Assembly (NCBI RefSeq): GCF_000468495.1
Contig: NC_022444.1
Location: 132,231 to 196,230, forward strand
Length of the DNA: 64,000 bases
Source: Megalodesulfovibrio gigas DSM 1382 = ATCC 19364
Lineage (GTDB): Bacteria > Desulfobacterota > Desulfovibrionia > Desulfovibrionales > Desulfovibrionaceae
Reading direction: 5' to 3'
The translations under genes and the position numbers were made by a program. The notes under the pieces were generated by a model. That model did no database searches and was not told where the DNA came from. It worked only from the letters and a program-made list of their open reading frames with translations. This document shows, in pieces, positions 1 through 64,000 of this stretch. The number at the start of each line of letters is the position of its first letter. Position 1 is the stretch's first letter.

Positions 1-36
1 GGGGAAGAACCTTTCTTTAGAAAGGTGTTCCCCCGA
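1..36 (-). terminator. Hairpin terminator of the dispersed GGGGAA...TTCCCC family
   Basis: A stem built from GGGGAAGAACCTTTCT and its near-complement lies 10 bases beyond the stop codon of the PilB-like gene, so it is placed to end that transcript. The same hairpin design recurs near 11.75, 16.6, 16.7, 19.8 and 44.0 kb. Inference: intrinsic or bidirectional terminator; no long T-run is visible. Confidence 0.6.
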
Positions 37-45
37 GAGTTCTTT

Positions 46-1737
46 TCACATGAACAGAATGGGCGCGGCTTCTTCCAGGGTGGTGATGCCTTTGGCCACC
101 TTGGTCAGGGCGTCGTGCTTCATGGAGCGAAACTTCTTGGCCGCCGAGGCGGTCCGGCCGATTTCCTTGGAGGATTTGCGGCCCACGATCATCTCCTGAA
201 TCTCTTCGTCGATGGACAGGGCCTCGTATACGCCCACACGGCCGGCATAGCCCGTGTCGCGGCAGCGGGGGCAGCCTTTGCCCTTCATGAACGGAATGGG
301 CCGCTTGAGGTGCAAGGCGTCCACCATGGGCTGTGACGGCTGGTATTCCATGAGGCAGTAGCGGCAGTTGCGGCGCACCAGACGCTGCCCCACGGTGATG
401 AGCAGGGTGGAGGAGATGAGGAAGGGCTCAATGCCCATATCAATAAACCGGGTGATGGCGCCGGGGGCATCGTTGGTGTGTACGGTGGAAAGCAGGCGGT
501 GGCCGGTCATGGCGGCCTCAATGGCGATCTGGGCGGTTTCCTGATCCCGGATTTCCCCCACCATCAGCACATCCGGGTCCTGACGCAGGATGGACTTGAG
601 GCCCGAGGCGAAGGTCATGCCGGCCTTGCGGTTCAGCTGCACCTGGCGGATGGTGTCCACCCGGGTTTCCACGGGATCTTCCAGGGTGATGATGTTGATC
701 TCCGGCTTGTCCACGCGGGCCAGCATGGCATACAGCAGGGTGGTCTTGCCGCTGCCGGTGGGGCCGCAGGCCAGGAGCATCCCATAGGATTTGTACAGAT
801 TTTCTTCCAGCCGCCGCTGGTCCTCCTCGTTCATGCCCAGGTCTTCGAGGCTCAGGGACTTGCGGGCCTTCATGAGCAGACGCAACACCATGTTCTCGCC
901 ATAGATGGTGGGCAGGGCGGAAACGCGGACGTTGACTTCCTTGGTCTGGACATTGAAGGAAAAACGGCCGTCCTGGGGAACGCGGGTGACGGAAATATCC
1001 ATGTTCGCCAGCAGCTTCATGCGGGAAACAAACTGCATGAACACGGACTTGGGCGGGGCCGGATACTCCCGCAGCACGCCATCGATACGAAAACGCAGCT
1101 GCACGCGGTCGCGCTGGGGGCTGATGTGAATATCTGAGGCGTTTTCCGCCACGGCCTGGGAAAGCACCTGGTTCACCAGGCGGACGATGGGCGCATCTTC
1201 CAGGGCAGCCAGGGAGATGTCCCCCAGGCCCTCGGCAATGAGCTCCTCGTCTCGTTCGACATGAAATTCCTCGATGGCGCCCATGAGGTCTTTCATGTCC
1301 GTCGTCTTGCCGTAGTACTGGAAGAGCAGCTCGTCCAGCTCGCCCTTGGGACAGTAGACGGGCTCTATATCAAACTTTGTGGACTTCTCCAGGATGTCCA
1401 GCATGCCCACATTCAGGGGGTCCGAGGTGGCCAGCCAGATCATGCTGCCCTTCTGCCGCAACACAGCCACATGGTGCTTGCGGGCCACATCCATGGGCAA
1501 GATGCGAGAGAGGGACGTATCGACAGGATATTTTTCGACGGAATACTTGTCTATCTGGAGCTGATTGGCCACATACTCCATCAGCTCGTCTTCTTTGAGC
1601 TTGCCCTGATGGCGCAAGTATTCGGCCAGCTTGAGCCCGGACTTGCGCTGCACCATCCGGGCCTGGCGCATTTCATCTTCTGAAGAGAAACCCGGCATGG
1701 CGGGTGCATCCGCTGGCTTCATCATTGCCCTGGTCAC
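46..1737 (-). CDS. GspE/PilB-family secretion or type IV pilus assembly ATPase
   Basis: 563-residue cytoplasmic motor ATPase of the type II secretion/type IV pilus superfamily. The N-terminal ~150 residues resemble the MshEN/T2SSE_N domain. The C-terminal half carries a Walker A loop (GPTGSGKTT), a Walker B-like segment (LMVGEIRD), conserved His-box residues (STVHTND) and a tetracysteine zinc motif (NCRYC and CPRC), as expected for PilB/GspE but not for retraction ATPases of the PilT type. Length is normal for the family. The GTG at 1737 has AAGGA about six bases upstream; ATG codons at 1725 and 1722 are alternatives. No other pilus or secretion gene is visible in the window, so whether it serves a pilus or a secretion system cannot be decided. 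A hairpin follows the stop. Confidence 0.88.
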   Translation of the reverse strand: MTRAMMKPADAPAMPGFSSEDEMRQARMVQRKSGLKLAEYLRHQGKLKEDELMEYVANQLQIDKYSVEKYPVDTSLSRILPMDVARKHHVAVLRQKGSMIWLATSDPLNVGMLDILEKSTKFDIEPVYCPKGELDELLFQYYGKTTDMKDLMGAIEEFHVERDEELIAEGLGDISLAALEDAPIVRLVNQVLSQAVAENASDIHISPQRDRVQLRFRIDGVLREYPAPPKSVFMQFVSRMKLLANMDISVTRVPQDGRFSFNVQTKEVNVRVSALPTIYGENMVLRLLMKARKSLSLEDLGMNEEDQRRLEENLYKSYGMLLACGPTGSGKTTLLYAMLARVDKPEINIITLEDPVETRVDTIRQVQLNRKAGMTFASGLKSILRQDPDVLMVGEIRDQETAQIAIEAAMTGHRLLSTVHTNDAPGAITRFIDMGIEPFLISSTLLITVGQRLVRRNCRYCLMEYQPSQPMVDALHLKRPIPFMKGKGCPRCRDTGYAGRVGVYEALSIDEEIQEMIVGRKSSKEIGRTASAAKKFRSMKHDALTKVAKGITTLEEAAPILFM

Positions 1738-2105
1738 AACATCCTTGCAGCTGGAACAATCTGCGCAGCAGCCTGCGAAACAGGCCTACTGCACGGCAGC
1801 GCACCCTCGCAGACAGGCCCGGCGTCCGCCATGGCAGCCACCTTGCGGCAGCCCCCCCGGCAGGGACACCATGCCGATCCTCGCTGGTGCTGTACGTCAA
1901 GCGCTGCGCGTCGTCCAGTCCTAAACGAGGTGCCCTGCATCCGCCGCGCTGCCCTGGCGTGCCTCCAGTTTCAACGGATTGCCGATCGATCATCGTCTCT
2001 GCCGACGCCGGCAGGGATTGTGCTCTTTCAGCCTGTCCGATTCCATGATACAAGGCTCGCACGCTGTTCGTAAAGCCCCGGGAACCAGTCAGTTGAGAGG
2101 AGCGC
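1738..2105. other. Intergenic region between divergent genes
   Basis: About 370 bases separating the divergently transcribed PilB-like and HDOD genes. It must hold both promoters, but I see no convincing -35/-10 pair or operator. GGAG occurs just upstream of the HDOD start at 2106. Short open frames here look like non-coding translation. Confidence 0.5.
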
Positions 2106-3380
2106 ATGGCCGAGCACACCCTGGAAACGAGCAAGGACGGGACCGCCGCCTTGTACGTGGACACCTTCTTCGCCCGTCAACCCATTTTTGACGCGGACAA
2201 GAATATCTGGGGATACGCCCTGCTCTACCGGCATTCCTCCGATGCCACGCAGGCGCGCTTTGACGACAAGGACATTGCCACCCTCACAGTCATTTCCAAT
2301 GCCATCATGAATCTTCCCAAAGGGGAAGAGCGCATCAAAAAACTGTGCATCAATTTCACCGAGGAAAGCATCCTGCGCCGGGTGCCGCGCACCCTGCCCG
2401 CCTCCAGCACCATCCTGCTGGTGGAAGAGAGCTTCGGCCACCGCGCCGAGGTGCTCGCCACCCTCGGCGAGCTCAAGGCCCTTGGCTTTCAGGTGGCGCT
2501 GAACGACTTTACCGGCGACCCCGAGGCCCAGGGCCTGCTGGAGCTGGCGGATATCGTCTTCATCGACATCCTGAGCAAGGAGGTCCCCCGCCTCAAGGAG
2601 CTGACCATCCTGGCCCAGTCGCACCATGCCGTGCTCGGCGCCAAGCGGGTGGAGGACATCCGGCAGTTCGAGTTCCTGCGCAAGGTGGGCTACACGCTGT
2701 TCCAGGGCTTTTTCTTTGAAAAACCGGTCATTGTGCCGGGCCGCAAGCTCACGTCCAATCAAATCTCCCGGCTCATGCTCTTCAAGGTGCTGGAGAAGGA
2801 AAACCCGGATTTTGCGGAAATCGCCCGGGTCATCGAAACGGACGTCTCCATCAGCTACCGGCTGCTGGCCCTCACCAACTCCGCCAACTTCAGCCTCTCC
2901 CGCAAGGTGGACAGCATCCGCCAGGCCCTGGTGCTCCTGGGCATGAAGCAGATCAAGAGCTGGCTGTGGCTCATCTTCCTGACGGACATTACCCCCAAGC
3001 ACAAAACCTCCGAGCTGCCGTACCTCTCCGCCATCCGCGCCAAGTTTCTGGAACGCACCGCCTTGAACCACGATCTTCCCATCGCCAAGGCCGACCTGCT
3101 GTACCTGCTGGGCCTGTTCTCCCTGCTGGAAGCCATGCTGGATGTGCCGTTCAAGGAAATTTCCAAAAACCTGCCCCTGGATGACGACCTGACCGCAGCC
3201 CTGAGCGGCGAGACCAACGGGTACACGCCGTGGCTGAACATGGCCCGGTATTTCGAACGCGGGGAATGGGACAACATCGATGGCGTCATCACGTCCCTGG
3301 ACCTGGACCCCATGACCGTGGCAAATTCCTATGCCGAGGCCCTCACCTGGGCCAAGACCATCCAGGGCGAGGGAATCTAG
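2106..3380 (+). CDS. EAL-like/HDOD domain signalling protein (YuxH type)
   Basis: 424 residues. The N-terminal ~200 residues begin with FFARQPIFDADKNIWGYALL, the signature of degenerate EAL domains of the YuxH/HDOD family. The expected catalytic acidic residues of active EAL enzymes are not evident, so cyclic-di-GMP hydrolysis is unlikely. The C-terminal half (about residues 205-420) is an HDOD domain, a non-catalytic relative of HD phosphohydrolases used as a signalling or scaffold module (RLMLFKVLEKENPDF, SYRLLALTNSANF, RQALVLLGMKQIKSWLWL). The ATG at 2106 follows GAGAGGAG. It ends 21 bases before the AEC transporter, so the two may be co-transcribed. Target pathway unknown; regulation of motility or pili is a guess from the neighbouring ATPase. 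Confidence 0.85.
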   Translation: MAEHTLETSKDGTAALYVDTFFARQPIFDADKNIWGYALLYRHSSDATQARFDDKDIATLTVISNAIMNLPKGEERIKKLCINFTEESILRRVPRTLPASSTILLVEESFGHRAEVLATLGELKALGFQVALNDFTGDPEAQGLLELADIVFIDILSKEVPRLKELTILAQSHHAVLGAKRVEDIRQFEFLRKVGYTLFQGFFFEKPVIVPGRKLTSNQISRLMLFKVLEKENPDFAEIARVIETDVSISYRLLALTNSANFSLSRKVDSIRQALVLLGMKQIKSWLWLIFLTDITPKHKTSELPYLSAIRAKFLERTALNHDLPIAKADLLYLLGLFSLLEAMLDVPFKEISKNLPLDDDLTAALSGETNGYTPWLNMARYFERGEWDNIDGVITSLDLDPMTVANSYAEALTWAKTIQGEGI

Positions 3381-3401
3381 CCGTGCCGCCACGCGCGCCT
3401 G

Positions 3402-4346
3402 ATGTTCCTTGCCGCAAGACACCGCAGACATCTCGTGACCATATTGCTTCCCCTTTTCGCCTGCATGGCCCTGGGCTGGGGCTGCAGCCAGTGGCGACTG
3501 CTGCCGGAAACACTCTGGCCTGACGTCGAACGGCTGACCTATTACCTCTTGCTCCCCGCCATGCTGCTTTCCACCCTGGCGGCCGCCCCCACGGTGACCG
3601 CAGAAGGCCTGCCGGCCGTCTCCATGGCCGGGGCCCTCATCTCCGCCGTGGTGGGCGTCACCGGGCTGGGGCTGTTCCTGCAGGCCCGCTTGCGCTTTGA
3701 CGGGCCGGAGTTCTCCTCCATCTTCCAGGGGTCCATGCGCCCCAACATCTATGTGGGCCTGGCGGCGGCGGCGGCCCTCTTCGGGCAGGAAGGACTGACC
3801 CTGTCTGCCGTGGCCCTGCTGGTCATGATTCCCATGGTCAACCTACTGTGCGTGCCGGTGGTGTCGTTCTTTGGCTGCCGCGGGGATTACGGCGCCGGGC
3901 ACATTGTCCTGTCCATCCTGAAAAATCCGCTGCTGCTGGCCTGCGCGGCAGGGCTTGGCATCAACCTCGCGGGCCTGCCCCTGCCGGAGCCGGTGTTTGA
4001 GACCATCCGCCTGCTGGGCGGCGCGGCTCTGCCCCTGGGGCTCATGGCCGTGGGCGCGGGCCTGACGATCAAGGAACTCCCCCGCTCCTGGCAGCCGGTG
4101 CTGGTCTCCTGCCTGCTCAAATTCGTGGCCCTGCCGGGCCTGACCTGGCTGGCCTGCTCCCTGTACCGCACCCCGCCCCGGGCGGCGGCCATCTGCGTGC
4201 TGTTCGCCGCCGTGCCGGCAGCGGCCTCCGCCTCGGTGCTGGCACGCCAGCTTGGCGGCGACGACCGGCTGATGGCGGCCATCATCACCGGACAAACCAT
4301 CCTGGCCGTCGCCACCGTGCCGGCCACCATTTATCTGCTGGGCTGA
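3402..4346 (+). CDS. AEC family permease (auxin efflux carrier-like)
   Basis: 314 residues, almost entirely hydrophobic with about ten predicted membrane helices in two five-helix blocks separated by a short polar loop near residue 160, as in AEC-family transporters. Family members export organic acids or similar anions; in Desulfovibrio several are annotated as malate/auxin carriers, but nothing here fixes the substrate. The N-terminal motif LFACMALGWG and the repeated GLMAVGAGL/RPNIYVGLAAA segments fit the family. The start at 3402 has only a weak ribosome site; a GTG at 3435 is an alternative. It lies 21 bases downstream of the HDOD gene. Confidence 0.8.
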   Translation: MFLAARHRRHLVTILLPLFACMALGWGCSQWRLLPETLWPDVERLTYYLLLPAMLLSTLAAAPTVTAEGLPAVSMAGALISAVVGVTGLGLFLQARLRFDGPEFSSIFQGSMRPNIYVGLAAAAALFGQEGLTLSAVALLVMIPMVNLLCVPVVSFFGCRGDYGAGHIVLSILKNPLLLACAAGLGINLAGLPLPEPVFETIRLLGGAALPLGLMAVGAGLTIKELPRSWQPVLVSCLLKFVALPGLTWLACSLYRTPPRAAAICVLFAAVPAAASASVLARQLGGDDRLMAAIITGQTILAVATVPATIYLLG

Positions 4347-4520
4347 TCCGACAGCACGCTGCGGTTGCGCAGTGCCCCAGGGGGAGGCCCCACCGGGGCA
4401 AGGTGCTCACGGAAGTCTCACGCGGGAACGCATGGGATGAGAGCACGTCCAAAGACACATCCGCATCCCTCGCAACGCCCTCGGTATCGCTTGCAACGCC
4501 TTCGTTGAAACCATTCGCGC

Positions 4521-4555
4521 AAAAAGAGGGGCGGCCCGTGAGGACCGCCCCTTTG
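4521..4555 (-). terminator. Intrinsic terminator of the qrc operon
   Basis: Read on the minus strand this is a GGGGCGG/CCGCCCC stem (4528-4534 with 4545-4551), a ten-base loop and a following TCTTTTTG run, placed 25 bases past the qrcD stop. It is a textbook rho-independent terminator. On the plus strand the stem could also serve the convergent AEC gene, although its T-run is short. Confidence 0.85.
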
Positions 4556-4580
4556 ATGCATTGCAGCAGATGCCAGCCAC

Positions 4581-5816
4581 TTACTTGGCGGCGTTGAGCG
4601 CCTTTTCCTGCGGGAAGACCGGCAGGTAGCGGTACGACAGGGAGATGAGCACTGCGCCGTAGGCGATGACCAGGAAGGTCGGGGCCCATTCGGCTTCGTT
4701 GGGGATGTAGAGTTCCCACTGATCGAAGGGCATGACCGGTGCTGCCAGGCCCTGGACGGTGAAGACGTAGCGGTTGATGCTGACGCCGATGCAGTCCAGG
4801 ATGGCGGCGGTGTACAGCCACATGGGATTCTCGCGGATGGACTTCACATTGAGCATGATCATGGGGATCACGCCGCAGATGACGATTTCCGTCCACAGCT
4901 GCCACTGGCCATACACAACGCCGTGGAACAGGTCGCTGAAGTTCAGGCCCATTTCCGGCAGCACGCTGGTGGCCCAGCCCCAGGTATCCATGATCTTGAG
5001 AGGCACGTACACCAGCAGCATGGTGCCGGCGATTTTGCCCATCAGGGCCTTGATCTTGAAGTCCACCATCTTGCGGCCAGAGGCCTTTTCGATGACCGTG
5101 GCAATAAGCATGGTGAACACCGGACCGGAGGCCACGGCGGAGAGCACGAAGAGGAAGAACGTCCAGGGCCAGATGAAGAACCCGGGGCGGTAGGAGTACG
5201 GCCGGCTGAAGAGCACGCCGTACATGCCGCCCAGGGAGCCCTGGTGGAAGAACGACAGGAAGGCGCCCATGCCGGCGAACAGCGGCATGATCAGGTGGAA
5301 GTTGTGCGCCATGTTGTGCAGGAAGGGAATCTTGTTCAACTGGCGGTTTTCCAGGATGATGGGCACATACTCAATGGCCAGGACCATGAGGTAGCAGGTG
5401 ATGCAGAACATCACTTCCACCAGCATGGAGTGGACGTTGGCATGCCAGAAGCCGAACCAGGAGCGCAGCGGCTGCCCCACGTCCAGGGCGAGGACGATCA
5501 TGGCCCCGGAGTAGCAGATGAAGCCGATGATGACTGCCAAGTTGATGATGTGCTTGAGCGGATCAATGTTCAGAATATACCGCAGCAGGCCGGTGAAGAA
5601 CGCGCCGGCGCCCAGGGCAATCACCGCGAGGTCGAAGGTGATCCACAGCCCGAAGCCGAAGGTGTTGTCCAACGCGGTCTCACCGATGCCGAACAGGAAG
5701 ATCCGGGCCATCCAGTAGCCGCCCCAGGCCAGCACCACGGCCAGGACACCCATCCAGATCAGGAACTTGCCCAGGGAGCACCGAGGGCAGCCCTCAGGGA
5801 GCAACGCCTTATCCAT
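4581..5816 (-). CDS. qrcD: QrcD, NrfD/PsrC-type membrane subunit of the menaquinone reductase complex
   Basis: 411-residue integral membrane protein with about ten helices, of the NrfD/PsrC superfamily, which binds the quinone in membrane oxidoreductase complexes. In Qrc it receives electrons that QrcA takes from periplasmic cytochrome c3 and passes them to menaquinone. The chosen ATG (5816) gives MDKALLPEGCPRCSLGKFL and has GGAGGA upstream; a longer in-frame extension lacks support. The start overlaps the 3' end of qrcC by eight bases, and the gene is last in the operon. The terminator just downstream closes the unit. Confidence 0.95.
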   Translation of the reverse strand: MDKALLPEGCPRCSLGKFLIWMGVLAVVLAWGGYWMARIFLFGIGETALDNTFGFGLWITFDLAVIALGAGAFFTGLLRYILNIDPLKHIINLAVIIGFICYSGAMIVLALDVGQPLRSWFGFWHANVHSMLVEVMFCITCYLMVLAIEYVPIILENRQLNKIPFLHNMAHNFHLIMPLFAGMGAFLSFFHQGSLGGMYGVLFSRPYSYRPGFFIWPWTFFLFVLSAVASGPVFTMLIATVIEKASGRKMVDFKIKALMGKIAGTMLLVYVPLKIMDTWGWATSVLPEMGLNFSDLFHGVVYGQWQLWTEIVICGVIPMIMLNVKSIRENPMWLYTAAILDCIGVSINRYVFTVQGLAAPVMPFDQWELYIPNEAEWAPTFLVIAYGAVLISLSYRYLPVFPQEKALNAAK

Positions 5817-6609
5817 GATGTCCTCCTCCGAGAGGCGTGAAGTCACCAGTTTTTTCGTTGTCAAGGTGGTGGTCGCCCAGGCGGCGCACCCACTCACGAC
5901 GGCTCAGGTAGTACACCTGCGGGTCCATGCCCAGCCGTTCCAGGAGCCGGAAGGCGTATTCGCTATGGGCCAGCTTGTGCACCAGGTGCTTGGGATTGTT
6001 GAGATCGCCAAACACGATGGCGCCGTTGGGGCAAGATTCGGTGCAGGCAGTCACGTACGCGCCTTCGGGCAGATCGTACGGATCGTTGCCGGCCACCCGG
6101 GCCTTGTCCTTGGCTTTCATCCAGCGATGATGGCAGAAGGTGCACTTCTCCACCACGCCGCGGGGCCGCACGCTGACGTCGGGGCTCAGGGTCTTGTCCC
6201 AACCCTGGGGCCACTCGGGATCGTACCAGTTGAAGTACCGGGCCTTGTAAGGACATGCCGCCATGCAGTACCGGCAGCCGAAGCAGCGGGGGTACACCTG
6301 ACTGACGATGCCGCCCTCTTCGTCCTTCTTGGTCACCGTCGCCGGGCACACGGGCACGCAGGCCGGGTTGCCGCACTGCTGGCAGGGCCGGGGCAGGAAG
6401 GCAGTGTCGTGATCCGGGAAGGCCTTGCCGTTGGAGAGTTCATAGACCTTGAGCCAGTTCATGACTCGCCGCTTATTGGACGCATCCTTTTCGGGAGCCA
6501 GGTTGTTTTCAGCCTGGCAGGCCACCATGCACGCGCCGCAGCCCGTGCACTTGTCCAGGTCGATGGCCATCCCCCAGAGGATCTTGAACGATTGTTGAGC
6601 GCCTGACAT
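5809..6609 (-). CDS. qrcC: QrcC, periplasmic iron-sulfur subunit of the menaquinone reductase complex
   Basis: 266 residues with four cysteine clusters typical of the DMSO reductase electron-transfer subunit (HybA/DmsB/PsrB type): CTGCGACMVAC near the N-terminus, CGNPACVPVCP, CFGCRYCMAACP, and CTFCHHR with a later CTESCP. These would ligate several [4Fe-4S] clusters linking the QrcA/QrcB proteins to QrcD. It has no signal peptide, consistent with co-export with the Tat-dependent partner QrcB. The clusters and the qrcABCD order identify it clearly. It starts 17 bases after qrcB and overlaps qrcD by eight bases. Confidence 0.95.
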   Translation of the reverse strand: MSGAQQSFKILWGMAIDLDKCTGCGACMVACQAENNLAPEKDASNKRRVMNWLKVYELSNGKAFPDHDTAFLPRPCQQCGNPACVPVCPATVTKKDEEGGIVSQVYPRCFGCRYCMAACPYKARYFNWYDPEWPQGWDKTLSPDVSVRPRGVVEKCTFCHHRWMKAKDKARVAGNDPYDLPEGAYVTACTESCPNGAIVFGDLNNPKHLVHKLAHSEYAFRLLERLGMDPQVYYLSRREWVRRLGDHHLDNEKTGDFTPLGGGHHG

Positions 6610-6626
6610 GTTGCTGATCCTTCCCC

Positions 6627-8708
6627 TTAGGCTTTTTCGATTGCGACGCCGGTCTGGGTCCAGATGGAAAGGCCGGTGCCGGGCTCGACCTGGGCCGTGA
6701 ACAACCGGGCCACGTTGGCGCCCTTGTTCTTGGCGAACTCGTCGAACGCCGTGTGGCCGAAGTTGCAGGGAGCCATCACCACGCCGTCCATGACCATTTC
6801 ACTGATGTTCACCAGGGCGGGAATCGCCTTGCCTTCGCCAGCCTTGAGGGTGATCTTCTGGCCCTGGGCAACCCCGGCCTTGGCGGCAGTGGCCTTGTTC
6901 AGGTGCACGTACATCAAGGTATCCGCGAGTTCGTATTCGCGGATGAGCTTGAGGTTCTGCGGGGGCACCGCAGTGGTGGCTGTGCCGAAGCCCAGCTTGT
7001 TCACCACGGCCAGGGCATATGCGCCTTCGGGGGCCTTGATTTCCAGGCTCTTGGCAATGGCTTCCGCCGCCAGGGAAGGCTGCCCGCCGGTGACGGCCTC
7101 GCCGACAAAGGCCTTGCCGGCAGCAAGGTCTGCGGCATTGGCGCCCACGGCCTTGGCCTTGGCGGCCAGCACGTCCTTGAAGGAATTGAAGCCCAGGTTG
7201 GCATTCTGCTTGGCAGCCAGCCCCAGGATGACATCCCCGCCATGGATGTTCGCGCCGGGATTCACGGCGTCGATGACGGGCTTGTTCAGGCAGTAGATGG
7301 CCGTGCCGCACCCGATGGGGGTGGCCACGTCGTCATAGCGTTCGAGGCCCAGGGGCGAGGGCAGGATCAGGTCCGCCATGGTGGCGGTTTCGTCCATGAA
7401 CTGGGCGATGGCGACCTTGAAGGGAATCTTGGCCACCACGCCGGCCACGTCGCCCGGCAGGGCATAGACGGGGTTGGCTTCGTAGGTGATGAGCACTTCG
7501 GGCCGGGCTTTTTCGTCGCCGGCCAGGGTCTGCATGTAGGCAGCCAGATCGTTGGCCATCACGGCCTTGCGGGGCATGGCCTTTTCCACCACCGGGGCGA
7601 ACTCAGGCACGGCGCGCAGGCCGGTCTTCTGGTTGTAGGCGCCCAGCAGCAGGTTCAGCGCCATGCCGGCAGCGGCTGCAGCCGCGCTGCCGCCCTGGCC
7701 GGATTCGGAACCGGGGATGACCACCGGCGCCTTGGCTTTCTGCAGACCTTCGGCCAGCATGACCAGATTGGCTTCGGACACGCCGGCAAGCTGGGCCACG
7801 GTGGCCGGCTCGAACCGGGCCGCCAGGGTCTTGAAGGCGGCGAAATCAGGAGCCTGCGAGGTGGCGCCGGCCTTGATGAGCAGGTTGGCCAGCCCCAGGG
7901 CCACGATCGCCTGGGTTCCCGGCTTGGCTGCCACCCAGATGTCCGCACCCACGGCGGTGTTGGTGCAGCTGGGCCCAACATACGCATAGGTGGCGGCAGG
8001 GGTCTCGCCATGGGGACGGGCTGCGCTGTAGGCCCGGCGGGTACGCGTGGACGGCCCCCAGGACTCCAGGATGTCCGCGCCCAGGGCCAGCACGTAGTCG
8101 CTGCCGGCAGTTTCGAAGCCCGGCATGCCAGCGCCGCCCATCAGTTCCCAGGCACGGGCCAAGGTCTGGGCCTCGGAGGGCATGAGGAAAAACTGCTTGG
8201 AGCCCATGGAGGCGGTAAAGCCGGAGAGCACCTCATTCACGGTGCCGGTCTGGTCGCCGGAAATGACCGCAAGCCGGGTGGCAGAGCCCTTGACGAAGCC
8301 GAGCTTCTCGTCCAGCAGGGCCAGGGCGTCAGTCCAGGAGATTTCCTTCCAGCCACCATCGGCCGCCTTGCGCAGGGGCCGCTTGATGCGGGAGGGGCTG
8401 TACAGGAGCTGCACTTCCGTGGCGGCCAGCGGAGAAATTTTACCGCCGGAAAGCGGATGCTCCGGGTTGCCGATGGTCCGCACAGGGCGACCACTCACGG
8501 TGCGCACCAGCATGGCCGTGGCAGAAGGGCACAGCTTGCTCACTGTGGGCACAAAGGCATCCGTGCCGCGGATGTTCTTGGGCACCCAGGGCCAGTTCTG
8601 CGTCCAGATGGAGATGTCGTCGGTGAGCTTCCAGGGGACCGGGGTGAACATGCTCCCCACTGCCCCGCCGATCAGCAATTTCACAATGCTGCGTCTATCG
8701 ATTCCCAT
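6627..8708 (-). CDS. qrcB: QrcB, molybdopterin oxidoreductase-like subunit of the menaquinone reductase complex
   Basis: 693 residues of the molybdopterin oxidoreductase (CISM) fold. The start at 8708 gives MGIDRRSIVKLLIGGAVGSM, a twin-arginine-like signal, so the protein should be exported folded. The N-terminal region has no CxxC-x3-C [4Fe-4S] motif; only an isolated cysteine (LCPSATAM) lies there. This agrees with work on D. vulgaris Qrc, where QrcB lacks the molybdenum cofactor and acts structurally. Later segments (STRTRRAYSAARPHGE, GAYNQKTGLRAVPEF, DETATMADLILPSP) fit the family. It lies 13 bases after qrcA. A periplasmic role within Qrc is established knowledge; the lack of catalysis here is inferred. 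Confidence 0.95.
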   Translation of the reverse strand: MGIDRRSIVKLLIGGAVGSMFTPVPWKLTDDISIWTQNWPWVPKNIRGTDAFVPTVSKLCPSATAMLVRTVSGRPVRTIGNPEHPLSGGKISPLAATEVQLLYSPSRIKRPLRKAADGGWKEISWTDALALLDEKLGFVKGSATRLAVISGDQTGTVNEVLSGFTASMGSKQFFLMPSEAQTLARAWELMGGAGMPGFETAGSDYVLALGADILESWGPSTRTRRAYSAARPHGETPAATYAYVGPSCTNTAVGADIWVAAKPGTQAIVALGLANLLIKAGATSQAPDFAAFKTLAARFEPATVAQLAGVSEANLVMLAEGLQKAKAPVVIPGSESGQGGSAAAAAAGMALNLLLGAYNQKTGLRAVPEFAPVVEKAMPRKAVMANDLAAYMQTLAGDEKARPEVLITYEANPVYALPGDVAGVVAKIPFKVAIAQFMDETATMADLILPSPLGLERYDDVATPIGCGTAIYCLNKPVIDAVNPGANIHGGDVILGLAAKQNANLGFNSFKDVLAAKAKAVGANAADLAAGKAFVGEAVTGGQPSLAAEAIAKSLEIKAPEGAYALAVVNKLGFGTATTAVPPQNLKLIREYELADTLMYVHLNKATAAKAGVAQGQKITLKAGEGKAIPALVNISEMVMDGVVMAPCNFGHTAFDEFAKNKGANVARLFTAQVEPGTGLSIWTQTGVAIEKA

Positions 8709-8721
8709 TGCGCCGCCCTCT

Positions 8722-9360
8722 TTACTTATGGCACGTGAAGCATGCGTTGTTGTTGGCGTTGTAGGCGCGATGATCCGGCAAGGCATGGCAGTATTCGCAG
8801 GCCCACATCTTCATGGTGTTTGCGCTGTACCCGCTGATGCGGTTCGCCGAATACTTGGGCGGAGTTTCAGAATCGCCAATGTCGGGGTGACAGCCGCTCG
8901 TGCTGCAGAGTTCTTTTTCGGTCCAGTCCGTGTGGCACTGACCGCAATTCTCCAGACTGTGGGCGGCATGGCTGAAGAAGACGTTGTCAGGCTGCATCTG
9001 GTACACCTTCCAATCCGGCTCCTGCCCCTTCTTCACATACTCGTTCACGTACTCGCGCTCCCTGGTGGAACTGCCCACGGGATACTCGTGGCAGTCGGCA
9101 CATTCCTTGGTCTCAGGAATGCCACTGTAGGAGCCATCCGCCCGGAAGTAGTGGCAGTCGGAGCACGTCATCCCTGCCTCTTCCTTGTGGATCTTGTGGT
9201 TGAAGGCGACTGGTTGGGACTGTTCGCTGAATAGCAGCTTCGGGGAAAGCCACCATCCTACGAGCAGAGACAAGACCAAGCCTAGTCCGAAGGGCAGAAA
9301 GCCGCCCAGGACCGAGCACTGGCCGCCGGTGTCAGCGTTGTGCGCGCGCTTCTCCTCCAT
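8722..9360 (-). CDS. qrcA: QrcA, membrane-anchored hexaheme cytochrome c
   Basis: 212 residues. One hydrophobic N-terminal helix (about residues 20-40) anchors or exports the protein. Six heme c sites are visible: CSDCH, CADCH, CGQCH, CSTSGCH (a CX4CH variant), CEYCH and CFTCH. QrcA is the entry point of the Qrc complex, accepting electrons from type I cytochrome c3 reduced by periplasmic hydrogenases or formate dehydrogenases. The partner cytochrome c3 is encoded 13 kb away in this window. It is the first gene of qrcABCD; a Rex-like dyad lies about 95 bases upstream of the start. Confidence 0.95.
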   Translation of the reverse strand: MEEKRAHNADTGGQCSVLGGFLPFGLGLVLSLLVGWWLSPKLLFSEQSQPVAFNHKIHKEEAGMTCSDCHYFRADGSYSGIPETKECADCHEYPVGSSTREREYVNEYVKKGQEPDWKVYQMQPDNVFFSHAAHSLENCGQCHTDWTEKELCSTSGCHPDIGDSETPPKYSANRISGYSANTMKMWACEYCHALPDHRAYNANNNACFTCHK

Positions 9361-9450
9361 ATCCCTCTACCACCTCTGAAAGTTTAGTGATTGCAGGACA
9401 TCCCGCTGTACTTGCGCGTTCTTCTTTCCCATCTCGTTCCGTTTGTGTCA

Positions 9451-9468
9451 AGGTGAAATAGTTCACGA
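9451..9468. promoter_or_regulatory. Rex-like dyad upstream of qrcA
   Basis: GTGAA-ATAG-TTCAC (9453-9466) is a perfect five-base dyad with a four-base centre. It matches the core of the TTGTGAANNNNTTCACAA operator known for Rex, the NADH-sensing repressor of energy genes in sulfate reducers; the outer positions deviate. It sits in the divergent spacer between qrcA and the histidine kinase. Assignment to Rex is inference from the motif and the regulon's known content. Confidence 0.45.
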
Positions 9469-9660
9469 GCAATCCTTTTGGTTACAGCCACGTGAATTTG
9501 TTGTGCTTGACTTCTTCCATGCTTTCGCGGGGGGCCTTGGCCATCTTCGCCCTTTGCTAATACGGCAAGTTGTGGCATGGTGCGGTATGTGAGCAGGCCG
9601 ATTGCCTCCGGCCTGCAGCGCCCCAGGCACCCCCATGTTTCTCGCGGAGCCCGAGCGTCC

Positions 9661-11709
9661 ATGCACCAGCCACACGGCCCTTCCCATCCCTCCAGCCTGG
9701 CGAAACTGCTTGCGATTTTTCGCGCCTCGCCGGGGGCCCCCCCTTTCAGGGCCGCGATTATCCTGGGCTGGCTGCTGCTGGTGCTGTACTGCATCAAGGT
9801 GGAACCCATCGGCGCGCTGTGGCAGGAAATCTTCACGTATTCCCTCATTCTCCCCATCCTGCTGGCAGCCACCACCTGGGGCCGCCTGGGCGGTCTCGGC
9901 ATTGCCCTGGCCGCTGGACTGGTGGCCGGCGCTCCCCTGGTGGGCGAAACCTCAGCCGGCATACCTAATTATACATATAAATTTATCTACAAGTTTATCC
10001 TGTTTCACTGCATCGGCATTACCGTCGCCCTGCTCTGGGAGCGCAGCAAATTGAGTCAGGAGAATCTGGCCCGCTTTCTCCACGGGCTTCCGGTGGGCAT
10101 TTTCCGGTGGTCCTTCGAAAACAAACTCACCGTGACCAACCCGACCCTGCTGAACATGCTGGGCTATCCGGACCTGGAGAGCCTGCAGGCGGTGCCCGTC
10201 AATCAGATCCTCATCCCTTCCGAACGCCTGGAGGTCTGGAAGACCAGCTTCCGGGCCGGGCGCGATCCCGGCCCCCTCATCACCCAGGTGCACCGCGCGG
10301 ACGGACGGCGGATTTGGGTCAAAATCATTGCCAGGATTTCCATGGACCCCGCCACCGGCGAAGTCTGCTACGAAGGGGCGGTGGAGGACGTGACCGAGCG
10401 CATGGAGACGGATGCCTCCCTGCGTAAGCTCAACAGACAGCTACAAGATATTATTGAATTCCTACCGGACGCCACCTTTGTGGTGGATGCCAGCCGGCGC
10501 ATTGTGTTCTGGAACAAGGCCATGGAGGAGATGACCGGCCGCAGCAAGGCGGAAATGCTGGGCAAAAGCAATGCCGACTACGCCTTGGCCTTTTATCGCG
10601 AGCCGAAATCCCTGCTCATTGACCTGTTTTTCGAGGAGCATCCCGAGGCGCCGACGCGCTACAGGGCACTGGAGCGCCGCGGGGAGGCATACATTGCGGA
10701 TGTGTTCGTCCCGCATCTGTCCGAAGGTCGTGGCGCGCATGTGCACGGCATCGCCTCGCCCCTGCGCGATGAGACCGGGGCACTCATCGGGGCCATTGAA
10801 TCCATCCGGGACATCACCCAGCGCGTGGCCGCGGAAGAAGCCCTGCGCAGCGCCAGGGACGACATGGAGCGCCAGGTGGAGGCCCGCACCGCGGAACTGC
10901 GGCTGGCCAACGCCCGGCTGCAGGAAATGGATCAGCTCAAGTCCCTGTTTCTTTCGTCCGCATCGCACGAGCTGCGCACGCCCCTGACCTCGGTGCTCGG
11001 CTTCGTCAAACTCATCCAGCGCGACCTGAACCGCCACCTGCTACCCCTGGTGGAGGGCAACCCCCAGGTGCAGGCCAAGGCCAAGCGAATCCTGGATAAT
11101 CTGGCCATCATCGAAACCGAGGGCGCCCGGCTGGCCCGGCTGGTAAACGATCTGCTGGATTTGAACAAGATTGAATCCGGCAGCATGGAATGGCGGGATC
11201 AGCCCCTGGATGTGCACGAACTCATTCAGAATGCCGTGGAAACGCTTTCTCCGCAGCTTGCCTCCCGGCCCAATCTCACACTGGAAGTGGAGCTGCCGCA
11301 CAACCTGCCCAACATCGTGGCCGATGGCGACCGCATGGCCCAGGTGCTGGTGAACCTGCTCTCCAATGCCGTGAAGTTCACGCAGCAAGGGGTGATCCGG
11401 GTACATGCCAGGACTGAATCCCCGGCCAGTCTGCTCATCCGGGTGCAGGACTCCGGCGTGGGCATCCCCAAGGCCTCCCTGCCGCACATCTTCAATAAAT
11501 TCTATCAGACGGAAGAGGCCGCCCTGCTCCCCTCCTCCATGCGCGGGTCCGGCCTGGGCCTGACCATCTGCCGGCAGATTGTGGAGCACTACGGCGGCCG
11601 CATCTGGGCGGAATCGGAACCCGGCAAGGGCTCCACCTTTCTGGTGCGGCTGCCCCTGCCCTGCGACTCGCCCCTGTGCGGCATGACCGTGACAGACCGG
11701 CCGCAGTAA
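9661..11709 (+). CDS. Membrane PAS sensor histidine kinase
   Basis: 682 residues. Three or four N-terminal membrane helices (about residues 25-125) precede two PAS domains (about 135-240 and 260-385), a coiled coil, a HisKA domain with phospho-acceptor motif SASHELRTPLTSV, and a HATPase_c domain with N-box NLLSNAVKFT and G-box GSGLGLTICRQIV. There is no receiver domain and no adjacent response regulator, so its partner is elsewhere. The ATG at 9661 with GGAG upstream is preferred over one at 9577, whose extra residues are Arg/His/Pro-rich and look non-coding. It is transcribed divergently from qrcABCD, but a link to that operon is not shown. Confidence 0.85.
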   Translation: MHQPHGPSHPSSLAKLLAIFRASPGAPPFRAAIILGWLLLVLYCIKVEPIGALWQEIFTYSLILPILLAATTWGRLGGLGIALAAGLVAGAPLVGETSAGIPNYTYKFIYKFILFHCIGITVALLWERSKLSQENLARFLHGLPVGIFRWSFENKLTVTNPTLLNMLGYPDLESLQAVPVNQILIPSERLEVWKTSFRAGRDPGPLITQVHRADGRRIWVKIIARISMDPATGEVCYEGAVEDVTERMETDASLRKLNRQLQDIIEFLPDATFVVDASRRIVFWNKAMEEMTGRSKAEMLGKSNADYALAFYREPKSLLIDLFFEEHPEAPTRYRALERRGEAYIADVFVPHLSEGRGAHVHGIASPLRDETGALIGAIESIRDITQRVAAEEALRSARDDMERQVEARTAELRLANARLQEMDQLKSLFLSSASHELRTPLTSVLGFVKLIQRDLNRHLLPLVEGNPQVQAKAKRILDNLAIIETEGARLARLVNDLLDLNKIESGSMEWRDQPLDVHELIQNAVETLSPQLASRPNLTLEVELPHNLPNIVADGDRMAQVLVNLLSNAVKFTQQGVIRVHARTESPASLLIRVQDSGVGIPKASLPHIFNKFYQTEEAALLPSSMRGSGLGLTICRQIVEHYGGRIWAESEPGKGSTFLVRLPLPCDSPLCGMTVTDRPQ

Positions 11710-11745
11710 CGCCCGAGGGTCTGTTGTGTTTGGAAAGAACGCCCT

Positions 11746-11775
11746 GGGGAAAGCCTGTTGCAACAAGGTTTCCCC
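11746..11775. terminator. Hairpin between convergent genes (dispersed family)
   Basis: GGGGAAAGCCTGTTG followed directly by CAACAAGGTTTCCCC gives a near-perfect 15-base stem. It lies between the 3' ends of the histidine kinase and the HD-domain gene and can terminate both. Same design as the hairpin at 1-36. Confidence 0.6.
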
Positions 11776-11814
11776 TCTCGCAAAGATCTTCCTCAAGAAT
11801 ACAATGCGCTATCG

Positions 11815-12453
11815 TCACGCCTTGCCGTTCTTGCGCTCCCACCAGCTCTGATCCGGTCCCTTGAACCACCAGTCGGTATGATCCGTCTGGCTAATGCGTA
11901 CGGCCAGCTCCCTGCCCGCCGGGGTGCGCAGGCGTTCCAGGGCGCAATCCAGCCAGGCCTTGGCATAGGGGTTGCCCAGGTCCTGCTGTTCCTTGAGATT
12001 AAGGATGAGGTCGATCTGATCGGCATCCTGGGCCAGCTGGGCTTCCAGGGTCTGCACGGCTTCCAGCTCGTGCCACAGGGGCAGCAGCAGCGGCGCCAAG
12101 CCTGTGCCGGCCAGGGTATCGCCCAGGGCGGCCGTGCGCTGGGAGCTGTTGTAGCGGCGGTTCACGTAATTGAAGTCCCCGGTGCGGGCCTCGTGCAAAT
12201 CGTGAAACAGACAGAGCATGGCCGTATGGGAGGGGTTGGCGCCTTCGGTCATGGTGGCGAGCACATAGCCTACCACCGAGGTGCGGAAGGAGTGCTCGGC
12301 CACATTTTCCGCGCCCGAGCCCAGAAACTGGTAGCCCGTGCGCGGGGTTTTGCGCAGCATGCCGCATTCAAACAGGAAATCCGCCAGGCGGGTCAGGGTG
12401 TCCCGCCCGGCGAAGTTGGCCTGAAAATCTGAATACTCTGAAGAATCCGACAT
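11815..12453 (-). CDS. HD domain phosphohydrolase, YfbR/HDDC2-like
   Basis: 212 residues. The metal-binding HD signature is visible: the first histidine in AEHSFRTSVV and the paired residues in CLFHDLHEARTGD, followed by NRRYN. This is the arrangement of the YfbR/HDDC2 group, which dephosphorylates deoxynucleoside 5'-monophosphates. The ATG at 12453 lies two bases beyond the argJ stop codon, so the two are almost certainly one transcript with coupled translation. A longer in-frame extension inside argJ is not supported. Substrate is inferred from the family only. Confidence 0.82.
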   Translation of the reverse strand: MSDSSEYSDFQANFAGRDTLTRLADFLFECGMLRKTPRTGYQFLGSGAENVAEHSFRTSVVGYVLATMTEGANPSHTAMLCLFHDLHEARTGDFNYVNRRYNSSQRTAALGDTLAGTGLAPLLLPLWHELEAVQTLEAQLAQDADQIDLILNLKEQQDLGNPYAKAWLDCALERLRTPAGRELAVRISQTDHTDWWFKGPDQSWWERKNGKA

Positions 12454-12455
12454 GA

Positions 12456-13637
12456 TTACGTCGTGTACTCGGCGTTGATGGTCACGTATTCGTGGGTCAG
12501 GTCCGAGGCCAGCAGCACATAGGAGCCGGGGCCGGACCCGATGGACAGATGGATATGGATGTCCTGACGGCGCATGTGCGGGGCCAGCAGGGCCTTGTGA
12601 TCCTGCGGGATGGGCGCGCCCTTGGCGAAGATGGGAATGCCGCACAGACTGAGGTTGACGTCGCCGGGGTTGAAGTCCACGCCGCTGCGGCCCAGGGCAG
12701 CAACGATGCGGCCCCAGTTGGGGTCACGACCGTACATGGCCGTCTTGACCAGGGGCGAATGCCCGATGGTCCGGGCCACGATTTCGGCATCCCCCATGGA
12801 TCTGGCGCCGCTGACATGGATGCGGACCACCTTGGAGCCGCCCTCGGCATCCTGGACGATCATGTAGGCCAGGGTCTGACACACCTGGGCCACGCCCTCG
12901 GCCAGGCCCTGCAGCTCGCCGTCGCCGATGGTCACGCCGCTGGCGCCGTTGGCCAGGGCGAACACGCAGTCATTGGTGGAGGTGTCGCCATCCACGGTGA
13001 CGCGGTTGAAGCTGGCGTCCACGGCGGCGCGCAGCACGCTGCGCCACTGCTCGGGGGCCACCTCGGCATCGGTGAGCACCACGCCCAGCATGGTGGCCAT
13101 GTTCGGGCAGATCATGCCTGCGCCCTTGGCCATGCCGAAGATGGCGCACTCCTTGCCGTCCGGGCTGGTGAGTCTGGCGGCGGCCATTTTGGGGAAGGCG
13201 TCGGTGGTCATGATGGCGCGGGCAAAGTCCGTGGCCGCGGCCTGGCCGAGATTCGCCTGCACCAGGGGCATGGCCGTGGCCCATTTGTCCATGGGCATGC
13301 GCACGCCGATGACGCCCGTGGAAGCTGGCAGGATCTCGCCTTCCTCCAGGCCCAGGGCTTCGGCCAGCAGGCGGCAGCTTTCCAGACAATCCGCCAAACC
13401 GGCTTCGCCAGTGCAGGCGTTGGCCTGGCCGGCATTGATGACCACGGCGCGCATGGCGTCGGCCCGTTCCAGTCGCTCCCGGGCCACCAGCACGGGCGCG
13501 GCCTGAAATCTATTGGTGGTGAACACGCCGGCCGCCACGGCAGGACGGTCGGAGACGATCACGGCAAGGTCGTTGCGGTCCTTCTTGAAGCCGGCAGGCA
13601 CTGCCGCGAAGGAATACCCTTTGGGGACGGGAATCAT
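12456..13637 (-). CDS. argJ: Bifunctional glutamate N-acetyltransferase/amino-acid acetyltransferase
   Basis: 393 residues. ArgJ transfers the acetyl group from N-acetylornithine to glutamate in the cyclic arginine pathway. The self-cleavage region is clear: NMATMLGVVLTDAEV, where the chain is cut before the Thr that becomes the nucleophile of the beta subunit. Also present are an N-terminal KGYSFAAVPAG segment and GDTSTNDCVFALANG. The ATG at 13637 has GGAG about nine bases upstream; an in-frame TTG at 13670 is less likely. It is followed two bases later by the HD phosphohydrolase gene. Confidence 0.95.
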   Translation of the reverse strand: MIPVPKGYSFAAVPAGFKKDRNDLAVIVSDRPAVAAGVFTTNRFQAAPVLVARERLERADAMRAVVINAGQANACTGEAGLADCLESCRLLAEALGLEEGEILPASTGVIGVRMPMDKWATAMPLVQANLGQAAATDFARAIMTTDAFPKMAAARLTSPDGKECAIFGMAKGAGMICPNMATMLGVVLTDAEVAPEQWRSVLRAAVDASFNRVTVDGDTSTNDCVFALANGASGVTIGDGELQGLAEGVAQVCQTLAYMIVQDAEGGSKVVRIHVSGARSMGDAEIVARTIGHSPLVKTAMYGRDPNWGRIVAALGRSGVDFNPGDVNLSLCGIPIFAKGAPIPQDHKALLAPHMRRQDIHIHLSIGSGPGSYVLLASDLTHEYVTINAEYTT

Positions 13638-13846
13638 GGGTGTGATCTCCGAAACAGGAAGGTTAAGCAAGGAAGTCCGGTAGCCCGGGTTGTTCGGGCT
13701 GCACGGTAGCAGTACATGGATCAGGGGGAAGATTCAAGATGCGCCACCGCTGCCGGGAGGCGGTCCCTTGACAAGACCGCCGCCGCTGCGGCAAGCAATG
13801 GCATTTCCCATAATGCACCTCACTCCTGCAAGGCCATTGCATTCTC

Positions 13847-15256
13847 ATGAAAAAACCCGTCATCCATGACGCCGTGGTCATTGGCGCCGGCGCGGCCGGT
13901 TGCGCCGTGGCCCAGGCCCTGACCCTGGCCGGCGCGGACGTCTGCGTGGTGGAGGCCGGGGCGGACATCCTGGCCGCCGGCGCCAGCAAGGGCGATCCCG
14001 GCATCCTGCGCAGCGGCTTCGATCTGCCCCTTCAGGGCCGGTCCCTGGCCTGCGTGCGCAAGGGGCGCGCCGTGTTCGCCGCCATCAAGGACCGCTTCCA
14101 GCTGCCGCTGCTGGCCACCCGCGCCCTGGTGCCGGCCGCCACGCCGGAACAGGCCGCCAGCCTGCCGAATCTGCTGGAACAGGCGCTGGCCGCCGGGGCC
14201 ACCGCCTCCCTGGTGGATGGACCGGCCGTGCAGGCCCTGGAGCCAGGTCTGACCCCGGGCGCTCTCGGGGCACTGCTGGTGGAGGATGAAGCCGTCGTCG
14301 ATCCCTGGTCCACCCCCCTGGCCCTGGCCTGGCAGGCCTCCCTGCACGGGGCGGACTTCCGCTTCCTGACCGCAGTGAAGGACGGCCAGCGCGAGGACGG
14401 CGTATGGGTGCTGCACACCAGCCGCGGCACGGTGCGCGGCCGCGTGGTGGTCAACTGCGCCGGCATGCAGGCCGACGTGGTGGAAGCCTTGCGCCAGTCT
14501 GGCGCATTCCACCAGACTCCGCGCAAGGAACAATATCTTTGCTTCGCCAAGAACGCCGCCCGGCTGCTCAAGCACATCGTGCTGCCGTTCCCGGGTTTCG
14601 GCGACGTGGCCGTATTCCCGTCCATCTTCGGCAATGTCATGGCCGGCCCGTACACCACCACGGTGAAGGATCGCGGCAACGCAGAAACGGCCGCCAAGCA
14701 GCTGACCCGCCTGGAGCGCCTGGCCGCGGCCCGGTTGCCGGCCCTGGCCGGCGAAGAGGTGCTGGCCGGCTACGCCCGGGTGCGGCCGGCCAATCTGAGC
14801 GAGGAACTGCTGTTCGAGGTGGACACGGATGCCGGCTGGATCACCATCGCCGGCATTGCCACCCTGGGCCTGGCCGGGGCGTTGGGTGTGGCCGCCATGG
14901 CCGCCGAGGCCGTTGCCGAACACTTCAAACCCGCCAGACCCGTGGCCAATCCGCAATGGCCCGTGGTGCCCATGCTGGCCGAACACCTGCACCGGCCCTG
15001 GCAGCAGCGCACCCCCGGCGACATCGTCTGCCACTGCGAACGCGTGACCCAGGCCGAAATCGAGGCCACCTTCGCCTCGCCCCTGCCCCCGGGAGATCTG
15101 CACGGTCTCAAGCGCCGCACCCGGGCCGGCATGGGCCTGTGCCAGGGAGACGGCTGCGCCCATGTCACCACCATGCTGGCCGGCCTGGCCAAGCCGCCCC
15201 TGCGGGTCAAGCCGCCCTATGCATCGCTGGAAAAAACCCCGCGCAAGAAGGCATAA
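13847..15256 (+). CDS. FAD-dependent oxidoreductase with C-terminal BFD-like [2Fe-2S] domain (GlpA-like)
   Basis: 469 residues. The N-terminus has a dinucleotide-binding fold (VVIGAGAAGCAVAQALTLAG) of the DAO/glycerol-3-phosphate dehydrogenase class. The C-terminal ~75 residues contain CHCERVTQAEIEATF and a later GLCQGDGC, the four-cysteine pattern of the BFD-like [2Fe-2S] domain. The combination is typical of bacterial GlpA-like and HcnC-related amine or polyol dehydrogenases. It ends 12 bases before a second FAD protein, and the pair probably forms one enzyme. No glpK, glpF or hcnA is adjacent, so glycerol 3-phosphate as substrate is only a possibility. A large antisense frame here is a GC-bias artefact. 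Confidence 0.8.
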   Translation: MKKPVIHDAVVIGAGAAGCAVAQALTLAGADVCVVEAGADILAAGASKGDPGILRSGFDLPLQGRSLACVRKGRAVFAAIKDRFQLPLLATRALVPAATPEQAASLPNLLEQALAAGATASLVDGPAVQALEPGLTPGALGALLVEDEAVVDPWSTPLALAWQASLHGADFRFLTAVKDGQREDGVWVLHTSRGTVRGRVVVNCAGMQADVVEALRQSGAFHQTPRKEQYLCFAKNAARLLKHIVLPFPGFGDVAVFPSIFGNVMAGPYTTTVKDRGNAETAAKQLTRLERLAAARLPALAGEEVLAGYARVRPANLSEELLFEVDTDAGWITIAGIATLGLAGALGVAAMAAEAVAEHFKPARPVANPQWPVVPMLAEHLHRPWQQRTPGDIVCHCERVTQAEIEATFASPLPPGDLHGLKRRTRAGMGLCQGDGCAHVTTMLAGLAKPPLRVKPPYASLEKTPRKKA

Positions 15257-15268
15257 AGGACGGAGATC

Positions 15269-16573
15269 ATGGCGAAAAAAAAACGCATCCGTTTTCCGTC
15301 CAAGCCTTCGCGGTATGAATTCGATGTCGCCATCATCGGCGGCGGCGTCTCGGGCCTGGCGGCCGCGGCCCAGCTCTCCCGCGTGGCCGAGCTGGAAGTG
15401 GTGGTCCTGGAAAAGGAAGTGGAGCCCGGCGGCGCGCCCCAGCACATCGACAATTATTCCTTCGGCTGGCGCGAGTACAAGCGGCCCATGCAGGGCCCGA
15501 CCTACGCCAAGAAGATGCTGGCCGGCGCCAAGCGCACGGAGATTCTGGGCGGGGTGCAGGCCCTCTCCATTACGCGGGACGGGACGGACCACGCCGTCAT
15601 CCAGGCCGTGGGACCGCAAGGGTCCTTCACCGTCAAGGCCCGGCGGGTCCTGCTGGCCAGCGGCGCCTGGGAGTCCTCCCGGTTTTCCAGAAAACTGGCC
15701 GGCTCGCGCCCGTTGGGCGTCATGACCTCTGGGGCGCTGCTCCGGCACATGGCCCTGACCAAGGTGCTGCCCTTTTCCCGGCCGGTGATGCTGGGGTCGG
15801 AGTGGGTGTCCCTGGCGTCCATCGTCACCATGCACAAGGCCGGCATGGAACCGCCCATCCTGGTGGACGAATGGCCCGGACCGGCCGCGCCGGCCATGGT
15901 CCTCAAGGGCCTGTGCAAAAAATACGGCATGACCTTCCAGCCGGATACGCGGGTGGAACGCATTATCGGCCGGCAGAAGGTGGAAGCCGTGGTGCTGGAG
16001 CACCAAGGCCGGCGCACCCTGCAGGTCTGTGACGGCGTGCTGCTGACCGGCCGCTTCAAACCCGAGGCTCCGTATCTGGCCGGTGGGTTTCTGGACGTGG
16101 ACGCCGGCTCCTGCGGCCCGGCCACGGATCAGTTTCATCGCGTCTATGAAGACGAGTCCCCCACCCCGGTGTACGCCTGCGGCAACCTGCTGGGCCTGGC
16201 CAAAAGCTCCTGGGTCTGCTCCAAACAGGGGGAAACAGCCGCCACGCTCATTGCCCAGGACATCGCCGGCGCATTGGATCAGGCCCCCGGCGTGCCGGTG
16301 CACATCTCCCCGCCCCTCAAATACGTGTGGCCGCAGCGTCATGTGTTTGAAAAAGGTGAGCAATCCCCCAAGTTCTACGTGGATTTCGAAAAACCTTGCA
16401 CCGGCGTGCTGGCCCTGCGCAGCGACGGTCGCAAAGTGGCGGATCGCTTCCTCCCCCAGGCCATCCCCGGCCGGTTGGAAGTGCTGGAGCCACCGCCGGC
16501 CATGCTCCCCGTGCTGCGGGGCGGCACCCGGCTGACAGTGACGCTGGAGCACCCCGACGACGGGCCGTTCTAG
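15269..16573 (+). CDS. NAD(P)/FAD-dependent oxidoreductase, partner of the upstream GlpA-like protein
   Basis: 434 residues. The N-terminal Rossmann motif (VAIIGGGVSGLAAAAQL) starts near residue 20. The order of segments matches the pyridine nucleotide-disulfide oxidoreductase-like subunit found next to GlpA/HcnC-type genes (YGMTFQPDTRVERIIG, YACGNLLGLAKSSWVCSKQG). The last ~110 residues after the FAD domain are an extension with no motif I recognise; it lacks CxxC pairs, so it is not the DUF1667 iron-sulfur module that completes this system in some anaerobes. AAGGACGGAGATC precedes the ATG at 15269. It is followed by two hairpin terminators. Confidence 0.78.
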   Translation: MAKKKRIRFPSKPSRYEFDVAIIGGGVSGLAAAAQLSRVAELEVVVLEKEVEPGGAPQHIDNYSFGWREYKRPMQGPTYAKKMLAGAKRTEILGGVQALSITRDGTDHAVIQAVGPQGSFTVKARRVLLASGAWESSRFSRKLAGSRPLGVMTSGALLRHMALTKVLPFSRPVMLGSEWVSLASIVTMHKAGMEPPILVDEWPGPAAPAMVLKGLCKKYGMTFQPDTRVERIIGRQKVEAVVLEHQGRRTLQVCDGVLLTGRFKPEAPYLAGGFLDVDAGSCGPATDQFHRVYEDESPTPVYACGNLLGLAKSSWVCSKQGETAATLIAQDIAGALDQAPGVPVHISPPLKYVWPQRHVFEKGEQSPKFYVDFEKPCTGVLALRSDGRKVADRFLPQAIPGRLEVLEPPPAMLPVLRGGTRLTVTLEHPDDGPF

Positions 16574-16600
16574 AGCATTTTAGTTTTGAGAAATGATTTT

Positions 16601-16642
16601 GCGAGAGGGGAAGCCTTTTTACAAAAGGTTCTCCCCTCTCGC
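16601..16642 (+). terminator. Strong hairpin terminator
   Basis: GCGAGAGGGG...CCCCTCTCGC forms a ten-base outer stem, extended by AAGCCTTTT/AAAAGGTT inside. It lies 28 bases after the oxidoreductase stop codon. Confidence 0.65.
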
Positions 16643-16710
16643 GCTCTCCCCTTCCAAAAATCTGATCATATTTTGTAATTATAACAGAAGTTTTTGGGGA
16701 GGGGAGGTCT

Positions 16711-16744
16711 GGGGGAAGAACCTTTCTGAAGGAAGGTTCCTCCC
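16711..16744 (+). terminator. Second hairpin of the dispersed GGGGAAG family
   Basis: GGGGGAAGAACCTTTCT pairs with GGAAGGTTCCTCCC across a short GAA loop. The left arm is almost identical to that at positions 1-17 and 19792-19808. Confidence 0.6.
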
Positions 16745-16940
16745 TCGCACCCTCTTTCCAAAAGACTTTTTCTGGTGAGCCCAGGCTCCTATCACATCTT
16801 CACACAACCCGGCAGGTTGCCCTGTCCCGCCCTTGCCAGATTGCAGGGATATGATACAAGGAGTGGCATCTTAACCTTATCTTACAGTATCCTACAATTA
16901 TTCACCCTGCCGCCAGGCACGCCGGCGGCCCGAGGCACCC

Positions 16941-17735
16941 ATGCGGCTTCGCCACACGCTCTCTGCCGTCCTGCAGCGCCTGCTGGGCCGCCCTGCGCCC
17001 AGCCAGACCAACGGGCACTACTACAATGCCCTTGCCGCACGCGAAGCACTGTCGATCCAGCCAGTCCGCCGTAAGAACGTGCTGGTGGTTGGATGCAACA
17101 CCGGACACGATTGCACGTATTTTGTCGAAGCAGGTGCGCGCGAAGTGCACGGCCTGGACGTGGTGGAATCCATTGGACAGGACTTCCAGCATCCGGCGGT
17201 GCAGTATCATCGCATCAGTGCAGAATGCATGTCCTGTTTTCCAGATGATATGTTCGATCTTGTCTACAGCTTTGCCACCATGGAGCATGTGCCGAACATC
17301 GCCGCGGCATTTCAGGAGATGTGTCGTGTCACCACGCCCGGAGGCGTGCTCTTTTCCGTGGCCGCCCCGCTGTGGCATTCGCGGTATGGCCACCACAAAG
17401 CCAATCTTTTCCAGAATTTTCCCTGGATTCACTTGTGCCTGTCCAAGGAAGAAATAATCCAGTGGTACCTGGAAACCTGTCCGGACGAAATGCCGCACGA
17501 GCGAGAGCATATCCGGCACCACGTGGAATACATGCTCAACCCCGCATTCTTCAATATGCGCCCTGCCCGGGAGTATCTGCACGTGTGCGCCGCCCTGCCC
17601 ATGCAGCTCGTGGTCAATCGGCTGGACCTCGACGATGCCTCCCATTTGACGCCCGACATCCGCCGCCTTCTCGGAAACCGCTACGACGACGAAGAGCTTC
17701 TGGCCGTGACGCATCGGTATATCGCGCGAAAGTAG
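16941..17735 (+). CDS. Class I SAM-dependent methyltransferase
   Basis: 264 residues. Motif I is VLVVGCNTGHDCTYF (about residues 46-60), followed by an acidic ribose contact in VHGLDVVE and a post-motif LVYSFATMEHVPNI, the Methyltransf_11 pattern. Cofactor use is therefore likely; the acceptor is unknown. The C-terminal ~110 residues have no recognisable domain. The start at 16941 has only a weak CGAGG ribosome site. It is monocistronic: hairpins precede it and an AT-rich spacer with an inverted repeat follows. Such methyltransferases often act on glycans or small molecules, but no biosynthetic neighbours are present. Confidence 0.75.
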   Translation: MRLRHTLSAVLQRLLGRPAPSQTNGHYYNALAAREALSIQPVRRKNVLVVGCNTGHDCTYFVEAGAREVHGLDVVESIGQDFQHPAVQYHRISAECMSCFPDDMFDLVYSFATMEHVPNIAAAFQEMCRVTTPGGVLFSVAAPLWHSRYGHHKANLFQNFPWIHLCLSKEEIIQWYLETCPDEMPHEREHIRHHVEYMLNPAFFNMRPAREYLHVCAALPMQLVVNRLDLDDASHLTPDIRRLLGNRYDDEELLAVTHRYIARK

Positions 17736-17823
17736 CCAGCACCCGCACGTCGTGCACCCTCATCCAAACGCCGAAGGTGCACACCCGTGCTTGGTTGCTG
17801 CGCGCCCGGTGCGCACGCCCCTG

Positions 17824-17851
17824 AAATACCCTCCATACTATTTGGGTATTT
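17824..17851. promoter_or_regulatory. Inverted repeat upstream of the YeiH-like transporter gene
   Basis: AAATACCC (17824-17831) and GGGTATTT (17844-17851) form perfect eight-base arms with a 12-base centre in an AT-rich promoter region about 150 bases before the transporter start. The size and spacing suit a dimeric activator or repressor such as a LysR-type protein; yeiH genes are commonly LysR-controlled. No LysR gene is adjacent. Confidence 0.45.
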
Positions 17852-17998
17852 ATCTTTATCACCTAACATTTTTTTCATTGAATATCCTGCGGTTTTTTGC
17901 TTTCGTGCAACGAGCGTTGGCGATTTTTACGCCCGCCACCCTGTTGCGTATGCAACTATAAACACCCCCCATATCCCTATCTGCATTGGAGGAACGAC

Positions 17999-19765
17999 AT
18001 GGCCGAAAATCAACCACGCACTCCCAGTTCAGCCGCAGATGCCGATATTGTCATCGACAAGGGCAAATCCAGCTTGTCCGATCTGTGGAAAAAGGAAGAC
18101 TATTGGGCCATCTGGCTCGCATTCTCCCTGCTGGCCGCAGGGTTGATCCTGTTCCGGAGCACCACGCCGGAGAACATGCAGGAGGCGTTCGACAAGAACA
18201 ACGCCGTCATGGCTGCGGAGGCCCAGCGCGCGCCGTTCAAGACCATTGAATGGCACCAGGCCAACGATGCCAAGGGCAAGGTCAAGTCGTCCGATCTCTC
18301 CTTTGCCAAATCCATTTCGTCCTTCCTGGCCACCCCTGCCGGCTGGACCACGAACCCCCTGGACAGCCTGGTGCAGTCCAAGGACGTGGCGGATGCCAAG
18401 AATGCCAAGGCCATGCCTGTATTCGAGGAAGCCAAGGCCAAGGAAGCAGAAATGCTGACCGCAGCCAAGACCGCCCAGGAGGCTGCTGCCGCTGCGCAGT
18501 TCAAGAATGCCTCCCTCAACAACGCGGCCAAGGTCAGCATCGACAACTGGCGCAAGGCCCAGAAGGTGGCCTCCAGCGCCAAGAGCAAGACTACGGCCAA
18601 GGCGTACAACCGTATTCCCAACCTTATCGGGCTGTGCATTGCCCTGGGCATCTTCTTCGCCATTGGCATGGCCTTCATGGGGGTGAGCCCGCCCAAATTC
18701 CTGCCGGGCTTTGTCTTCATCTTCGTCGTCGCCGCCTTTGCCTACCTGCTGGCCGGTCAGGCCACGGTGAAGCATTACGGCATCGAATTCGCCGCCTGGG
18801 CTGTGCTCATGGGGCTGATCATCTCCAACACCGTGGGCACTCCCAAGTGGGTGATGCCGGCAGTGCAGACGGAGTACTACATCAAGACCGGTCTGGTGCT
18901 GCTGGGTGCGGAAGTGCTCTTCAACAAGATCGTGGCCATCGGCATTCCCGGCATTTTTGTGGCCTGGGTGGTCACGCCCATTGTCCTGGTGGCCACGTAC
19001 ATCTTCGGCCAGAAAGTGGTGAAGATGCCCTCCAAGACGCTCAACATCGTCATTTCCGCAGACATGAGCGTGTGCGGCGTGTCCGCGGCCATTGCCACGG
19101 CCTCCGCCTGCCGGGCCAAGAAGGAAGAGCTGACGCTTTCCGTGGGCATCTCGCTGGTGTTCACAGCCATCATGATGGTGGTCATGCCCATGATCATCAA
19201 GGCCACGGGCATGCCGTACATTCTGGGCGGGGCCTGGATGGGCGGCACCATCGACTCCACCGGCGCCGTGGCTGCGGCCGGGGCGTTCCTGTCTGAACAG
19301 GCCCTGTACACTGCCGCCACCATCAAGATGATCCAGAACGTGCTCATCGGCGTCACGGCCTTCGGCGTGGCCGTGTACTGGTGCACCAGGGTAGACTGCG
19401 TGGCCGGCCAGCGTGTGAGCCTCTGGGAAATCTGGCACCGTTTTCCCAAGTTCGTGCTGGGCTTTATCTCTGCGTCCGTGATCTTCTCGCTGATCTTCTC
19501 CGCCCTGGGCCATGATGTGGCCAACGCCACCATCGACCACGGCGTGCTGCGCAGCTTCACCAGCAAGGTGCGCGGCTGGGCATTCTGCCTGGCCTTTGTC
19601 TCCATCGGTCTGGCCACGAACTTCCGCGAGCTGGGTCACTACTTCAAGGGCGGCAAGCCAGTGATCCTGTACGTCTGTGGGCAGACCTTCAACCTGTGCC
19701 TGACGCTGCTCATGGCCTGGGTGATGTTCTATCTGGTGTTCCCGGAAATCACCGCCAGCATTTAG
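17999..19765 (+). CDS. YeiH/UPF0324 family (putative sulfate exporter) membrane protein with N-terminal extension
   Basis: 588 residues, much longer than the ~340 usual for YeiH. The C-terminal ~390 residues form the hydrophobic core with about ten helices, including ISADMSVCGVSAAIATASA and GGAWMGGTIDSTGAVAAAG, typical of the family. The N-terminal ~200 residues hold one membrane helix (about 35-55) and then an Ala/Lys-rich, probably helical soluble segment (residues 60-195). The ATG at 17999 has TTGGAGGA upstream, and an in-frame extension is rejected. Some family members respond to sulfonates or sulfur compounds; in a sulfate reducer a role in anion or sulfite traffic is plausible but unproven. 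A hairpin terminates it. Confidence 0.8.
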   Translation: MAENQPRTPSSAADADIVIDKGKSSLSDLWKKEDYWAIWLAFSLLAAGLILFRSTTPENMQEAFDKNNAVMAAEAQRAPFKTIEWHQANDAKGKVKSSDLSFAKSISSFLATPAGWTTNPLDSLVQSKDVADAKNAKAMPVFEEAKAKEAEMLTAAKTAQEAAAAAQFKNASLNNAAKVSIDNWRKAQKVASSAKSKTTAKAYNRIPNLIGLCIALGIFFAIGMAFMGVSPPKFLPGFVFIFVVAAFAYLLAGQATVKHYGIEFAAWAVLMGLIISNTVGTPKWVMPAVQTEYYIKTGLVLLGAEVLFNKIVAIGIPGIFVAWVVTPIVLVATYIFGQKVVKMPSKTLNIVISADMSVCGVSAAIATASACRAKKEELTLSVGISLVFTAIMMVVMPMIIKATGMPYILGGAWMGGTIDSTGAVAAAGAFLSEQALYTAATIKMIQNVLIGVTAFGVAVYWCTRVDCVAGQRVSLWEIWHRFPKFVLGFISASVIFSLIFSALGHDVANATIDHGVLRSFTSKVRGWAFCLAFVSIGLATNFRELGHYFKGGKPVILYVCGQTFNLCLTLLMAWVMFYLVFPEITASI

Positions 19766-19791
19766 GGCGTTTGTTGTTGAGAACAGCCCTC

Positions 19792-19828
19792 GGGGGAAGA
19801 TTCTTTCTGCAGAAAGGGTCTTTCCCCG
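19792..19828 (+). terminator. Hairpin terminator after the transporter gene
   Basis: GGGGGAAGATTCTTTCTGC/AGAAAGGGTCTTTCCCC begins 26 bases after the stop codon. Another member of the dispersed hairpin family. Confidence 0.65.
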
Positions 19829-19882
19829 CCCCCCCTCTCCCATCAACTCCAGACACCCTCTGACACAAAGGAAGAAGCGGTC

Positions 19883-20140
19883 ATGGAACAGACACCCTCC
19901 CGCGGCGGGCTGCTTGGCTGGCTCAAGCTCTGCGGCTGTCTCCTGGCCATTGCCGCCTTCATGTTCGTCGTCGGTCCCTGGGCACGCCGGCAAATCCCGG
20001 AGGCCCAGGCCCTGGCGGACTTCATCGACAGCTCCGGCATGCGGGCCAACCAAATCTATTATACGGACATCCCCGAAACCGCCTGGGCCGAGCAGAACGC
20101 CCGGGCCAGCATCAATTACCGTCCCGTGGGACCGCAATAA
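19883..20140 (+). CDS. Small single-helix membrane protein, function unknown
   Basis: 85 residues starting at an ATG preceded by AAGGAAGAAG. One hydrophobic helix (about residues 12-32) is followed by a ~50-residue hydrophilic tail with no cysteine or recognisable motif. The good ribosome site and compact size between a terminator and a downstream promoter argue that it is real. The tail is probably outside the cytoplasm if the usual positive-inside rule holds. I do not recognise the family. Confidence 0.6.
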   Translation: MEQTPSRGGLLGWLKLCGCLLAIAAFMFVVGPWARRQIPEAQALADFIDSSGMRANQIYYTDIPETAWAEQNARASINYRPVGPQ

Positions 20141-20224
20141 CCCTGCGCCGCCCTCCCCCGGCGTCCTGGGACGCCGTCCTTGCGATGATGCCGGGGGGCG
20201 GCGGAAGCTGGCAGGCGCCGGGGT

Positions 20225-20254
20225 TTGACAGATCTTGGACAATCTTCCTACTAT
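20225..20254 (+). promoter_or_regulatory. Sigma-70-type promoter for the second PAS kinase
   Basis: TTGACA (20225-20230), an 18-base spacer and TACTAT (20249-20254) form a near-consensus promoter. Transcription would begin near 20261, which rules out any start codon for the kinase upstream of that point. Confidence 0.7.
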
Positions 20255-20341
20255 CATGCACAGACGTTCCACACGCCCTGGCGCATGGCTGCGCCCGCCG
20301 CGCACTGCCGGCATTTTCGTCAACCCTGGGGAATTGCAACG

Positions 20342-22369
20342 GTGTCGCCCTTGCCCTCGTCCGTGCCGCCTGCGCCGAAGCGCATCCCGCTGCACCGCGG
20401 CCTGGGCGCAAGACTCGGCGTTACCGTGCTCCTGGTGGAGCTGCTCATTTTTGCCCTGGTGGCCCACTGGCAGCACGATTACCTGGGCCGCAGCCAGGAC
20501 GACGCATTCCTGCAGCGCGTCAGCAGCGTCAGCGCGCTCATGGGCCGCGGCCTGCTGAGTCACGAAAGCCTGACCAATCCCGCCTACCTGGGTCCCCTGC
20601 TGGGAGAGGAGCCCGTCATGGCCATGGTGCTGGGGCCGGACGGCTACATCTTCAACGCCATGCCCGCCAGCTACAGCGGCCAGCATTTTCAGGAGTTGCC
20701 CGGTGTGGACCCGGCCTGGCTCCAGGAAGCCCGCCAGGGCGTGACCATCCACGCCGTGGGACAAGGCGAGGAGCGCCGGGTCTATTGCCTTGCGCCGTTG
20801 TACGCAGCCATGGACCACACCCCGTTCCTGTATGCGTTCTTCAAGGTCCGCATCATCAACGGCCAGACGGAAAAGCGCCAGCTGCGGCTGCTGTTCCTGT
20901 ACGGCAGCGCCCTTGGTGTCTTCATTACCTCGGGCCTGCTGCTGATCATCTTCCACAGGCAGCTGTTTTTGCCCATTTACGCCACGGCCCAGGCCCTGCG
21001 CCGGCTGGAGGCCGGAGAACTGGGCACCAGGGTGGAAGGCCCCCTGAAAAACGATCAATTGGGCGCTCTGCAACGCGGACTCAACACCATGGCGCAATCC
21101 CTGGAAGAGACCGTCACCCGCCTGCAGGAGGAAATTGTGCAGCGCCGCCAGGTGGAAGACGCCCTGCGCCGCAGCAACGAGACCCTGGAACAGCGCGTGC
21201 TGGCGCGCACGCAGGAGCTGGAGGATCTCAACAGCCAGTTGACCCAGGAGGTCGCCATCCGCCAGGGGACCGAGGCCGCCCTGCGCGAGAGCAACTGCCA
21301 GTTGCAGGGCGTGCTGGACAATTCCCCGACGGCCATTTTTCTGGTGGATGTCCACCATCGGGTGCATCTGTGCAACGCGCGATTTTCGGAGCTGTATGGC
21401 CTGCCGGCCTCCCCGTCCCCCGAAGACCTGCCCGACCCGCGACTGGAAAGCCTGTTCCCGCCGGAAGTGGCCGCCGCCATCCGCAAGACGCACGACGCCG
21501 TGCAGGCCTCGGGCACGCCCCGCACTGTGGAAGAAACCATCCCCAGGGGCGACGGCTTCGCCACCCTGATGACCACCGCCTTCCCCATGCGCAACGAACG
21601 TGGCCGCATCTGGGCCGTCTGCTCCATCGCCACAGACATCACGGATCGCAAACGGCTGGAGGCGGAAACCGTGCGAGCCGGACAACTGGCCAGCATCGGC
21701 GAGCTGGCCGCCGGAGTGGCGCATGAAATCAACAATCCGATCAATGGCATCATCAATTACGCCCAACTGCTGCTGGACGATGCCGCCGACCCTGCCCGTC
21801 CCATGCTGGCAAGCATCATCCGCCAGGCCGAGCGCGTGGCCGGCATCGTGCGCAGCCTGCTTGCCTATTCCAGGGTGGATGAAGAGGCCTTTGCCCCCGT
21901 CAACCTGGCGGAACTCATCGAAGACAGCCTCTCCCTGACCCGCTATCGCCTGGAGCGGTCCGGCGTGCTGGTGGATGTGGAGCTGTCGCCGGGACTGCCC
22001 GTGGTGCGCGGCAGACCCCGGGAATTGCAACAGGTGCTCCTGAACCTGCTCTCCAATGCCCTGCACGCCCTCACGGAACGCCAGCGCCGCACCCCGGGCG
22101 CCGAGCTGCGCTGCACCGTGCGCGCCACCCTGCGCGAGGACCGCCGCGTGGCCCTGCAAGTGGAGGATACAGGCACGGGCATTCCCGCGGAATTACTCCC
22201 CAAGGTGACACTGCCGTTCTTCACCACCAAACCCAAGGAGCAGGGCACCGGGCTGGGGCTTTCCATCAGCCGGGCCATTGTGGAAGCGCACGGGGGCGAG
22301 TTTTCCCTGCACAATGTGGAAGACGGCCCCGGCGTGCTGGCCCAGGCCATCCTGCCTGTCTGGCCCTGA
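20342..22369 (+). CDS. Membrane PAS sensor histidine kinase, NtrB-like core
   Basis: 675 residues from the GTG at 20342, which has GGGGA upstream and lies after the mapped promoter; an ATG at 20285 is an alternative. Two membrane helices (about residues 22-42 and 185-210) bracket a periplasmic sensor region, followed by HAMP, a long coiled coil, one PAS domain (about 325-440), a HisKA segment with GVAHEINNPINGIINYAQ and a HATPase_c domain (NLLSNALHAL, GTGLGLSISRAIVEAHGG). The HisKA sequence resembles NtrB/ZraS-type kinases. No response regulator is adjacent. Cytochrome c3 is encoded 263 bases downstream with its own candidate promoter. Confidence 0.85.
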   Translation: MSPLPSSVPPAPKRIPLHRGLGARLGVTVLLVELLIFALVAHWQHDYLGRSQDDAFLQRVSSVSALMGRGLLSHESLTNPAYLGPLLGEEPVMAMVLGPDGYIFNAMPASYSGQHFQELPGVDPAWLQEARQGVTIHAVGQGEERRVYCLAPLYAAMDHTPFLYAFFKVRIINGQTEKRQLRLLFLYGSALGVFITSGLLLIIFHRQLFLPIYATAQALRRLEAGELGTRVEGPLKNDQLGALQRGLNTMAQSLEETVTRLQEEIVQRRQVEDALRRSNETLEQRVLARTQELEDLNSQLTQEVAIRQGTEAALRESNCQLQGVLDNSPTAIFLVDVHHRVHLCNARFSELYGLPASPSPEDLPDPRLESLFPPEVAAAIRKTHDAVQASGTPRTVEETIPRGDGFATLMTTAFPMRNERGRIWAVCSIATDITDRKRLEAETVRAGQLASIGELAAGVAHEINNPINGIINYAQLLLDDAADPARPMLASIIRQAERVAGIVRSLLAYSRVDEEAFAPVNLAELIEDSLSLTRYRLERSGVLVDVELSPGLPVVRGRPRELQQVLLNLLSNALHALTERQRRTPGAELRCTVRATLREDRRVALQVEDTGTGIPAELLPKVTLPFFTTKPKEQGTGLGLSISRAIVEAHGGEFSLHNVEDGPGVLAQAILPVWP

Positions 22370-22417
22370 TTCAGGGTGGCCCCCGCCAACTGAAGGGTAT
22401 TTTTCCAACATGCGGCC

Positions 22418-22448
22418 TTGACAGCATGGCCGGCCGGCGTGCTAGGTA
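22418..22448 (+). promoter_or_regulatory. Candidate promoter for cytochrome c3
   Basis: TTGACA at 22418-22423 is followed after a long 19-base spacer by TAGGTA (22443-22448). The -10 match and spacing are imperfect, so this is tentative. It lies 185 bases before the start codon. Confidence 0.35.
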
Positions 22449-22632
22449 GTAGAACAGTTTTTTCACAGCAGGCTCCCGGTTGCGACAATTGGTTTGCGCA
22501 ATGCTCCCGGCCGATTGCAGTGCTCCGTGCCGGCCTGCGCGCCTGCACGCACCAGAAAACCCCCGGGCCGGACGGCAGATCATCTGCTGCCGACCCTTGT
22601 TGCAGCACCATATACAGAAGGAGTCGAGACCC

Positions 22633-23046
22633 ATGAAACGGACTGTGCTGGCCTCCCTGGCCGCCGCCTGCCTTGCGTGCACGGTGGCCCTGCCCTCCCT
22701 GCATGCCGTGGACGTCCCTGCCGACGGCGCCAAGATTGACTTCATCGCTGGCGGCGAAAAGAACCTCACCGTGGTCTTCAACCACTCCACGCACAAAGAC
22801 GTGAAGTGCGATGACTGCCACCACCAGCCCGGCGACAAGCAGTATGCCGGCTGCACCACCGACGGCTGCCACAACATTCTGGACAAGGCCGACAAGTCCG
22901 TGAACTCCTGGTACAAAGTGGTTCACGACGCCAAGGGCGGCGCCAAGCCCACCTGCATCTCCTGTCACAAGGACAAGGCTGGCGACGACAAGGAACTCAA
23001 GAAGAAGCTCACCGGCTGCAAGGGCTCTGCCTGCCATCCCAGCTAG
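22633..23046 (+). CDS. Type I tetraheme cytochrome c3
   Basis: 137 residues: a 25-residue Sec signal peptide ending LPSLHA, then a 112-residue mature protein beginning [12 protein letters not shown]. Four heme sites alternate CX2CH and CX4CH: CDDCH, CTTDGCH, CISCH and CKGSACH, with extra histidines for bis-His coordination (FNHSTHKD). From memory the mature sequence matches the crystallised D. gigas cytochrome c3. It is the periplasmic electron shuttle between hydrogenases or formate dehydrogenases and membrane complexes such as QrcABCD, also encoded here. AAGGAG precedes the ATG at 22633. Confidence 0.97.
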
Positions 23047-23189
23047 CCTGACACCCCCGGGGCATGCCCCACGCCTTCCTTATTCGACGGCAACGGCCGG
23101 CAGGATCGCACGATTCTGCCGGCCACGCATTTGACCGCCGCCCGCGATCCCGGTATCACCAGCCCGACATCACCACCCAGGAGACGCCC

Positions 23190-23600
23190 ATGGCTGCCGA
23201 TTTCCGCACCTTGCTTGTCACGCTTGATTCAGACGACCCTGTCGCCCGTCGCTATGACGACATCCGCATCGGCGACTGGTTCCTCCTCTCCGTCCAGACC
23301 CGCCCCCTGTACGACGATTCCCCCATGGAACTGCCAGACCCCGCCACGTGCGACGCCTTCGCCCTTTCCCTCATGACCCAGGGCGGCGTCATCAGCTATG
23401 GCAGCTGGGGCGTATGGGAAGAATTGTGCCACAAGCCCTGGGCCGCGCACTTCCGCCAGGAACTGCCCCTGCTCTTGGTGGCGGAAGACGTGCCGGCCGC
23501 CGCGGTGCAGGAAATCCTGGACGACCTGACCGAATTCGCCGCCGCCAACACCCCGCCGGTGAACAAAAAGAAGGCCCAGGCCGCGCAGGACGCTGCGTAA
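23190..23600 (+). CDS. Conserved-looking hypothetical protein (136 aa)
   Basis: A soluble, acidic 136-residue protein without signal peptide or membrane helix. It has the motif-like stretch MTQGGVISYGSWGVWEELCH and a Lys/Ala-rich C-terminal tail. The ATG at 23190 follows CCAGGAGAC. It ends 32 bases before serB and may share its transcript. I do not recognise the family. Confidence 0.65.
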   Translation: MAADFRTLLVTLDSDDPVARRYDDIRIGDWFLLSVQTRPLYDDSPMELPDPATCDAFALSLMTQGGVISYGSWGVWEELCHKPWAAHFRQELPLLLVAEDVPAAAVQEILDDLTEFAAANTPPVNKKKAQAAQDAA

Positions 23601-23632
23601 TCACGCCTCTTTCCTCAAAAAAGCAGACGCCC

Positions 23633-24853
23633 GTGCAAGACATCGTCCTCATCCGCATTTCCGGCGAAGACCGGCCCGGCCTGCTGGCCGGGCTGTGCGA
23701 GGCCATGGCCCAGAACGACGTGGAGATTCTGGACGTGGGCCAATCCGTGATCTACGACTCCCTGAACCTCGGCATGCTCATCCGCATCCCGCCCGAGGCC
23801 GAGCATGCGCCCGTGCTCAAGGACATCCTCTTCAAGACCCACGAGCTGGGCGTAAGCTGCAAGCTGACTCCCATCAGCAAGGAGCATTACGCCCAATGGG
23901 CCGACACCCAGGGCCGCCGCCGGCACATCGTCACGCTCCTGGGCCGGCGCATCGTGGCCGCCCAGGTGCAGGCCCTGGCAGAGATCCTCACCCGACACGG
24001 GCTCAACATCGAGGTCGTCACCCGCCTGTCCCACCCTGCCAGCCTTCACGCAGCCGCCAACCAGCCGGCCCGGGCCTGCGTGGAACTCAAGGTCAGCGGT
24101 GCGCCGGCGGATCCTGCCGCCCTCAAGCGGGAATTTCTGGCCGTGGCCGGCGGTCTGGGCGTGGACATCGCCTTTCAGGAAGACAACGCCTTCCGCCGCA
24201 ACCGCCGGCTGGTGGCCTTTGATATGGATTCCACCCTGGTGGCCGGAGAACTCATCGACGAGCTGGCCCGCGAAGCCGGCAAGGCCGAAGAGGTGGCCGC
24301 CATCACCGCCGCTGCCATGCGCGGCGAGCTGGACTTCAAGGCCTCCCTGCGCAAACGGCTTTCCCTGCTCAAAGGCCTGCCCGAGGCCTGCCTGCCCGAA
24401 GTGGCAGCACGCATCCCCCTGAATGAAGGCGCGGAACGGCTCATCGCCACCCTCAAGTCCCTGGGCTACACCATCGCCATCATCTCCGGCGGCTTCACCT
24501 ACTTCGGCAATCATCTCAAGGAAATGCTCGGAGTGGATTACGTGTTCGCCAACGAGCTGGAAATCAGGGACGGCCAGCTCACCGGCGAGGTGGTGGGCGA
24601 GATTGTGGACGCCGAGCGCAAGGCGTTTCTGCTCAAGACCATCGCCGCGCAGGAAAAGATCAGCCTGCAGCAGGTGGTGGCCGTGGGCGACGGCGCCAAC
24701 GACCTGCCCATGCTCAACCTGGCCGGCCTGGGCATCGCCTTCCACGCCAAACCCAAGGTCAAGGAAGGCGCCCGCCAGGCCATCAGCACCCTGGGCCTGG
24801 ACTCCATCCTCTACCTCCTGGGCCTGCGCGACCAGGACGCACCGACGGCGTAG
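23633..24853 (+). CDS. serB: Phosphoserine phosphatase with N-terminal ACT domains
   Basis: 406 residues. The C-terminal HAD domain starts with the nucleophile motif FDMDSTLVAGELIDELA (about residue 195) and ends with GDGANDLPML, both diagnostic for SerB, which makes serine from phosphoserine. The N-terminal ~190 residues contain tandem ACT-like domains (IRISGEDRPGLLAGLCEAM; VTLLGRRIVAAQVQALAEIL), as in the long SerB forms regulated by amino acids. The GTG at 23633 is chosen because it begins the first ACT strand directly after the previous gene; a longer frame overlaps that gene and looks non-coding. Ribosome site is weak. Confidence 0.9.
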   Translation: MQDIVLIRISGEDRPGLLAGLCEAMAQNDVEILDVGQSVIYDSLNLGMLIRIPPEAEHAPVLKDILFKTHELGVSCKLTPISKEHYAQWADTQGRRRHIVTLLGRRIVAAQVQALAEILTRHGLNIEVVTRLSHPASLHAAANQPARACVELKVSGAPADPAALKREFLAVAGGLGVDIAFQEDNAFRRNRRLVAFDMDSTLVAGELIDELAREAGKAEEVAAITAAAMRGELDFKASLRKRLSLLKGLPEACLPEVAARIPLNEGAERLIATLKSLGYTIAIISGGFTYFGNHLKEMLGVDYVFANELEIRDGQLTGEVVGEIVDAERKAFLLKTIAAQEKISLQQVVAVGDGANDLPMLNLAGLGIAFHAKPKVKEGARQAISTLGLDSILYLLGLRDQDAPTA

Positions 24854-24870
24854 GAAGACATATAAGAGAT

Positions 24871-24982
24871 GGAAACCAGGGGGATAATCCCCCTGGACCC
24901 CTGTTCCGTGGTGGCATCCGCGACGCGCAAGCGCGTCGCGGATGCCACCACGGAACCAAAGGGGGCTTGCCGCAAATGCAGT
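24871..24982. repeat. G/C-tract repeat element containing a 26-bp perfect palindrome
   Basis: The left part, CCAGGGGGATAATCCCCCTGG, is a nine-base hairpin. Next comes a perfect inverted repeat with 26-base arms (24903-24928 and 24931-24956) around a two-base centre AA. A right part with GGGGGCTTGCC...CAGTGCCCCC follows. The two outer parts resemble the 64-base repeats at 31.2 and 31.9 kb; the palindrome replaces their middle. It lies between the convergent serB and coiled-coil genes and may also act as a terminator. Confidence 0.7.
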
Positions 24983-24994
24983 GCCCCCGGAAAC

Positions 24995-26029
24995 TCAGGC
25001 CCTCCCCATCACATCTTCCCGCAGCGCCGCACCCAGCAACACCGCCCGGGGCGGGCGGCCATCGGTGGGGTCGAATTCCGTAAATTCCAGCCGCCAGCCT
25101 TCATCCCCAATCCCGGCCACCTCGGCAGTCGAGGAAGCAACGGCAGTCTCGGGGGGCAGCACCTCGCCATCCCTGGTCACACGCACCTGCACCTGTCGCA
25201 CCCCCAGGAACCGACGCGGCACGCGCAAAAATCCATCCACTTCCCGCAGCATGTCCTCGGGATGGCCGAGGGTGACGTCCGCCTGTTCCAGGTCGTGATC
25301 CAGTTCGGCCACGAGCCTGCCCAGCTCCTCCAGCGTGGCCCGGCTTTCCTTCGTCTCGCCCATGAGTCCATGCATGGCCTTGAGCTGTAAGGACAACGCC
25401 TTGTGTTTGGTCGCCAGCACGGCGCGCGTCTCTGCCAGGTCCTTGCGATGCATCTTTTCCTGGATCACGTGATGCAGCGCCGACGAGACGAGGTAGCGCA
25501 ACCCGGCGCGACACAGCCCGGACCGGGTGGACTCCGGATCGCCATGCAATTCCAGCAGCCGATGCTCCCGAAAGGTGAGGGTTTCGATGCGCTCGTCCCT
25601 GAGCAGCACCTCGCCATGCATGCGCGCGCCAAAGCCAGCGCGGCGATCCGGGGAGGCCGTGAGGGCAAAGAAGACTTCCCTGACTGGCTGGGTTTCGAAA
25701 AACCGGCACAGGCCGGCCTCGGGCGATCGCAGAAACGCGTCCATGGCGTCTGGGGTGGCGAAGACGGCATTCACCGCCGCGTCCGTCTGCCATTGGCTGC
25801 GCGCGAACACATGCACGGCCCCCAGCCCGGCCGTAACGGCGGCCACGCGCTCGCTGGCCACTTGGCAGGCCAGGGCCAGACGCACTGTCCAGCCCCTGGC
25901 CAGACGCAATTCCTGCGGCCCGGTGCGGAATAGATCTTCCACCATGGCCCAGACGCGACGACGTTCCAGGCCCCGCCGCCAGCCGGCAAGGGTCAACGAT
26001 TCTGCGAAACTTGAGAACAACGGCCACAT
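24995..26029 (-). CDS. Hypothetical coiled-coil protein (344 aa)
   Basis: Soluble 344-residue protein starting at ATG 26029 with GGGAGG six bases upstream; an upstream TTG is less likely. Residues ~185-270 are rich in heptad-like Leu/Glu/Lys spacing (KHKALSLQLKAMHGLMGETK, LEELGRLVAELDHDLEQAD), suggesting a coiled coil. The N- and C-terminal parts have no motif I recognise. No signal peptide. It is convergent with serB. It has no evident link to the phage cluster on its other side, though a structural or accessory role there cannot be excluded. Confidence 0.65.
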   Translation of the reverse strand: MWPLFSSFAESLTLAGWRRGLERRRVWAMVEDLFRTGPQELRLARGWTVRLALACQVASERVAAVTAGLGAVHVFARSQWQTDAAVNAVFATPDAMDAFLRSPEAGLCRFFETQPVREVFFALTASPDRRAGFGARMHGEVLLRDERIETLTFREHRLLELHGDPESTRSGLCRAGLRYLVSSALHHVIQEKMHRKDLAETRAVLATKHKALSLQLKAMHGLMGETKESRATLEELGRLVAELDHDLEQADVTLGHPEDMLREVDGFLRVPRRFLGVRQVQVRVTRDGEVLPPETAVASSTAEVAGIGDEGWRLEFTEFDPTDGRPPRAVLLGAALREDVMGRA

Positions 26030-26134
26030 GGGTGCCTCCCGCAATGGTGTGTTGTGCAGGAGACTAGCACGGATTTGACCGCCCGTGGTGCGCGCGCGGG
26101 GAGCCGCCGCATGAAAAGAGAAAAAAGATCCGCA

Positions 26135-26287
26135 TCAGCACCTTGGCTCACCAGGAGGCGCCGCGACAACCGGCACCATGCCCGGGCCAAGCTCGGCCTC
26201 CCACGGCCGTGGGTGGGTCGCCAGCCCCATGCGCCAATGCGCCAGCAGGCTGAGGGCAAGAAAAATCAGGGCAACCGTGACGTACAT
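26135..26287 (-). CDS. 50-residue single-helix membrane peptide
   Basis: The ATG at 26287 has an excellent ribosome site, AGGAGGT, five bases upstream. The peptide begins MYVTVALIFLALSLLAHW, one membrane helix, followed by a ~30-residue Pro-rich tail. The ribosome site is the main evidence that it is translated. Function unknown; it precedes the coiled-coil gene by 105 bases on the same strand and may be co-transcribed with it. Confidence 0.55.
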   Translation of the reverse strand: MYVTVALIFLALSLLAHWRMGLATHPRPWEAELGPGMVPVVAAPPGEPRC

Positions 26288-26521
26288 GGCGCACCTCCTG
26301 AGACAGAACGCGTGGTGCAGGGTGCTGCGGGCCGTGAGCTCAGGGCTCCCCGCCGGCCGCGATGGCTGCGACCGACGGGAAACACCTGACAACCAAGGAG
26401 TGTGTGGAGGAGAATCGTTCACGCAGCGCTGAAGCATGCATAGCCAAATGCATGCCATATTCGCAACATATTGCAACAAAAGCTTTTTTCAGATCGACGC
26501 GAAATCCCCATCGCAAAATCC

Positions 26522-26565
26522 TACCATTTTGTCGCGCCCCCACGTCACGACGCGACAAAATGGTA
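26522..26565 (-). terminator. 15-bp perfect inverted repeat overlapping the 3' end of the last tail gene
   Basis: TACCATTTTGTCGCG (26522-26536) and its exact complement (26551-26565) flank a 14-base loop. The downstream arm begins inside the coding sequence of the 112-residue protein. On the minus strand the hairpin would close the ~19 kb structural gene array. An AT-rich region with ATGCAT and ATATT motifs continues beyond it to about 26440; no gene is visible there. Confidence 0.6.
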
Positions 26566-26883
26566 CATCTCCTTCCTGACTGCTTTAGCCACGGCCTCCA
26601 GGCTCTCCAGCCGGTCCCGGTCGATCTGCGTTGCCGTGCCGAGGACCACCGCACGCAGTGGATCGATGGTCAGCATCGCCAGGTCGGTCAGGTCGGCCAG
26701 GCACAGGGCGCGGTCGGCAGCGGCCTGGTGCTGCGCGACGAGTCCGGCCGCCTGTGCCTGGGCATCTTCCAGCGTCTCGGCTTGGCAGTCCACAGACGCA
26801 AAATCTGGATGCTCGCCGACAATACTGCCATCTGGGAGCAGGTCAACAACAGTTTCTGTGATGAGATTGATGATAGCAATCAC
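26545..26883 (-). CDS. Short tail-fibre-associated protein (112 aa)
   Basis: 112 residues. The first ~35 contain a beta-hairpin-like start ([20 protein letters not shown]), the rest is helical and ends in a charged segment. Its position right after the collagen-like fibre, with a four-base ATGA overlap, is where phages encode fibre assembly chaperones or fibre caps. No sequence motif confirms this. A perfect inverted repeat overlaps its stop codon. Confidence 0.6.
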
Positions 26884-28241
26884 AGGATTTGTCCTCCATT
26901 AGTCACTAACGTGCCATCGCCGATGGCCCCGGCAGGCTGTGTGCCGCTCTTGAGGATGATCCCACCAGATGAGTATATCCCGTAGTTTGGTCTGGTGGTC
27001 GCGTCGGATGCGCCGTTGCTTGATTGTATCGGCCCTCCATTCACAACACGGAGCCCATAATTGCCTGACTTGTAGTACGTATTTGACACCTGCCCTGCTG
27101 CAACGTACGTCAAGTCCACCCCCAGCGATGCGGCTGACGTGTCGTAGCACTCAACAGAGCACCCAGAAATTTGCGCAGACAGTGCGCGGATGACGTTAAA
27201 AATCTTTGCCGCCTTCAGCGCACGCACGTGCAAATAATACAAGATCACCATTAAACTTGTATTGCAATTGATGCACGAGCCATCAGAAAGAGTCGCGCTG
27301 TCTGTAAATGTCAGCGAGGCTGACTTTGTTTGCCCCAGGCTGTAATCTGTTGCATTGCCCTGGATCACCAAAATGCCGTTTGAGAACCCGTTGAACCGTA
27401 GCCCTGCGGTCAGAGTATGTTCACCGTCTGCAATCTGGAATGTTAGCACGTATCCATTCAGGTTTTTGGGCTGGGCATTGATGAGCGTCTGCATTTCAGT
27501 GGAGGTCATGCCCAGCGTGAAATTCACGGTCGTATTCGCCGTGAGCATGCGCGGGATATTTGCTGCCAGCCGCCCATCTGGCAGCGTCCCGGCGGCGAGG
27601 GCGCTTGCATCGTGGGTGTGGCCGAGCTGGCTGAATCGGGCATCGCCGCGCGCCTGGGTCAGGTAGTGGGGGTGGTCGTCATCGGAAAGGCCGGAGAGCG
27701 CGCCGTGATCCGATGGGCCGGGCGTGCCTGGTTCACCTTGCGGCCCCTGCTGACCCTGCGGACCAGCCGGACCAACAGCACCGGCCGGGCCTTGGACTCC
27801 TTGCGGGCCAGTGTCGCCCGTGTCACCCTTCGGTCCTTGTGGCCCCTGTGGCCCCATCTCGCCCTGCGGACCCTGTGGTCCCGGAGCTCCTGCCGCCCCG
27901 GCAGACCCGTCCTGACCGTCCTGACCATCAGCACCAGCCGGACCAACGGGACCAGCCGGACCAACAGCACCGGCCGGGCCTTGTGGTCCTTGTGGTCCTT
28001 GTGGTCCTTGTTGGCCGGTTTCGCCTTGCAGTCCTGACGGTCCCTGCTCGCCTTGCGGACCCTGTGGACCTTGCGGACCAGCCGGGCCTGCCGGGCCTGC
28101 CGGGCCTTCAGGGCCAAGCACGCCACCCGATCCCACGTCGCCCACCTGCACGACATCCCCCAAGCGCAGGTTGATCTCGTCCTCCACCACCTGCACGGCC
28201 ACGGGCGCGGGGTCTGTCACCAGAATAATGCAGTCGCTCAT
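26880..28241 (-). CDS. Collagen-like phage tail fibre protein
   Basis: 453 residues. After a ~35-residue N-terminal attachment-like segment, about 145 residues form an almost uninterrupted Gly-X-Y collagen helix ([15 protein letters not shown]). A linker with [21 protein letters not shown] follows; this kind of segment is common in phage fibres. The last ~240 residues look like a receptor-binding tip. The DNA for the tip is visibly richer in A/T than its surroundings, suggesting exchange. The ATG at 28241 overlaps the previous stop (ATGA) and replaces a longer unsupported start. Predicted trimeric fibre mediating surface attachment. Confidence 0.85.
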
Positions 28242-28612
28242 ACCTCCACCCCCGACAGCGCATCGGCCACCACCAGCCGGCCCATGGCCCACACCCGCGG
28301 GCCGGTGCCGTGCTCCCAGACCGCCCGCAGCTCACAGCCCCAGGTGCCCACGGGCAGCGCCGCCGTCTGCTCCGACGTCAGCGCCACCACGGTTTTCCCG
28401 GCCGTGGCGTCTTCGTGTTCCGTCACCTGCACCTGCAGCAGGGGTGTACTGCCAGCCGCCACCGGCCCGGCCGCCACGGTGAACACCAGCCGCGCGCCGG
28501 TCAGGTCCACCGGCACGGCCGGGGAACCCGCCTGCACCTCGATGGCCCACCGCCGCCCATCGCCCCGGTACACCGGCCGATCCGCCGATCCCATCAAGAA
28601 TTGCTCACGCAT
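28238..28612 (-). CDS. Baseplate or fibre-connector-like beta protein (124 aa)
   Basis: 124 residues, beta-rich, with [14 protein letters not shown] and [18 protein letters not shown]. This pattern recalls N-terminal domains of phage baseplate upper-type proteins, in which the strand ends with a T/S-x-x-x-A-ALPxGxY motif. Its place directly before the collagen fibre suits an adaptor. The start at 28612 has GGAGG upstream and overlaps nothing; its stop overlaps the fibre start by four bases. The family assignment is tentative. Confidence 0.6.
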
Positions 28613-28636
28613 GATGCCCTCCAGGGGAATTATTCA

Positions 28637-30373
28637 TTATCGCACCTCCACCATCCGCACGAAGGGCTGTTGCCCGACGCGCATGAAGGGCAAGGGGGTG
28701 GTGTTGGGCCACTGCGGCGCGGGCGTACCCCCGGCCGGTGGTGCCAGCGTACTGCCCGCCGTCCCGGTCCAGATGCTCCACACCGCCTGCCAGCCGCCGG
28801 CCAACTGCCAGACGTCCAGGGGCTGCGCCAGCTCCAGGGACAGCAAGAACCGATCAGCCGGCGTCCAGGCCCTGGGCAGGTCGAACCAGTCCGAGACAAG
28901 CGGGCCATCCACGGCCAACGGGTAGCCCCGGCCCGGGAACGGGATAGCCACGGGCGCGGCCTCGAACTGGTACAGGGGCAGGTCCGGGCCATGGGCCGCA
29001 AAGCCCAGGCGCAGGCCGGCCAGTGTCCAGCACCGGACATTGCCGGCGGCGTCGGGGATCCCTGAGGTCCAGGGCATGTCGTGCCAGAAGAGCACCACCC
29101 GTGCCTGTGTGGCGGATGCCGGCGGGGTGGACACGATGCCCGGCACCGCCTGCCGCGGCAGCAGGATGCGCACGTGCGCCCCGGCCGGCAACTGCATGGG
29201 GTTGTTGTAGTAGATGGAGCCGACGTTGCCGCCAAGCACCTCATAGACGGGATGCGGCGGCGTCTCTGCCGTGCCCGATCCCTCCAGCCCAGCCAGGGCG
29301 AAGGGCGTGCCGTCGCCGGGCATGAACGGACTGCCATTCATGGCGTATGTCCAGGGGAGCACGGTGCCGCCGTCTGCCAATACCCGTGCATGCCTGGGCA
29401 GGACCGCGCCCGCCGGGACGGTCAGGGACACGAGTATATCTGGTGCGGCGCTGGGCAGCAGGTTCAGGGGCACGGCGTCAGACCTGGCCAGGGCACCCGG
29501 CGCAACCGTGACGCCAGCCTGCCCGGAAAAGGTGACGGTTGCGGAATCGCCCGCGAAGTCCCAGCCGGAAGACGCCGCCGGGCCGATCTGTGCCGCGGTC
29601 ACGTCCCACGCCTCGCTCCCTGGTTGCAGCGCCAGCCGCACTTGTGAAACTCCACCAGGGGGCAGCGCCAGCGCCGCGGCCGGGATGCGCCAGCGCAACA
29701 CCGCGTCTGCCGGGGGCGTCTCGATGCTGTCCCAGACTGCCGGCCCTGCGTTCGTGGCCAGGGGCAGCATATTCAGGGTGGCGTCTGCCGGCGTCTCCAG
29801 GGTAGCCACGAAGGGGATGCAGGCGGCGTTGCCCAGGTCATTGAAGAATTCCACCACCTCCCGCGGTGCCGTGGCCTCGCATGCAGCCCGGCCGGCGGCC
29901 ATGAACAAGCGCGCCCCGGTGTCTTCAATGGTGCCGACGCAGGGCCAATACTGGGAGCTGACGCCGTGGCCGGAGAGGATCACGCTCACCACCAGGTCAC
30001 GGCCGGCCACCAGCTCGAAGGGCACGGGGTCAGACACGGGCGCGTCACCTGCCCGGACCACGGCGCAGGGATCGCCCCCGAAGGTCAAGGCCACCTGGTT
30101 GCCGTCGAAGTCCCACGGCTCTGCGTCCACGGCCTCGGACTGGTGCCCGACGACCACCCGGCCCACAATGTACCCGTAGGCCGATGCGGCATTGACCAGC
30201 CCCCGCGGAATGGGCAGCAAGCCCAGGCGGACCACGTTGCCGCTGCGCCGGATGCGCGCGCCAGGGATAACCACGCGCACCGTGGCTTCATCCCGCACCG
30301 GAAAGTACGTCTGGCCGTCCCCCTCGGGATACGGGTCCAGGCACTGCCGCCACTGCATGTCCATCAGGCTCAT
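28637..30373 (-). CDS. Tail-associated protein with repeated GDSL-esterase accessory-like domains
   Basis: 578 residues from the ATG at 30373, which overlaps the previous stop by four bases. Two copies of one beta domain are visible: residues ~87-134 (WDFDGNQVALTFGG...VSDPVPFELVAGRDLVVSVI) and ~271-322 (WDFAGDSATVTFSG...RSDAVPLNLLPSAAPDILVSL). A third, weaker copy (LVSDWFDLPRA...FLLSLELA) lies near the C-terminus. The pattern resembles the N-terminal accessory domain of secreted GDSL/SGNH esterases, though no catalytic GDS or DxxH block is seen. Probably an adhesive or glycan-binding tail component. Confidence 0.6.
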   Translation of the reverse strand: MSLMDMQWRQCLDPYPEGDGQTYFPVRDEATVRVVIPGARIRRSGNVVRLGLLPIPRGLVNAASAYGYIVGRVVVGHQSEAVDAEPWDFDGNQVALTFGGDPCAVVRAGDAPVSDPVPFELVAGRDLVVSVILSGHGVSSQYWPCVGTIEDTGARLFMAAGRAACEATAPREVVEFFNDLGNAACIPFVATLETPADATLNMLPLATNAGPAVWDSIETPPADAVLRWRIPAAALALPPGGVSQVRLALQPGSEAWDVTAAQIGPAASSGWDFAGDSATVTFSGQAGVTVAPGALARSDAVPLNLLPSAAPDILVSLTVPAGAVLPRHARVLADGGTVLPWTYAMNGSPFMPGDGTPFALAGLEGSGTAETPPHPVYEVLGGNVGSIYYNNPMQLPAGAHVRILLPRQAVPGIVSTPPASATQARVVLFWHDMPWTSGIPDAAGNVRCWTLAGLRLGFAAHGPDLPLYQFEAAPVAIPFPGRGYPLAVDGPLVSDWFDLPRAWTPADRFLLSLELAQPLDVWQLAGGWQAVWSIWTGTAGSTLAPPAGGTPAPQWPNTTPLPFMRVGQQPFVRMVEVR

Positions 30374-31188
30374 GCGCCACCCCCTGCTTCCGTCCATTCC
30401 AGGTCCAGGGCCACGGCCTGCCCGTCTACACGATTCGCGCGCACCATGGCGTCAGTTGCCGCGCCCTCCGCTGGGCTCATCACCAGCAACACGGCGTTGC
30501 CGGGCCGCCAGTCCGGCGCGTCCACCAGCTCTTGTACCAGGGCGGCCACGTCCGGGAGCGGGTCGCCTGCGTCCAGGTCCGGCACGTCAAAATCCCAGCC
30601 GCCCGCCGGTGTCCAGCCGGCCCAATTGTACGGCCAATCCGTGGCCCATGGCCCGAAGGCTTGCAGCATGTCATCAGTGGCCGGGTCAAGAAAGCTGCCC
30701 GTATCGAGGTGGGCCGTGTAGTTTTCGTGCCGCAGGGCCACTTCACTCATGATTTCCGCCATGCCCTCCGGCGTCTCGGGATCATGGACCAGCCCGCCAA
30801 GGGACTCCCAGAACGCGGCCACGGCGTCCCGCTGGTCCTGCGTCATGGCGGCCACGGCCACCGCTGCCGTGCCCAGCGCATCCAGCACCGTGGCCAGGGC
30901 GCTCATGCTGCCGGGCGGGTCTGCATCGGCCAACCCATCCGCCGGGACGTGCGCCCGCAGTCGTCCGGTGCCCACGGCTCCCAGGCCCTGCACCGTGGCG
31001 CTGGTCAGTTCCGCGCCCTGCGGCACCGCCAGCCCGCGGAAGCACCACCACAGGTGGAACCCGGCGTAGAACCCGGCCACCCCGCTGCACTCCGCCTCGC
31101 CCGGCAGGCACCACGGGAACACCGCGCCCTGCGGCTGTTCTGTTTGCCCGGCGTCCCACGGATGCGCCAATTCAATGCGCTGCTGCAC
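30370..31188 (-). CDS. Tail-associated protein sharing a beta domain with the phage protease
   Basis: 272 residues starting at a GTG (31188) with GGAG upstream. The N-terminal region (FHLWWCFRGLAVPQGAELTSA) and the C-terminal region (VAALVQELVDAPDWRPGNAV) align with the C-terminal domain of the protease at 31965-33881 (NYWGCFVFEGAAIPLGTTVTSA; LSAVLQEVLSREDWVPGGGL). The middle ~100 residues are an insertion rich in Ala with MTQDQRDAVAAFWESLGG. The shared module resembles DNRLRE-type surface domains. The stop overlaps the next start by four bases. Likely decorates the particle. Confidence 0.6.
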   Translation of the reverse strand: MQQRIELAHPWDAGQTEQPQGAVFPWCLPGEAECSGVAGFYAGFHLWWCFRGLAVPQGAELTSATVQGLGAVGTGRLRAHVPADGLADADPPGSMSALATVLDALGTAAVAVAAMTQDQRDAVAAFWESLGGLVHDPETPEGMAEIMSEVALRHENYTAHLDTGSFLDPATDDMLQAFGPWATDWPYNWAGWTPAGGWDFDVPDLDAGDPLPDVAALVQELVDAPDWRPGNAVLLVMSPAEGAATDAMVRANRVDGQAVALDLEWTEAGGGA

Positions 31189-31216
31189 ATTTGCTCCAAG
31201 GGAAAAGGATTTCTTC

Positions 31217-31280
31217 CTGGGGGACTACCGTCCCCCAGACCCCCTATCCGGGGGGCCAGGGGGGCACTGCCCCCCTGAAA
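31217..31280. repeat. 64-bp G/C-tract repeat, copy A
   Basis: Starts CTGGGGGACTACCGTCCCCC, a hairpin, and ends with a second hairpin (GGGGGGCACTGCCCCCC). It matches copy B at 31880-31943 at 61 of 64 positions. Together they flank the gene at 31295-31852. Confidence 0.85.
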
Positions 31281-31294
31281 AAGCCGTTCTCTGC

Positions 31295-31852
31295 TTAGGC
31301 CTCCACTTCAGCCAGCGCGCCGCCGGCAAGGGTGAGGGCATTGCCTGTACCGCCAATGCTGGTCACGTGCAGCGCCAGGGCATGCGCGCCGCAGGTGTCC
31401 CATGCCAGGAGCGGGGCCAGATATTTGCCGCTGGCATCCCGCAGGGTGGTGGCATCGCAGGCTTTGGACTCCAGCAGCCCCACCGGCGTGACCCATTCCA
31501 GGCCGTCATAGTGGAGGATCACGGGCGTCACCACGGCCACGCCATCGGCGGCGCTGTGGGTGGCCGTCACCACCAGCCGGTCACAATCGCCCACGAAGAT
31601 GAGCGAATCGTCAAACCAGGCCGTGGCGGTGCCGGCCTCCACCTGCGCCAGACTGACGGCATCGAGGGCCGCCGCATCCGCCGCTTCCACGGCGCTGCGC
31701 AACACGCGCTGCCAGTCCGCCAACTGCCGCGAGGCAAAGTCTACCAACTGCACCACGCGGGCATCGCCCGTGGCCGTGGGCTGTACCGCCGTGCGGGTGG
31801 CGATGACGTCGCCGCCGCTGACGGCGCTGCGAATCCGGGTGCCTGTTTCCAT
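31295..31852 (-). CDS. Structural protein paralogue in a repeat-flanked cassette
   Basis: 185 residues with GGAG before the ATG at 31852. Its C-terminal half aligns with the protein at 34090-34722: VAVVTPVILHYDG against SAIITPLVLPPDG, and ALALHVTSIGGTGNALTLAGG against VAVHVAGLDDGPAGNAVQVLGG. The N-terminal half (VDFASRQLADWQRVLRSAV) is helical and different. It is the only gene in this part of the array that is not overlapping its neighbours; instead both sides carry a 64-base repeat. This suggests a duplicated or inserted cassette. Exact role in the particle unknown. Confidence 0.65.
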   Translation of the reverse strand: METGTRIRSAVSGGDVIATRTAVQPTATGDARVVQLVDFASRQLADWQRVLRSAVEAADAAALDAVSLAQVEAGTATAWFDDSLIFVGDCDRLVVTATHSAADGVAVVTPVILHYDGLEWVTPVGLLESKACDATTLRDASGKYLAPLLAWDTCGAHALALHVTSIGGTGNALTLAGGALAEVEA

Positions 31853-31879
31853 GGAATACTCCAGGGGGAAAAGAGTTTT

Positions 31880-31943
31880 CTGGGGGACTACCGTCCCCCA
31901 GACCCCCTATACGGGGGTCCAGGGGGGCAGTGCCCCCCTGAAA
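31880..31943. repeat. 64-bp G/C-tract repeat, copy B
   Basis: Direct repeat of copy A with three substitutions. It lies between the protease stop and the start of the 185-residue protein gene. Its two stem-loops could also attenuate transcription of downstream fibre genes. Confidence 0.85.
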
Positions 31944-31964
31944 GAAATCTTCCTCTGCCTCTTC

Positions 31965-33881
31965 TCATTCCCATTCCACGCGCAGGCGCGGGGCGTGGGC
32001 CGGGTCAGCATCAGGCCCAAGACCGCAGACCAGCAGCGATGCCCAACCGGACGTTTCATCCGTGATCCGAATCATGAGCCCGCCGCCGGGGACCCAATCT
32101 TCGCGGCTCAGGACCTCCTGCAGCACGGCGGACAGGTCCGGAGAGGTCAGCACGTCCCCAGGGGCCGGCGTGTCCGCGGCGATGGTCCAGCCAACAGACG
32201 CATCCGTGCGGCGGTAGGTGTTCCATTCCGTGTAGTCACGGGGGCGGAACGCATCGCGCTGCATGCCGGCCCGCAACGTCAGTTGCACCGTGCTCCCGGC
32301 AGGGTTGAACAACCGGCGGTCGTGCAGCACGTCCGGGGAAATGGTCAGTTCCAAAACGGCTGATGTGACGGTGGTGCCCAGGGGAATGGCCGCGCCCTCG
32401 AACACGAAGCAACCCCAATAGTTGTGATACCCCTTCTTCCCCAGACGGATGACGCCCGCGCCGTGGGTCAGCTCGGAAAAATCAGGCACGACCTGCATGG
32501 AATCGGGCCGGTGCCGGACGGGCAAGGTCAACGTCCCGGCCGCCGGATACACGGGCGCAACGGGCGCGCCGGCATCTGGCACCGCCTCGACGATGGCGGC
32601 AGACGGGGAGGCCGCCGGCTCGCAATCCACGCCGAAAAACCATTGGTTGCCGCTGGTGGATGGCGCGGGGTGCGCGGTCACGTCGTCGTAGGCCTCGATC
32701 TGCAGGGCCTGGGCCACGGTCCAGATGGGCGTGAACGTCCCGAACTCCACACCAGACCCGGCGAAAAACAGGCCAATGATTTTAAACTGTCCATCGATGA
32801 GCCCAAGCACCACGCTGCCGGAATCGCCGGGCAGGTTGGTGACGTCGCCTTCGTAGGCAGACGAGAACACCATCTGCCCGGTGAAGATGGCCCCGAGCGC
32901 CTCTTCAAAGGGGTCCCACAGCTTGTACTGCTCCCAGCCAGGCAGGCGGCGATAGGTGTCGCCATAGTCCACGTCTGCCGCGGCGCTCAGGCTGATGATG
33001 GTGCCCAGGGACGGCGGCACGCGGCCGGTGGTGCGGCCGGCCTTGTAGACGGTCATGCCGAGAACGACTTCGGACTTTGCGGCAAAGGGCAGCGGCCCAT
33101 CGGTGATGGACAGCATGCCCCACGCGGCGGTGATGCCTGGATCAATGGCGATAATGCCGCCGTCCACGGTGTTGGATGGCGCGGCCGGGTAGGTGACATA
33201 TGCATCGGTGAAGGGCCACGGATCGCCGGTGTACAGCGGCACGCCTTCGGGATGGTCCAACCGGGTAGCGGTATGAAAGTTGAGGGGCACGCGGCGCAGG
33301 GACGTGCCGATTCGGTCGCGTTCCGGGTGGCCCGTGTCGGGCACGGCAGGCTGGTGCACCACCACGCGCGCATCGTCGTTTTCCCCGAACCACGGCACGC
33401 CATAGGCCGGGTTGTAGGCCATGCCCAGGCAGTGATTGTTGGTCAGGCCCACCAGCCGGCCGCCACCATTCGGGGAGGCATCGCGGACGATGGCCCCCAG
33501 GGTGCCCACGGCATCGGCTGCCCAGGGCCAGCGGTCATGGAACATGGACACGCCGCCAATCAGCGGGCGGTGCCGTTCAACGGGACGGTCGCATCCGAGT
33601 GGCCATTCAGACAGACAGAACTTGCCGATGCGCGGCCGGGCATGCGGCCGCCAGCGCTGGATAACGTCGGTACGCAGCCCGTCCATGACCGGCGGGACAC
33701 GCTGCGCCGGGGGAATATCTGCCAGGGGACGTTTGCTGGCCACGGCCACCACCACGGCAGGTTCGCCAGTGTTGCGGCCGTTGGTGGTTTTGGTCCCGGC
33801 CATGACCAGCCCGGCCCCGGTCTGCTCCAGGATGGCCCGGCCGTGGGTGGCCACAAACGATTCTGCGCGGCGCATGCTCAT
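31965..33881 (-). CDS. Trypsin-fold serine protease fused to a beta-rich virion domain
   Basis: 638 residues. Residues ~1-400 have the organisation of bacterial Nal1-type trypsin-like proteases: an N-terminal domain with EPAVVVAVASKRPLADIPP and a candidate catalytic triad His150 (LTNNHCL), Asp240 (NTVDGGIIAI) and Ser354 (LPGDSGSVVLG). VYKAGRTTGRV also fits that family. No signal peptide is present. Residues ~440-638 are a beta domain shared with the 272-residue protein at 30370-31188. It overlaps its upstream neighbour by ATGA inside the structural array, so it is probably a particle-borne or morphogenetic enzyme. Target unknown: capsid or fibre maturation, or host surface proteins. Confidence 0.75.
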   Translation of the reverse strand: MSMRRAESFVATHGRAILEQTGAGLVMAGTKTTNGRNTGEPAVVVAVASKRPLADIPPAQRVPPVMDGLRTDVIQRWRPHARPRIGKFCLSEWPLGCDRPVERHRPLIGGVSMFHDRWPWAADAVGTLGAIVRDASPNGGGRLVGLTNNHCLGMAYNPAYGVPWFGENDDARVVVHQPAVPDTGHPERDRIGTSLRRVPLNFHTATRLDHPEGVPLYTGDPWPFTDAYVTYPAAPSNTVDGGIIAIDPGITAAWGMLSITDGPLPFAAKSEVVLGMTVYKAGRTTGRVPPSLGTIISLSAAADVDYGDTYRRLPGWEQYKLWDPFEEALGAIFTGQMVFSSAYEGDVTNLPGDSGSVVLGLIDGQFKIIGLFFAGSGVEFGTFTPIWTVAQALQIEAYDDVTAHPAPSTSGNQWFFGVDCEPAASPSAAIVEAVPDAGAPVAPVYPAAGTLTLPVRHRPDSMQVVPDFSELTHGAGVIRLGKKGYHNYWGCFVFEGAAIPLGTTVTSAVLELTISPDVLHDRRLFNPAGSTVQLTLRAGMQRDAFRPRDYTEWNTYRRTDASVGWTIAADTPAPGDVLTSPDLSAVLQEVLSREDWVPGGGLMIRITDETSGWASLLVCGLGPDADPAHAPRLRVEWE

Positions 33882-34087
33882 GGGGCTGGCTCCTCAGCAT
33901 GGGCGTACCAGACTCGCAGCAACTCAGACTGAGCACGGGACAGTGACTCGCGCGAAACGACCGAGCACGTCGGCAGTGGGCGAAATTCAGACGCGCCCTT
34001 GCCTTGTGGGATGACTCCCCCATCCGAAAAACAATCCTGGGGGCTCCGTTTGAGATCCATGTTGACGACAACAATCGGGCACTCCAT
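33878..34087 (-). CDS. Small structural-cluster protein (69 aa)
   Basis: 69 residues. The ATG lies two bases after the stop of the 210-residue gene, and its own stop overlaps the protease start by four bases, which is the main evidence that it is translated. It begins MECPIVVVNMDLKRSPQDCF and has no recognisable motif. Confidence 0.55.
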   Translation of the reverse strand: MECPIVVVNMDLKRSPQDCFSDGGVIPQGKGASEFRPLPTCSVVSRESLSRAQSELLRVWYAHAEEPAP

Positions 34088-34089
34088 GT

Positions 34090-34722
34090 CTACACCTCTT
34101 CCAGTGCCCAGGCTGGCACGTCCTGCCCGGTGTTGGGGTTGGTTTCCGGGACGGGCGACCAGCGCTGCAGCAGCGGGCCACCCAGGGACACGGCCCCCTG
34201 CGGTGCGGCCACGCCTCCCAACACCTGCACGGCATTGCCGGCCGGTCCGTCATCGAGACCCGCCACATGCACGGCCACACACGCCACGCCGACCAGTTCC
34301 CAGACCAGCCGGGCGCAGCGCCAGGCCCCGCCGATGGACGATTCCCGAACCGTGGCCGTGGCAGTTTTGGGATCCAGCACCGCCACCACCTGCGCCCCGT
34401 CCGGGGGCAGCACCAGGGGCGTGATGATGGCCGAACCGCCGGCCATCAGGTGCCGCACGTCCAGAGCCAGCCGCCGGGCCAAGCCCACGCGCAACCGGGA
34501 GGCCAGCAGGGCATCAGACGGCGCAGCCAGGGACGCGGGGTCATCCTCGGACACCCAATCGCGCACCACGGCGGCCGCATCCACGGGCCGGGATGTCCGG
34601 TCCAGCAGCACAATGCCCCGGGCGCGGTCCAGGTGATCCGGCTGCATGGCCCCGCGCATGGCCAGCACGGCGGCGGCCTCTTCGGCAGGCACGGCAAGCG
34701 TTATGGCACCGCGTTCACTCAT
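34090..34722 (-). CDS. Virion structural protein (210 aa), paralogue of the 31.3-31.9 kb protein
   Basis: 210 residues, start overlapping the stop of the 785-residue gene by four bases. The C-terminal region shares with the 185-residue protein a pattern of ITPL..DG...HV..GNAV.LGG. The N-terminal ~90 residues are helical (PSDALLASRLRVGLARRLAL) and distinct. No known domain is recognised. Its tight coupling to the large upstream protein suggests that the two work together in the tail or head surface. Confidence 0.65.
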   Translation of the reverse strand: MSERGAITLAVPAEEAAAVLAMRGAMQPDHLDRARGIVLLDRTSRPVDAAAVVRDWVSEDDPASLAAPSDALLASRLRVGLARRLALDVRHLMAGGSAIITPLVLPPDGAQVVAVLDPKTATATVRESSIGGAWRCARLVWELVGVACVAVHVAGLDDGPAGNAVQVLGGVAAPQGAVSLGGPLLQRWSPVPETNPNTGQDVPAWALEEV

Positions 34723-37076
34723 GCGCGCACCTCCCAGGAAAATGCGAATTCGGAATGGATGCTCGAGGCGGTAAAGGTGGCGTCGTCAAAGGCGGCCTGG
34801 AGCAAGGCCGTCAGGGCGGCTTCCAGGCTCGTGTCCGTGGGCAGCGTGAACGGCGAGTCCGAGAGGGGATATTCCAGGGTACTGCCGCTGCCGGCGGCCA
34901 CCACGATGTCAAAGCCGGGGTGGAGATGCTTGACGCCTTCGGTGACATATGGCTCAAGCCACCAGCACCGCGTGACCACGGCATAGGCGAAGAGCCAGGA
35001 ACGATGCGTGCGCAGGCCAAAGCCGTTCACGACCACGGTACGGTCGTTCCAGATCCATTCGCGCGTGCTGTCGCTGTGCTGCCCCGAATCCTGGACCACG
35101 GGCCGCCGGGCATGGCTGACGTCGGTCCAGGCAAAGGCCGACCGGTGGAAGATGCCGGGAAAGGCGATGCGATCCGTCACCGTCTCGCTGAATTCCATGG
35201 TGTTTTCGGTCAGATCCGTGACGAACCACACCTCGCGCCAGGCGGTGTATTCGCGCGACACCTGGAGGACGTCCGTAAAGTCCCCCCAGACGCAGCGCAG
35301 GGACGTGGCCGGATGCGGCGCGGCGGCCTGGCGTTCGCAACAGAGGAAGGGGTGTTCCTCCCGCCAGAGGCGCACGTCGTGGAGGTGGCCTTCCTCATCC
35401 GCAAACACGTGCGTGATTTCCCGGCGGTGGCTGGCGATGTCCTGGCCGGCGTGGGCGTTGGCCCGCGCATCCTCCACCAGGCAGACGCCGCAACGGACGC
35501 CGAGGGGTTCGCCATCCAGGGCCGCGGGATAGGTCGGACATTCGCCGGGCGGATCGCAGGTCAGGGGCTCACACTGGCGGCCGGGCGAGGGCCGGCAGTC
35601 GATGCGTTCGGAAACGGTGTCCCGGAAGCCCAGGCGCTCGGCCCCCAGGAGGTTGTGCATCTGGTCCTGGATGGGCACCGGCCGGCTCTGGTCCAGCCAG
35701 GGCTGCAGGACGTCGCGGGTGCAGGGAAAGACATCGGGCGAGAGCGTCCCGCCGTGGCCGTCGGGCAGGTCCTGCGCCGGCCGGCCGGTCTGGGCGTCCC
35801 AGACCAGACAGAATTCGCGGCCGCCATGCTCCGGGATGCCCACGGCGATGAGGATGTATTCGGCGCAGGGCCGGGGACGCTTGTCCGCAAAGCCAAGCAC
35901 CGCATGGGCCAGTTGCAGGCCGCGGGTGGAGACCACCAGCACGGCGTCGTCAGGCTGAAAGGCCGTGTGGCCGCCGGCCACGCTGACGGCATTGGGGCAA
36001 TGGTAATGCACGGGCAGGTTGCCCTCCCGGCCCCATTCCATTTCCACGTCCAGCGTGCCGTTGGCCTGTGCTTCGATGACCACGCCCCGCCGCAGGCAGA
36101 AATCCAGCAAATCCCCCAGCTCGCCGCGGCGTACGGCCGGGGGGGCGTAGGGCTCAAACACCGGCGATTCGGACGCAAAGCCGCCGCAGACAAGGGGCAG
36201 GATCACCGCCTGCGGTGTCATGCCGGCTTCCAGGACCGGCCGGGGCTCTTCGTCGGGCCGCGTGTGGCTGCCGCCGCTGGCGGTGTTCACGTCCACGGTC
36301 ATGTACGATTCCCACCACTCGCAACGCCGGCACAGGCTGCCCACGTGGCTGTAGAACACCCAGTCCCCAACCTGATACGGCACATGATCCGAGGCCGCGC
36401 ACACGGCCCAGCCGCCATGCCCCTGCACCAGCAGCCGGCGGTCTTCCTCGCCTTCCTCGCCGGCCGTCTCCACCACCCTCCCGCCGCGCAGGCAGGGCGT
36501 TTCCATCCAGCCGCCGGCGTGCACGCGGGAAACCGCCACCCCCGGGCCGGCAAAGTCCCACACCAGGGACAGCAGATCCCCCGGCACGGCCTGGGGCGTC
36601 TCGACGAACACCATGGAGCGCCCGTTGGCCGCCGGCAGAACGGGCCGGGAACGGGCATTGCCTCCGGGCACTTCCGGGACCACAATGGGGCCGATGCGCC
36701 GCGGCTCCCCCGTCTGCGGGCCATGCGCCTGGGCCGTGGTGGCCAGCCAGCGGCAATGCTTCGGATGTTTGAGGATCAGGGCCAGATCGTCCAGCATGGC
36801 CTCCTCCACGCCGGTGGGGGAACGACGCACTGCCCGGCCGAAGCGCAGGGAGGGCGTGCCGGCGTCGCAGTATTCGTTTTCGTATTCGGGCAGCAGACGG
36901 ACCTCCACCTTGCCGCGGGAGGATCTGGCAGCCTGCAGGTGGACGAAGACCTGCGCCCCTGACGTTTCCAGCCCCGGCCCGGGCTCCAGGCATTCGCCGC
37001 GGGAGTGCACGCGAAGGCCGGAGGTGGCGCCGTGCAAGGGGCAACAGAATATGCTGAGTTGTGGCATGGCGTTCAC
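34719..37076 (-). CDS. Large cysteine-containing virion structural protein (785 aa)
   Basis: 785 residues, the largest protein of the cluster. The GTG at 37076 gives a GTGA overlap with the previous stop; an ATG three codons later is an alternative. Several CxxC pairs stand out (LCRRCEWW, VRCGVCLV, and CEPLTCDPPGECP), unusual for a virion protein and suggestive of metal binding or disulfides. There is no coiled coil long enough for a tape measure. I do not recognise the family; its size and place suggest a tail hub or receptor-proximal component. Confidence 0.6.
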   Translation of the reverse strand: MNAMPQLSIFCCPLHGATSGLRVHSRGECLEPGPGLETSGAQVFVHLQAARSSRGKVEVRLLPEYENEYCDAGTPSLRFGRAVRRSPTGVEEAMLDDLALILKHPKHCRWLATTAQAHGPQTGEPRRIGPIVVPEVPGGNARSRPVLPAANGRSMVFVETPQAVPGDLLSLVWDFAGPGVAVSRVHAGGWMETPCLRGGRVVETAGEEGEEDRRLLVQGHGGWAVCAASDHVPYQVGDWVFYSHVGSLCRRCEWWESYMTVDVNTASGGSHTRPDEEPRPVLEAGMTPQAVILPLVCGGFASESPVFEPYAPPAVRRGELGDLLDFCLRRGVVIEAQANGTLDVEMEWGREGNLPVHYHCPNAVSVAGGHTAFQPDDAVLVVSTRGLQLAHAVLGFADKRPRPCAEYILIAVGIPEHGGREFCLVWDAQTGRPAQDLPDGHGGTLSPDVFPCTRDVLQPWLDQSRPVPIQDQMHNLLGAERLGFRDTVSERIDCRPSPGRQCEPLTCDPPGECPTYPAALDGEPLGVRCGVCLVEDARANAHAGQDIASHRREITHVFADEEGHLHDVRLWREEHPFLCCERQAAAPHPATSLRCVWGDFTDVLQVSREYTAWREVWFVTDLTENTMEFSETVTDRIAFPGIFHRSAFAWTDVSHARRPVVQDSGQHSDSTREWIWNDRTVVVNGFGLRTHRSWLFAYAVVTRCWWLEPYVTEGVKHLHPGFDIVVAAGSGSTLEYPLSDSPFTLPTDTSLEAALTALLQAAFDDATFTASSIHSEFAFSWEVRA

Positions 37077-37885
37077 GCGATGAAGTGATCGTTGTTAAGG
37101 GAATCCAGGCGGGTATCCTGATAGCCCGGGGCCGTGACATACAGCTCCACCCGTGCGCCGGAAGGAATGGGACCAATCTCCACCTGCCCGTTTTCGTCAG
37201 CCTGCCCGCGGCCGTAGGTGGTGGAGACCATGGCCCCGGGCACGGGATCGCCGGTGCAATGGTCCACCACGGTGAGCACGTAGCGCGTGGGCTGCGCCGC
37301 AGCGGCGGCGGACTCGTCCGTCGGGTTGGAATACGTCAGCTGCACGCCGGCAAAGGCCGGGCTCCAGTCCGCCGGTATGGCCAAGGACGCCCCGCGTTCA
37401 GGGTTGCGGACGGTTTCCGGGGTGAAGCCCAGGCTGGCCAGGGCCTCGCGACACATGGCCAGCACCAGCACGCGGGGCAGGGACAACGCCGACGCCGGCA
37501 ACCGCCAGCGTGAATACTGCGTCCGGTAGACCACCTTCGCCACGCCCAGCACCGGCCCCGGAACCACGACCTCGCCCCCGCGCACGGCGATTTCGCCGCA
37601 GTCCTTGCCCACCCAGGATGCCGCAGGCGGCCCGACCACGGGAGACGACAACGCCGCCCGCGCCGTCAGGGCAAAGTCCAGATACTCCGTCACATCCTCG
37701 GGGATGTTGCGGCCCAGCAGACGCAACGGCTCGGCCAGGCTGGCCAGCACCACGGCGTCGCAATCCGCATAGCAGCGGAAGATGCCCGTGCTGGAAAAAT
37801 CCGCCTCCGCCACCAGGGCGATGCGAGGGGCCGCGACATCTGCCGCAAGCTGCAGCTGTGTTGTCTGGGAAAGAATGCCGCTCAC
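37073..37885 (-). CDS. Virion protein with C-terminal carboxypeptidase-regulatory-like fold (270 aa)
   Basis: 270 residues from a GTG that overlaps the previous stop as GTGA, with GGAGGAGGG upstream; a longer in-frame start is rejected. The last ~75 residues (VVDHCTGDPVPGAMVSTTYG followed by GQVEIGPIPSGARVELYVTA) look like a small Ig-like domain of the carboxypeptidase-regulatory or Big-type class, common on phage surfaces. The N-terminal part begins GILSQTTQLQLAADVAAPRI and has a regular beta pattern. Function inferred only from context. Confidence 0.6.
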   Translation of the reverse strand: MSGILSQTTQLQLAADVAAPRIALVAEADFSSTGIFRCYADCDAVVLASLAEPLRLLGRNIPEDVTEYLDFALTARAALSSPVVGPPAASWVGKDCGEIAVRGGEVVVPGPVLGVAKVVYRTQYSRWRLPASALSLPRVLVLAMCREALASLGFTPETVRNPERGASLAIPADWSPAFAGVQLTYSNPTDESAAAAAQPTRYVLTVVDHCTGDPVPGAMVSTTYGRGQADENGQVEIGPIPSGARVELYVTAPGYQDTRLDSLNNDHFIA

Positions 37886-38424
37886 AGGCTGCCCTCCTCC
37901 ACCTCGCCGCGCACGGCCAGGCAGACGGTCCAGGCGGAGGCGTCCCGCCAGGGCAACACGAAGCGCCGGCCAATCCAGGCCGTGCGGTAGCGCACCTCGG
38001 CCACGGCCGCCACGGGCGCATCTTCCACCACGCCCGGAGCCGTCACCAGAGTCCCGGCGCACTGCAGCGCCCCGGGCAGGCTCCTGCCCAGCCAGCGCTG
38101 CACCGTCAGGGAATCGTCCACCGCCGGCAGATTCAGGGACGCCCGGGCCGAACCGGCAAGGCAGATCGTTTCCGTGCGCGTCTCTTCCCCGCCGCTGGAG
38201 ACGGCCAGCACGCCGTCGCTGAGGGCGAAGGTCAGCCGCATGGACGCCGGCCAGGCATGAATGCGCAGATAGACGGACTCGCCGAAGCGGAAGGCGCTGC
38301 GCGCCTCGCCGTACAGACGACGATGCATGGCGTCGTCCAGTTCAAGGTACAGACAGGCATCGGCATGGTCCACGGTGGCGGCAAAGGCCAGCCGCACCCA
38401 GGCATTGGCGAACAGATCAGCCAT
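37882..38424 (-). CDS. Virion structural protein (180 aa)
   Basis: 180 residues starting MADLFANAWVRLAFAATVDH, mostly beta-like with AWPASMRLTFALSDGVLAVS. It overlaps the previous gene by eight bases and the next by four (GTGA). Family not recognised. The size and the coupling to a protein with an Ig-like end suggest a tail or decoration role. Confidence 0.6.
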   Translation of the reverse strand: MADLFANAWVRLAFAATVDHADACLYLELDDAMHRRLYGEARSAFRFGESVYLRIHAWPASMRLTFALSDGVLAVSSGGEETRTETICLAGSARASLNLPAVDDSLTVQRWLGRSLPGALQCAGTLVTAPGVVEDAPVAAVAEVRYRTAWIGRRFVLPWRDASAWTVCLAVRGEVEEGSL

Positions 38425-38683
38425 GATTGCAGATCACCTCCTCACGTTCCGCCATGCCCGCGCCGGCCAGGGGCAGCGCCGCCACCCCGCCCGGCCAGTC
38501 CAGCAGCAGCACGGCCTGCCCCGGCTCCAGGGCGGCATCGGCCGTGGCCTGGATGCTGGCGTCTCCCGCCTGCACCAGCACGCGCCCTGCCCCCAGCCGG
38601 GCCGTGACCACCCCGCGCCGCGCCGCGGCCGCCGTGGCCGTCACGCGCGTTCCCGGCGTTGTTGCCCCTGCTACATTCGCCAT
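38417..38683 (-). CDS. Small virion protein (88 aa)
   Basis: 88 residues from the ATG at 38683, inside the end of the previous gene (13-base overlap) with GGAGG upstream. Ala/Gly-rich and beta-like (TARLGAGRVLVQAGDASIQA), it resembles small decoration or spike-base proteins only in composition. A longer start further upstream is not supported. Confidence 0.55.
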   Translation of the reverse strand: MANVAGATTPGTRVTATAAAARRGVVTARLGAGRVLVQAGDASIQATADAALEPGQAVLLLDWPGGVAALPLAGAGMAEREEVICNHG

Positions 38684-40476
38684 GACACACCCTCCAGGGT
38701 ATGGATGCAGGAGGCCCCTTCGCAGTGCAGGGACCATCCGACGAGGGAAAAATGCCCGTCCACGCCAGCCCCGGCCGACTGCACCCGAACGAGCATGCCG
38801 TCTTCCACGGTCGGATCGCAGGGAATGCGGGCCGTCACCATGCGCCGGGGCAGGCAGGTCCCCAGCAACACGGCCTCTGCAGCCAGCACGGCCGCCCGCC
38901 GCGAGCCGGCCAGGGGTTCCTCCAGCACATCCGGATGGACGGGATGCACGGTCGGATCCGGCCGCAGGGAGCTGCGCACCGTCACGGCCACCGCGCCTGC
39001 CGGGGCCACGCCCATGACGAAGAGCGCCTCGGCCTGATCCACCTCGCGCAGCAGATAGCGGTCAAAGGCCGTCAGATACCGGATGTCGGCCAGACCATGG
39101 ACGCCGGCAGCGGCCTGCAGCATCTCGCTGCGCCCACCGGCCTGCACCGCGCCGCCGTGGCTGCCCACCCAGGCCGGCGACTGCAACAGCCGGAGCACCG
39201 GCCGCGAGGCCGTGGCCTGCCCGGCCACAAAGGACACGCGCTCGGCCATCGCTTCCACGGCCGGCCCGAGGCGCTGCACCCGCCCGGCCGAGACCCAGGG
39301 CGCCAGCCGCAGCACGTCCGGGCCGGTGATCCGCCAGTACACGCGAACCACGGCTTCGGCCCCGCCCACGTGTTCCAGCTCCACCAGGGGCGTGGCGGCC
39401 TCGCCCGCAGCGCCCAGCACATGCACCGCGCCCCAGGGCTGGCCGGGATCGTCCGTCACAGTGAGGCCCAGCAGGGTTTCCTCCGCCCGGACCTGCAACG
39501 TTGCCCGGGCCAGGGGCAGGATAGCGGGGCCGTGGGGATGCCGGGGCCGGATGCGGAATCCCCCTTCCGCCGTACTCCGCAGCACGCCGCCGGCTGCCGA
39601 GGCAATCCGCGCCGCCAGGGTCACCGGCGTATCGTGCAGCGATGTCCAGGCCGGCAGGGGGAAGTCTTCCATCTCCCAACAGAGGGACGCGGGCGCGAGC
39701 ACGGCCGTCGCCGCCTCCCTGGCGCTGCGCGGTCCGGCCCCCGTCTCCAGGGAGACGGCCCCGGCATGCGGCGCATCCAGCAGGATGCCGGCAGACGCAG
39801 CCTGCACCGTGGCCAGGTGATCTTCCCGCGCCACCGCAGTGACCACGAAGCGCCACGCCCGGCCCAGCGCCTCCACCACCAGCACGGGCGCGGCGGCCTC
39901 GCGGATCCTGTCCAGGCGCTCCGCCAGGGCGGCATCCACCCCGGCAAGGGTCAGGCGCAGGTGCGGATCCTCCCGATCCTGCCTGATGGTGCAGGCCCGG
40001 AGGCGATGGGAGATGTCCTCCCCGTCCAGCAGCACGCGGCGGGACGGCGATTGCGCCACCAGTGGCGGCAGGCAGACGGCAGGACAGGCCAGCCGCCCCC
40101 GGACCGCAGGCGACATCGTCTCGACAGCCGTCCTGCCCTGCAGGGGGGCGGCGTCCATGCTGGTGCGCAGCGCAAGACGCCCGGCGCTTCCGGCGGTCAG
40201 GGCCTGCGTGATCCCCAACTGGCCGCGACCGCCCCCGGCCACAATGGCCTGCAGCATGGCACATTCGCCCCGCCGGGCCGCGCCGCCGCGGGACAGCGTC
40301 CCGGGCAGGGCCAGGCAACGCCGCCGGCCACCGGACAGATCCCCTGCCAGGTGCATCTGCCGCCGCCAGCCGCCGCCGACCGCCACGGGATGATCGCCAG
40401 CCTGCCCCAGGGGCACCGGCCACGAATGGACCCCGGCGAGGTCGCGTTGATCGGAGAAACACAACAGAATGGTCAT
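38671..40476 (-). CDS. Large virion structural protein (601 aa)
   Basis: 601 residues beginning MTILLCFSDQRDLAG, nine bases after the previous stop. Regular beta-like segments run through it (LLDGEDISHRLRACTIRQD, VHVLGAAGEAATPLVELEH). The segment DGEDIS.RLR.CTI is like the start of phage late-control or baseplate-hub domains, but the match is too short to rely on. Two overlapping antisense frames are GC-bias artefacts. Structural role inferred from position. Confidence 0.6.
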   Translation of the reverse strand: MTILLCFSDQRDLAGVHSWPVPLGQAGDHPVAVGGGWRRQMHLAGDLSGGRRRCLALPGTLSRGGAARRGECAMLQAIVAGGGRGQLGITQALTAGSAGRLALRTSMDAAPLQGRTAVETMSPAVRGRLACPAVCLPPLVAQSPSRRVLLDGEDISHRLRACTIRQDREDPHLRLTLAGVDAALAERLDRIREAAAPVLVVEALGRAWRFVVTAVAREDHLATVQAASAGILLDAPHAGAVSLETGAGPRSAREAATAVLAPASLCWEMEDFPLPAWTSLHDTPVTLAARIASAAGGVLRSTAEGGFRIRPRHPHGPAILPLARATLQVRAEETLLGLTVTDDPGQPWGAVHVLGAAGEAATPLVELEHVGGAEAVVRVYWRITGPDVLRLAPWVSAGRVQRLGPAVEAMAERVSFVAGQATASRPVLRLLQSPAWVGSHGGAVQAGGRSEMLQAAAGVHGLADIRYLTAFDRYLLREVDQAEALFVMGVAPAGAVAVTVRSSLRPDPTVHPVHPDVLEEPLAGSRRAAVLAAEAVLLGTCLPRRMVTARIPCDPTVEDGMLVRVQSAGAGVDGHFSLVGWSLHCEGASCIHTLEGVSWRM

Positions 40477-40485
40477 AGTGCCGCC

Positions 40486-41916
40486 CTACTCGCAGTACCA
40501 GCCGAGAACCATGAGGTTGTGGGAGATTTCCGGCGCGCCGGCGGGCACGGTCTGGCGCATCCACACCGGCACGGCGGCGGGATGGGTGGAGAAGGCAATG
40601 GTGTCTCCGGCGGCGAAGATCCCGGCGAATCCCGCAGGATCCAGCACAAAATACGGGACTCCGGCGCTGGCGTTCACGGGGGAGAAGGGGGAGGCCACGC
40701 TGCCGGCGCCCACGTCGCCTTCCTGAAGTCCGGCACACAGGAAGCTGGTGGCCGAGGTGAAGGTCAGGGTCCAGCTGTCTTCCTCCACGCCGTCATGGGG
40801 CAGCACGGGCGGATGCCCGGCGTGATCGTACGTGCCGGCGGTGCTGGACATGATCCACCCGTCTGCCGAGGCCTGCAGCGAATCCATCTCCAGGCATCCC
40901 GCGCCAACGGTGTTGGCCGTGCCGTATGCGCCCGTCACCTGCTCATTCAACAACACCGTGACGGCGCTGCCGGTGCTGCGGTAGGCCCGTTCCCGGTAGC
41001 TGATGGTCACGGCCGTGCCGGCATCCGGCGGCGTGTTCCAGGACACGGGAGTACTCCAGACGCCGGTATCCATCTGCAACGCACCGGCCGTGCAATAGCC
41101 GCTGCACTGGCCGTCGCGGTTGACGGTCACCGTCTGGACCTGCCCGCCGCACACCGCCGTGAGCACAGGGGTTTTGCCGTCCACACGACACACGCCGTCC
41201 GCCGCATGGGCCAGGGAGGTCAGGGTGAGGGCGTAGCTCAGGCCATTGCCCGTGGTCAGCACCTCGCCTTCGTGCAGGCGGTCGGCGATGCGCAACCACT
41301 CTTCCCGGCTGGACGGGGTGACGGTGAGCACGGTATCACCGCCAAGATACAGACCATACGGGTGCAGAATCTCCCCGCCCGTGTCCAGGCGGTCCACGCT
41401 GCGCCATGTGCCGTTGTCCAGCAGCACGGCATCCCCCGGCCGCACGGCCTCGTGCACGGTCTGCTGCACCAGAAACCGGTTGGAAAGATGCAGCAACCCG
41501 CCGTTTTCAAACACGGTGTCCGCATCCTCCATCACCAGTTGCACAGCGGTTTCCCCGCCCGTCAGTTCCGTGGCCAGGCGGCCCACCCCCATCCAGGCCG
41601 GGGCGCGGGCCAGCAGTTGCTGCTGGGTGTCCTGCTGGGTGCCCAGGGCAATGGCGAAGCTGTCCTCGCCCATGGAAGGATGCTCCAGAAAGAGCACCAC
41701 GCCCCAGGCGGGCTCGCTTTCGGGATTTTCGTTGACGAAATACTGCTTGCGATGGCGGATGATGCCGGCCTCGCGTTCGGTGCGCGTCACCCGCGGGAAG
41801 AGATTGTGCCGCGCACCGGGCACCACCAGCTCCCGCCCCTTGGGGCCGCCGTTGAGGCCCGTATCAGTCATGCGGCGGGCCTTGCGGAATACCATGTCTT
41901 CGATCTGGATGCTCAC
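40486..41916 (-). CDS. Virion structural protein of a family seen in Mu-like prophages (476 aa)
   Basis: 476 residues. The N-terminal ~100 residues (IEDMVFRKARRMTDTGLNGG, then NLFPRVTRTEREAGIIRHRK and VVLFLEHPSMGEDSFAIALG) recall a large tail or head protein found in Mu-like prophages of several proteobacteria, with the same TDT..GG...NLFP.I.R.ER arrangement; this is from memory. The rest is beta-rich. The GTG start overlaps the previous stop as GTGA. Probably a major tail-associated component. Confidence 0.65.
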   Translation of the reverse strand: MSIQIEDMVFRKARRMTDTGLNGGPKGRELVVPGARHNLFPRVTRTEREAGIIRHRKQYFVNENPESEPAWGVVLFLEHPSMGEDSFAIALGTQQDTQQQLLARAPAWMGVGRLATELTGGETAVQLVMEDADTVFENGGLLHLSNRFLVQQTVHEAVRPGDAVLLDNGTWRSVDRLDTGGEILHPYGLYLGGDTVLTVTPSSREEWLRIADRLHEGEVLTTGNGLSYALTLTSLAHAADGVCRVDGKTPVLTAVCGGQVQTVTVNRDGQCSGYCTAGALQMDTGVWSTPVSWNTPPDAGTAVTISYRERAYRSTGSAVTVLLNEQVTGAYGTANTVGAGCLEMDSLQASADGWIMSSTAGTYDHAGHPPVLPHDGVEEDSWTLTFTSATSFLCAGLQEGDVGAGSVASPFSPVNASAGVPYFVLDPAGFAGIFAAGDTIAFSTHPAAVPVWMRQTVPAGAPEISHNLMVLGWYCE

Positions 41917-42302
41917 GCCGTCACCTCCATCAGCTTCAGGCGCAGGTTCTTGACAGGATCGTCAGGGGAAGCAGGACAGGAAAGGAACACCGGCTCGGCG
42001 ACCACGGCCGGCCCGTCCTCGTGCCGGAACCGCACGGCCACGGCCGGCCGCTCGCCCGCCGCCAGGCGGTAGACCGCGCCGGGCAGGGCGGCCATGGTCA
42101 GCAGATGGTCCAGACAACCGCGGGCAATCCAGCCGCGGTCCTCGTCGCCGACAAGATCCCAGGCGCGCAGGGGCACGGCGTCCTCCAGCAGCAGGGGCCG
42201 ACCACCCAGGGTCTGCAGACGCTCCACCCGCACCGGCCCCGGGCCGGCCGCAGGCTCCCAGCGCAGATCCGGAAGCAGCACATCGTCTAGGTATATGGAC
42301 AC
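41913..42302 (-). CDS. Virion structural protein (129 aa)
   Basis: 129 residues starting at a GTG (42302) with AAGGAG seven bases upstream; a much longer in-frame start lies across a plus-strand gene and is rejected. It begins VSIYLDDVLLPDLRWEP and is Leu/Arg-rich, with no recognised domain. It is the first minus-strand gene after the inserted plus-strand membrane protein and is coupled to the 476-residue gene by a four-base overlap. Confidence 0.6.
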   Translation of the reverse strand: MSIYLDDVLLPDLRWEPAAGPGPVRVERLQTLGGRPLLLEDAVPLRAWDLVGDEDRGWIARGCLDHLLTMAALPGAVYRLAAGERPAVAVRFRHEDGPAVVAEPVFLSCPASPDDPVKNLRLKLMEVTA

Positions 42303-42491
42303 GAGGATTCTCCTTGCAGTGCTTGTCTCAAAAAAGAGACTAGCGCGCGGCCTGCACCTGCCGTAAGTCGGAAGCGTTTCCACCCACGCGCAACCCGCTT
42401 GGCAGCGCGGGCCGGCCGCGCTACAAGCACGACGGCATCGCAGCGTCTGCCATGCCCGACGCGCACCTTCTGCAAGGAGCATTTGGACGTG

Positions 42492-42968
42492 ATGCAACTT
42501 TTTCTTCGCGCCCTGGCCTGCGCCATTTCCGGCGCGGTGGGCGGGCTGGTGAACAGCGTGGCTGTGTGGGGACTGGGCAGGCTGGGCGTCAATCAGGCGC
42601 TGGATTTCGCCATGGCGCCGGCCCTGAGCTGGGCTTGGCTGTGGCCGCGACTGGCGTTTGGCGGGGCGTGGGGACTGCTGTTCCTGCTGCCATTCTGGGA
42701 GAAACGGCCGTGGCCCAAGGCGGCGCTGCTCTCCCTGGCGCCGGCAGCCTTCATGCTGGTCAAGGTGTTCCCGGACATGGGACTGGGACTGTACGGCCTG
42801 GGAGCCGGCACGGGCGCGCCGTTCATGACGGTGTTCTACAATCTGGTCTGGGGCATGGCAGCCATGGGCTTTCTGGTGGCGTCCCAAGTCGGATCGCAAA
42901 CCGGATCGCACATCAAATCGCAATCCAGATCGCAATTGCGATCCAGCGCGAAACCCCGCCGCCGGTAA
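42492..42968 (+). CDS. Membrane protein gene inserted against the phage array (158 aa)
   Basis: 158 residues from the ATG at 42492; AAGGAG lies 12 bases upstream. Four membrane helices are predicted, with conserved-looking SGAVGGLVNSVAVWGLGRLG and AFGGAWGLLFLLPFW segments. Related membrane proteins occur in other proteobacteria, from memory, but no function is known. The C-terminal 20 residues are Ser/Gln/Arg repeats (QVGSQTGSHIKSQSRSQ) encoded by four 12-base tandem repeats. It is the only gene transcribed against the structural cluster, like a phage moron or a host gene stranded there. Confidence 0.7.
   Translation: MQLFLRALACAISGAVGGLVNSVAVWGLGRLGVNQALDFAMAPALSWAWLWPRLAFGGAWGLLFLLPFWEKRPWPKAALLSLAPAAFMLVKVFPDMGLGLYGLGAGTGAPFMTVFYNLVWGMAAMGFLVASQVGSQTGSHIKSQSRSQLRSSAKPRRR
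42890..42943. repeat. Four 12-bp tandem repeats ending in a 16-bp palindrome
   Basis: Copies start at 42890, 42902, 42914 and 42926 around the core ATCGCA. The last one runs into the perfect palindrome GATCGCAATTGCGATC (42928-42943). In frame the repeats encode the Ser/Gln/Arg tail of the membrane protein. Confidence 0.8.
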
Positions 42969-42977
42969 GTGATGCCA

Positions 42978-43014
42978 CCCGCCCCGATGTTGCCTGAAGC
43001 GACACCGGGGCGGG
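42978..43014. terminator. Bidirectional hairpin between convergent genes
   Basis: CCCGCCCCG (42978-42986) and CGGGGCGGG (43006-43014) form a nine-base stem with a 19-base loop whose outer bases can also pair. It separates the 3' ends of the plus-strand membrane gene and the 152-residue phage gene. Confidence 0.55.
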
Positions 43015-43020
43015 CGGCGG

Positions 43021-43479
43021 TTATTGCGTCACGTAGCTGATGTCCAACGGCTGATGCACGCAGCCGGCCAGGCCTGCGCCTCCCTGGCACAGGCTGCCGG
43101 GCGGTGCGGTGCGGTGAATTTCCACGGCCAGCCGCGTCCAGGGCGCGTCCTGCTCCAGCAGGGATTCCAGCCGCCGGCCCCAGGCAGCCAGGGTTTCCAG
43201 CTGTCCCCCGCGGACCGGCAGCAGCACGGCCACCCCCACACTCACGGCCATGGTCCAGAGCACGCGGGTGCCGGTGCCCGTCTGCCAGCTCCCCCGGCGT
43301 CGGGGCAGGCCCACGGCCAGCAACCCACAGGGGAGTTGCGTGGCCGGGATGCCCGCCAGCGCCTCGGCAGTGATGCCTTCCACATGCAGCGCCCCGCGCA
43401 CCTGCCCCTGCCCGTGCAGATCCTGCAGGCCGGCAAGGGCCTCCTCAAGGCTGCGGATGATGCGAATGCCGACGTCCAT
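43021..43479 (-). CDS. Head-tail completion-like protein (152 aa)
   Basis: 152 residues; the ATG at 43479 follows AAGGAGGGAGG. A TTG 15 bases upstream is less likely. The order of segments, an N-terminal helical DVGIRIIRSLEEALAGLQDL, a Gly-rich core and an amphipathic WGRRLESLLEQ, is like small tail-completion or neck proteins, which follow the connector in phage genomes. No diagnostic motif. It is the last gene upstream of the inserted plus-strand gene. Confidence 0.55.
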   Translation of the reverse strand: MDVGIRIIRSLEEALAGLQDLHGQGQVRGALHVEGITAEALAGIPATQLPCGLLAVGLPRRRGSWQTGTGTRVLWTMAVSVGVAVLLPVRGGQLETLAAWGRRLESLLEQDAPWTRLAVEIHRTAPPGSLCQGGAGLAGCVHQPLDISYVTQ

Positions 43480-43490
43480 CCTCCCTCCTT

Positions 43491-43946
43491 TCAACTGCGC
43501 ACCAGCCGCACCGGACGGCGCGGCCGCACATCATCCCCGGCATCCACGGCCCCGGAGGCGTTCCAATCGTAACGGACACCTTCCTGCAGCACGCGGAGCA
43601 GCTCGGCTTCGTAGTCCTCACGGCAACGGGCGGCGTTGCGCTCGAAGCCGTCGGGCTCCGGCGAGGCGGCCCGGGCGGCATCGAAGAGCAGCTCCAGCGT
43701 CTTGAGCACGCAGCATCGCGTCAGCTGTGCGGGTTGCAATCGGGCAGGATCCAGGGGGTGCCGCCGCCAGTTCACCCCCCGTCGGGCTGCCTCCTGGCGG
43801 TGCCAGCGGCGGGCAAGATCCTCCAGCAGCAGGGCCGTGGCCCGTTCCCGCTGCCGATGGCAGCCCGGTTCTCCCGGAACAAGCAGGGACGGCGCGGCGG
43901 CAAAGGCCAGCTCGATATCCGCATCCGTGGCAAAGGTTGTCGTCAT
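43491..43946 (-). CDS. Head-tail connector-like protein (151 aa)
   Basis: 151 residues with an N-terminal ATDADIELAFAAAPSLLVPG and helices (RERATALLLEDLARRWHRQ; LTRCCVLKTLELLFDAARA). The start resembles head-tail connector proteins of the gp6/DUF1320 type, whose order right after the capsid gene it shares. The terminator-like hairpin upstream separates it from the coat gene. Identification is by position and helical layout only. Confidence 0.55.
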   Translation of the reverse strand: MTTTFATDADIELAFAAAPSLLVPGEPGCHRQRERATALLLEDLARRWHRQEAARRGVNWRRHPLDPARLQPAQLTRCCVLKTLELLFDAARAASPEPDGFERNAARCREDYEAELLRVLQEGVRYDWNASGAVDAGDDVRPRRPVRLVRS

Positions 43947-43996
43947 GCATGCCTCCCTGTGGCGTTGCGCCAGTCCTCATGCGGCTGAATGCGCTT

Positions 43997-44035
43997 CGGG
44001 GAAAAACCTTTCTCCAGAACGATTTTCCCCCGAGC
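43997..44035 (-). terminator. Hairpin between coat and connector genes
   Basis: GGGGAAAAACCTTTCTCCAGAACG...TTTTCCCCC is an imperfect member of the dispersed hairpin family, 21 bases after the coat stop. It could let the coat and scaffold genes be expressed more strongly than downstream genes. Confidence 0.5.
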
Positions 44036-44056
44036 GTTGTTCAACGGTACCCAGCC

Positions 44057-45211
44057 CTACCCCAGCACGCGGCAGGCCAGTTCCGGCCGCACCAGGGCCG
44101 CGCCGAAGAGGATGTCGTAACTCCAGCGGGTGCGCTTGTATTCGCGGGAGACCTCCAGCCGCAGGGACAGGCCGCTGACGGGATCGGTGACGGACTGGAT
44201 CATGGACCCCAGCCCCTCGGCGGCATCCACCAACGGGCGGTTGGCAAAGGCGATGGCATCCCGGTGGAAGGCCAGGTTCACGGCGTGGTTGCCCAGCACG
44301 GCCAGCGTCTCCCCGCCCGCAGTGGCCTGTTTGAGCCCGGCAGTCAGGCGCACCACGCCGTCGGCGCCGGCGGCGATGGTCACGGCGTCGGCCACGGCAT
44401 AGGTGGCGTCATCGTGCTCAATGGTCAGCAGGTCCCCTGCCTTCAGGGACAGGGCATTGGTCGCGCCACAGGTCACGGTCAGGGAGGTGGCGCCTGCAGC
44501 CGCCGCAGCACCGGCCTTGAGCACCGTGGGAGTGCCCGCGGTGCCGCCCACACTGCCGGCCACGTGCAGGGGCACGTTCTGATCCATGAACCAGTCGAAG
44601 CCCAGCTTGCGGGTGATGTCGCCCTCCTGGATGGTTTCGGCCGAGCCGGCAAAGGAGGCGTCCTGGAAGGCGCGCAGCATCAGCGCATTGGCTTCGGCGT
44701 CGGGATCCATGACGAAGCGGCGGTCGGTCTTGGGGGCGCTGGCCGAGGAGAGCACCTTGCGGGCCGCGGTGATGGCCGCGAGATCCGTGCCGAAGGGCGT
44801 GGTGCCGGCCGTGCCCACGGCCTGGGACACCCCGCCGTACAGACCCAGCAGGTAGGCATCCACGTAGTTGGCCAAAGCCTTGATGGCTTCCGCAGCCTGC
44901 ATGGGGATGGCCCCATCCATCACGGAGAGCATGTCTTTGTCCGTCAGATAGAACGGGGCTTCCCGCCACTGATCCATGGCGATGGGCACACTGGCGGCGG
45001 CCAGGCCGTCCAGGGCGGGGGCGGTGGCGGCGGGCTCCACGGCGGCGCTGCTCATGGCCGTGGGCACGGGCACGTCGATGACGGCGCCCTTGCGGGCTGC
45101 TTCCACGCCGAAATCGGCATTCACCAGCCGGGGCATCACGGAGTGCTGCCGCAGGGTGATGACGCCCTGGGCCAGAAGTTTGGGAGTGATGGCGGAAAGA
45201 TCGGTGGGCAT
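44057..45211 (-). CDS. Major capsid protein, P22 coat (gp5)-like
   Basis: 384 residues. The first 210 residues show the P22-type order: helical N-terminus (SAITPKLLAQGVITLRQHSV), an extended arm (GAVIDVPVPTAMSS), and a long helix (AAEAIKALANYVDAYLLGLY). Residues ~217-307 form an inserted beta domain (SLTVTCGATNALSLKAGDLL) comparable to the P22 I-domain. The C-terminal block (LVDAAEGLGSMIQS, KRTRWSYDILFGAALVRPEL) matches the end of the family. The upstream neighbour is a scaffold-like protein. This is the clearest capsid hallmark in the window. Confidence 0.85.
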   Translation of the reverse strand: MPTDLSAITPKLLAQGVITLRQHSVMPRLVNADFGVEAARKGAVIDVPVPTAMSSAAVEPAATAPALDGLAAASVPIAMDQWREAPFYLTDKDMLSVMDGAIPMQAAEAIKALANYVDAYLLGLYGGVSQAVGTAGTTPFGTDLAAITAARKVLSSASAPKTDRRFVMDPDAEANALMLRAFQDASFAGSAETIQEGDITRKLGFDWFMDQNVPLHVAGSVGGTAGTPTVLKAGAAAAAGATSLTVTCGATNALSLKAGDLLTIEHDDATYAVADAVTIAAGADGVVRLTAGLKQATAGGETLAVLGNHAVNLAFHRDAIAFANRPLVDAAEGLGSMIQSVTDPVSGLSLRLEVSREYKRTRWSYDILFGAALVRPELACRVLG

Positions 45212-45247
45212 TCGGAAATCTCCTTGCGGAAAAAGGGATGCAGGCGG

Positions 45248-45928
45248 TTAGCGGACGTTGACTTCGCCGCGGGCGATGGCTTCGAGATTGGCGGCGAAGG
45301 CCTTGGCGTCGTTGCGGGGGATGATCATCCCGGCGCGGGACTGGCGCTCGGCGTTGCCGGCCGCACCGGAGCCGGCATGGCTGGCCCGCAGGATGGCGTC
45401 GCGCTCGGGGTAGTACTGCATGATGTACAGCTCCAGGGCCTCCTCGGGGCCGGCCAGACGGGCGGGGTCTTCCCGGGACATGATGGCCGAGCCGTCCGGG
45501 GCATGGGCCACGGCCGTGGCCACGCCGTCCACCTCTTCCACGGTGAAGATGCGGCCGAAGACCTCCATGGCGATGGACGGCGGCAACACCGTTTTTTCAC
45601 GCAGAAACACCGAGTTGAGGATGACGTTGGAGACGAGCAGGGTTTTGAGCTGCTCGTCGCGGGCGGCCAGGGCGGCTTCCAGTTCCTTGATGCGGCCGGC
45701 CTGAATGGCCTGGGCTGGCTGGACGGGCTGGGCGGGGGACGGCAGGGACTCGGCAGGCACCCCGGGGGCGGGCGCAGCCGCCGGGGCTGCCGGAATTGCC
45801 GGGGGCGGGGTTGCCGAGACTGCCGGGATAGGCGCGGCAGCAGCCAACCGCTGCTCCAGCTGCTCCAGACGGGCCAGCAAGGCCGCCAGATCCGGGGCCG
45901 TCTGCGGTGCAGGGGAAAACTCGTGCAT
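45248..45928 (-). CDS. Phage scaffold-like protein (226 aa)
   Basis: 226 residues; the ATG at 45928 has AAGGAGG nine bases upstream. The N-terminus has a short coiled coil (LAALLARLEQLEQRLAAA), a Pro/Ala-rich linker (residues ~32-75), another coiled coil (RIKELEAALAARDEQLKTLL), and a C-terminal region with VFGRIFTVEEVDG and a YYPERD segment. The location just before the coat gene and this layout are typical of scaffolding proteins. No protease motif is seen. Confidence 0.7.
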   Translation of the reverse strand: MHEFSPAPQTAPDLAALLARLEQLEQRLAAAAPIPAVSATPPPAIPAAPAAAPAPGVPAESLPSPAQPVQPAQAIQAGRIKELEAALAARDEQLKTLLVSNVILNSVFLREKTVLPPSIAMEVFGRIFTVEEVDGVATAVAHAPDGSAIMSREDPARLAGPEEALELYIMQYYPERDAILRASHAGSGAAGNAERQSRAGMIIPRNDAKAFAANLEAIARGEVNVR

Positions 45929-45956
45929 GGGGATGATGCCTCCTTGAGCAAGGTTG

Positions 45957-46047
45957 CGAACACGTCTGCATCCACCATATCCGCGCCCTCCCCCTTGCGC
46001 AGGACGGAAACCCTTCCCCCCATGCCGACCCTGGCCGTGCCGCGCAT
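45957..46047 (-). pseudogene. Possible remnant of a truncated upstream phage gene
   Basis: Translation on the minus strand gives MGGRVSVLRKGEGADMVDADVFATLLKEASS before running into the scaffold region in another frame. Its composition is protein-like rather than shadow-like. It may be a fragment of a lost phage gene. Very tentative. Confidence 0.2.
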
Positions 46048-46133
46048 TGCCAGATGCAGCCGGATGCCGTAAAAGCATCACATGCCCGACCCATCCTGGC
46101 CACCGGGCAACCTTGCGGCATGGAGTCCGCCAC

Positions 46134-46973
46134 ATGGTGCATCGTCTGTCTGCCCTGGCCCTGTGCGCCGTTCTGCTCTGCGGCAGCCCGCCGCCGGCAT
46201 CCGCGACCCTGGCCCAACCCCTGAGTGAGCTGGAAAAGCAGGCCTTTGGGGAAAACTATCTGCTGCCCTCCCCGGCCGAAGTCTTCCTGGCCCTGGAAAA
46301 AGCCGGCCCCGTGGACTGGACAGCCATGGCCAGCTTCAATCCCCGGTACGACTACGCCGACAACGCCCTGCGCGCCCTGAACCTGGGCATTCGCGCCGCG
46401 GATGGCTTTCTGGCCATCCAGGCCCGGAACCACGACAAGCTCGGCAAGATGATCTCGGCCATCATGACCCTGGCCGAAGAGCTGCTGGTGGCGGAAACCA
46501 TCCTCAACAAGGGAAAATCCTTTGAGGATCTGGCCCGCAACGGCCAGTGGGAGGAGCTGCACGGCCAGTTGGACGCCCTGCGCGACGACGTGCTGCACGA
46601 AATGGAGCGCATGGGCGACAAGGACACCGCCCTGCTCGTCTCCACGGGCGGTTGGCTGGAAGGCTTGCGGGCTACGGCCAAGACCCTGGAAGAGCACTAT
46701 TCCGAGCGCGCCTCCACCCTGCTCTACCAGCCCAAGCTGCTGCGATACTTCCGCGCCCGCCTGAATGCCCTGCCCCCCCAGACCCGCAACGCCCCGGCGG
46801 TGGCGGCCATCCTCGGCCAGCTGGACGCCATGGAAGCCTGCCTGAATGTGGGCTACCGCATGCCCATCCCACAGGAAAACATCCGCCGCCTGGCTGCCAT
46901 CAGTGAACTCCTCGTCAGCAGCATTGAAAGCGGCGCTGGCGGCGGCAACTCGACCCTCGGGGGGTCCTCATGA
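46134..46973 (+). CDS. Exported helical protein of unknown function (279 aa)
   Basis: 279 residues with a Sec signal peptide (LSALALCAVLLCGSPPPASA) and a mostly helical mature part (DYADNALRALNLGIRAADGF, LAEELLVAETILNKGKSFED). The ATG at 46134 follows TGGAGTCC. Its stop overlaps the next gene by four bases (ATGA), so it starts a three-gene unit with a second exported protein and a large ABC transporter. The helical protein may be a periplasmic partner of that transporter. Family not recognised. Confidence 0.65.
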   Translation: MVHRLSALALCAVLLCGSPPPASATLAQPLSELEKQAFGENYLLPSPAEVFLALEKAGPVDWTAMASFNPRYDYADNALRALNLGIRAADGFLAIQARNHDKLGKMISAIMTLAEELLVAETILNKGKSFEDLARNGQWEELHGQLDALRDDVLHEMERMGDKDTALLVSTGGWLEGLRATAKTLEEHYSERASTLLYQPKLLRYFRARLNALPPQTRNAPAVAAILGQLDAMEACLNVGYRMPIPQENIRRLAAISELLVSSIESGAGGGNSTLGGSS

Positions 46974-47455
46974 GCCCGGCCCGTCTGGCGGTGTCCTGCT
47001 TGCTGACTGCGATTCTGGTCCTGATCGCAGTCTCCCTGCCCTGCGCCCAGCCTGCTGCGATCATGGATACGCCCGTCTCCATCCAGGGCCGCCCCCACAA
47101 CGAAGACATGCTGCGCTACGCCTTCGCAGTCGTCCGCTCCCTCAATGAGGACGGCTTCCAGATGCGCGAGTTGCAGAACGGCCGGCTTTTCAAGGGCCAG
47201 TCCTTCTATTATTCCACCCAGCTCTCCGCCGGGGTGGAGTATTATTTCTACGCCGCCGGCGACCCGGACCTGCACGCCATCGACCTTCGGCTCTATGACG
47301 AGCAATGGCAGCTGGTGACCGCAGACACCCGCCAGGGCAACACCGCCACCTTGCAATATCTCATCGAGTGGAGCGGGGCCTACCATCTGAAAGTGACCGT
47401 GATGGACTGCAACGACTACGGCGCCGAGTGGTTCCTCGTCTCCGGGTACAAGTAG
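46970..47455 (+). CDS. Exported beta-rich protein of unknown function (161 aa)
   Basis: 161 residues with a signal peptide ending near residue 26 (LIAVSLPCAQPAA). The mature part has YYSTQLSAGVEYYFYAAGDPDLHAIDLRLYDEQWQLV and ends SGYK, a pattern like secreted beta-sandwich domains. It overlaps the preceding gene by four bases and lies 21 bases before the transporter. Probably periplasmic and functionally linked to both. Confidence 0.65.
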   Translation: MSPARLAVSCLLTAILVLIAVSLPCAQPAAIMDTPVSIQGRPHNEDMLRYAFAVVRSLNEDGFQMRELQNGRLFKGQSFYYSTQLSAGVEYYFYAAGDPDLHAIDLRLYDEQWQLVTADTRQGNTATLQYLIEWSGAYHLKVTVMDCNDYGAEWFLVSGYK

Positions 47456-47476
47456 CCGCCCGCTCGCGGGGACTGC

Positions 47477-50400
47477 ATGACCTCCACGCCCCTCCCCGTT
47501 TCCAGCTCCGGCGCCGCACCCGCGCTTGCTTCCGCCCATGTTTTGCCGGATGCCGCCACCCGGCAGGCCCTGGAAAACAGCCTGGCCATGGAGGTGCTGC
47601 GGCTGTTCGCCTTCATCGCCGGGCCGCAGGGGCCGGCCAGCGCCGTCACCGCCCAGGAGCGGGCCTTCATTGTCGGCTTTTTCGAGACGTTTTTCCCGCG
47701 CGACGTCACCGCCTTTTTCCTGGCCCGCTTTGAGGAACGCCGCCGGGAACAGGCTGCCGCCGAAGGCGCATCCCCCCGCGAGACCACCGAGGCCTTTGCC
47801 CAGCGCCTGAACCAGCGCCTGGACTATCCGGAAAAGATCTTCTGCCTGCTCACCCTGTACGGCTTTCTGGCCTCGGACCGCACCCAGGAACTGCCCCTGC
47901 GGGCCGTGCGGTCCATTGCCGCCCTGCTGCGCATCGAAAACCGGGATCTGGCCTTCATCGAACACCACTTCGGCCTGGCCGAAGCCCCGGCGCGGGTCCT
48001 GGCCCGGTCCAACATCCTGGCCCTGAACATCACCGGCGACCCGGAAACCGCAGATGTGTACCTGCCCTTCCCGGGCCTGGATCTAGTGGTGTACAAGATC
48101 CAGACAACCTACTGCATCCACAAAAAAAATGACCTGTACAAGGTCACGGCCGAAGGCATCAACCTGCGGCACAACTTCTCCACCCGCATCTCCCAGCACG
48201 TGGGCCTGCACATTGAGGACCACTCCCTGCGCTACCACGACCTGTTGCTGCACTTCCGCAACAAGGTCCGCCCGCTGGAAGCCTCCCTGTACCTGGCCCA
48301 GCGCGGCGTGGAGCTGCGCATCACCCCCGAGCGGCCGGAAAACGCCCTGGCCCGGGTGGACATCCACGGCTCCCACATCATCCTCTCCGTGCTCAATGCC
48401 GAACAGGGCGTCATCACCCGCAACGGCCAGCCCGTGCACACCTGGCGGCATCTGACCCTCAACGACGTGGTCCACTGCAACGGCTTCCGCCTGGACCCGC
48501 GCGAACTCTTCTATTCCGTCAGCGGCAACCAGGAAGTGGCCCTGCCGGAAGACGCCCAGGACCAGGACCAGGAGGAACCCGGCCTGGTGGTGACCAACGA
48601 CATCAAGGGCGACATCTTCATCCAGGACGCCCTGCCAGACAAATGGACCGCCCGCCTCAGAAAGGAAGCCCACGGCTGGCGCTTCGTGCCCCTCACCTGC
48701 CCCTATCAGGCCTACGTGAACGGTCACGCCCGGGCCGGCAGCCTGCACCTGGCCCCCGGGCAGACGCTTTTCATCCACAATGCCTTCCTCACCCCCCAGG
48801 CAAACGGCCGCACCGTGCGCACCCGGCTCTTCAGCTTCCGCCATCTGGTGGCGGACCGGGTGACCTACCGCTTCGGCGACGGCGACCCCGCCCTGGATGA
48901 GATCAGTTTTTCGGTGGACTATGGGGAAATGGCGTGCATCATGGGCCCCAGCGGCTGCGGCAAGTCCACCCTGCTCAAGGCCCTGTGCGGCCTGCTCACC
49001 CCGGATTCAGGCACCGTGAAGCTGGACAGCTTCGACCTCCACCGCCAGTTCCCCCGCCTGCGGGACTACATCGGCTACGTGCCCCAGGAAGACTTGCTCC
49101 TGCCCAACCTCACGGTGTGGGAGAACCTGTACTACCACGCCCGGCTGCGATTCCCCGAACTCCCCCGGCCCGAAGTGGAAGCCCGCCTGGATGCCGTGCT
49201 GGCCTCCATCCGGCTGCGGGACAAAAAACACCAGCGCGTGGGAGCCCTGGAAGACGCCATGCTTTCCGGCGGCGAACGCAAGCGCCTGCACATCGGCCTG
49301 GAGCTGCTGGCCGGCGCGGCGGTGTATTTTCTGGACGAGCCCACCTCGGGCCTGTCCTCCTCGGATTCGGACAATATCATGGAATTGCTGGCGGATATCG
49401 CCCTGTCCGGCAAGATCGTGGTGGCCGTCATCCATCAGCCAAGCTCACGCATCTACAAGAGCTTCGACAAGGCCTGCATCCTGGACCACGGCGGCCGGCT
49501 GGCTTTCTTTGGCCCGCCTTCCCGGGCGCTGGAATACTTCCAGCATCACGATGTGCCCCTGGAAGAAGGCCTGCTGGGCGAGGTGGAATGCCCCCACTGC
49601 AAGCGCGTGCAGCCGGAAAGTCTGCTGCAGGTCATGGAGGAAAGCCTGCGGGACATTGACGGCGCGCTGCTGGGCGAACGTAAATACTCCCCCCTGTACT
49701 GGAAGCGCCGCTTCCGGCGCACGGTGGTCAGCTCCTGGGTGCGCAGTGTGCAGCTGCCCATGCAGCACGAGCTGCCCCCCGCCCGGGTACCCAGCAGCGC
49801 CGAACGCTGGACCCAGTTTCTCACCCTGGCCGGCCGCACCTTCCGCCACAAAATGCGCGACCGCGCCAACCTGGGCATCACCTTCCTGGCCGCCCCGCTG
49901 CTGGCCCTGGGGGCCGGCTTCATCATGAAGTACACCCCGGGCGCCGAGTATTCCCTGTACACCAACGACCTCTTTCCCTCTTTCCTCTTTGTGGCCGTCA
50001 TCTCCACCCTGTTCCTGTCCCTGACCAACAGCGTGGACGAGGTCATCGGCGACGGCGCGCTTTTTTTGCGCGAGCGCATGCTGCACATTCCGCGGCGCCT
50101 GTACCTGACGGCCAAGCTGCTGGTGCTGATGTGCTTTGCCGTGCTGCAGAACGTGCTGTTCGTGCTGTCGAGCTTTCTGATGCTCGAAGTGCGCGAGCTG
50201 TACTGGGAGTACGTGGTCGCCCTCACCTGCCTGTCCCTGTGCGGCGTGTCCCTGGGGCTGTGCATCTCCTCGGTGCCCAAGCTCTCTTCACGGGCAGCGC
50301 TCAATACCGCGCCCCTGGCCCTCATCCCGCAAATCATCCTGGGCGGTGCGCTCATCGAATACGAGCGCATGAACCGGGATCTGCGCTTTTCCGACAGTTC

Positions 50401-50941
50401 GCCCATCCCGGAGATCTGCCAGATCATGCCCTCGCGCTGGGCCTACGAAGGCCTGGTGGTGCTGCAGGAGACCCGCAACAGCTACGACACCACCCATGAC
50501 GCCATGGCTGCAGCCTTCAAAGCCTTCAAGTACAAGCGAGAGACCCTCATCCAGACTCGGGGCGAAGCCTGGTACGCAGCCCACGAAGCCCAGATGCAGC
50601 AGGATCTGGACAGTTTCCGCCAGTCCCGCAAACATCGCCATGGCAACAAGAACATTCATGACGCCGTGAGCCTCGGCGAGCAGCGCCGCAAGGACCTGGA
50701 CGCCGACGGACGGGCCGACGCCGCCCAGCCCCTCTTCGTGCGGGCCAAACCCGTGCCCGGCCTCCTGGCTTGGCTGCCAGGACTGGCGGAGCGGCAGATT
50801 CCCACCCCCATCTACAACATGCTTGTCTTGCTGTTTTTCTCGCTTGTCCTGCACCTGGCATCCCTGGGCCTGCTGCACTGGCGCGAAGCGCTGCTCACGG
50901 GCCGTTGGCGGCCAACCCGGCTGCTGCGCTGGAGGCGATGA
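47477..50941 (+). CDS. ABCG-type transporter fused to TerB- and FHA-like domains (1154 aa)
   Basis: Half-transporter with ATPase before membrane domain. Residues ~30-175 resemble a TerB-like helical domain; ~180-330 and ~355-460 look like two FHA-type beta domains. The ATPase has Walker A GPSGCGKSTLLK (~residue 491), signature LSGGERKRL (~597), Walker B VYFLDEPTSGLSS and an H-loop in VVAVIHQPSS. About six membrane helices follow from residue ~810 (ABC2_membrane). The fusion suggests phosphopeptide-controlled transport, although no kinase is nearby. Substrate unknown. Its last 47 bases overlap the end of the opposite-strand kinase gene. Confidence 0.85.
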   Translation: MTSTPLPVSSSGAAPALASAHVLPDAATRQALENSLAMEVLRLFAFIAGPQGPASAVTAQERAFIVGFFETFFPRDVTAFFLARFEERRREQAAAEGASPRETTEAFAQRLNQRLDYPEKIFCLLTLYGFLASDRTQELPLRAVRSIAALLRIENRDLAFIEHHFGLAEAPARVLARSNILALNITGDPETADVYLPFPGLDLVVYKIQTTYCIHKKNDLYKVTAEGINLRHNFSTRISQHVGLHIEDHSLRYHDLLLHFRNKVRPLEASLYLAQRGVELRITPERPENALARVDIHGSHIILSVLNAEQGVITRNGQPVHTWRHLTLNDVVHCNGFRLDPRELFYSVSGNQEVALPEDAQDQDQEEPGLVVTNDIKGDIFIQDALPDKWTARLRKEAHGWRFVPLTCPYQAYVNGHARAGSLHLAPGQTLFIHNAFLTPQANGRTVRTRLFSFRHLVADRVTYRFGDGDPALDEISFSVDYGEMACIMGPSGCGKSTLLKALCGLLTPDSGTVKLDSFDLHRQFPRLRDYIGYVPQEDLLLPNLTVWENLYYHARLRFPELPRPEVEARLDAVLASIRLRDKKHQRVGALEDAMLSGGERKRLHIGLELLAGAAVYFLDEPTSGLSSSDSDNIMELLADIALSGKIVVAVIHQPSSRIYKSFDKACILDHGGRLAFFGPPSRALEYFQHHDVPLEEGLLGEVECPHCKRVQPESLLQVMEESLRDIDGALLGERKYSPLYWKRRFRRTVVSSWVRSVQLPMQHELPPARVPSSAERWTQFLTLAGRTFRHKMRDRANLGITFLAAPLLALGAGFIMKYTPGAEYSLYTNDLFPSFLFVAVISTLFLSLTNSVDEVIGDGALFLRERMLHIPRRLYLTAKLLVLMCFAVLQNVLFVLSSFLMLEVRELYWEYVVALTCLSLCGVSLGLCISSVPKLSSRAALNTAPLALIPQIILGGALIEYERMNRDLRFSDSSPIPEICQIMPSRWAYEGLVVLQETRNSYDTTHDAMAAAFKAFKYKRETLIQTRGEAWYAAHEAQMQQDLDSFRQSRKHRHGNKNIHDAVSLGEQRRKDLDADGRADAAQPLFVRAKPVPGLLAWLPGLAERQIPTPIYNMLVLLFFSLVLHLASLGLLHWREALLTGRWRPTRLLRWRR

Positions 50942-53609
50942 CCCCCGGGGCCAGCGCGTCCCGTATTGCCTGGATCAACGTCTCGATGGCTGCCGGCTTG
51001 GCGATGTAGCCGTTCATGCCTGCATCCAGAAACATCTCCCGGTCGCCGAGCATGGCATAGGCGGTCATGGCGATGATGGGCAGCCGGGCCTGTTCCTCCC
51101 CGACCTCGCCCCTGCGAATCGCCCGCGTGGCCTCGACGCCGTCCAGCACCGGCATCTGCACATCCATCAGCACCACATCGAACCGTTCCCGGCGCAGGAT
51201 GTCCAGGGCCTGCTGCCCATCCTCCGCCACCGCCACCGTGGCCCCGGCAGCAGCAAGCAGCTTGACGGCGACCATGGCCCCCACCCGGTCATCCTCAGCC
51301 ACCAGCACGCGAAGCCCGGCCAGCGAGCCGGGTTCGGGCGCTGCTGCCGGAACAACCGCCGCCGCCTGCGTCTCGTCGGCGGAGTCTGGCAGGTCGAAGG
51401 TGATGCAGAAGTGCACGGCGGTGCCCTCACCGGGCGCGCTGTCCACCATAATCTCACCGCCCATGAGCTCCACCAGCCGCTTGCAGATGGCCAATCCCAG
51501 CCCGGCCCCCTGGTACTGGCGGGTAAAGCCGTTGGTGGTTTGCGCAAACGGCTTGAACAACTGGCCCCTATTCTGCGGCGTGATGCCGATGCCCGTATCC
51601 GTCACGGAAAAAAGCGCCCGCACCTGCCCCGGCTGCCGTGCCGCCAGGGGATATGCCTCGATGGTGACACTGCCCGCCGGGGTGAACTTGAGCGCATTGC
51701 CCACAAGATTGATGAGGACCTGCTGCAGCCGGATGGCGTCCCCCAGCAGGGGCCGGGCCAGCGCCGGGTCCAGATGGAAGCGAAGCGCCACCTTGGCGTC
51801 CCTGGTGGTGGCCAGAAACAGGTCCCCAAGATGCGAGAACACCTCTTCGATGCGCATGGATTCGACGACGATGGACATCTTGCCCGCCTCGATGCGGGAG
51901 AGGTCCAGAATGTCGCTCAACAGCCGCGTGAGCCGCTTGCAGGACTGCAACGCCGTGGTCACGTATTCGCTCTGTTCGGCGTCCAGCCCGTCGATGTCGA
52001 GCAGTTGCAGCATGCCCATAATGCCATTGAGGGGCGTGCGGATCTCGTGACTCATGTTTGCCAGAAACTCGGACTTGGCCTTGCTGGCCAGTTCGGCGGC
52101 GTCCTTGGCCTGGGCCAGCAGGACTCTGGTCTCGTGCTCCTCGGTCACGTCCCGGTAGATGGACATGTTCATGGGCCTGCTGCTGTGGCGCAGGCGGCGG
52201 CCGGTCACGTCCACCCAACGGCTTTCGCCGCCCTTGCGCAGGATCCGGAAATGATACCGCACTTCTTCGGCCTGCCCGGACAACCGGGCCAGCAGGCTTT
52301 GCCGCACGGTCTCCCGGTCGTCCGGGTGCACCATCTCCCACATCTGCGCCGGCGACATGGCGTAGATTTCCTCGGCGCTATAGTCCAGCAGCCTGCAAAA
52401 GGCCGGGTTAACCCAGCTGATGCGCGGCGGCATCCCTTCCTGCACTGCGATGGCATCCATGGAGTGCTCGAACAGGGTCCGGTAGCGCTCCTCACTTTCC
52501 TGCAGGGCATGTTCGGCGTTCTCGCGGTCGGCGCGGTCGCGCTCCAGGGCCTGGGCCATGTGGTCCACGGCCTGGGCCAGCACCCCCAGGGAGCCGCTGC
52601 CGCCAGTCAGACCCGTGCGGGCCGAGAGCTCGCCCGCGCCCAGACGCTGCGCCACCTGGGCCAGCCGGGAGACCTTGTCCTGAATGCCATATTTGCCCAC
52701 CAGCATGGCGAATACCGTGGAGGCCAACAGCGAGACCACCAGCCACACGAGATACTGCCTGGTGACAGCATCGGCCTGGCTGAGGATATACTTCTCGGAA
52801 ATGCCGACAAAGATGTTCAGATACGGCGCATCGCCCCCAAGAGAAACCCGCCTGAGCGCATACACCCGGCGCACGCCTTCAGTGCTGGTTCCGGTGAACA
52901 GGAGCTGCCGGGGGGCATCGCGCACCCGGTTCCAGACTTCCGGCGCAATCATCTGACCGACAGTCGCCTGCCCCTGGACAGGATAGCGATACAGCCGCCG
53001 GCCTTCACGGTCGGCCAAGCCCACGAAGGAATCCGGCGGCAACCGGGCTCCGTCAAACACCGTGGCCATGTCCTGCAGCCGCAAGGTGGCGATGAGCACG
53101 CCGGACAGGTCCCCCTCGGCATTGCGCACGGGATGGGCACAGGGCAGAATCTGCACCTTGCTGACCTTGCCCAGGGCGTATTCGCCCACGGCAAACCCGC
53201 CCGTGGTCATGACCGCCTGGAACTCCTTGCGGTCCGACAGGTTCTGCCGGGTGAAGGGAAGCGCCGAGGCCAGGGCCTCGCCGTCCGCGGCCATGAGGGC
53301 AAAATTCACGTAGTTGGGATTGGCAAGCAACACATTGCGAAACAACTGCGTGCAGGCGGGCACATCCAGGGCGCGCACGGCGGGGTCCTCGGCCAGGGCC
53401 GCCAGGACGGTCCGAATGCGGGCGGTTTCCCCTTCCTGCTGATGGGCATAGTATTCCGCCAGACGCAGAGTGGTCAGGCCGGCCTCCTCAATCTCGTGCC
53501 GCCGGAGTTCCAGGCCCGAGCCAAGAACCACAGCCAGCACGGGGAAGACCCCAGCCAGCACCACCAGCATCAGGTTGAGCCGGACCGATCCCGGGAGGCC
53601 GATCAGCAT
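50895..53609 (-). CDS. Hybrid sensor histidine kinase with Cache, PAS and receiver domains
   Basis: 904 residues. Two membrane helices (about 10-30 and 285-310) enclose an extracytoplasmic double-Cache-like sensor (SDRKEFQAVMTTGGFAVGEY). HAMP, a PAS domain (~375-495), HisKA (MSHEIRTPLNGIMGML), HATPase_c (NLVGNALKFT, GLGLAICKRLVELMGG) and a C-terminal receiver with phospho-acceptor Asp in DVVLMDVQMPVLDG follow. Ribosome site GGAGG precedes the ATG at 53609. No cognate output protein is adjacent. The stop codon lies inside the neighbouring transporter gene. Confidence 0.88.
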   Translation of the reverse strand: MLIGLPGSVRLNLMLVVLAGVFPVLAVVLGSGLELRRHEIEEAGLTTLRLAEYYAHQQEGETARIRTVLAALAEDPAVRALDVPACTQLFRNVLLANPNYVNFALMAADGEALASALPFTRQNLSDRKEFQAVMTTGGFAVGEYALGKVSKVQILPCAHPVRNAEGDLSGVLIATLRLQDMATVFDGARLPPDSFVGLADREGRRLYRYPVQGQATVGQMIAPEVWNRVRDAPRQLLFTGTSTEGVRRVYALRRVSLGGDAPYLNIFVGISEKYILSQADAVTRQYLVWLVVSLLASTVFAMLVGKYGIQDKVSRLAQVAQRLGAGELSARTGLTGGSGSLGVLAQAVDHMAQALERDRADRENAEHALQESEERYRTLFEHSMDAIAVQEGMPPRISWVNPAFCRLLDYSAEEIYAMSPAQMWEMVHPDDRETVRQSLLARLSGQAEEVRYHFRILRKGGESRWVDVTGRRLRHSSRPMNMSIYRDVTEEHETRVLLAQAKDAAELASKAKSEFLANMSHEIRTPLNGIMGMLQLLDIDGLDAEQSEYVTTALQSCKRLTRLLSDILDLSRIEAGKMSIVVESMRIEEVFSHLGDLFLATTRDAKVALRFHLDPALARPLLGDAIRLQQVLINLVGNALKFTPAGSVTIEAYPLAARQPGQVRALFSVTDTGIGITPQNRGQLFKPFAQTTNGFTRQYQGAGLGLAICKRLVELMGGEIMVDSAPGEGTAVHFCITFDLPDSADETQAAAVVPAAAPEPGSLAGLRVLVAEDDRVGAMVAVKLLAAAGATVAVAEDGQQALDILRRERFDVVLMDVQMPVLDGVEATRAIRRGEVGEEQARLPIIAMTAYAMLGDREMFLDAGMNGYIAKPAAIETLIQAIRDALAPGVIASSAAAGLAANGP

Positions 53610-53928
53610 GGGCCTGCCTCCATGAACCCGTCATGCCCGCCGCAATGCAACAGCGGTTCGCCCAGGAACGACGCAGCACTGCACCCAATGGCCCGGGCAG
53701 CCCGCTTTACTGGCGTGGCGCAATGATCGTCCGCCATATTCCCCCCCATGGCATCCGTTCGCACCCGCTCGCACCCGTTCGCACCGGGTGCGGCCGACCG
53801 TACATGCACACAACACGGCACCGGTCTCAGTTTGTTCCAGCATAGGCCTCATGACGGACTTGCTGCAACCGATTTCTGTATTTCCTGTGCGGGAAAATAC
53901 GCAGCGCGGGGGTATTCCCGGGAGGCCC
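53610..53928. other. Intergenic region with three 10-bp direct repeats
   Basis: A 319-base gap upstream of the hybrid kinase. CCGTTCGCAC, CCGCTCGCAC and CCGTTCGCAC stand in tandem at 53755-53784, followed by CGGGTGCGG. The repeats could bind a regulator, but their function is unknown. No supported gene is seen. Confidence 0.5.
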
Positions 53929-54867
53929 TCAGGGCGTTTGCATCATCAGCGTGGTGATGGCAGGCACCGCCACAGCCCCCGCCCCTGGCCAGCCGGCAAG
54001 ACGGGCAGCCAGCCACCACATGGCCTTGGCCTTTTGGATGCACTGCAGCTTGTGAGTGTGGGCGCAGTCGTCAATTTCAAAATCGCAGTCCTCGGGATGG
54101 GCTGTGCACCAGTCTTCGCACCACTCGCAGGCATCGGTCATGGTCGGGTGGGCCACGCCGGCCGGGTCGTGCATTTCGATGTCCGCAAAATCGAACAGCA
54201 CCTTGTTGTGCTCGCGGACGTACTGGCGCACCTGTTCGACGTTGCTCGTCCACTGGGCGGAGCCGCCATCGGTGTGACCAGTCTGATAGATGAAGCGCAT
54301 GGACGGGAATTCGCCTTCCAGCGTGTTCAACGCCTGCAGGTAGGTATTGATTTCCGCCGAACCGTATTCCGACATCTGGCCGCAAAACGCCCACATGGAG
54401 GCGTTATACCGGCCCAGGCCGGCCACATACCGGGTTCTGGCCAGTCCATCGGCGCTTGCCCAGTAGAGTTCCGGCGTCACGTAGTCGTCGGCCGGCTGCT
54501 CCCCAAATTCGGGTTGTCCGTCAAAGATGCGCAACGCCGTGGACGGCACGGGCGGGGGCCAGTCCGGGTTGTCCCAGGCGCTACGGACCTCGATGGCGTA
54601 GGTGGCGTTGATGGTCTGGAGCACCCCCAGGCCGGACATGATCTGGCTGCCGTGGGACGTGTGCCCGTAGTGGATGGCCAGGGCCTTGGCCTTGGCAAGC
54701 CAGACGGGCGGGATGCGGGAGTATTCCTGCACCGCGCGATGATCGGCGACGATGCCCCCGGCGTGCGCCGCCAGGAACATGCCCCCCAGCAGCAACAGCG
54801 TATGCAAGCACACAAGCATCCGAAAACAGAGCACATTATGGAACCGTTTACCTGAAGTCGCACGCAT
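53929..54867 (-). CDS. Exported protein of unknown function (312 aa)
   Basis: 312 residues from the ATG at 54867; a longer in-frame start is not supported. A hydrophobic segment (MLVCLHTLLLLGGMFLAAHA) forms a late signal peptide. The mature part has IHYGHTSHGSQIMSGL and YQTGHTDGGS, histidine-rich patterns shared, from memory, with uncharacterised secreted proteins of several phyla and loosely like SGNH hydrolases. Six cysteines cluster in DACEWCEDWCTAHPEDC. Its stop is in a GC-rich tail. It is the last gene before the transglutaminase operon on the same strand, but 180 bases separate them. Confidence 0.65.
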   Translation of the reverse strand: MRATSGKRFHNVLCFRMLVCLHTLLLLGGMFLAAHAGGIVADHRAVQEYSRIPPVWLAKAKALAIHYGHTSHGSQIMSGLGVLQTINATYAIEVRSAWDNPDWPPPVPSTALRIFDGQPEFGEQPADDYVTPELYWASADGLARTRYVAGLGRYNASMWAFCGQMSEYGSAEINTYLQALNTLEGEFPSMRFIYQTGHTDGGSAQWTSNVEQVRQYVREHNKVLFDFADIEMHDPAGVAHPTMTDACEWCEDWCTAHPEDCDFEIDDCAHTHKLQCIQKAKAMWWLAARLAGWPGAGAVAVPAITTLMMQTP

Positions 54868-55047
54868 ATGACTCCCCCCGGAGGCTGGTTGACAACGGCT
54901 GGCAACACATTTCCCGCCATGCCGATTCTGAAGCCAAGCGCAGGTGGTGTCAATGGCAAACCGCAGGCGCAGCCGGGAGTCCGTGGCGGGCCAATGCGCA
55001 GTGCGCACCATGTGTTGCGGAAGGAATGGGGGGTTGGGGAACTGTTT

Positions 55048-55962
55048 TTATCGTGTAAAAAGTGTCCCCCCGGGCTCGGTGCCTGCGGCAGGCTCCAGCT
55101 CGCGAATCTCCACCGCATGCTCCAGCACCGCCGCGGCTCCAGTGCCACGGAAGCTGCCCGTGACGGGCATGGTGTCTTCCCAGCAGGGAGCCGCCGCCAC
55201 GGCCACATGGCGATCCGCCACCAGCAGTCCGTGCGTGGGATCGAACCCCCGCCAGCCGCCGCCGGGGACGTAGACCTCGGCCCAGGCATGCAGGTCGCGC
55301 TCGCTGTCGGCGCCATCGGCGTCTGTGTCGATGGCCGGGTGCTGATAGCCGGAAACGAACCGCGCCGGCAGCCCTTGCGTCCGGCAGCAGTCCATGAACA
55401 CCAGGGCCATGTCTCGGCAGGCGGCGCCTCCCGCGGCGAGCACCGCCGCCGGCCCCAGCACGCCCGACTCCCGGCGGGTCACGGTTTCGATGCGCTGGTG
55501 AAGCAGCCCGCACAATCGGGTACAGAACCCTAGGGCGTCTTGGGCGGCCTGCCCTCCCGCCTCCCTCGCCAGCATGGAGACCGCCGCCACATCCTCCGGC
55601 TCCCGGAACGCCCGCACCAGGGCCGGGGCCAGGGCCTGCGTAGCGGAGGAGTCAGCCGGCTGGCCTGGCTGGTCTGGCGACTCTGGCAGGAAATCGAAGG
55701 GGTTGGCCCGCAGGGTCTCCACCACGCAGGTGGTGTGAATCTCCAGCATCGCCGTCATGTCCAGAAACCAGCACCGGTGCACGGCATTGCCCAGGGCATC
55801 CAGATGATGCGACATGGCCTGGGCCGCTGGCAGGACACCCAGGGAGAAGGCCTCCAGCCGCTGGGCCGGGTCTCCCCGCGGCGTCAGCCGCACGGTGTGC
55901 GGTTCCAGGAACACCGGCCCGGAAAAGCGGTACACGGTGCGGTGTTCAATGGCCAGGCGCAC
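55048..55962 (-). CDS. Transglutaminase-like domain protein
   Basis: 304 residues. The N-terminal ~85 residues form the bacterial transglutaminase-like N-terminal domain (EHRTVYRFSGPVFLEPHTVRL). The core has Cys in ACRDMALVFMDCCR, His in DLHAWAEVYVPG and Asp in GFDPTHG, giving a plausible Cys-His-Asp triad. The GTG at 55962 follows the alpha-E stop after three bases. Order with alpha-E and ATP-grasp genes is a well-known bacterial cassette, thought to act in peptide ligation or modification; the product is unproven. Confidence 0.88.
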   Translation of the reverse strand: MRLAIEHRTVYRFSGPVFLEPHTVRLTPRGDPAQRLEAFSLGVLPAAQAMSHHLDALGNAVHRCWFLDMTAMLEIHTTCVVETLRANPFDFLPESPDQPGQPADSSATQALAPALVRAFREPEDVAAVSMLAREAGGQAAQDALGFCTRLCGLLHQRIETVTRRESGVLGPAAVLAAGGAACRDMALVFMDCCRTQGLPARFVSGYQHPAIDTDADGADSERDLHAWAEVYVPGGGWRGFDPTHGLLVADRHVAVAAAPCWEDTMPVTGSFRGTGAAAVLEHAVEIRELEPAAGTEPGGTLFTR

Positions 55963-55965
55963 GCC

Positions 55966-57063
55966 TCAGGCCCCGCTCTGGGTCTGGGTCTGCGTGGTGA
56001 CCCCGACCCCGGATTCGGCCTCATCCTCGTCCGGCTTCACGGCGTCATCGTCTTCTTCGCTGGGGATGGCGAAAAAGCGCCGGGTCAGCGAGCCGTGCAC
56101 GCGGTTCACCTCGGTCTGCAGGTCGTCGATGGACTGATGCAGGCCCTTTTTGAACAGCCCCTCCATGGTGGTATAGGTCAAATCCGCCACCAGCCGGCCC
56201 AGGATGCGTTCCGGCTCGGTCATGCGGCCGGCCTCCGGGGCGCAGGGCTCGGCCGCGCCGCTCACCAGTTGCAGGGAGCGCAAGGCCTCCCGCAGGCAGT
56301 ACAGGGCCGAACGCGGGAAGCAGCGGTCCAGCAGCAGGAATTCCGCCACCCACCGCGGCCGGATGCGGCCGTAATGATGCCGGTATTCCTCGAAGGCCGA
56401 CGCCGAGCGCAAGAGCGCCCCCCACTGGATGTCGTCCAGGGCGCTGCCCACGTACGCCAGATCCGGCAGGAGGATGAAGTATTTGACATCCAGGATGCGC
56501 GAGGTCTTGTCCGCCCGTTCCAGCATGCGGCCCAGGTTGAAGAAATGCCAGCCCTCGCCGCGACGCATGCCGGATTCGGCCAGCCCGCTCAGGAGCAGAC
56601 ACTTCATCTTCAGCGTTTCGCAAAAGTAGTATGGATTGCTAAACACGGTCTCGGGCGTCCGGGCCACGTCCTCCACCTGATGGTAGATGGTGTTCAGCTG
56701 CTCCCACATCTCCGGCGGCAAGGCGTCGCGCACGGTGCGGGCGTTTTCCCGGGCATAGCGCAGGCAGTTGCGGATGGAGTTGGGATATTCCTCGTCAAAC
56801 GCCAGAAACTGGATCACATGCTCGCGGCTGGAGCAGGGATAGTGTTCGTCGAACCGCTCCTGATCTCCGGTAATCATCACCAGCGGCCGCCACTGGCTGC
56901 CGCGGCCCCCGGCGCAATCGTTCTCGGCCTGCTCGGAGTGCATGTCCGCCACGGGCAGATCCAGGGAAAGATGCCAGTTGACCTCGATGAACCGCGCGAT
57001 GTGCTCGGCGCGCTCCAGGTTGCGACTCATCCAGTAGATGGACTCGGCGACTCGGCTGAGCAT
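55966..57063 (-). CDS. Alpha-E domain protein
   Basis: 365 residues, all helical, starting MLSRVAESIYWMSRNLERAE, a hallmark of the alpha-E (DUF403) family, with later motifs LRYARENARTVRDALPPEMW. Alpha-E proteins always occur with circularly permuted ATP-grasp and transglutaminase genes, as here, and are thought to assist an ATP-dependent ligase. The last ~35 residues are acidic and low-complexity. Six bases separate it from the ATP-grasp stop and three from the next gene. Confidence 0.9.
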   Translation of the reverse strand: MLSRVAESIYWMSRNLERAEHIARFIEVNWHLSLDLPVADMHSEQAENDCAGGRGSQWRPLVMITGDQERFDEHYPCSSREHVIQFLAFDEEYPNSIRNCLRYARENARTVRDALPPEMWEQLNTIYHQVEDVARTPETVFSNPYYFCETLKMKCLLLSGLAESGMRRGEGWHFFNLGRMLERADKTSRILDVKYFILLPDLAYVGSALDDIQWGALLRSASAFEEYRHHYGRIRPRWVAEFLLLDRCFPRSALYCLREALRSLQLVSGAAEPCAPEAGRMTEPERILGRLVADLTYTTMEGLFKKGLHQSIDDLQTEVNRVHGSLTRRFFAIPSEEDDDAVKPDEDEAESGVGVTTQTQTQSGA

Positions 57064-57069
57064 GGCTGG

Positions 57070-58530
57070 CTACGCCTCCGCAGGGTCTTCGGACAAGACC
57101 CAGGTGTCTTTGCTGCCCCCGCCCTGGGAGGAATTCACCACCAGCGACCCCTTGCGCAGGGCCACACGGGTGAGCCCCCCGGGCAGGACGTTGATGCGAT
57201 CACCGTAAATGATGTACGGCCGCAGATCCACATGCCGCCCCTCGAAGCAATCCCCGTCGATGACCGGCACCCGCGACAGCTGGATGGTGGGCTGGGCGAT
57301 GTAATTGCGGGGGTTTGCCTGGATGCGGCGGGCGAACTCCTCGCGCTCGGCCTTGGTGGAGGCCGGTCCCACCAGCATGCCGTAGCCGCCGGACTCGTTG
57401 GCCGCCTTGACCACCATGGTCTCCAGGTTGGCCAGCACATGCTGTCGGTGCACCTGCTGCCAGCACAGGAAGGTCTCCACATTGGGGACGATGGCATCCT
57501 CCCCCAGGTAGTATTTGATGATCTTTGGCGCAAAGGCATAGATGACCTTGTCATCCGCCACGCCCGTGCCCGGGGCGTTGGCCAAGCTCACGCGGCCGGC
57601 GCGGTAAGCCTCCATGATGCCCGGCACGCCCAGCAGCGATTCCGGGCGGAAGGCCTTGGGATCCAGAAAATCATCGTTGATGCGCCGGTAAATCACATGC
57701 ACCCGCTTGAGCCCGCGCGTGGTGCGCAGGTGCACGTAGCCGTCACGCACCACCATGTCGCGGCCCTCGGCAAGCTCCAGGCCGGTTTGCTGGGCCAGGA
57801 AGGAATGCTCGAAATAGGCGGAATTGAACGCGCCGGGCGTCAGCAGCGCGCCCAGGGGTTCATCCACTCCGGCCGGGGCGATGTGGTGGAGCATATCCAG
57901 CAGCTGCACGGGATAGGCGTCCACCGGCCGCACCTTAAGGGCCGGGAAGATCTCCGGGAAGGTCCGCTTCATCAGGTGCCGGTTGGCCAGCACGTAGGAC
58001 ACGCCGGACGGACAGCGCAGGTTGTCCTCCAGCACGTAATACTGGCCGTCGCCGCCGCGGACGAGGTCGGTCCCGGTAATGTGGCACCAGATGCCCTTGG
58101 GCGGCGTGAAGCCCCGGCAGGCCTGATGATAATCCGTGGCAGACTCCACCAGATCCCGCGGCACCACGCCATCCTTGAGAATCTTCTGCTCGTTGTAGAT
58201 GTCTTGCAAAAAAAGATTCAGGGCGGCGATGCGCTGGGCCAGGCCACGCTCCAGCATGTCCCAGTCCGCAGCCGAGACCACACGGGGAATGACGTCGAAG
58301 GGGAAAATTTTTTCAGACCCGTCAGAATGGCCATACACGGTGAAGGTGATGCCCAGATCGTACAAAGCCTGCTCGGCTGCCGCCTGCCGCCGCCGCAGTT
58401 CGCCAGGGGGCAGCCGCTCCAGGAACTCGGCCAGCCGTCGGGCGCCGGGCCTGGGCGTGCCGTCAGCGGCGAACAGCTCGTCGTAATAGCCGTCGGTGTT
58501 GTACTGTTGAAAGTCCACGCGCGCCCTCAC
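57070..58530 (-). CDS. Circularly permuted ATP-grasp protein
   Basis: 486 residues of the DUF404/DUF407 family, a circularly permuted ATP-grasp enzyme. Conserved stretches include [58 protein letters not shown] and [16 protein letters not shown]. It likely forms peptide or amide bonds using ATP. It is first of three genes with alpha-E and transglutaminase proteins. The GTG at 58530 is used; a GTG four codons later has a better GAGGG site and could be the true start. Confidence 0.9.
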
Positions 58531-58651
58531 TCTTTACAAATTTGAATAAACAGATACGTGCGGAACAGTCATTATGTCTTCTGTTTGCAACATTTGTCCA
58601 ATTGCGTCAACTTGGCTCTTTGCCGGCGCACAGTCGCGGCGCGTGGTCCGG

Positions 58652-58681
58652 TTGACACGATCCTGAGCCGCTGTGTATTGA
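58652..58681 (+). promoter_or_regulatory. Candidate promoter for the SGNH hydrolase gene
   Basis: TTGACA at 58652-58657 is followed by TGTATT (16-base spacer) or TATTGA (18-base spacer). It lies about 95 bases upstream of the start codon in the divergent spacer next to the ATP-grasp gene. Confidence 0.45.
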
Positions 58682-58777
58682 TTACCCCAATATACTCTTG
58701 GCATCTCATGTCCCGACTCAGCTCCCGGTGCCGTGTCATGCGTTGCACCACACCTCCCGTGCAAAGGACCGATCCTG

Positions 58778-60007
58778 ATGAGCACCTTGCGCAAAACATT
58801 GCTGCACTGCTGTATCCTCGTTGCCATCACTGCCCTGTGCATTGAAGCCGGGAGTCTCGTGTTCATCGCCGCCACGCAGGGGCGCTTCCATTACGCCACG
58901 CCGCCGCATCAGATCGCCGGCAGCCAGCAATGGACCATCCAGGACACCAAACTGCATCCCTACTTCGGCTATTACTCCTGGCTGGCAGATTTCCCGCCCG
59001 TGCCCGGCACGGCCAACGCAACAGCCAACGACCAGGAAGCCCTGATCGGCATTTTCGGTGGGTCCGTGGCGCAGGGGCTATATGTCACCCAGACGCAGAC
59101 CAATGTCCTGCGCGATGCCCTGCAGGCCCTGCCCCGCTATGCCGGCAGGCGCGTACGCATCGTCAACTTTGCCCATTCCGGCTACAAACAGCCGCAGCAG
59201 TTGAATGTCCTCAACTACTACCTGGCCAACGGCATGAAGCTTGACGCCATCATTCTGGTGGATGGGGTGAACGAGATCGGCTTCAACACCGTAAATTTCT
59301 TGCACGGCATGGACAGTTCCATGCCCATGTCGCCCGTGTTCAGCGACCTGGTGCGCCAGTGCACCACCAGTGAGGCCGTGGACGCAACCGCCTGCCGACA
59401 GGTGGAGGTCAAAAACCAGGCCGCCCGCTGGCAGGCCACCGCCGAGCAAAGCACCCTGGCCTCCGGGCACCTGCTGTATGCCATGCTGGCCAAGCGCGCC
59501 CGCGCCCGCTACTGGCTCCTGAGCAAGCAGCCCCGCCCCCAGGACAACGCCACCGGGCTGGTGTCCTATGTGCCAGGGGACACCGCGATGGATGACGACG
59601 ACGCCCTGGAACGCAGCGTTCAGACCTGGCGGTTCTGCAGTCTGGCCATGCTCCAGGCCGCCCGGCTGGCCGGCGTGGAGGTGTTCGAGTTCATCCAGCC
59701 CAACCAGTATTTCAAAACAGACCGGGTCCTGACCGAAGAGGAACGCGCTGCCGCCCTGGACCAACAATCCATCATGGTGCGCAGCATCCCCCGCGGCTAT
59801 GCGATGTTCTTTGCTGAAATCGATGCCTTGCGCGCCGCCGGCTTGCGCATCTTCGACATGACCCGGGTATTCGACGAGGTGGAGGAAACCATTTATACCG
59901 ATACCTGCTGCCACACGAATCTGCAGGGCTATGCGCTGATGGAAGCCTTTATCGCCAAGGTGATGACCAAGGAGCTGGCCGAACCGGCCGCGCCGGCTGC
60001 CAACTGA
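58778..60007 (+). CDS. Membrane-anchored SGNH/GDSL-like hydrolase
   Basis: 409 residues beginning MSTLRKTLLHCCILVAITAL, an uncleaved anchor or signal. The SGNH blocks are recognisable: the serine in IFGGSVAQGL (block I), asparagine in LVDGVNEIGFN (block III) and Asp/His in TDTCCHTNLQGY (block V). These enzymes are esterases or O-acetyl transfer-linked hydrolases of glycans or lipids. The ATG at 58778 is preceded by GACCGATCCTG with a weak ribosome site. Substrate unknown. It is followed by the GGDEF-EAL gene after 85 bases. Confidence 0.78.
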   Translation: MSTLRKTLLHCCILVAITALCIEAGSLVFIAATQGRFHYATPPHQIAGSQQWTIQDTKLHPYFGYYSWLADFPPVPGTANATANDQEALIGIFGGSVAQGLYVTQTQTNVLRDALQALPRYAGRRVRIVNFAHSGYKQPQQLNVLNYYLANGMKLDAIILVDGVNEIGFNTVNFLHGMDSSMPMSPVFSDLVRQCTTSEAVDATACRQVEVKNQAARWQATAEQSTLASGHLLYAMLAKRARARYWLLSKQPRPQDNATGLVSYVPGDTAMDDDDALERSVQTWRFCSLAMLQAARLAGVEVFEFIQPNQYFKTDRVLTEEERAAALDQQSIMVRSIPRGYAMFFAEIDALRAAGLRIFDMTRVFDEVEETIYTDTCCHTNLQGYALMEAFIAKVMTKELAEPAAPAAN

Positions 60008-60092
60008 TCAGGAGCGCGAACAACGCTTGCCGCCTGCGCAAAAAAGAGGCATTCTGCGCTTTTGGGATCCTCTGCTCCACGGAAACGGGTGT

Positions 60093-62390
60093 ATGCCGCC
60101 ACTCTTGTCCGACCTGCTCCTTGTGCTGCTCGGCGCCACTCTGGCTCTGGGGGGATGGCGACTGATCCGCGGCCGCCCGTCCCCTGCGGACTCTGCGGCC
60201 CCTGCTCCCCTCGCGCCCCTTCCAACAAGTGACGAAGACCTCCCGCCAGCGCACCCGTCCGGGACCATGCCCGGGACCACGCCCGGAACCACGCTGGAAC
60301 CGCCCGCCACGCAACAGACAGAGCGCAACGACGCCCCGGCGTCCCCTCTGGCCGTTGAAGCCCTGTTTCAGGAACTGCCCCAGCCCCTGCTGCTCCTCAA
60401 TGCCGCCGGCCGCATCCAGCAGGCCAACCCTGCCGCCCTGGCCCTGCTTGGCGAATCGGCGAAAGCCCTCCAGTCGCGATCCTTCGCCCTGCCGGAAACC
60501 GACGCCCCCGTGGCGCTCGTCCTTTCCCGGCCGGGGCTGCCTCCCCTGGAGGTGGAGGCCCACCGCAGCCAGCTGACCTGGCACGGCCAGCCGGGCTGGC
60601 TCGTCTCCCTGCAGGATCTCACGGAACGCACCGTCCTGCGCCGGACCCTGGACGACACCGCCGCCCGGCTGCACGTCATTGCGGACCACGCCTGCAGCTG
60701 GGAATGCTGGATTCTGCCCCACGGCGCCTATGCCCACGTCAGCCCTTCCTGCGAACGAATCACCGGGTACGAGGCACAGCAGTTTCTTGATGATCCCCTT
60801 TTTATTCAAGGTATTGTGGAGGAAGAGGACTTGCAGGCCTGGAAGGATTTCATGCATGCCTCCGCCACTTCCGCCACCCGGGGGGACATCCTGCACCTGG
60901 ACTATCGCCTGCGGCGCAAGAATGGCCGGCAGGTATGGATTTCGCAAACCAACTGCCCCGTGCATGCCCGGGACGGCAGCCTGCTTGGCCTGCGCACGTC
61001 CGCCCAGGACATCACCGCCCGCAAGCAGATGGAACTGGAGCTGCGCCGCCAGACCCTGCACGACCAGCTCACCGGCCTGCCGAACCGCGCCCTTTTTCTG
61101 GACCGCCTGGAGCACGCCCGGCTGCGCGCCTCCCGCCGCAGCGACTACTTCTTCGCCCTGTGCTTTCTGGATCTGGACCGTTTCAAGACCATCAACGACT
61201 CCCTGGGCCACACCGCCGGCGACAAGGTGCTGGTGGAAGTCACCCGTCGCATCCTGGACAGCATCCGCACCCTGGACACGGTGTCGCGCTTTGGCGGGGA
61301 CGAATACGCCATCCTGCTGGAGGAGCTGGTCTCCCCCCGCGGAGCCGTGCAGATCGTCAAACGCATCCGCCAACTCATCAGCGAACCTCTGGTGGTGAAC
61401 GACTCGGAACTGCGCATCACCGCCTCCATGGGTGTGGTGCTCTCGCCCATGGACAACCTGCCTGCCGAAATGCTCCTGCGCAACGCCAACATCGCCCTGC
61501 ACGCCGCCAAGGAGCAAGGGCGCGACTGCTTCAAGGTCTTCACCAACAAGATGCTGGACCAGGCCGTGATGCTCATGACCATGGAGCAGGAGATGCGCCG
61601 CGGCGTGCAGGGAGACGAATTTTTTCTCGTGTTTCAGCCCTTCGTCCACCTGCACACCAGCGAGCTGGTGGGCTTTGAAGCCCTGGTGCGCTGGCGGCAC
61701 CCCACCCGCGGCCTCATGCCGCCCGGGGCGTTCATCGCCCTGGCCGAGGAGACCGGAGCCATCATCGACCTCGGCTCCATGGTGCTGCACAAGGCCTGCG
61801 CGGCCTGGGTGGCCTGGGCCGAACAGTGGCCGGCGGTGCGCAACACCCTCATGAGCGTGAACATTTCCGGCCGGCAATTCTCGCAGTTCGGCTTCCTGGA
61901 TTCCATCCGCACCGTGCTGGAAAAAACAGGCATGCCCCCCGAACGGCTCAAGCTGGAGATCACCGAAACCGCCATCATGGAAGACGCCGAATCCTCCGCG
62001 GAAAAGCTCAGCCGCATCAAGGAAATGGGCATCGCCCTTTCCATAGACGACTTCGGCACCGGCTACTCCTCCATGAGCTACCTGCAGCGCTTCCCCCTGG
62101 ACAACCTCAAGATAGACCTGAGCTTCATCCGGCTCATGCACGTCTCCCAGGAAAACATGGAGATTGTGCGGGCCATCATCAACCTGGCCCACACCCTGGG
62201 CATGGAAGTGGTGGCCGAAGGTGTGGAAGACGCCAGCCAGCGCCGCACCCTGCAGGAACTCAACTGCGAATACGCCCAGGGCTATTTCTACGCCCGCCCC
62301 ATGCCCGACGACGAGATGCGCGCCTTCCTGGCCGGCCTGGACCAGGAACACCCCGTGGTGACGCCCCTTGCCCTGGCTGCCGCCGATTGA
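60093..62390 (+). CDS. PAS-GGDEF-EAL cyclic-di-GMP enzyme
   Basis: 765 residues. An N-terminal membrane helix and Pro-rich linker (residues ~1-85) precede two PAS domains, a GGDEF domain (FGGDEYAILL ~residue 400) with an inhibitory I-site RTLD five residues before it, and an EAL domain (GFEALVRWRHP ~527; ETAIME; DDFGTGYSS ~652). Both active sites look intact, so it could make and degrade cyclic-di-GMP, with PAS input deciding the balance. The start at 60093 has weak GGAAA upstream; an ATG at 60027 is less likely. Confidence 0.9.
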   Translation: MPPLLSDLLLVLLGATLALGGWRLIRGRPSPADSAAPAPLAPLPTSDEDLPPAHPSGTMPGTTPGTTLEPPATQQTERNDAPASPLAVEALFQELPQPLLLLNAAGRIQQANPAALALLGESAKALQSRSFALPETDAPVALVLSRPGLPPLEVEAHRSQLTWHGQPGWLVSLQDLTERTVLRRTLDDTAARLHVIADHACSWECWILPHGAYAHVSPSCERITGYEAQQFLDDPLFIQGIVEEEDLQAWKDFMHASATSATRGDILHLDYRLRRKNGRQVWISQTNCPVHARDGSLLGLRTSAQDITARKQMELELRRQTLHDQLTGLPNRALFLDRLEHARLRASRRSDYFFALCFLDLDRFKTINDSLGHTAGDKVLVEVTRRILDSIRTLDTVSRFGGDEYAILLEELVSPRGAVQIVKRIRQLISEPLVVNDSELRITASMGVVLSPMDNLPAEMLLRNANIALHAAKEQGRDCFKVFTNKMLDQAVMLMTMEQEMRRGVQGDEFFLVFQPFVHLHTSELVGFEALVRWRHPTRGLMPPGAFIALAEETGAIIDLGSMVLHKACAAWVAWAEQWPAVRNTLMSVNISGRQFSQFGFLDSIRTVLEKTGMPPERLKLEITETAIMEDAESSAEKLSRIKEMGIALSIDDFGTGYSSMSYLQRFPLDNLKIDLSFIRLMHVSQENMEIVRAIINLAHTLGMEVVAEGVEDASQRRTLQELNCEYAQGYFYARPMPDDEMRAFLAGLDQEHPVVTPLALAAAD

Positions 62391-62589
62391 CATCCCCTGC
62401 CGCACGCCGTTCACACGCGTCCGCATGCTGCCCATGGTCATGGGCATGGTCTTTCTGATGAATCTGTGCCACGATCATCCGAATGTCATGCCCCTGTGAC
62501 GCAATTGGCTCAATTCCACCCTGTCCGCATGGTACGACCAGCCAGTGCCGTCCCCCTGCGGACTCGCACCCACACAGCGAGGGAGACTC

Positions 62590-64000
62590 ATGTCCAATTT
62601 GCCCATGCACACCCGCATTGTCGCCACCCTGGGTCCCAAATCCACCGACTATGAAAAAATGCGCGACATGGTGGAACACGGCGTCCGCATCTTTCGGCTG
62701 AACTTCTCCCACGCCGGTGCCGAGGCCTTTGTGCCGGCAGTGAAGATCATCCGGCAGTTGGAAGAAGATCTCGGCATTCCCCTCACCGCCATGGGCGATT
62801 TGTGCGGCCCGAAAATCCGCATCGGCGAGGTCACAGGCTCCCCCCTGCAGATGAACCAGGGCGAAACCGTGGTCCTTGGCCTGCCGCCCTTCCGGGAACA
62901 GGCCGGCGAGCATGTGTTCATCAGCCTGGACATGCCCGAGCTGCTCCAGGGACTGGAAGTCGGCATGCCTGTGTCCCTCTCCGACGGCATGCTCAACTTC
63001 ACCGTCACCAAAGTCCGCAAGGTGGATCAGCTGTTCGAAATGCGGGCCTTGAACCGCGGCATGCTCACCTCCAACAAGGGCATCGCCTTCCCCGGCAAGT
63101 TCCACCCCATGCCGGCCCTCACGGAAAAAGACCGCAAGGACGTGCGCGAAGGCATCGGCATCGGCCTGGATGCCTTTGCCCTCTCCTTTGTGCAAAACGG
63201 CCGCGATGTGGACGATCTGATTGACGAGATGCAGAAATACGGCAAGCGGCTGCCCATCATTTCCAAACTGGAACGCAAGAACGCCCTGGACGATCTGGAC
63301 GCCATCCTTGAACGCAGCGACGCCGTGATGGTGGCCCGCGGCGACCTGGGCCTGGAATGCCCCCTGGCCGAACTGCCTATCATCCAGAAAAAAATCATCC
63401 GTGCCGCCCGCCACGCCCAGAAAGCCAGCATCGTGGCCACGCAGATGCTGCTCTCCATGGTCAAAAACCCCGGCCCCACCCGCGCCGAAGCCACGGACGT
63501 GGCCAACGCCATCATGGACGGCGCAGACTGCGTGATGCTCTCCGAGGAAACCGCCATCGGCGACTATCCCGTGGAGGCCGTGAAGTTCATCAATGGCGTG
63601 GCTGAGCATGCGGAGGCCTATTTCCTGGAACGCATCCAGGGCCCCTACGCGCCGAAAAAAGAATCCAACCCGGCAAAATACATTGCCTATTCCGCCTGCC
63701 TCCTGGCGGACACCCTGAACAGCAACTGCCTGGTCTGCCACTCGGCATCGGGCGCTACGGCCCGGCTCATCTCCAGCCGGCGTCCTGCCAAGCCGGTTTA
63801 TGCCCTTTCGCCCACCGAAAGCGTGCTGCGCACTCTGAACTTCTTCTTTGGCCTCAGGCCCCGCAAGGTGGACCCCGCCATTGCCCGCCACATGGACCGG
63901 GCCGAGCAGTTCATCAAATCTGCCCCGTTCATCAAGACCGGCGACAGCGTCATCATCACGTCCGGCCAGCCAACGCCGGGGCAGCCATTGGTGTGCGATC
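62590..64000 (+). CDS. pyk: Pyruvate kinase (3' end beyond the window)
   Basis: At least 470 residues, cut by the window end. It converts phosphoenolpyruvate and ADP to pyruvate and ATP. Visible marks: TRIVATLGPKS at the N-terminus, FRLNFSHA, MGDLCGPKIRIGEV, the K-loop ISKLERKNAL, VMVARGDLGLE and MDGADCVMLSEETAIGDYPVEAV. The regulatory C-terminal domain runs to the end. The ATG at 62590 follows GAGGGAGAC. No other glycolytic gene is adjacent. Confidence 0.93.
   Translation, partial: MSNLPMHTRIVATLGPKSTDYEKMRDMVEHGVRIFRLNFSHAGAEAFVPAVKIIRQLEEDLGIPLTAMGDLCGPKIRIGEVTGSPLQMNQGETVVLGLPPFREQAGEHVFISLDMPELLQGLEVGMPVSLSDGMLNFTVTKVRKVDQLFEMRALNRGMLTSNKGIAFPGKFHPMPALTEKDRKDVREGIGIGLDAFALSFVQNGRDVDDLIDEMQKYGKRLPIISKLERKNALDDLDAILERSDAVMVARGDLGLECPLAELPIIQKKIIRAARHAQKASIVATQMLLSMVKNPGPTRAEATDVANAIMDGADCVMLSEETAIGDYPVEAVKFINGVAEHAEAYFLERIQGPYAPKKESNPAKYIAYSACLLADTLNSNCLVCHSASGATARLISSRRPAKPVYALSPTESVLRTLNFFFGLRPRKVDPAIARHMDRAEQFIKSAPFIKTGDSVIITSGQPTPGQPLVCD

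Follow-up and report, generated by a model that had tools for sequence, protein, structure and literature searches.

Proteases are familiar from the structural operons of tailed phages as head-maturation enzymes, which have other folds and are encoded before the coat gene, and the enzymes by which phage tails are known to open the way into the cell mostly degrade sugars or the cell wall. The described protein closest in profile and in fold to the one reported here is NARROW LEAF 1 (NAL1) of rice (PDB 8hau, 7y77, and 8pmg), and its match among phage protein families is phrog_20754, annotated as 'protease'. The element that encodes it is best compared with the gene transfer agents (GTAs), among them RcGTA, BaGTA, and Dd1, which are vertically kept sets of phage structural and packaging genes. 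Of these, Dd1 of Desulfovibrio desulfuricans (small-terminase locus tag Ddes_0720; PMC6854486) is the one described in sulfate reducers and is barely characterized.

The locus examined lies in a 64,000-nucleotide stretch of DNA from Megalodesulfovibrio gigas DSM 1382 (the window, to whose positions plain coordinates refer), in which an initial annotation had placed a trypsin-like protease among distal tail genes at 31965 to 33881. The ORF (P0001) is positioned on the minus strand (33881..31965), starts with ATG, and encodes 638 aa. Its GC content by codon position (0.67/0.53/0.81) and its Ka/Ks of 0.37 over 627 codons, when compared with the copy in a sister species of the same genus (G001), identify it as a gene and not a chance frame; the protease domain alone gave a Ka/Ks of 0.33 against this orthologue. 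A 502-aa ORF opposite P0001 reads as the mirror frame that GC-rich DNA usually shows. The four-base overlap with the upstream neighbor, also part of the earlier description, was found to be an ATGA shared by the P0001 start and the stop of a 69-aa ORF (34087..33878, minus strand), and since GAGGAG is present 8 nt upstream of the start, the two ORFs are probably coupled in translation. Neither an N-terminal hydrophobic signal nor a membrane anchor was seen in P0001, with the absence of the former fitting a protein that is released on particles or when the cell lyses.

Residues 1 to 400 (32682..33881, minus strand) comprise a NAL1_N-like region and a trypsin-like domain, whose core was predicted confidently by AlphaFold2 (pLDDT of about 90, with 219 residues of the whole protein at 90 or above). 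When used as a single sequence, P0001 matched nothing in the PDB and gave only sub-threshold matches in Pfam and NCBIfam, but the family profile matched solved structures, with rice NAL1 first (E-value 2e-17), followed by the streptogrisins and alpha-lytic protease; the PHROG 'protease' profile phrog_20754 was matched by P0001 itself (E-value 4.7e-18). Foldseek searches with the predicted model likewise returned NAL1 (E-value 2.2e-14, probability 1.00, target-normalized TM of up to 0.65) as well as proteases of the streptogrisin type (TM of 0.75-0.77 when normalized by target length), and the structure prediction proposed as a check by the initial annotation thus gave the expected fold. NAL1 resembles P0001 in its NAL1_N-like front part and in the alignment of the His and GDSG motifs; however, it is a plant protein with about 17% identity over the alignment and is without the carbohydrate-binding-like tail domain of P0001. 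As P0001 (16 bits) falls below the curated cut-off of the NAL1_N domain (PF25608, 27 bits), we refer to it as NAL1-like and not as a member of the Pfam family; its orthologue in the sister species (24.5 bits) is also below this value, and one standalone relative passes (33.4 bits). The best match among predicted viral structures was an uncharacterized protein of Virus NIOZ-UU157 (A0A7S9XDX3; E-value 1.9e-24, 21% identity).

The catalytic residues proposed by the initial annotation, His150, Asp240, and Ser354, were found at these positions and are upheld by conservation. In an alignment of 54 homologues, D240 was invariant while H150 and S354 were conserved in at least 90%, and in a second, balanced set the triad was intact in all 35 phage-type and 34 of 35 standalone relatives, with the one exception being a gap. 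Secondary structure and Foldseek both agree with a His-Asp-Ser arrangement in chymotrypsin-fold order in the predicted model. The alignments and the model together support P0001 as a genuine trypsin-like protease with a competent-looking triad, and it is predicted to be catalytically active.

The remainder of the protein, residues ~450 to 638 (31965..32534, minus strand), forms a predicted beta domain that is carbohydrate-binding-module-like and resembles the domains of CBM96/DNRLRE type seen in tail proteins of phages. Foldseek matches apparently due to this region, where pLDDT was moderate (35-89 by blocks), included a chondroitin-sulfate-binding module (8wab; E-value 1.3e-5) and pro-BMP9 and, in a library of viral structures, siphovirus tail proteins and a CBM96 phage protein. 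The DNRLRE model NF033679 was matched below threshold (13.8 bits versus a cut-off of 34). A homologue of the domain was identified in the protein that ends another phage-like cluster of the Desulfovibrionaceae (L033). The orthologue in the sister species is longer (864 aa) and adds a Laminin_G_3 domain (E-value 1.4e-19), a typical ligand-binding addition. That the beta domain is shared with a neighboring tail protein, as had been suggested, holds in part: P0001 and the 272-aa distal protein (30370..31188, minus strand) were related over the last 62 aligned columns only (hhalign probability 94%, from tiny alignments; blastp E-value 0.008 over 27 aa), such that the likeness is modest and limited to the domain end.

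P0001 is part of a cluster that extends on the minus strand from 45.9 to 26.9 kb and encodes a scaffold, a major head protein, connector-position proteins, a tail protein, a largely unassigned array, the protease, and a collagen-like fiber. The head scaffold protein (45248..45928) matched phrog_206 (E-value 1.3e-5) and phrog_784 (E-value 7.6e-17), and the major head protein (44057..45211) matched phrog_283 (E-value 7e-77). These are followed by a 151-aa connector-position protein (43491..43946; 41% identity to L041 and L043 proteins), which is kept in a second genus, by a member of a functionally unassigned phage family (40486..41916; phrog_6128, E-value 1.5e-30), and by the tail protein (38671..40476; phrog_6079, E-value 4e-6). 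The array includes a 270-aa protein with a carboxypeptidase-regulatory-like beta domain (37073..37885; PF13620, E-value 1.5e-5, 25.7 bits and thus below the Pfam cut-off of 32.3) and a 782-aa protein without a family match (34719..37067). Its 210-aa (34090..34722) and 185-aa (31295..31852) proteins, located on either side of the protease, are paralogues (blastp 33% identity, E-value 2e-12), which indicates that the array has grown by duplication. The adjacent 270- and 180-aa array proteins (37073-38424) are also related (36% over 70 aa). At the distal end, the 272-aa protein is joined by a 586-aa protein (28637..30397), with a 58% identical orthologue in the sister species, and by the collagen-like tail fiber protein (26880..28292), which matched phrog_5073 (E-value 2.8e-44) and many other tail-fiber families. 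The structural-array setting described at the outset is therefore confirmed, with head, scaffold, tail, and fiber families surrounding P0001. Though it shares a structural-operon setting with the head-maturation proteases, P0001 matched none of their families in PHROG, and its gene is located among fiber genes downstream of the head protein gene (45211..44057) and not before it.

The 185-aa gene lies between two repeats rich in hairpins, with one copy at 31194..31294 and the other, 85% identical, directly after the P0001 stop (31853..31965); a partial copy is present in the sister species (L016:12520-12564). These repeats may be a route by which genes enter and leave the distal array. Outside the cluster, an ORF at 53609..50895 that was considered as a phage primase/helicase was dropped, as its matches are to kinase-type families and it looks like a gene of the host.

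In the sister species, this cluster occupies the equivalent locus and is flanked by the same host genes. Two genomes of a second genus (G011 and G051) have a shorter cluster at this locus, which consists of the scaffold, the connector, the fiber, and the head protein, the latter 67-68% identical to that of M. gigas (compared with 92% for the sister species). The protease gene is missing from these shorter cassettes and, thus, is an addition to the element and not essential to it. Among the searched genes of the M. gigas locus, only scaffold, head, tail, and fiber families were detected and no terminase, portal, or integrase. The genes for portal, holin, terminase, and small terminase, joined by a homologue of a late activator, were found together about 60 kb away and outside the window (G000:C2:237711-241941, where G000 is this genome; L053:7711-11941). 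The portal is 94% identical in the sister species and 66-68% identical in the two genomes of the second genus, in which the packaging block is about 10 kb from the head block. Head and packaging loci co-occur in four genomes of the two genera (G000, G001, G011, and G051), with conserved host flanks. When compared with the sister species, the head protein gene displayed a Ks of 0.36, equal to that of the host flank serB (0.36; other flank, 0.45), and a Ka/Ks of 0.13. Most genes of the distal module (28637-33881) were found to evolve faster than the head and host genes, with Ka/Ks of 0.33-0.45 and Ks of 0.84-1.07, the latter about twice that of the head gene (44057-45211) and the host flanks. 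Divergence of this type is as in receptor-binding modules and suggests exchange as well as selection.

As in the described GTAs, phage structural and packaging genes are here vertically kept at host loci, as judged from flanks, co-distribution, and Ks; in this case the loci are two, both chromosomal. A contiguous set of integrase, replication, and packaging genes, as in an active prophage, was not found among the searched genes of the locus, with terminase and portal about 60 kb off. The cluster is probably, therefore, a vertically kept, domesticated, two-locus GTA-like element and not an ordinary prophage or active phage, and the phage setting assigned by the initial annotation is retained for the structural genes but not for the element as a whole. 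The head cassette and the terminase/portal/holin/late-activator block look like an apparently undescribed two-locus GTA-like element of the Desulfovibrionaceae. Two further genomes (G591 and G406) have homologues of the head protein in apparently fuller prophages, both with very long ORFs that are tape-measure-like; the G406 prophage has terminase-like genes as well.

Relatives of P0001 were detected in 16 of the 297 genomes that were sampled from the phylum, as well as on many contigs of IMG/VR, with alignment queries needed for the latter as P0001 alone matched nothing. The wider family consists mostly of standalone proteins of about 330 aa that have no tail association in viral contigs and are widespread in bacteria, with further members in one control genome from an archaeon and in viral contexts of diverse kinds. 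The idea that the family is a tail protein generally was rejected, since the neighbors of the standalone genes encode terminases, head-maturation proteases, DNA enzymes, and others. Although phrog_20754 was matched by P0001 as well as by proteins of two viral contigs (L074 and L070), most of its members found on viral contigs are of the standalone type without a tail-type domain, and P0001 is in a separate clade. In a phylogenetic tree, P0001, its orthologue, and 35 phage-type sequences excluded 35 standalone proteins (SH-aLRT 100/UFBoot 100), and a smaller tree under a richer model recovered the same grouping of P0001 with the phage-type proteins. A PFA motif at 265-267 marks this clade and is missing from the standalone proteins. 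In IMG/VR, members of the phage-type clade were found on at least 80 contigs (102 above the threshold of the search; 43 non-redundant). A further match of the family profile (G057, C2:159246-159659) was set aside, as it was due to a beta-domain row of the alignment and not to the protease.

The database search proposed earlier for homologues in phages thus did place them in structural contexts. In the L074 phage, the protease gene is positioned between a head-tail adaptor and the tail sheath, tube, and baseplate hub genes and has a 4-base overlap with its upstream gene. In three others (L067, L070, and L077) the protease is the N-terminal domain of multidomain proteins of 1184-1285 aa with threonine-rich linkers, encoded 24 nt upstream of a tail-fiber gene. 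The neighbors of about 30 non-redundant clade members include tail, tail-fiber, baseplate-wedge, and virion families, with other neighbors being enzymes; not every member, thus, is among tail genes. Overall, the occurrence of the closest relatives in structural gene blocks of large uncultivated phages suggests that the protease is carried on the particle, with cell surfaces or fibers as its target. None of the clade was detected by tblastn with P0001, L074, and L227 in 50,697 deposited phage records, and the clade, therefore, marks an overlooked phage group. The standalone L026 protein matched only three of these records, all of the wider family; it also matches the putative serine protease of Aeropyrum coil-shaped virus (Spiraviridae; 30% identity, E-value 1e-21), a standalone protein of an archaeal single-stranded DNA virus and not of a tailed particle.

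The best explanation of these findings, for which we put the chances at about even, is that P0001 is a catalytically competent NAL1-type protease in the distal fiber apparatus of GTA-like particles that acts on the recipient surface. The enzyme would be incorporated at the distal end of particles made by the domesticated two-locus element, where its carbohydrate-binding-like domain (and the Laminin-G domain in the sister species) may dock it at the fiber tip or at the surface of the recipient cell. It could then cut a protein of the recipient surface (S-layer, pilus, or adhesin, for example) or expose a receptor, and would in this way do to protein what tailspike depolymerases do to polysaccharide; the particles would presumably transfer DNA. 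This explanation is based on (i) the intact triad, the NAL1 fold and profile, the carbohydrate-binding-module and phage-tail matches, and the Laminin_G_3 domain of the orthologue; (ii) the sister clade in phage head-tail and tail operons, its 100/100 separation, and the fast distal module; and (iii) the retention of head and packaging loci together in two genera. Counter to a surface role are the L074-type gene near neck and sheath genes, which also fits a role in assembly, the lack of the protease in the shorter cassettes of the second genus, the standalone family without tail association and the enzymes among phage-type neighbors, and the lack of a signal or membrane anchor that would indicate the destination of P0001.

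The main rival, which we consider unlikely, is that P0001 is a maturation enzyme that trims proteins of the fiber or neck, or its own C-terminal end, as particles are assembled, in which case host cells need not be a target. Its gene is embedded in structural operons with a start that overlaps the upstream stop, some standalone relatives are near head-maturation protease and terminase genes, and the long linker at residues 402-441, of low confidence in the model (pLDDT <50), could be a site of self-cleavage. However, no recognized head-maturation family is matched, the coat gene lies far upstream, a purely internal protease would be an odd carrier of glycan-binding-like and Laminin-G domains, and the cassettes of the second genus have no copy although their major head protein is 67-68% identical. 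That same absence may instead reflect a passenger (moron) gene, that is, a host-directed or defense protease that landed in the cluster and acts outside the particle; the widespread standalone family and a distal module with Ks above that of host genes, indicative of a separate history, would also fit. We regard this as quite improbable, as P0001 is on the same strand, coupled by ATGA, and equipped with a tail-type C-terminal domain, and members of its sister clade are in phage structural blocks. Less probable still is an ordinary decaying prophage remnant, with cluster and protease on the way out and no present function. The missing terminase, portal, and integrase among the searched genes would be explained, but the packaging genes are intact elsewhere in the genome, Ka/Ks is low for the head protein (0.13) and the protease domain (0.33), and both loci are kept in four genomes of two genera between conserved host flanks. 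Enzyme folds are frequently co-opted for binding in virus proteins, yet a pseudoprotease that serves as a binding module without cutting is the most improbable of these, as the full triad and its GDSG context were kept in every phage-type relative inspected.

If P0001 acts at the surface of recipient cells as preferred here, it would be a testable surface-acting part of a GTA-like element in sulfate reducers. Extension of this role to the clade is more tentative: a clade of uncultivated large phages and one GTA-like element may carry virion-borne proteases of the NAL1 type that process receptors, opening or exposing the protein layers of the recipient cell as a proteolytic equivalent of tailspikes that degrade polysaccharide, which we find possible but doubtful. 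With a protease clade conserved in tail modules, the cutting of protein would become a further way of entry or of activating fibers, and the plant regulator NAL1 would have a phage counterpart. The initial annotation had considered a particle-borne protease to be new; this does not apply to the protease family, which is known from phrog_20754 and from NAL1 in plants, but it may apply to the virion-module clade, as NAL1-type proteases with tail-type domains in virion modules were not found as a clade in the literature searched, which was of partial coverage, and neither was a GTA component like P0001. The same protease domain is also present in other architectures. It was observed in an 883-aa protein of a viral contig (L108:7920-10571), together with apparent glycoside-hydrolase-like and SpoIID-like parts and outside of a tail context, and in three viral proteins of 494-495 aa (L089, L114, and L149), in which it is followed by a C-terminal domain of about 200 aa in a context that is not obviously structural.
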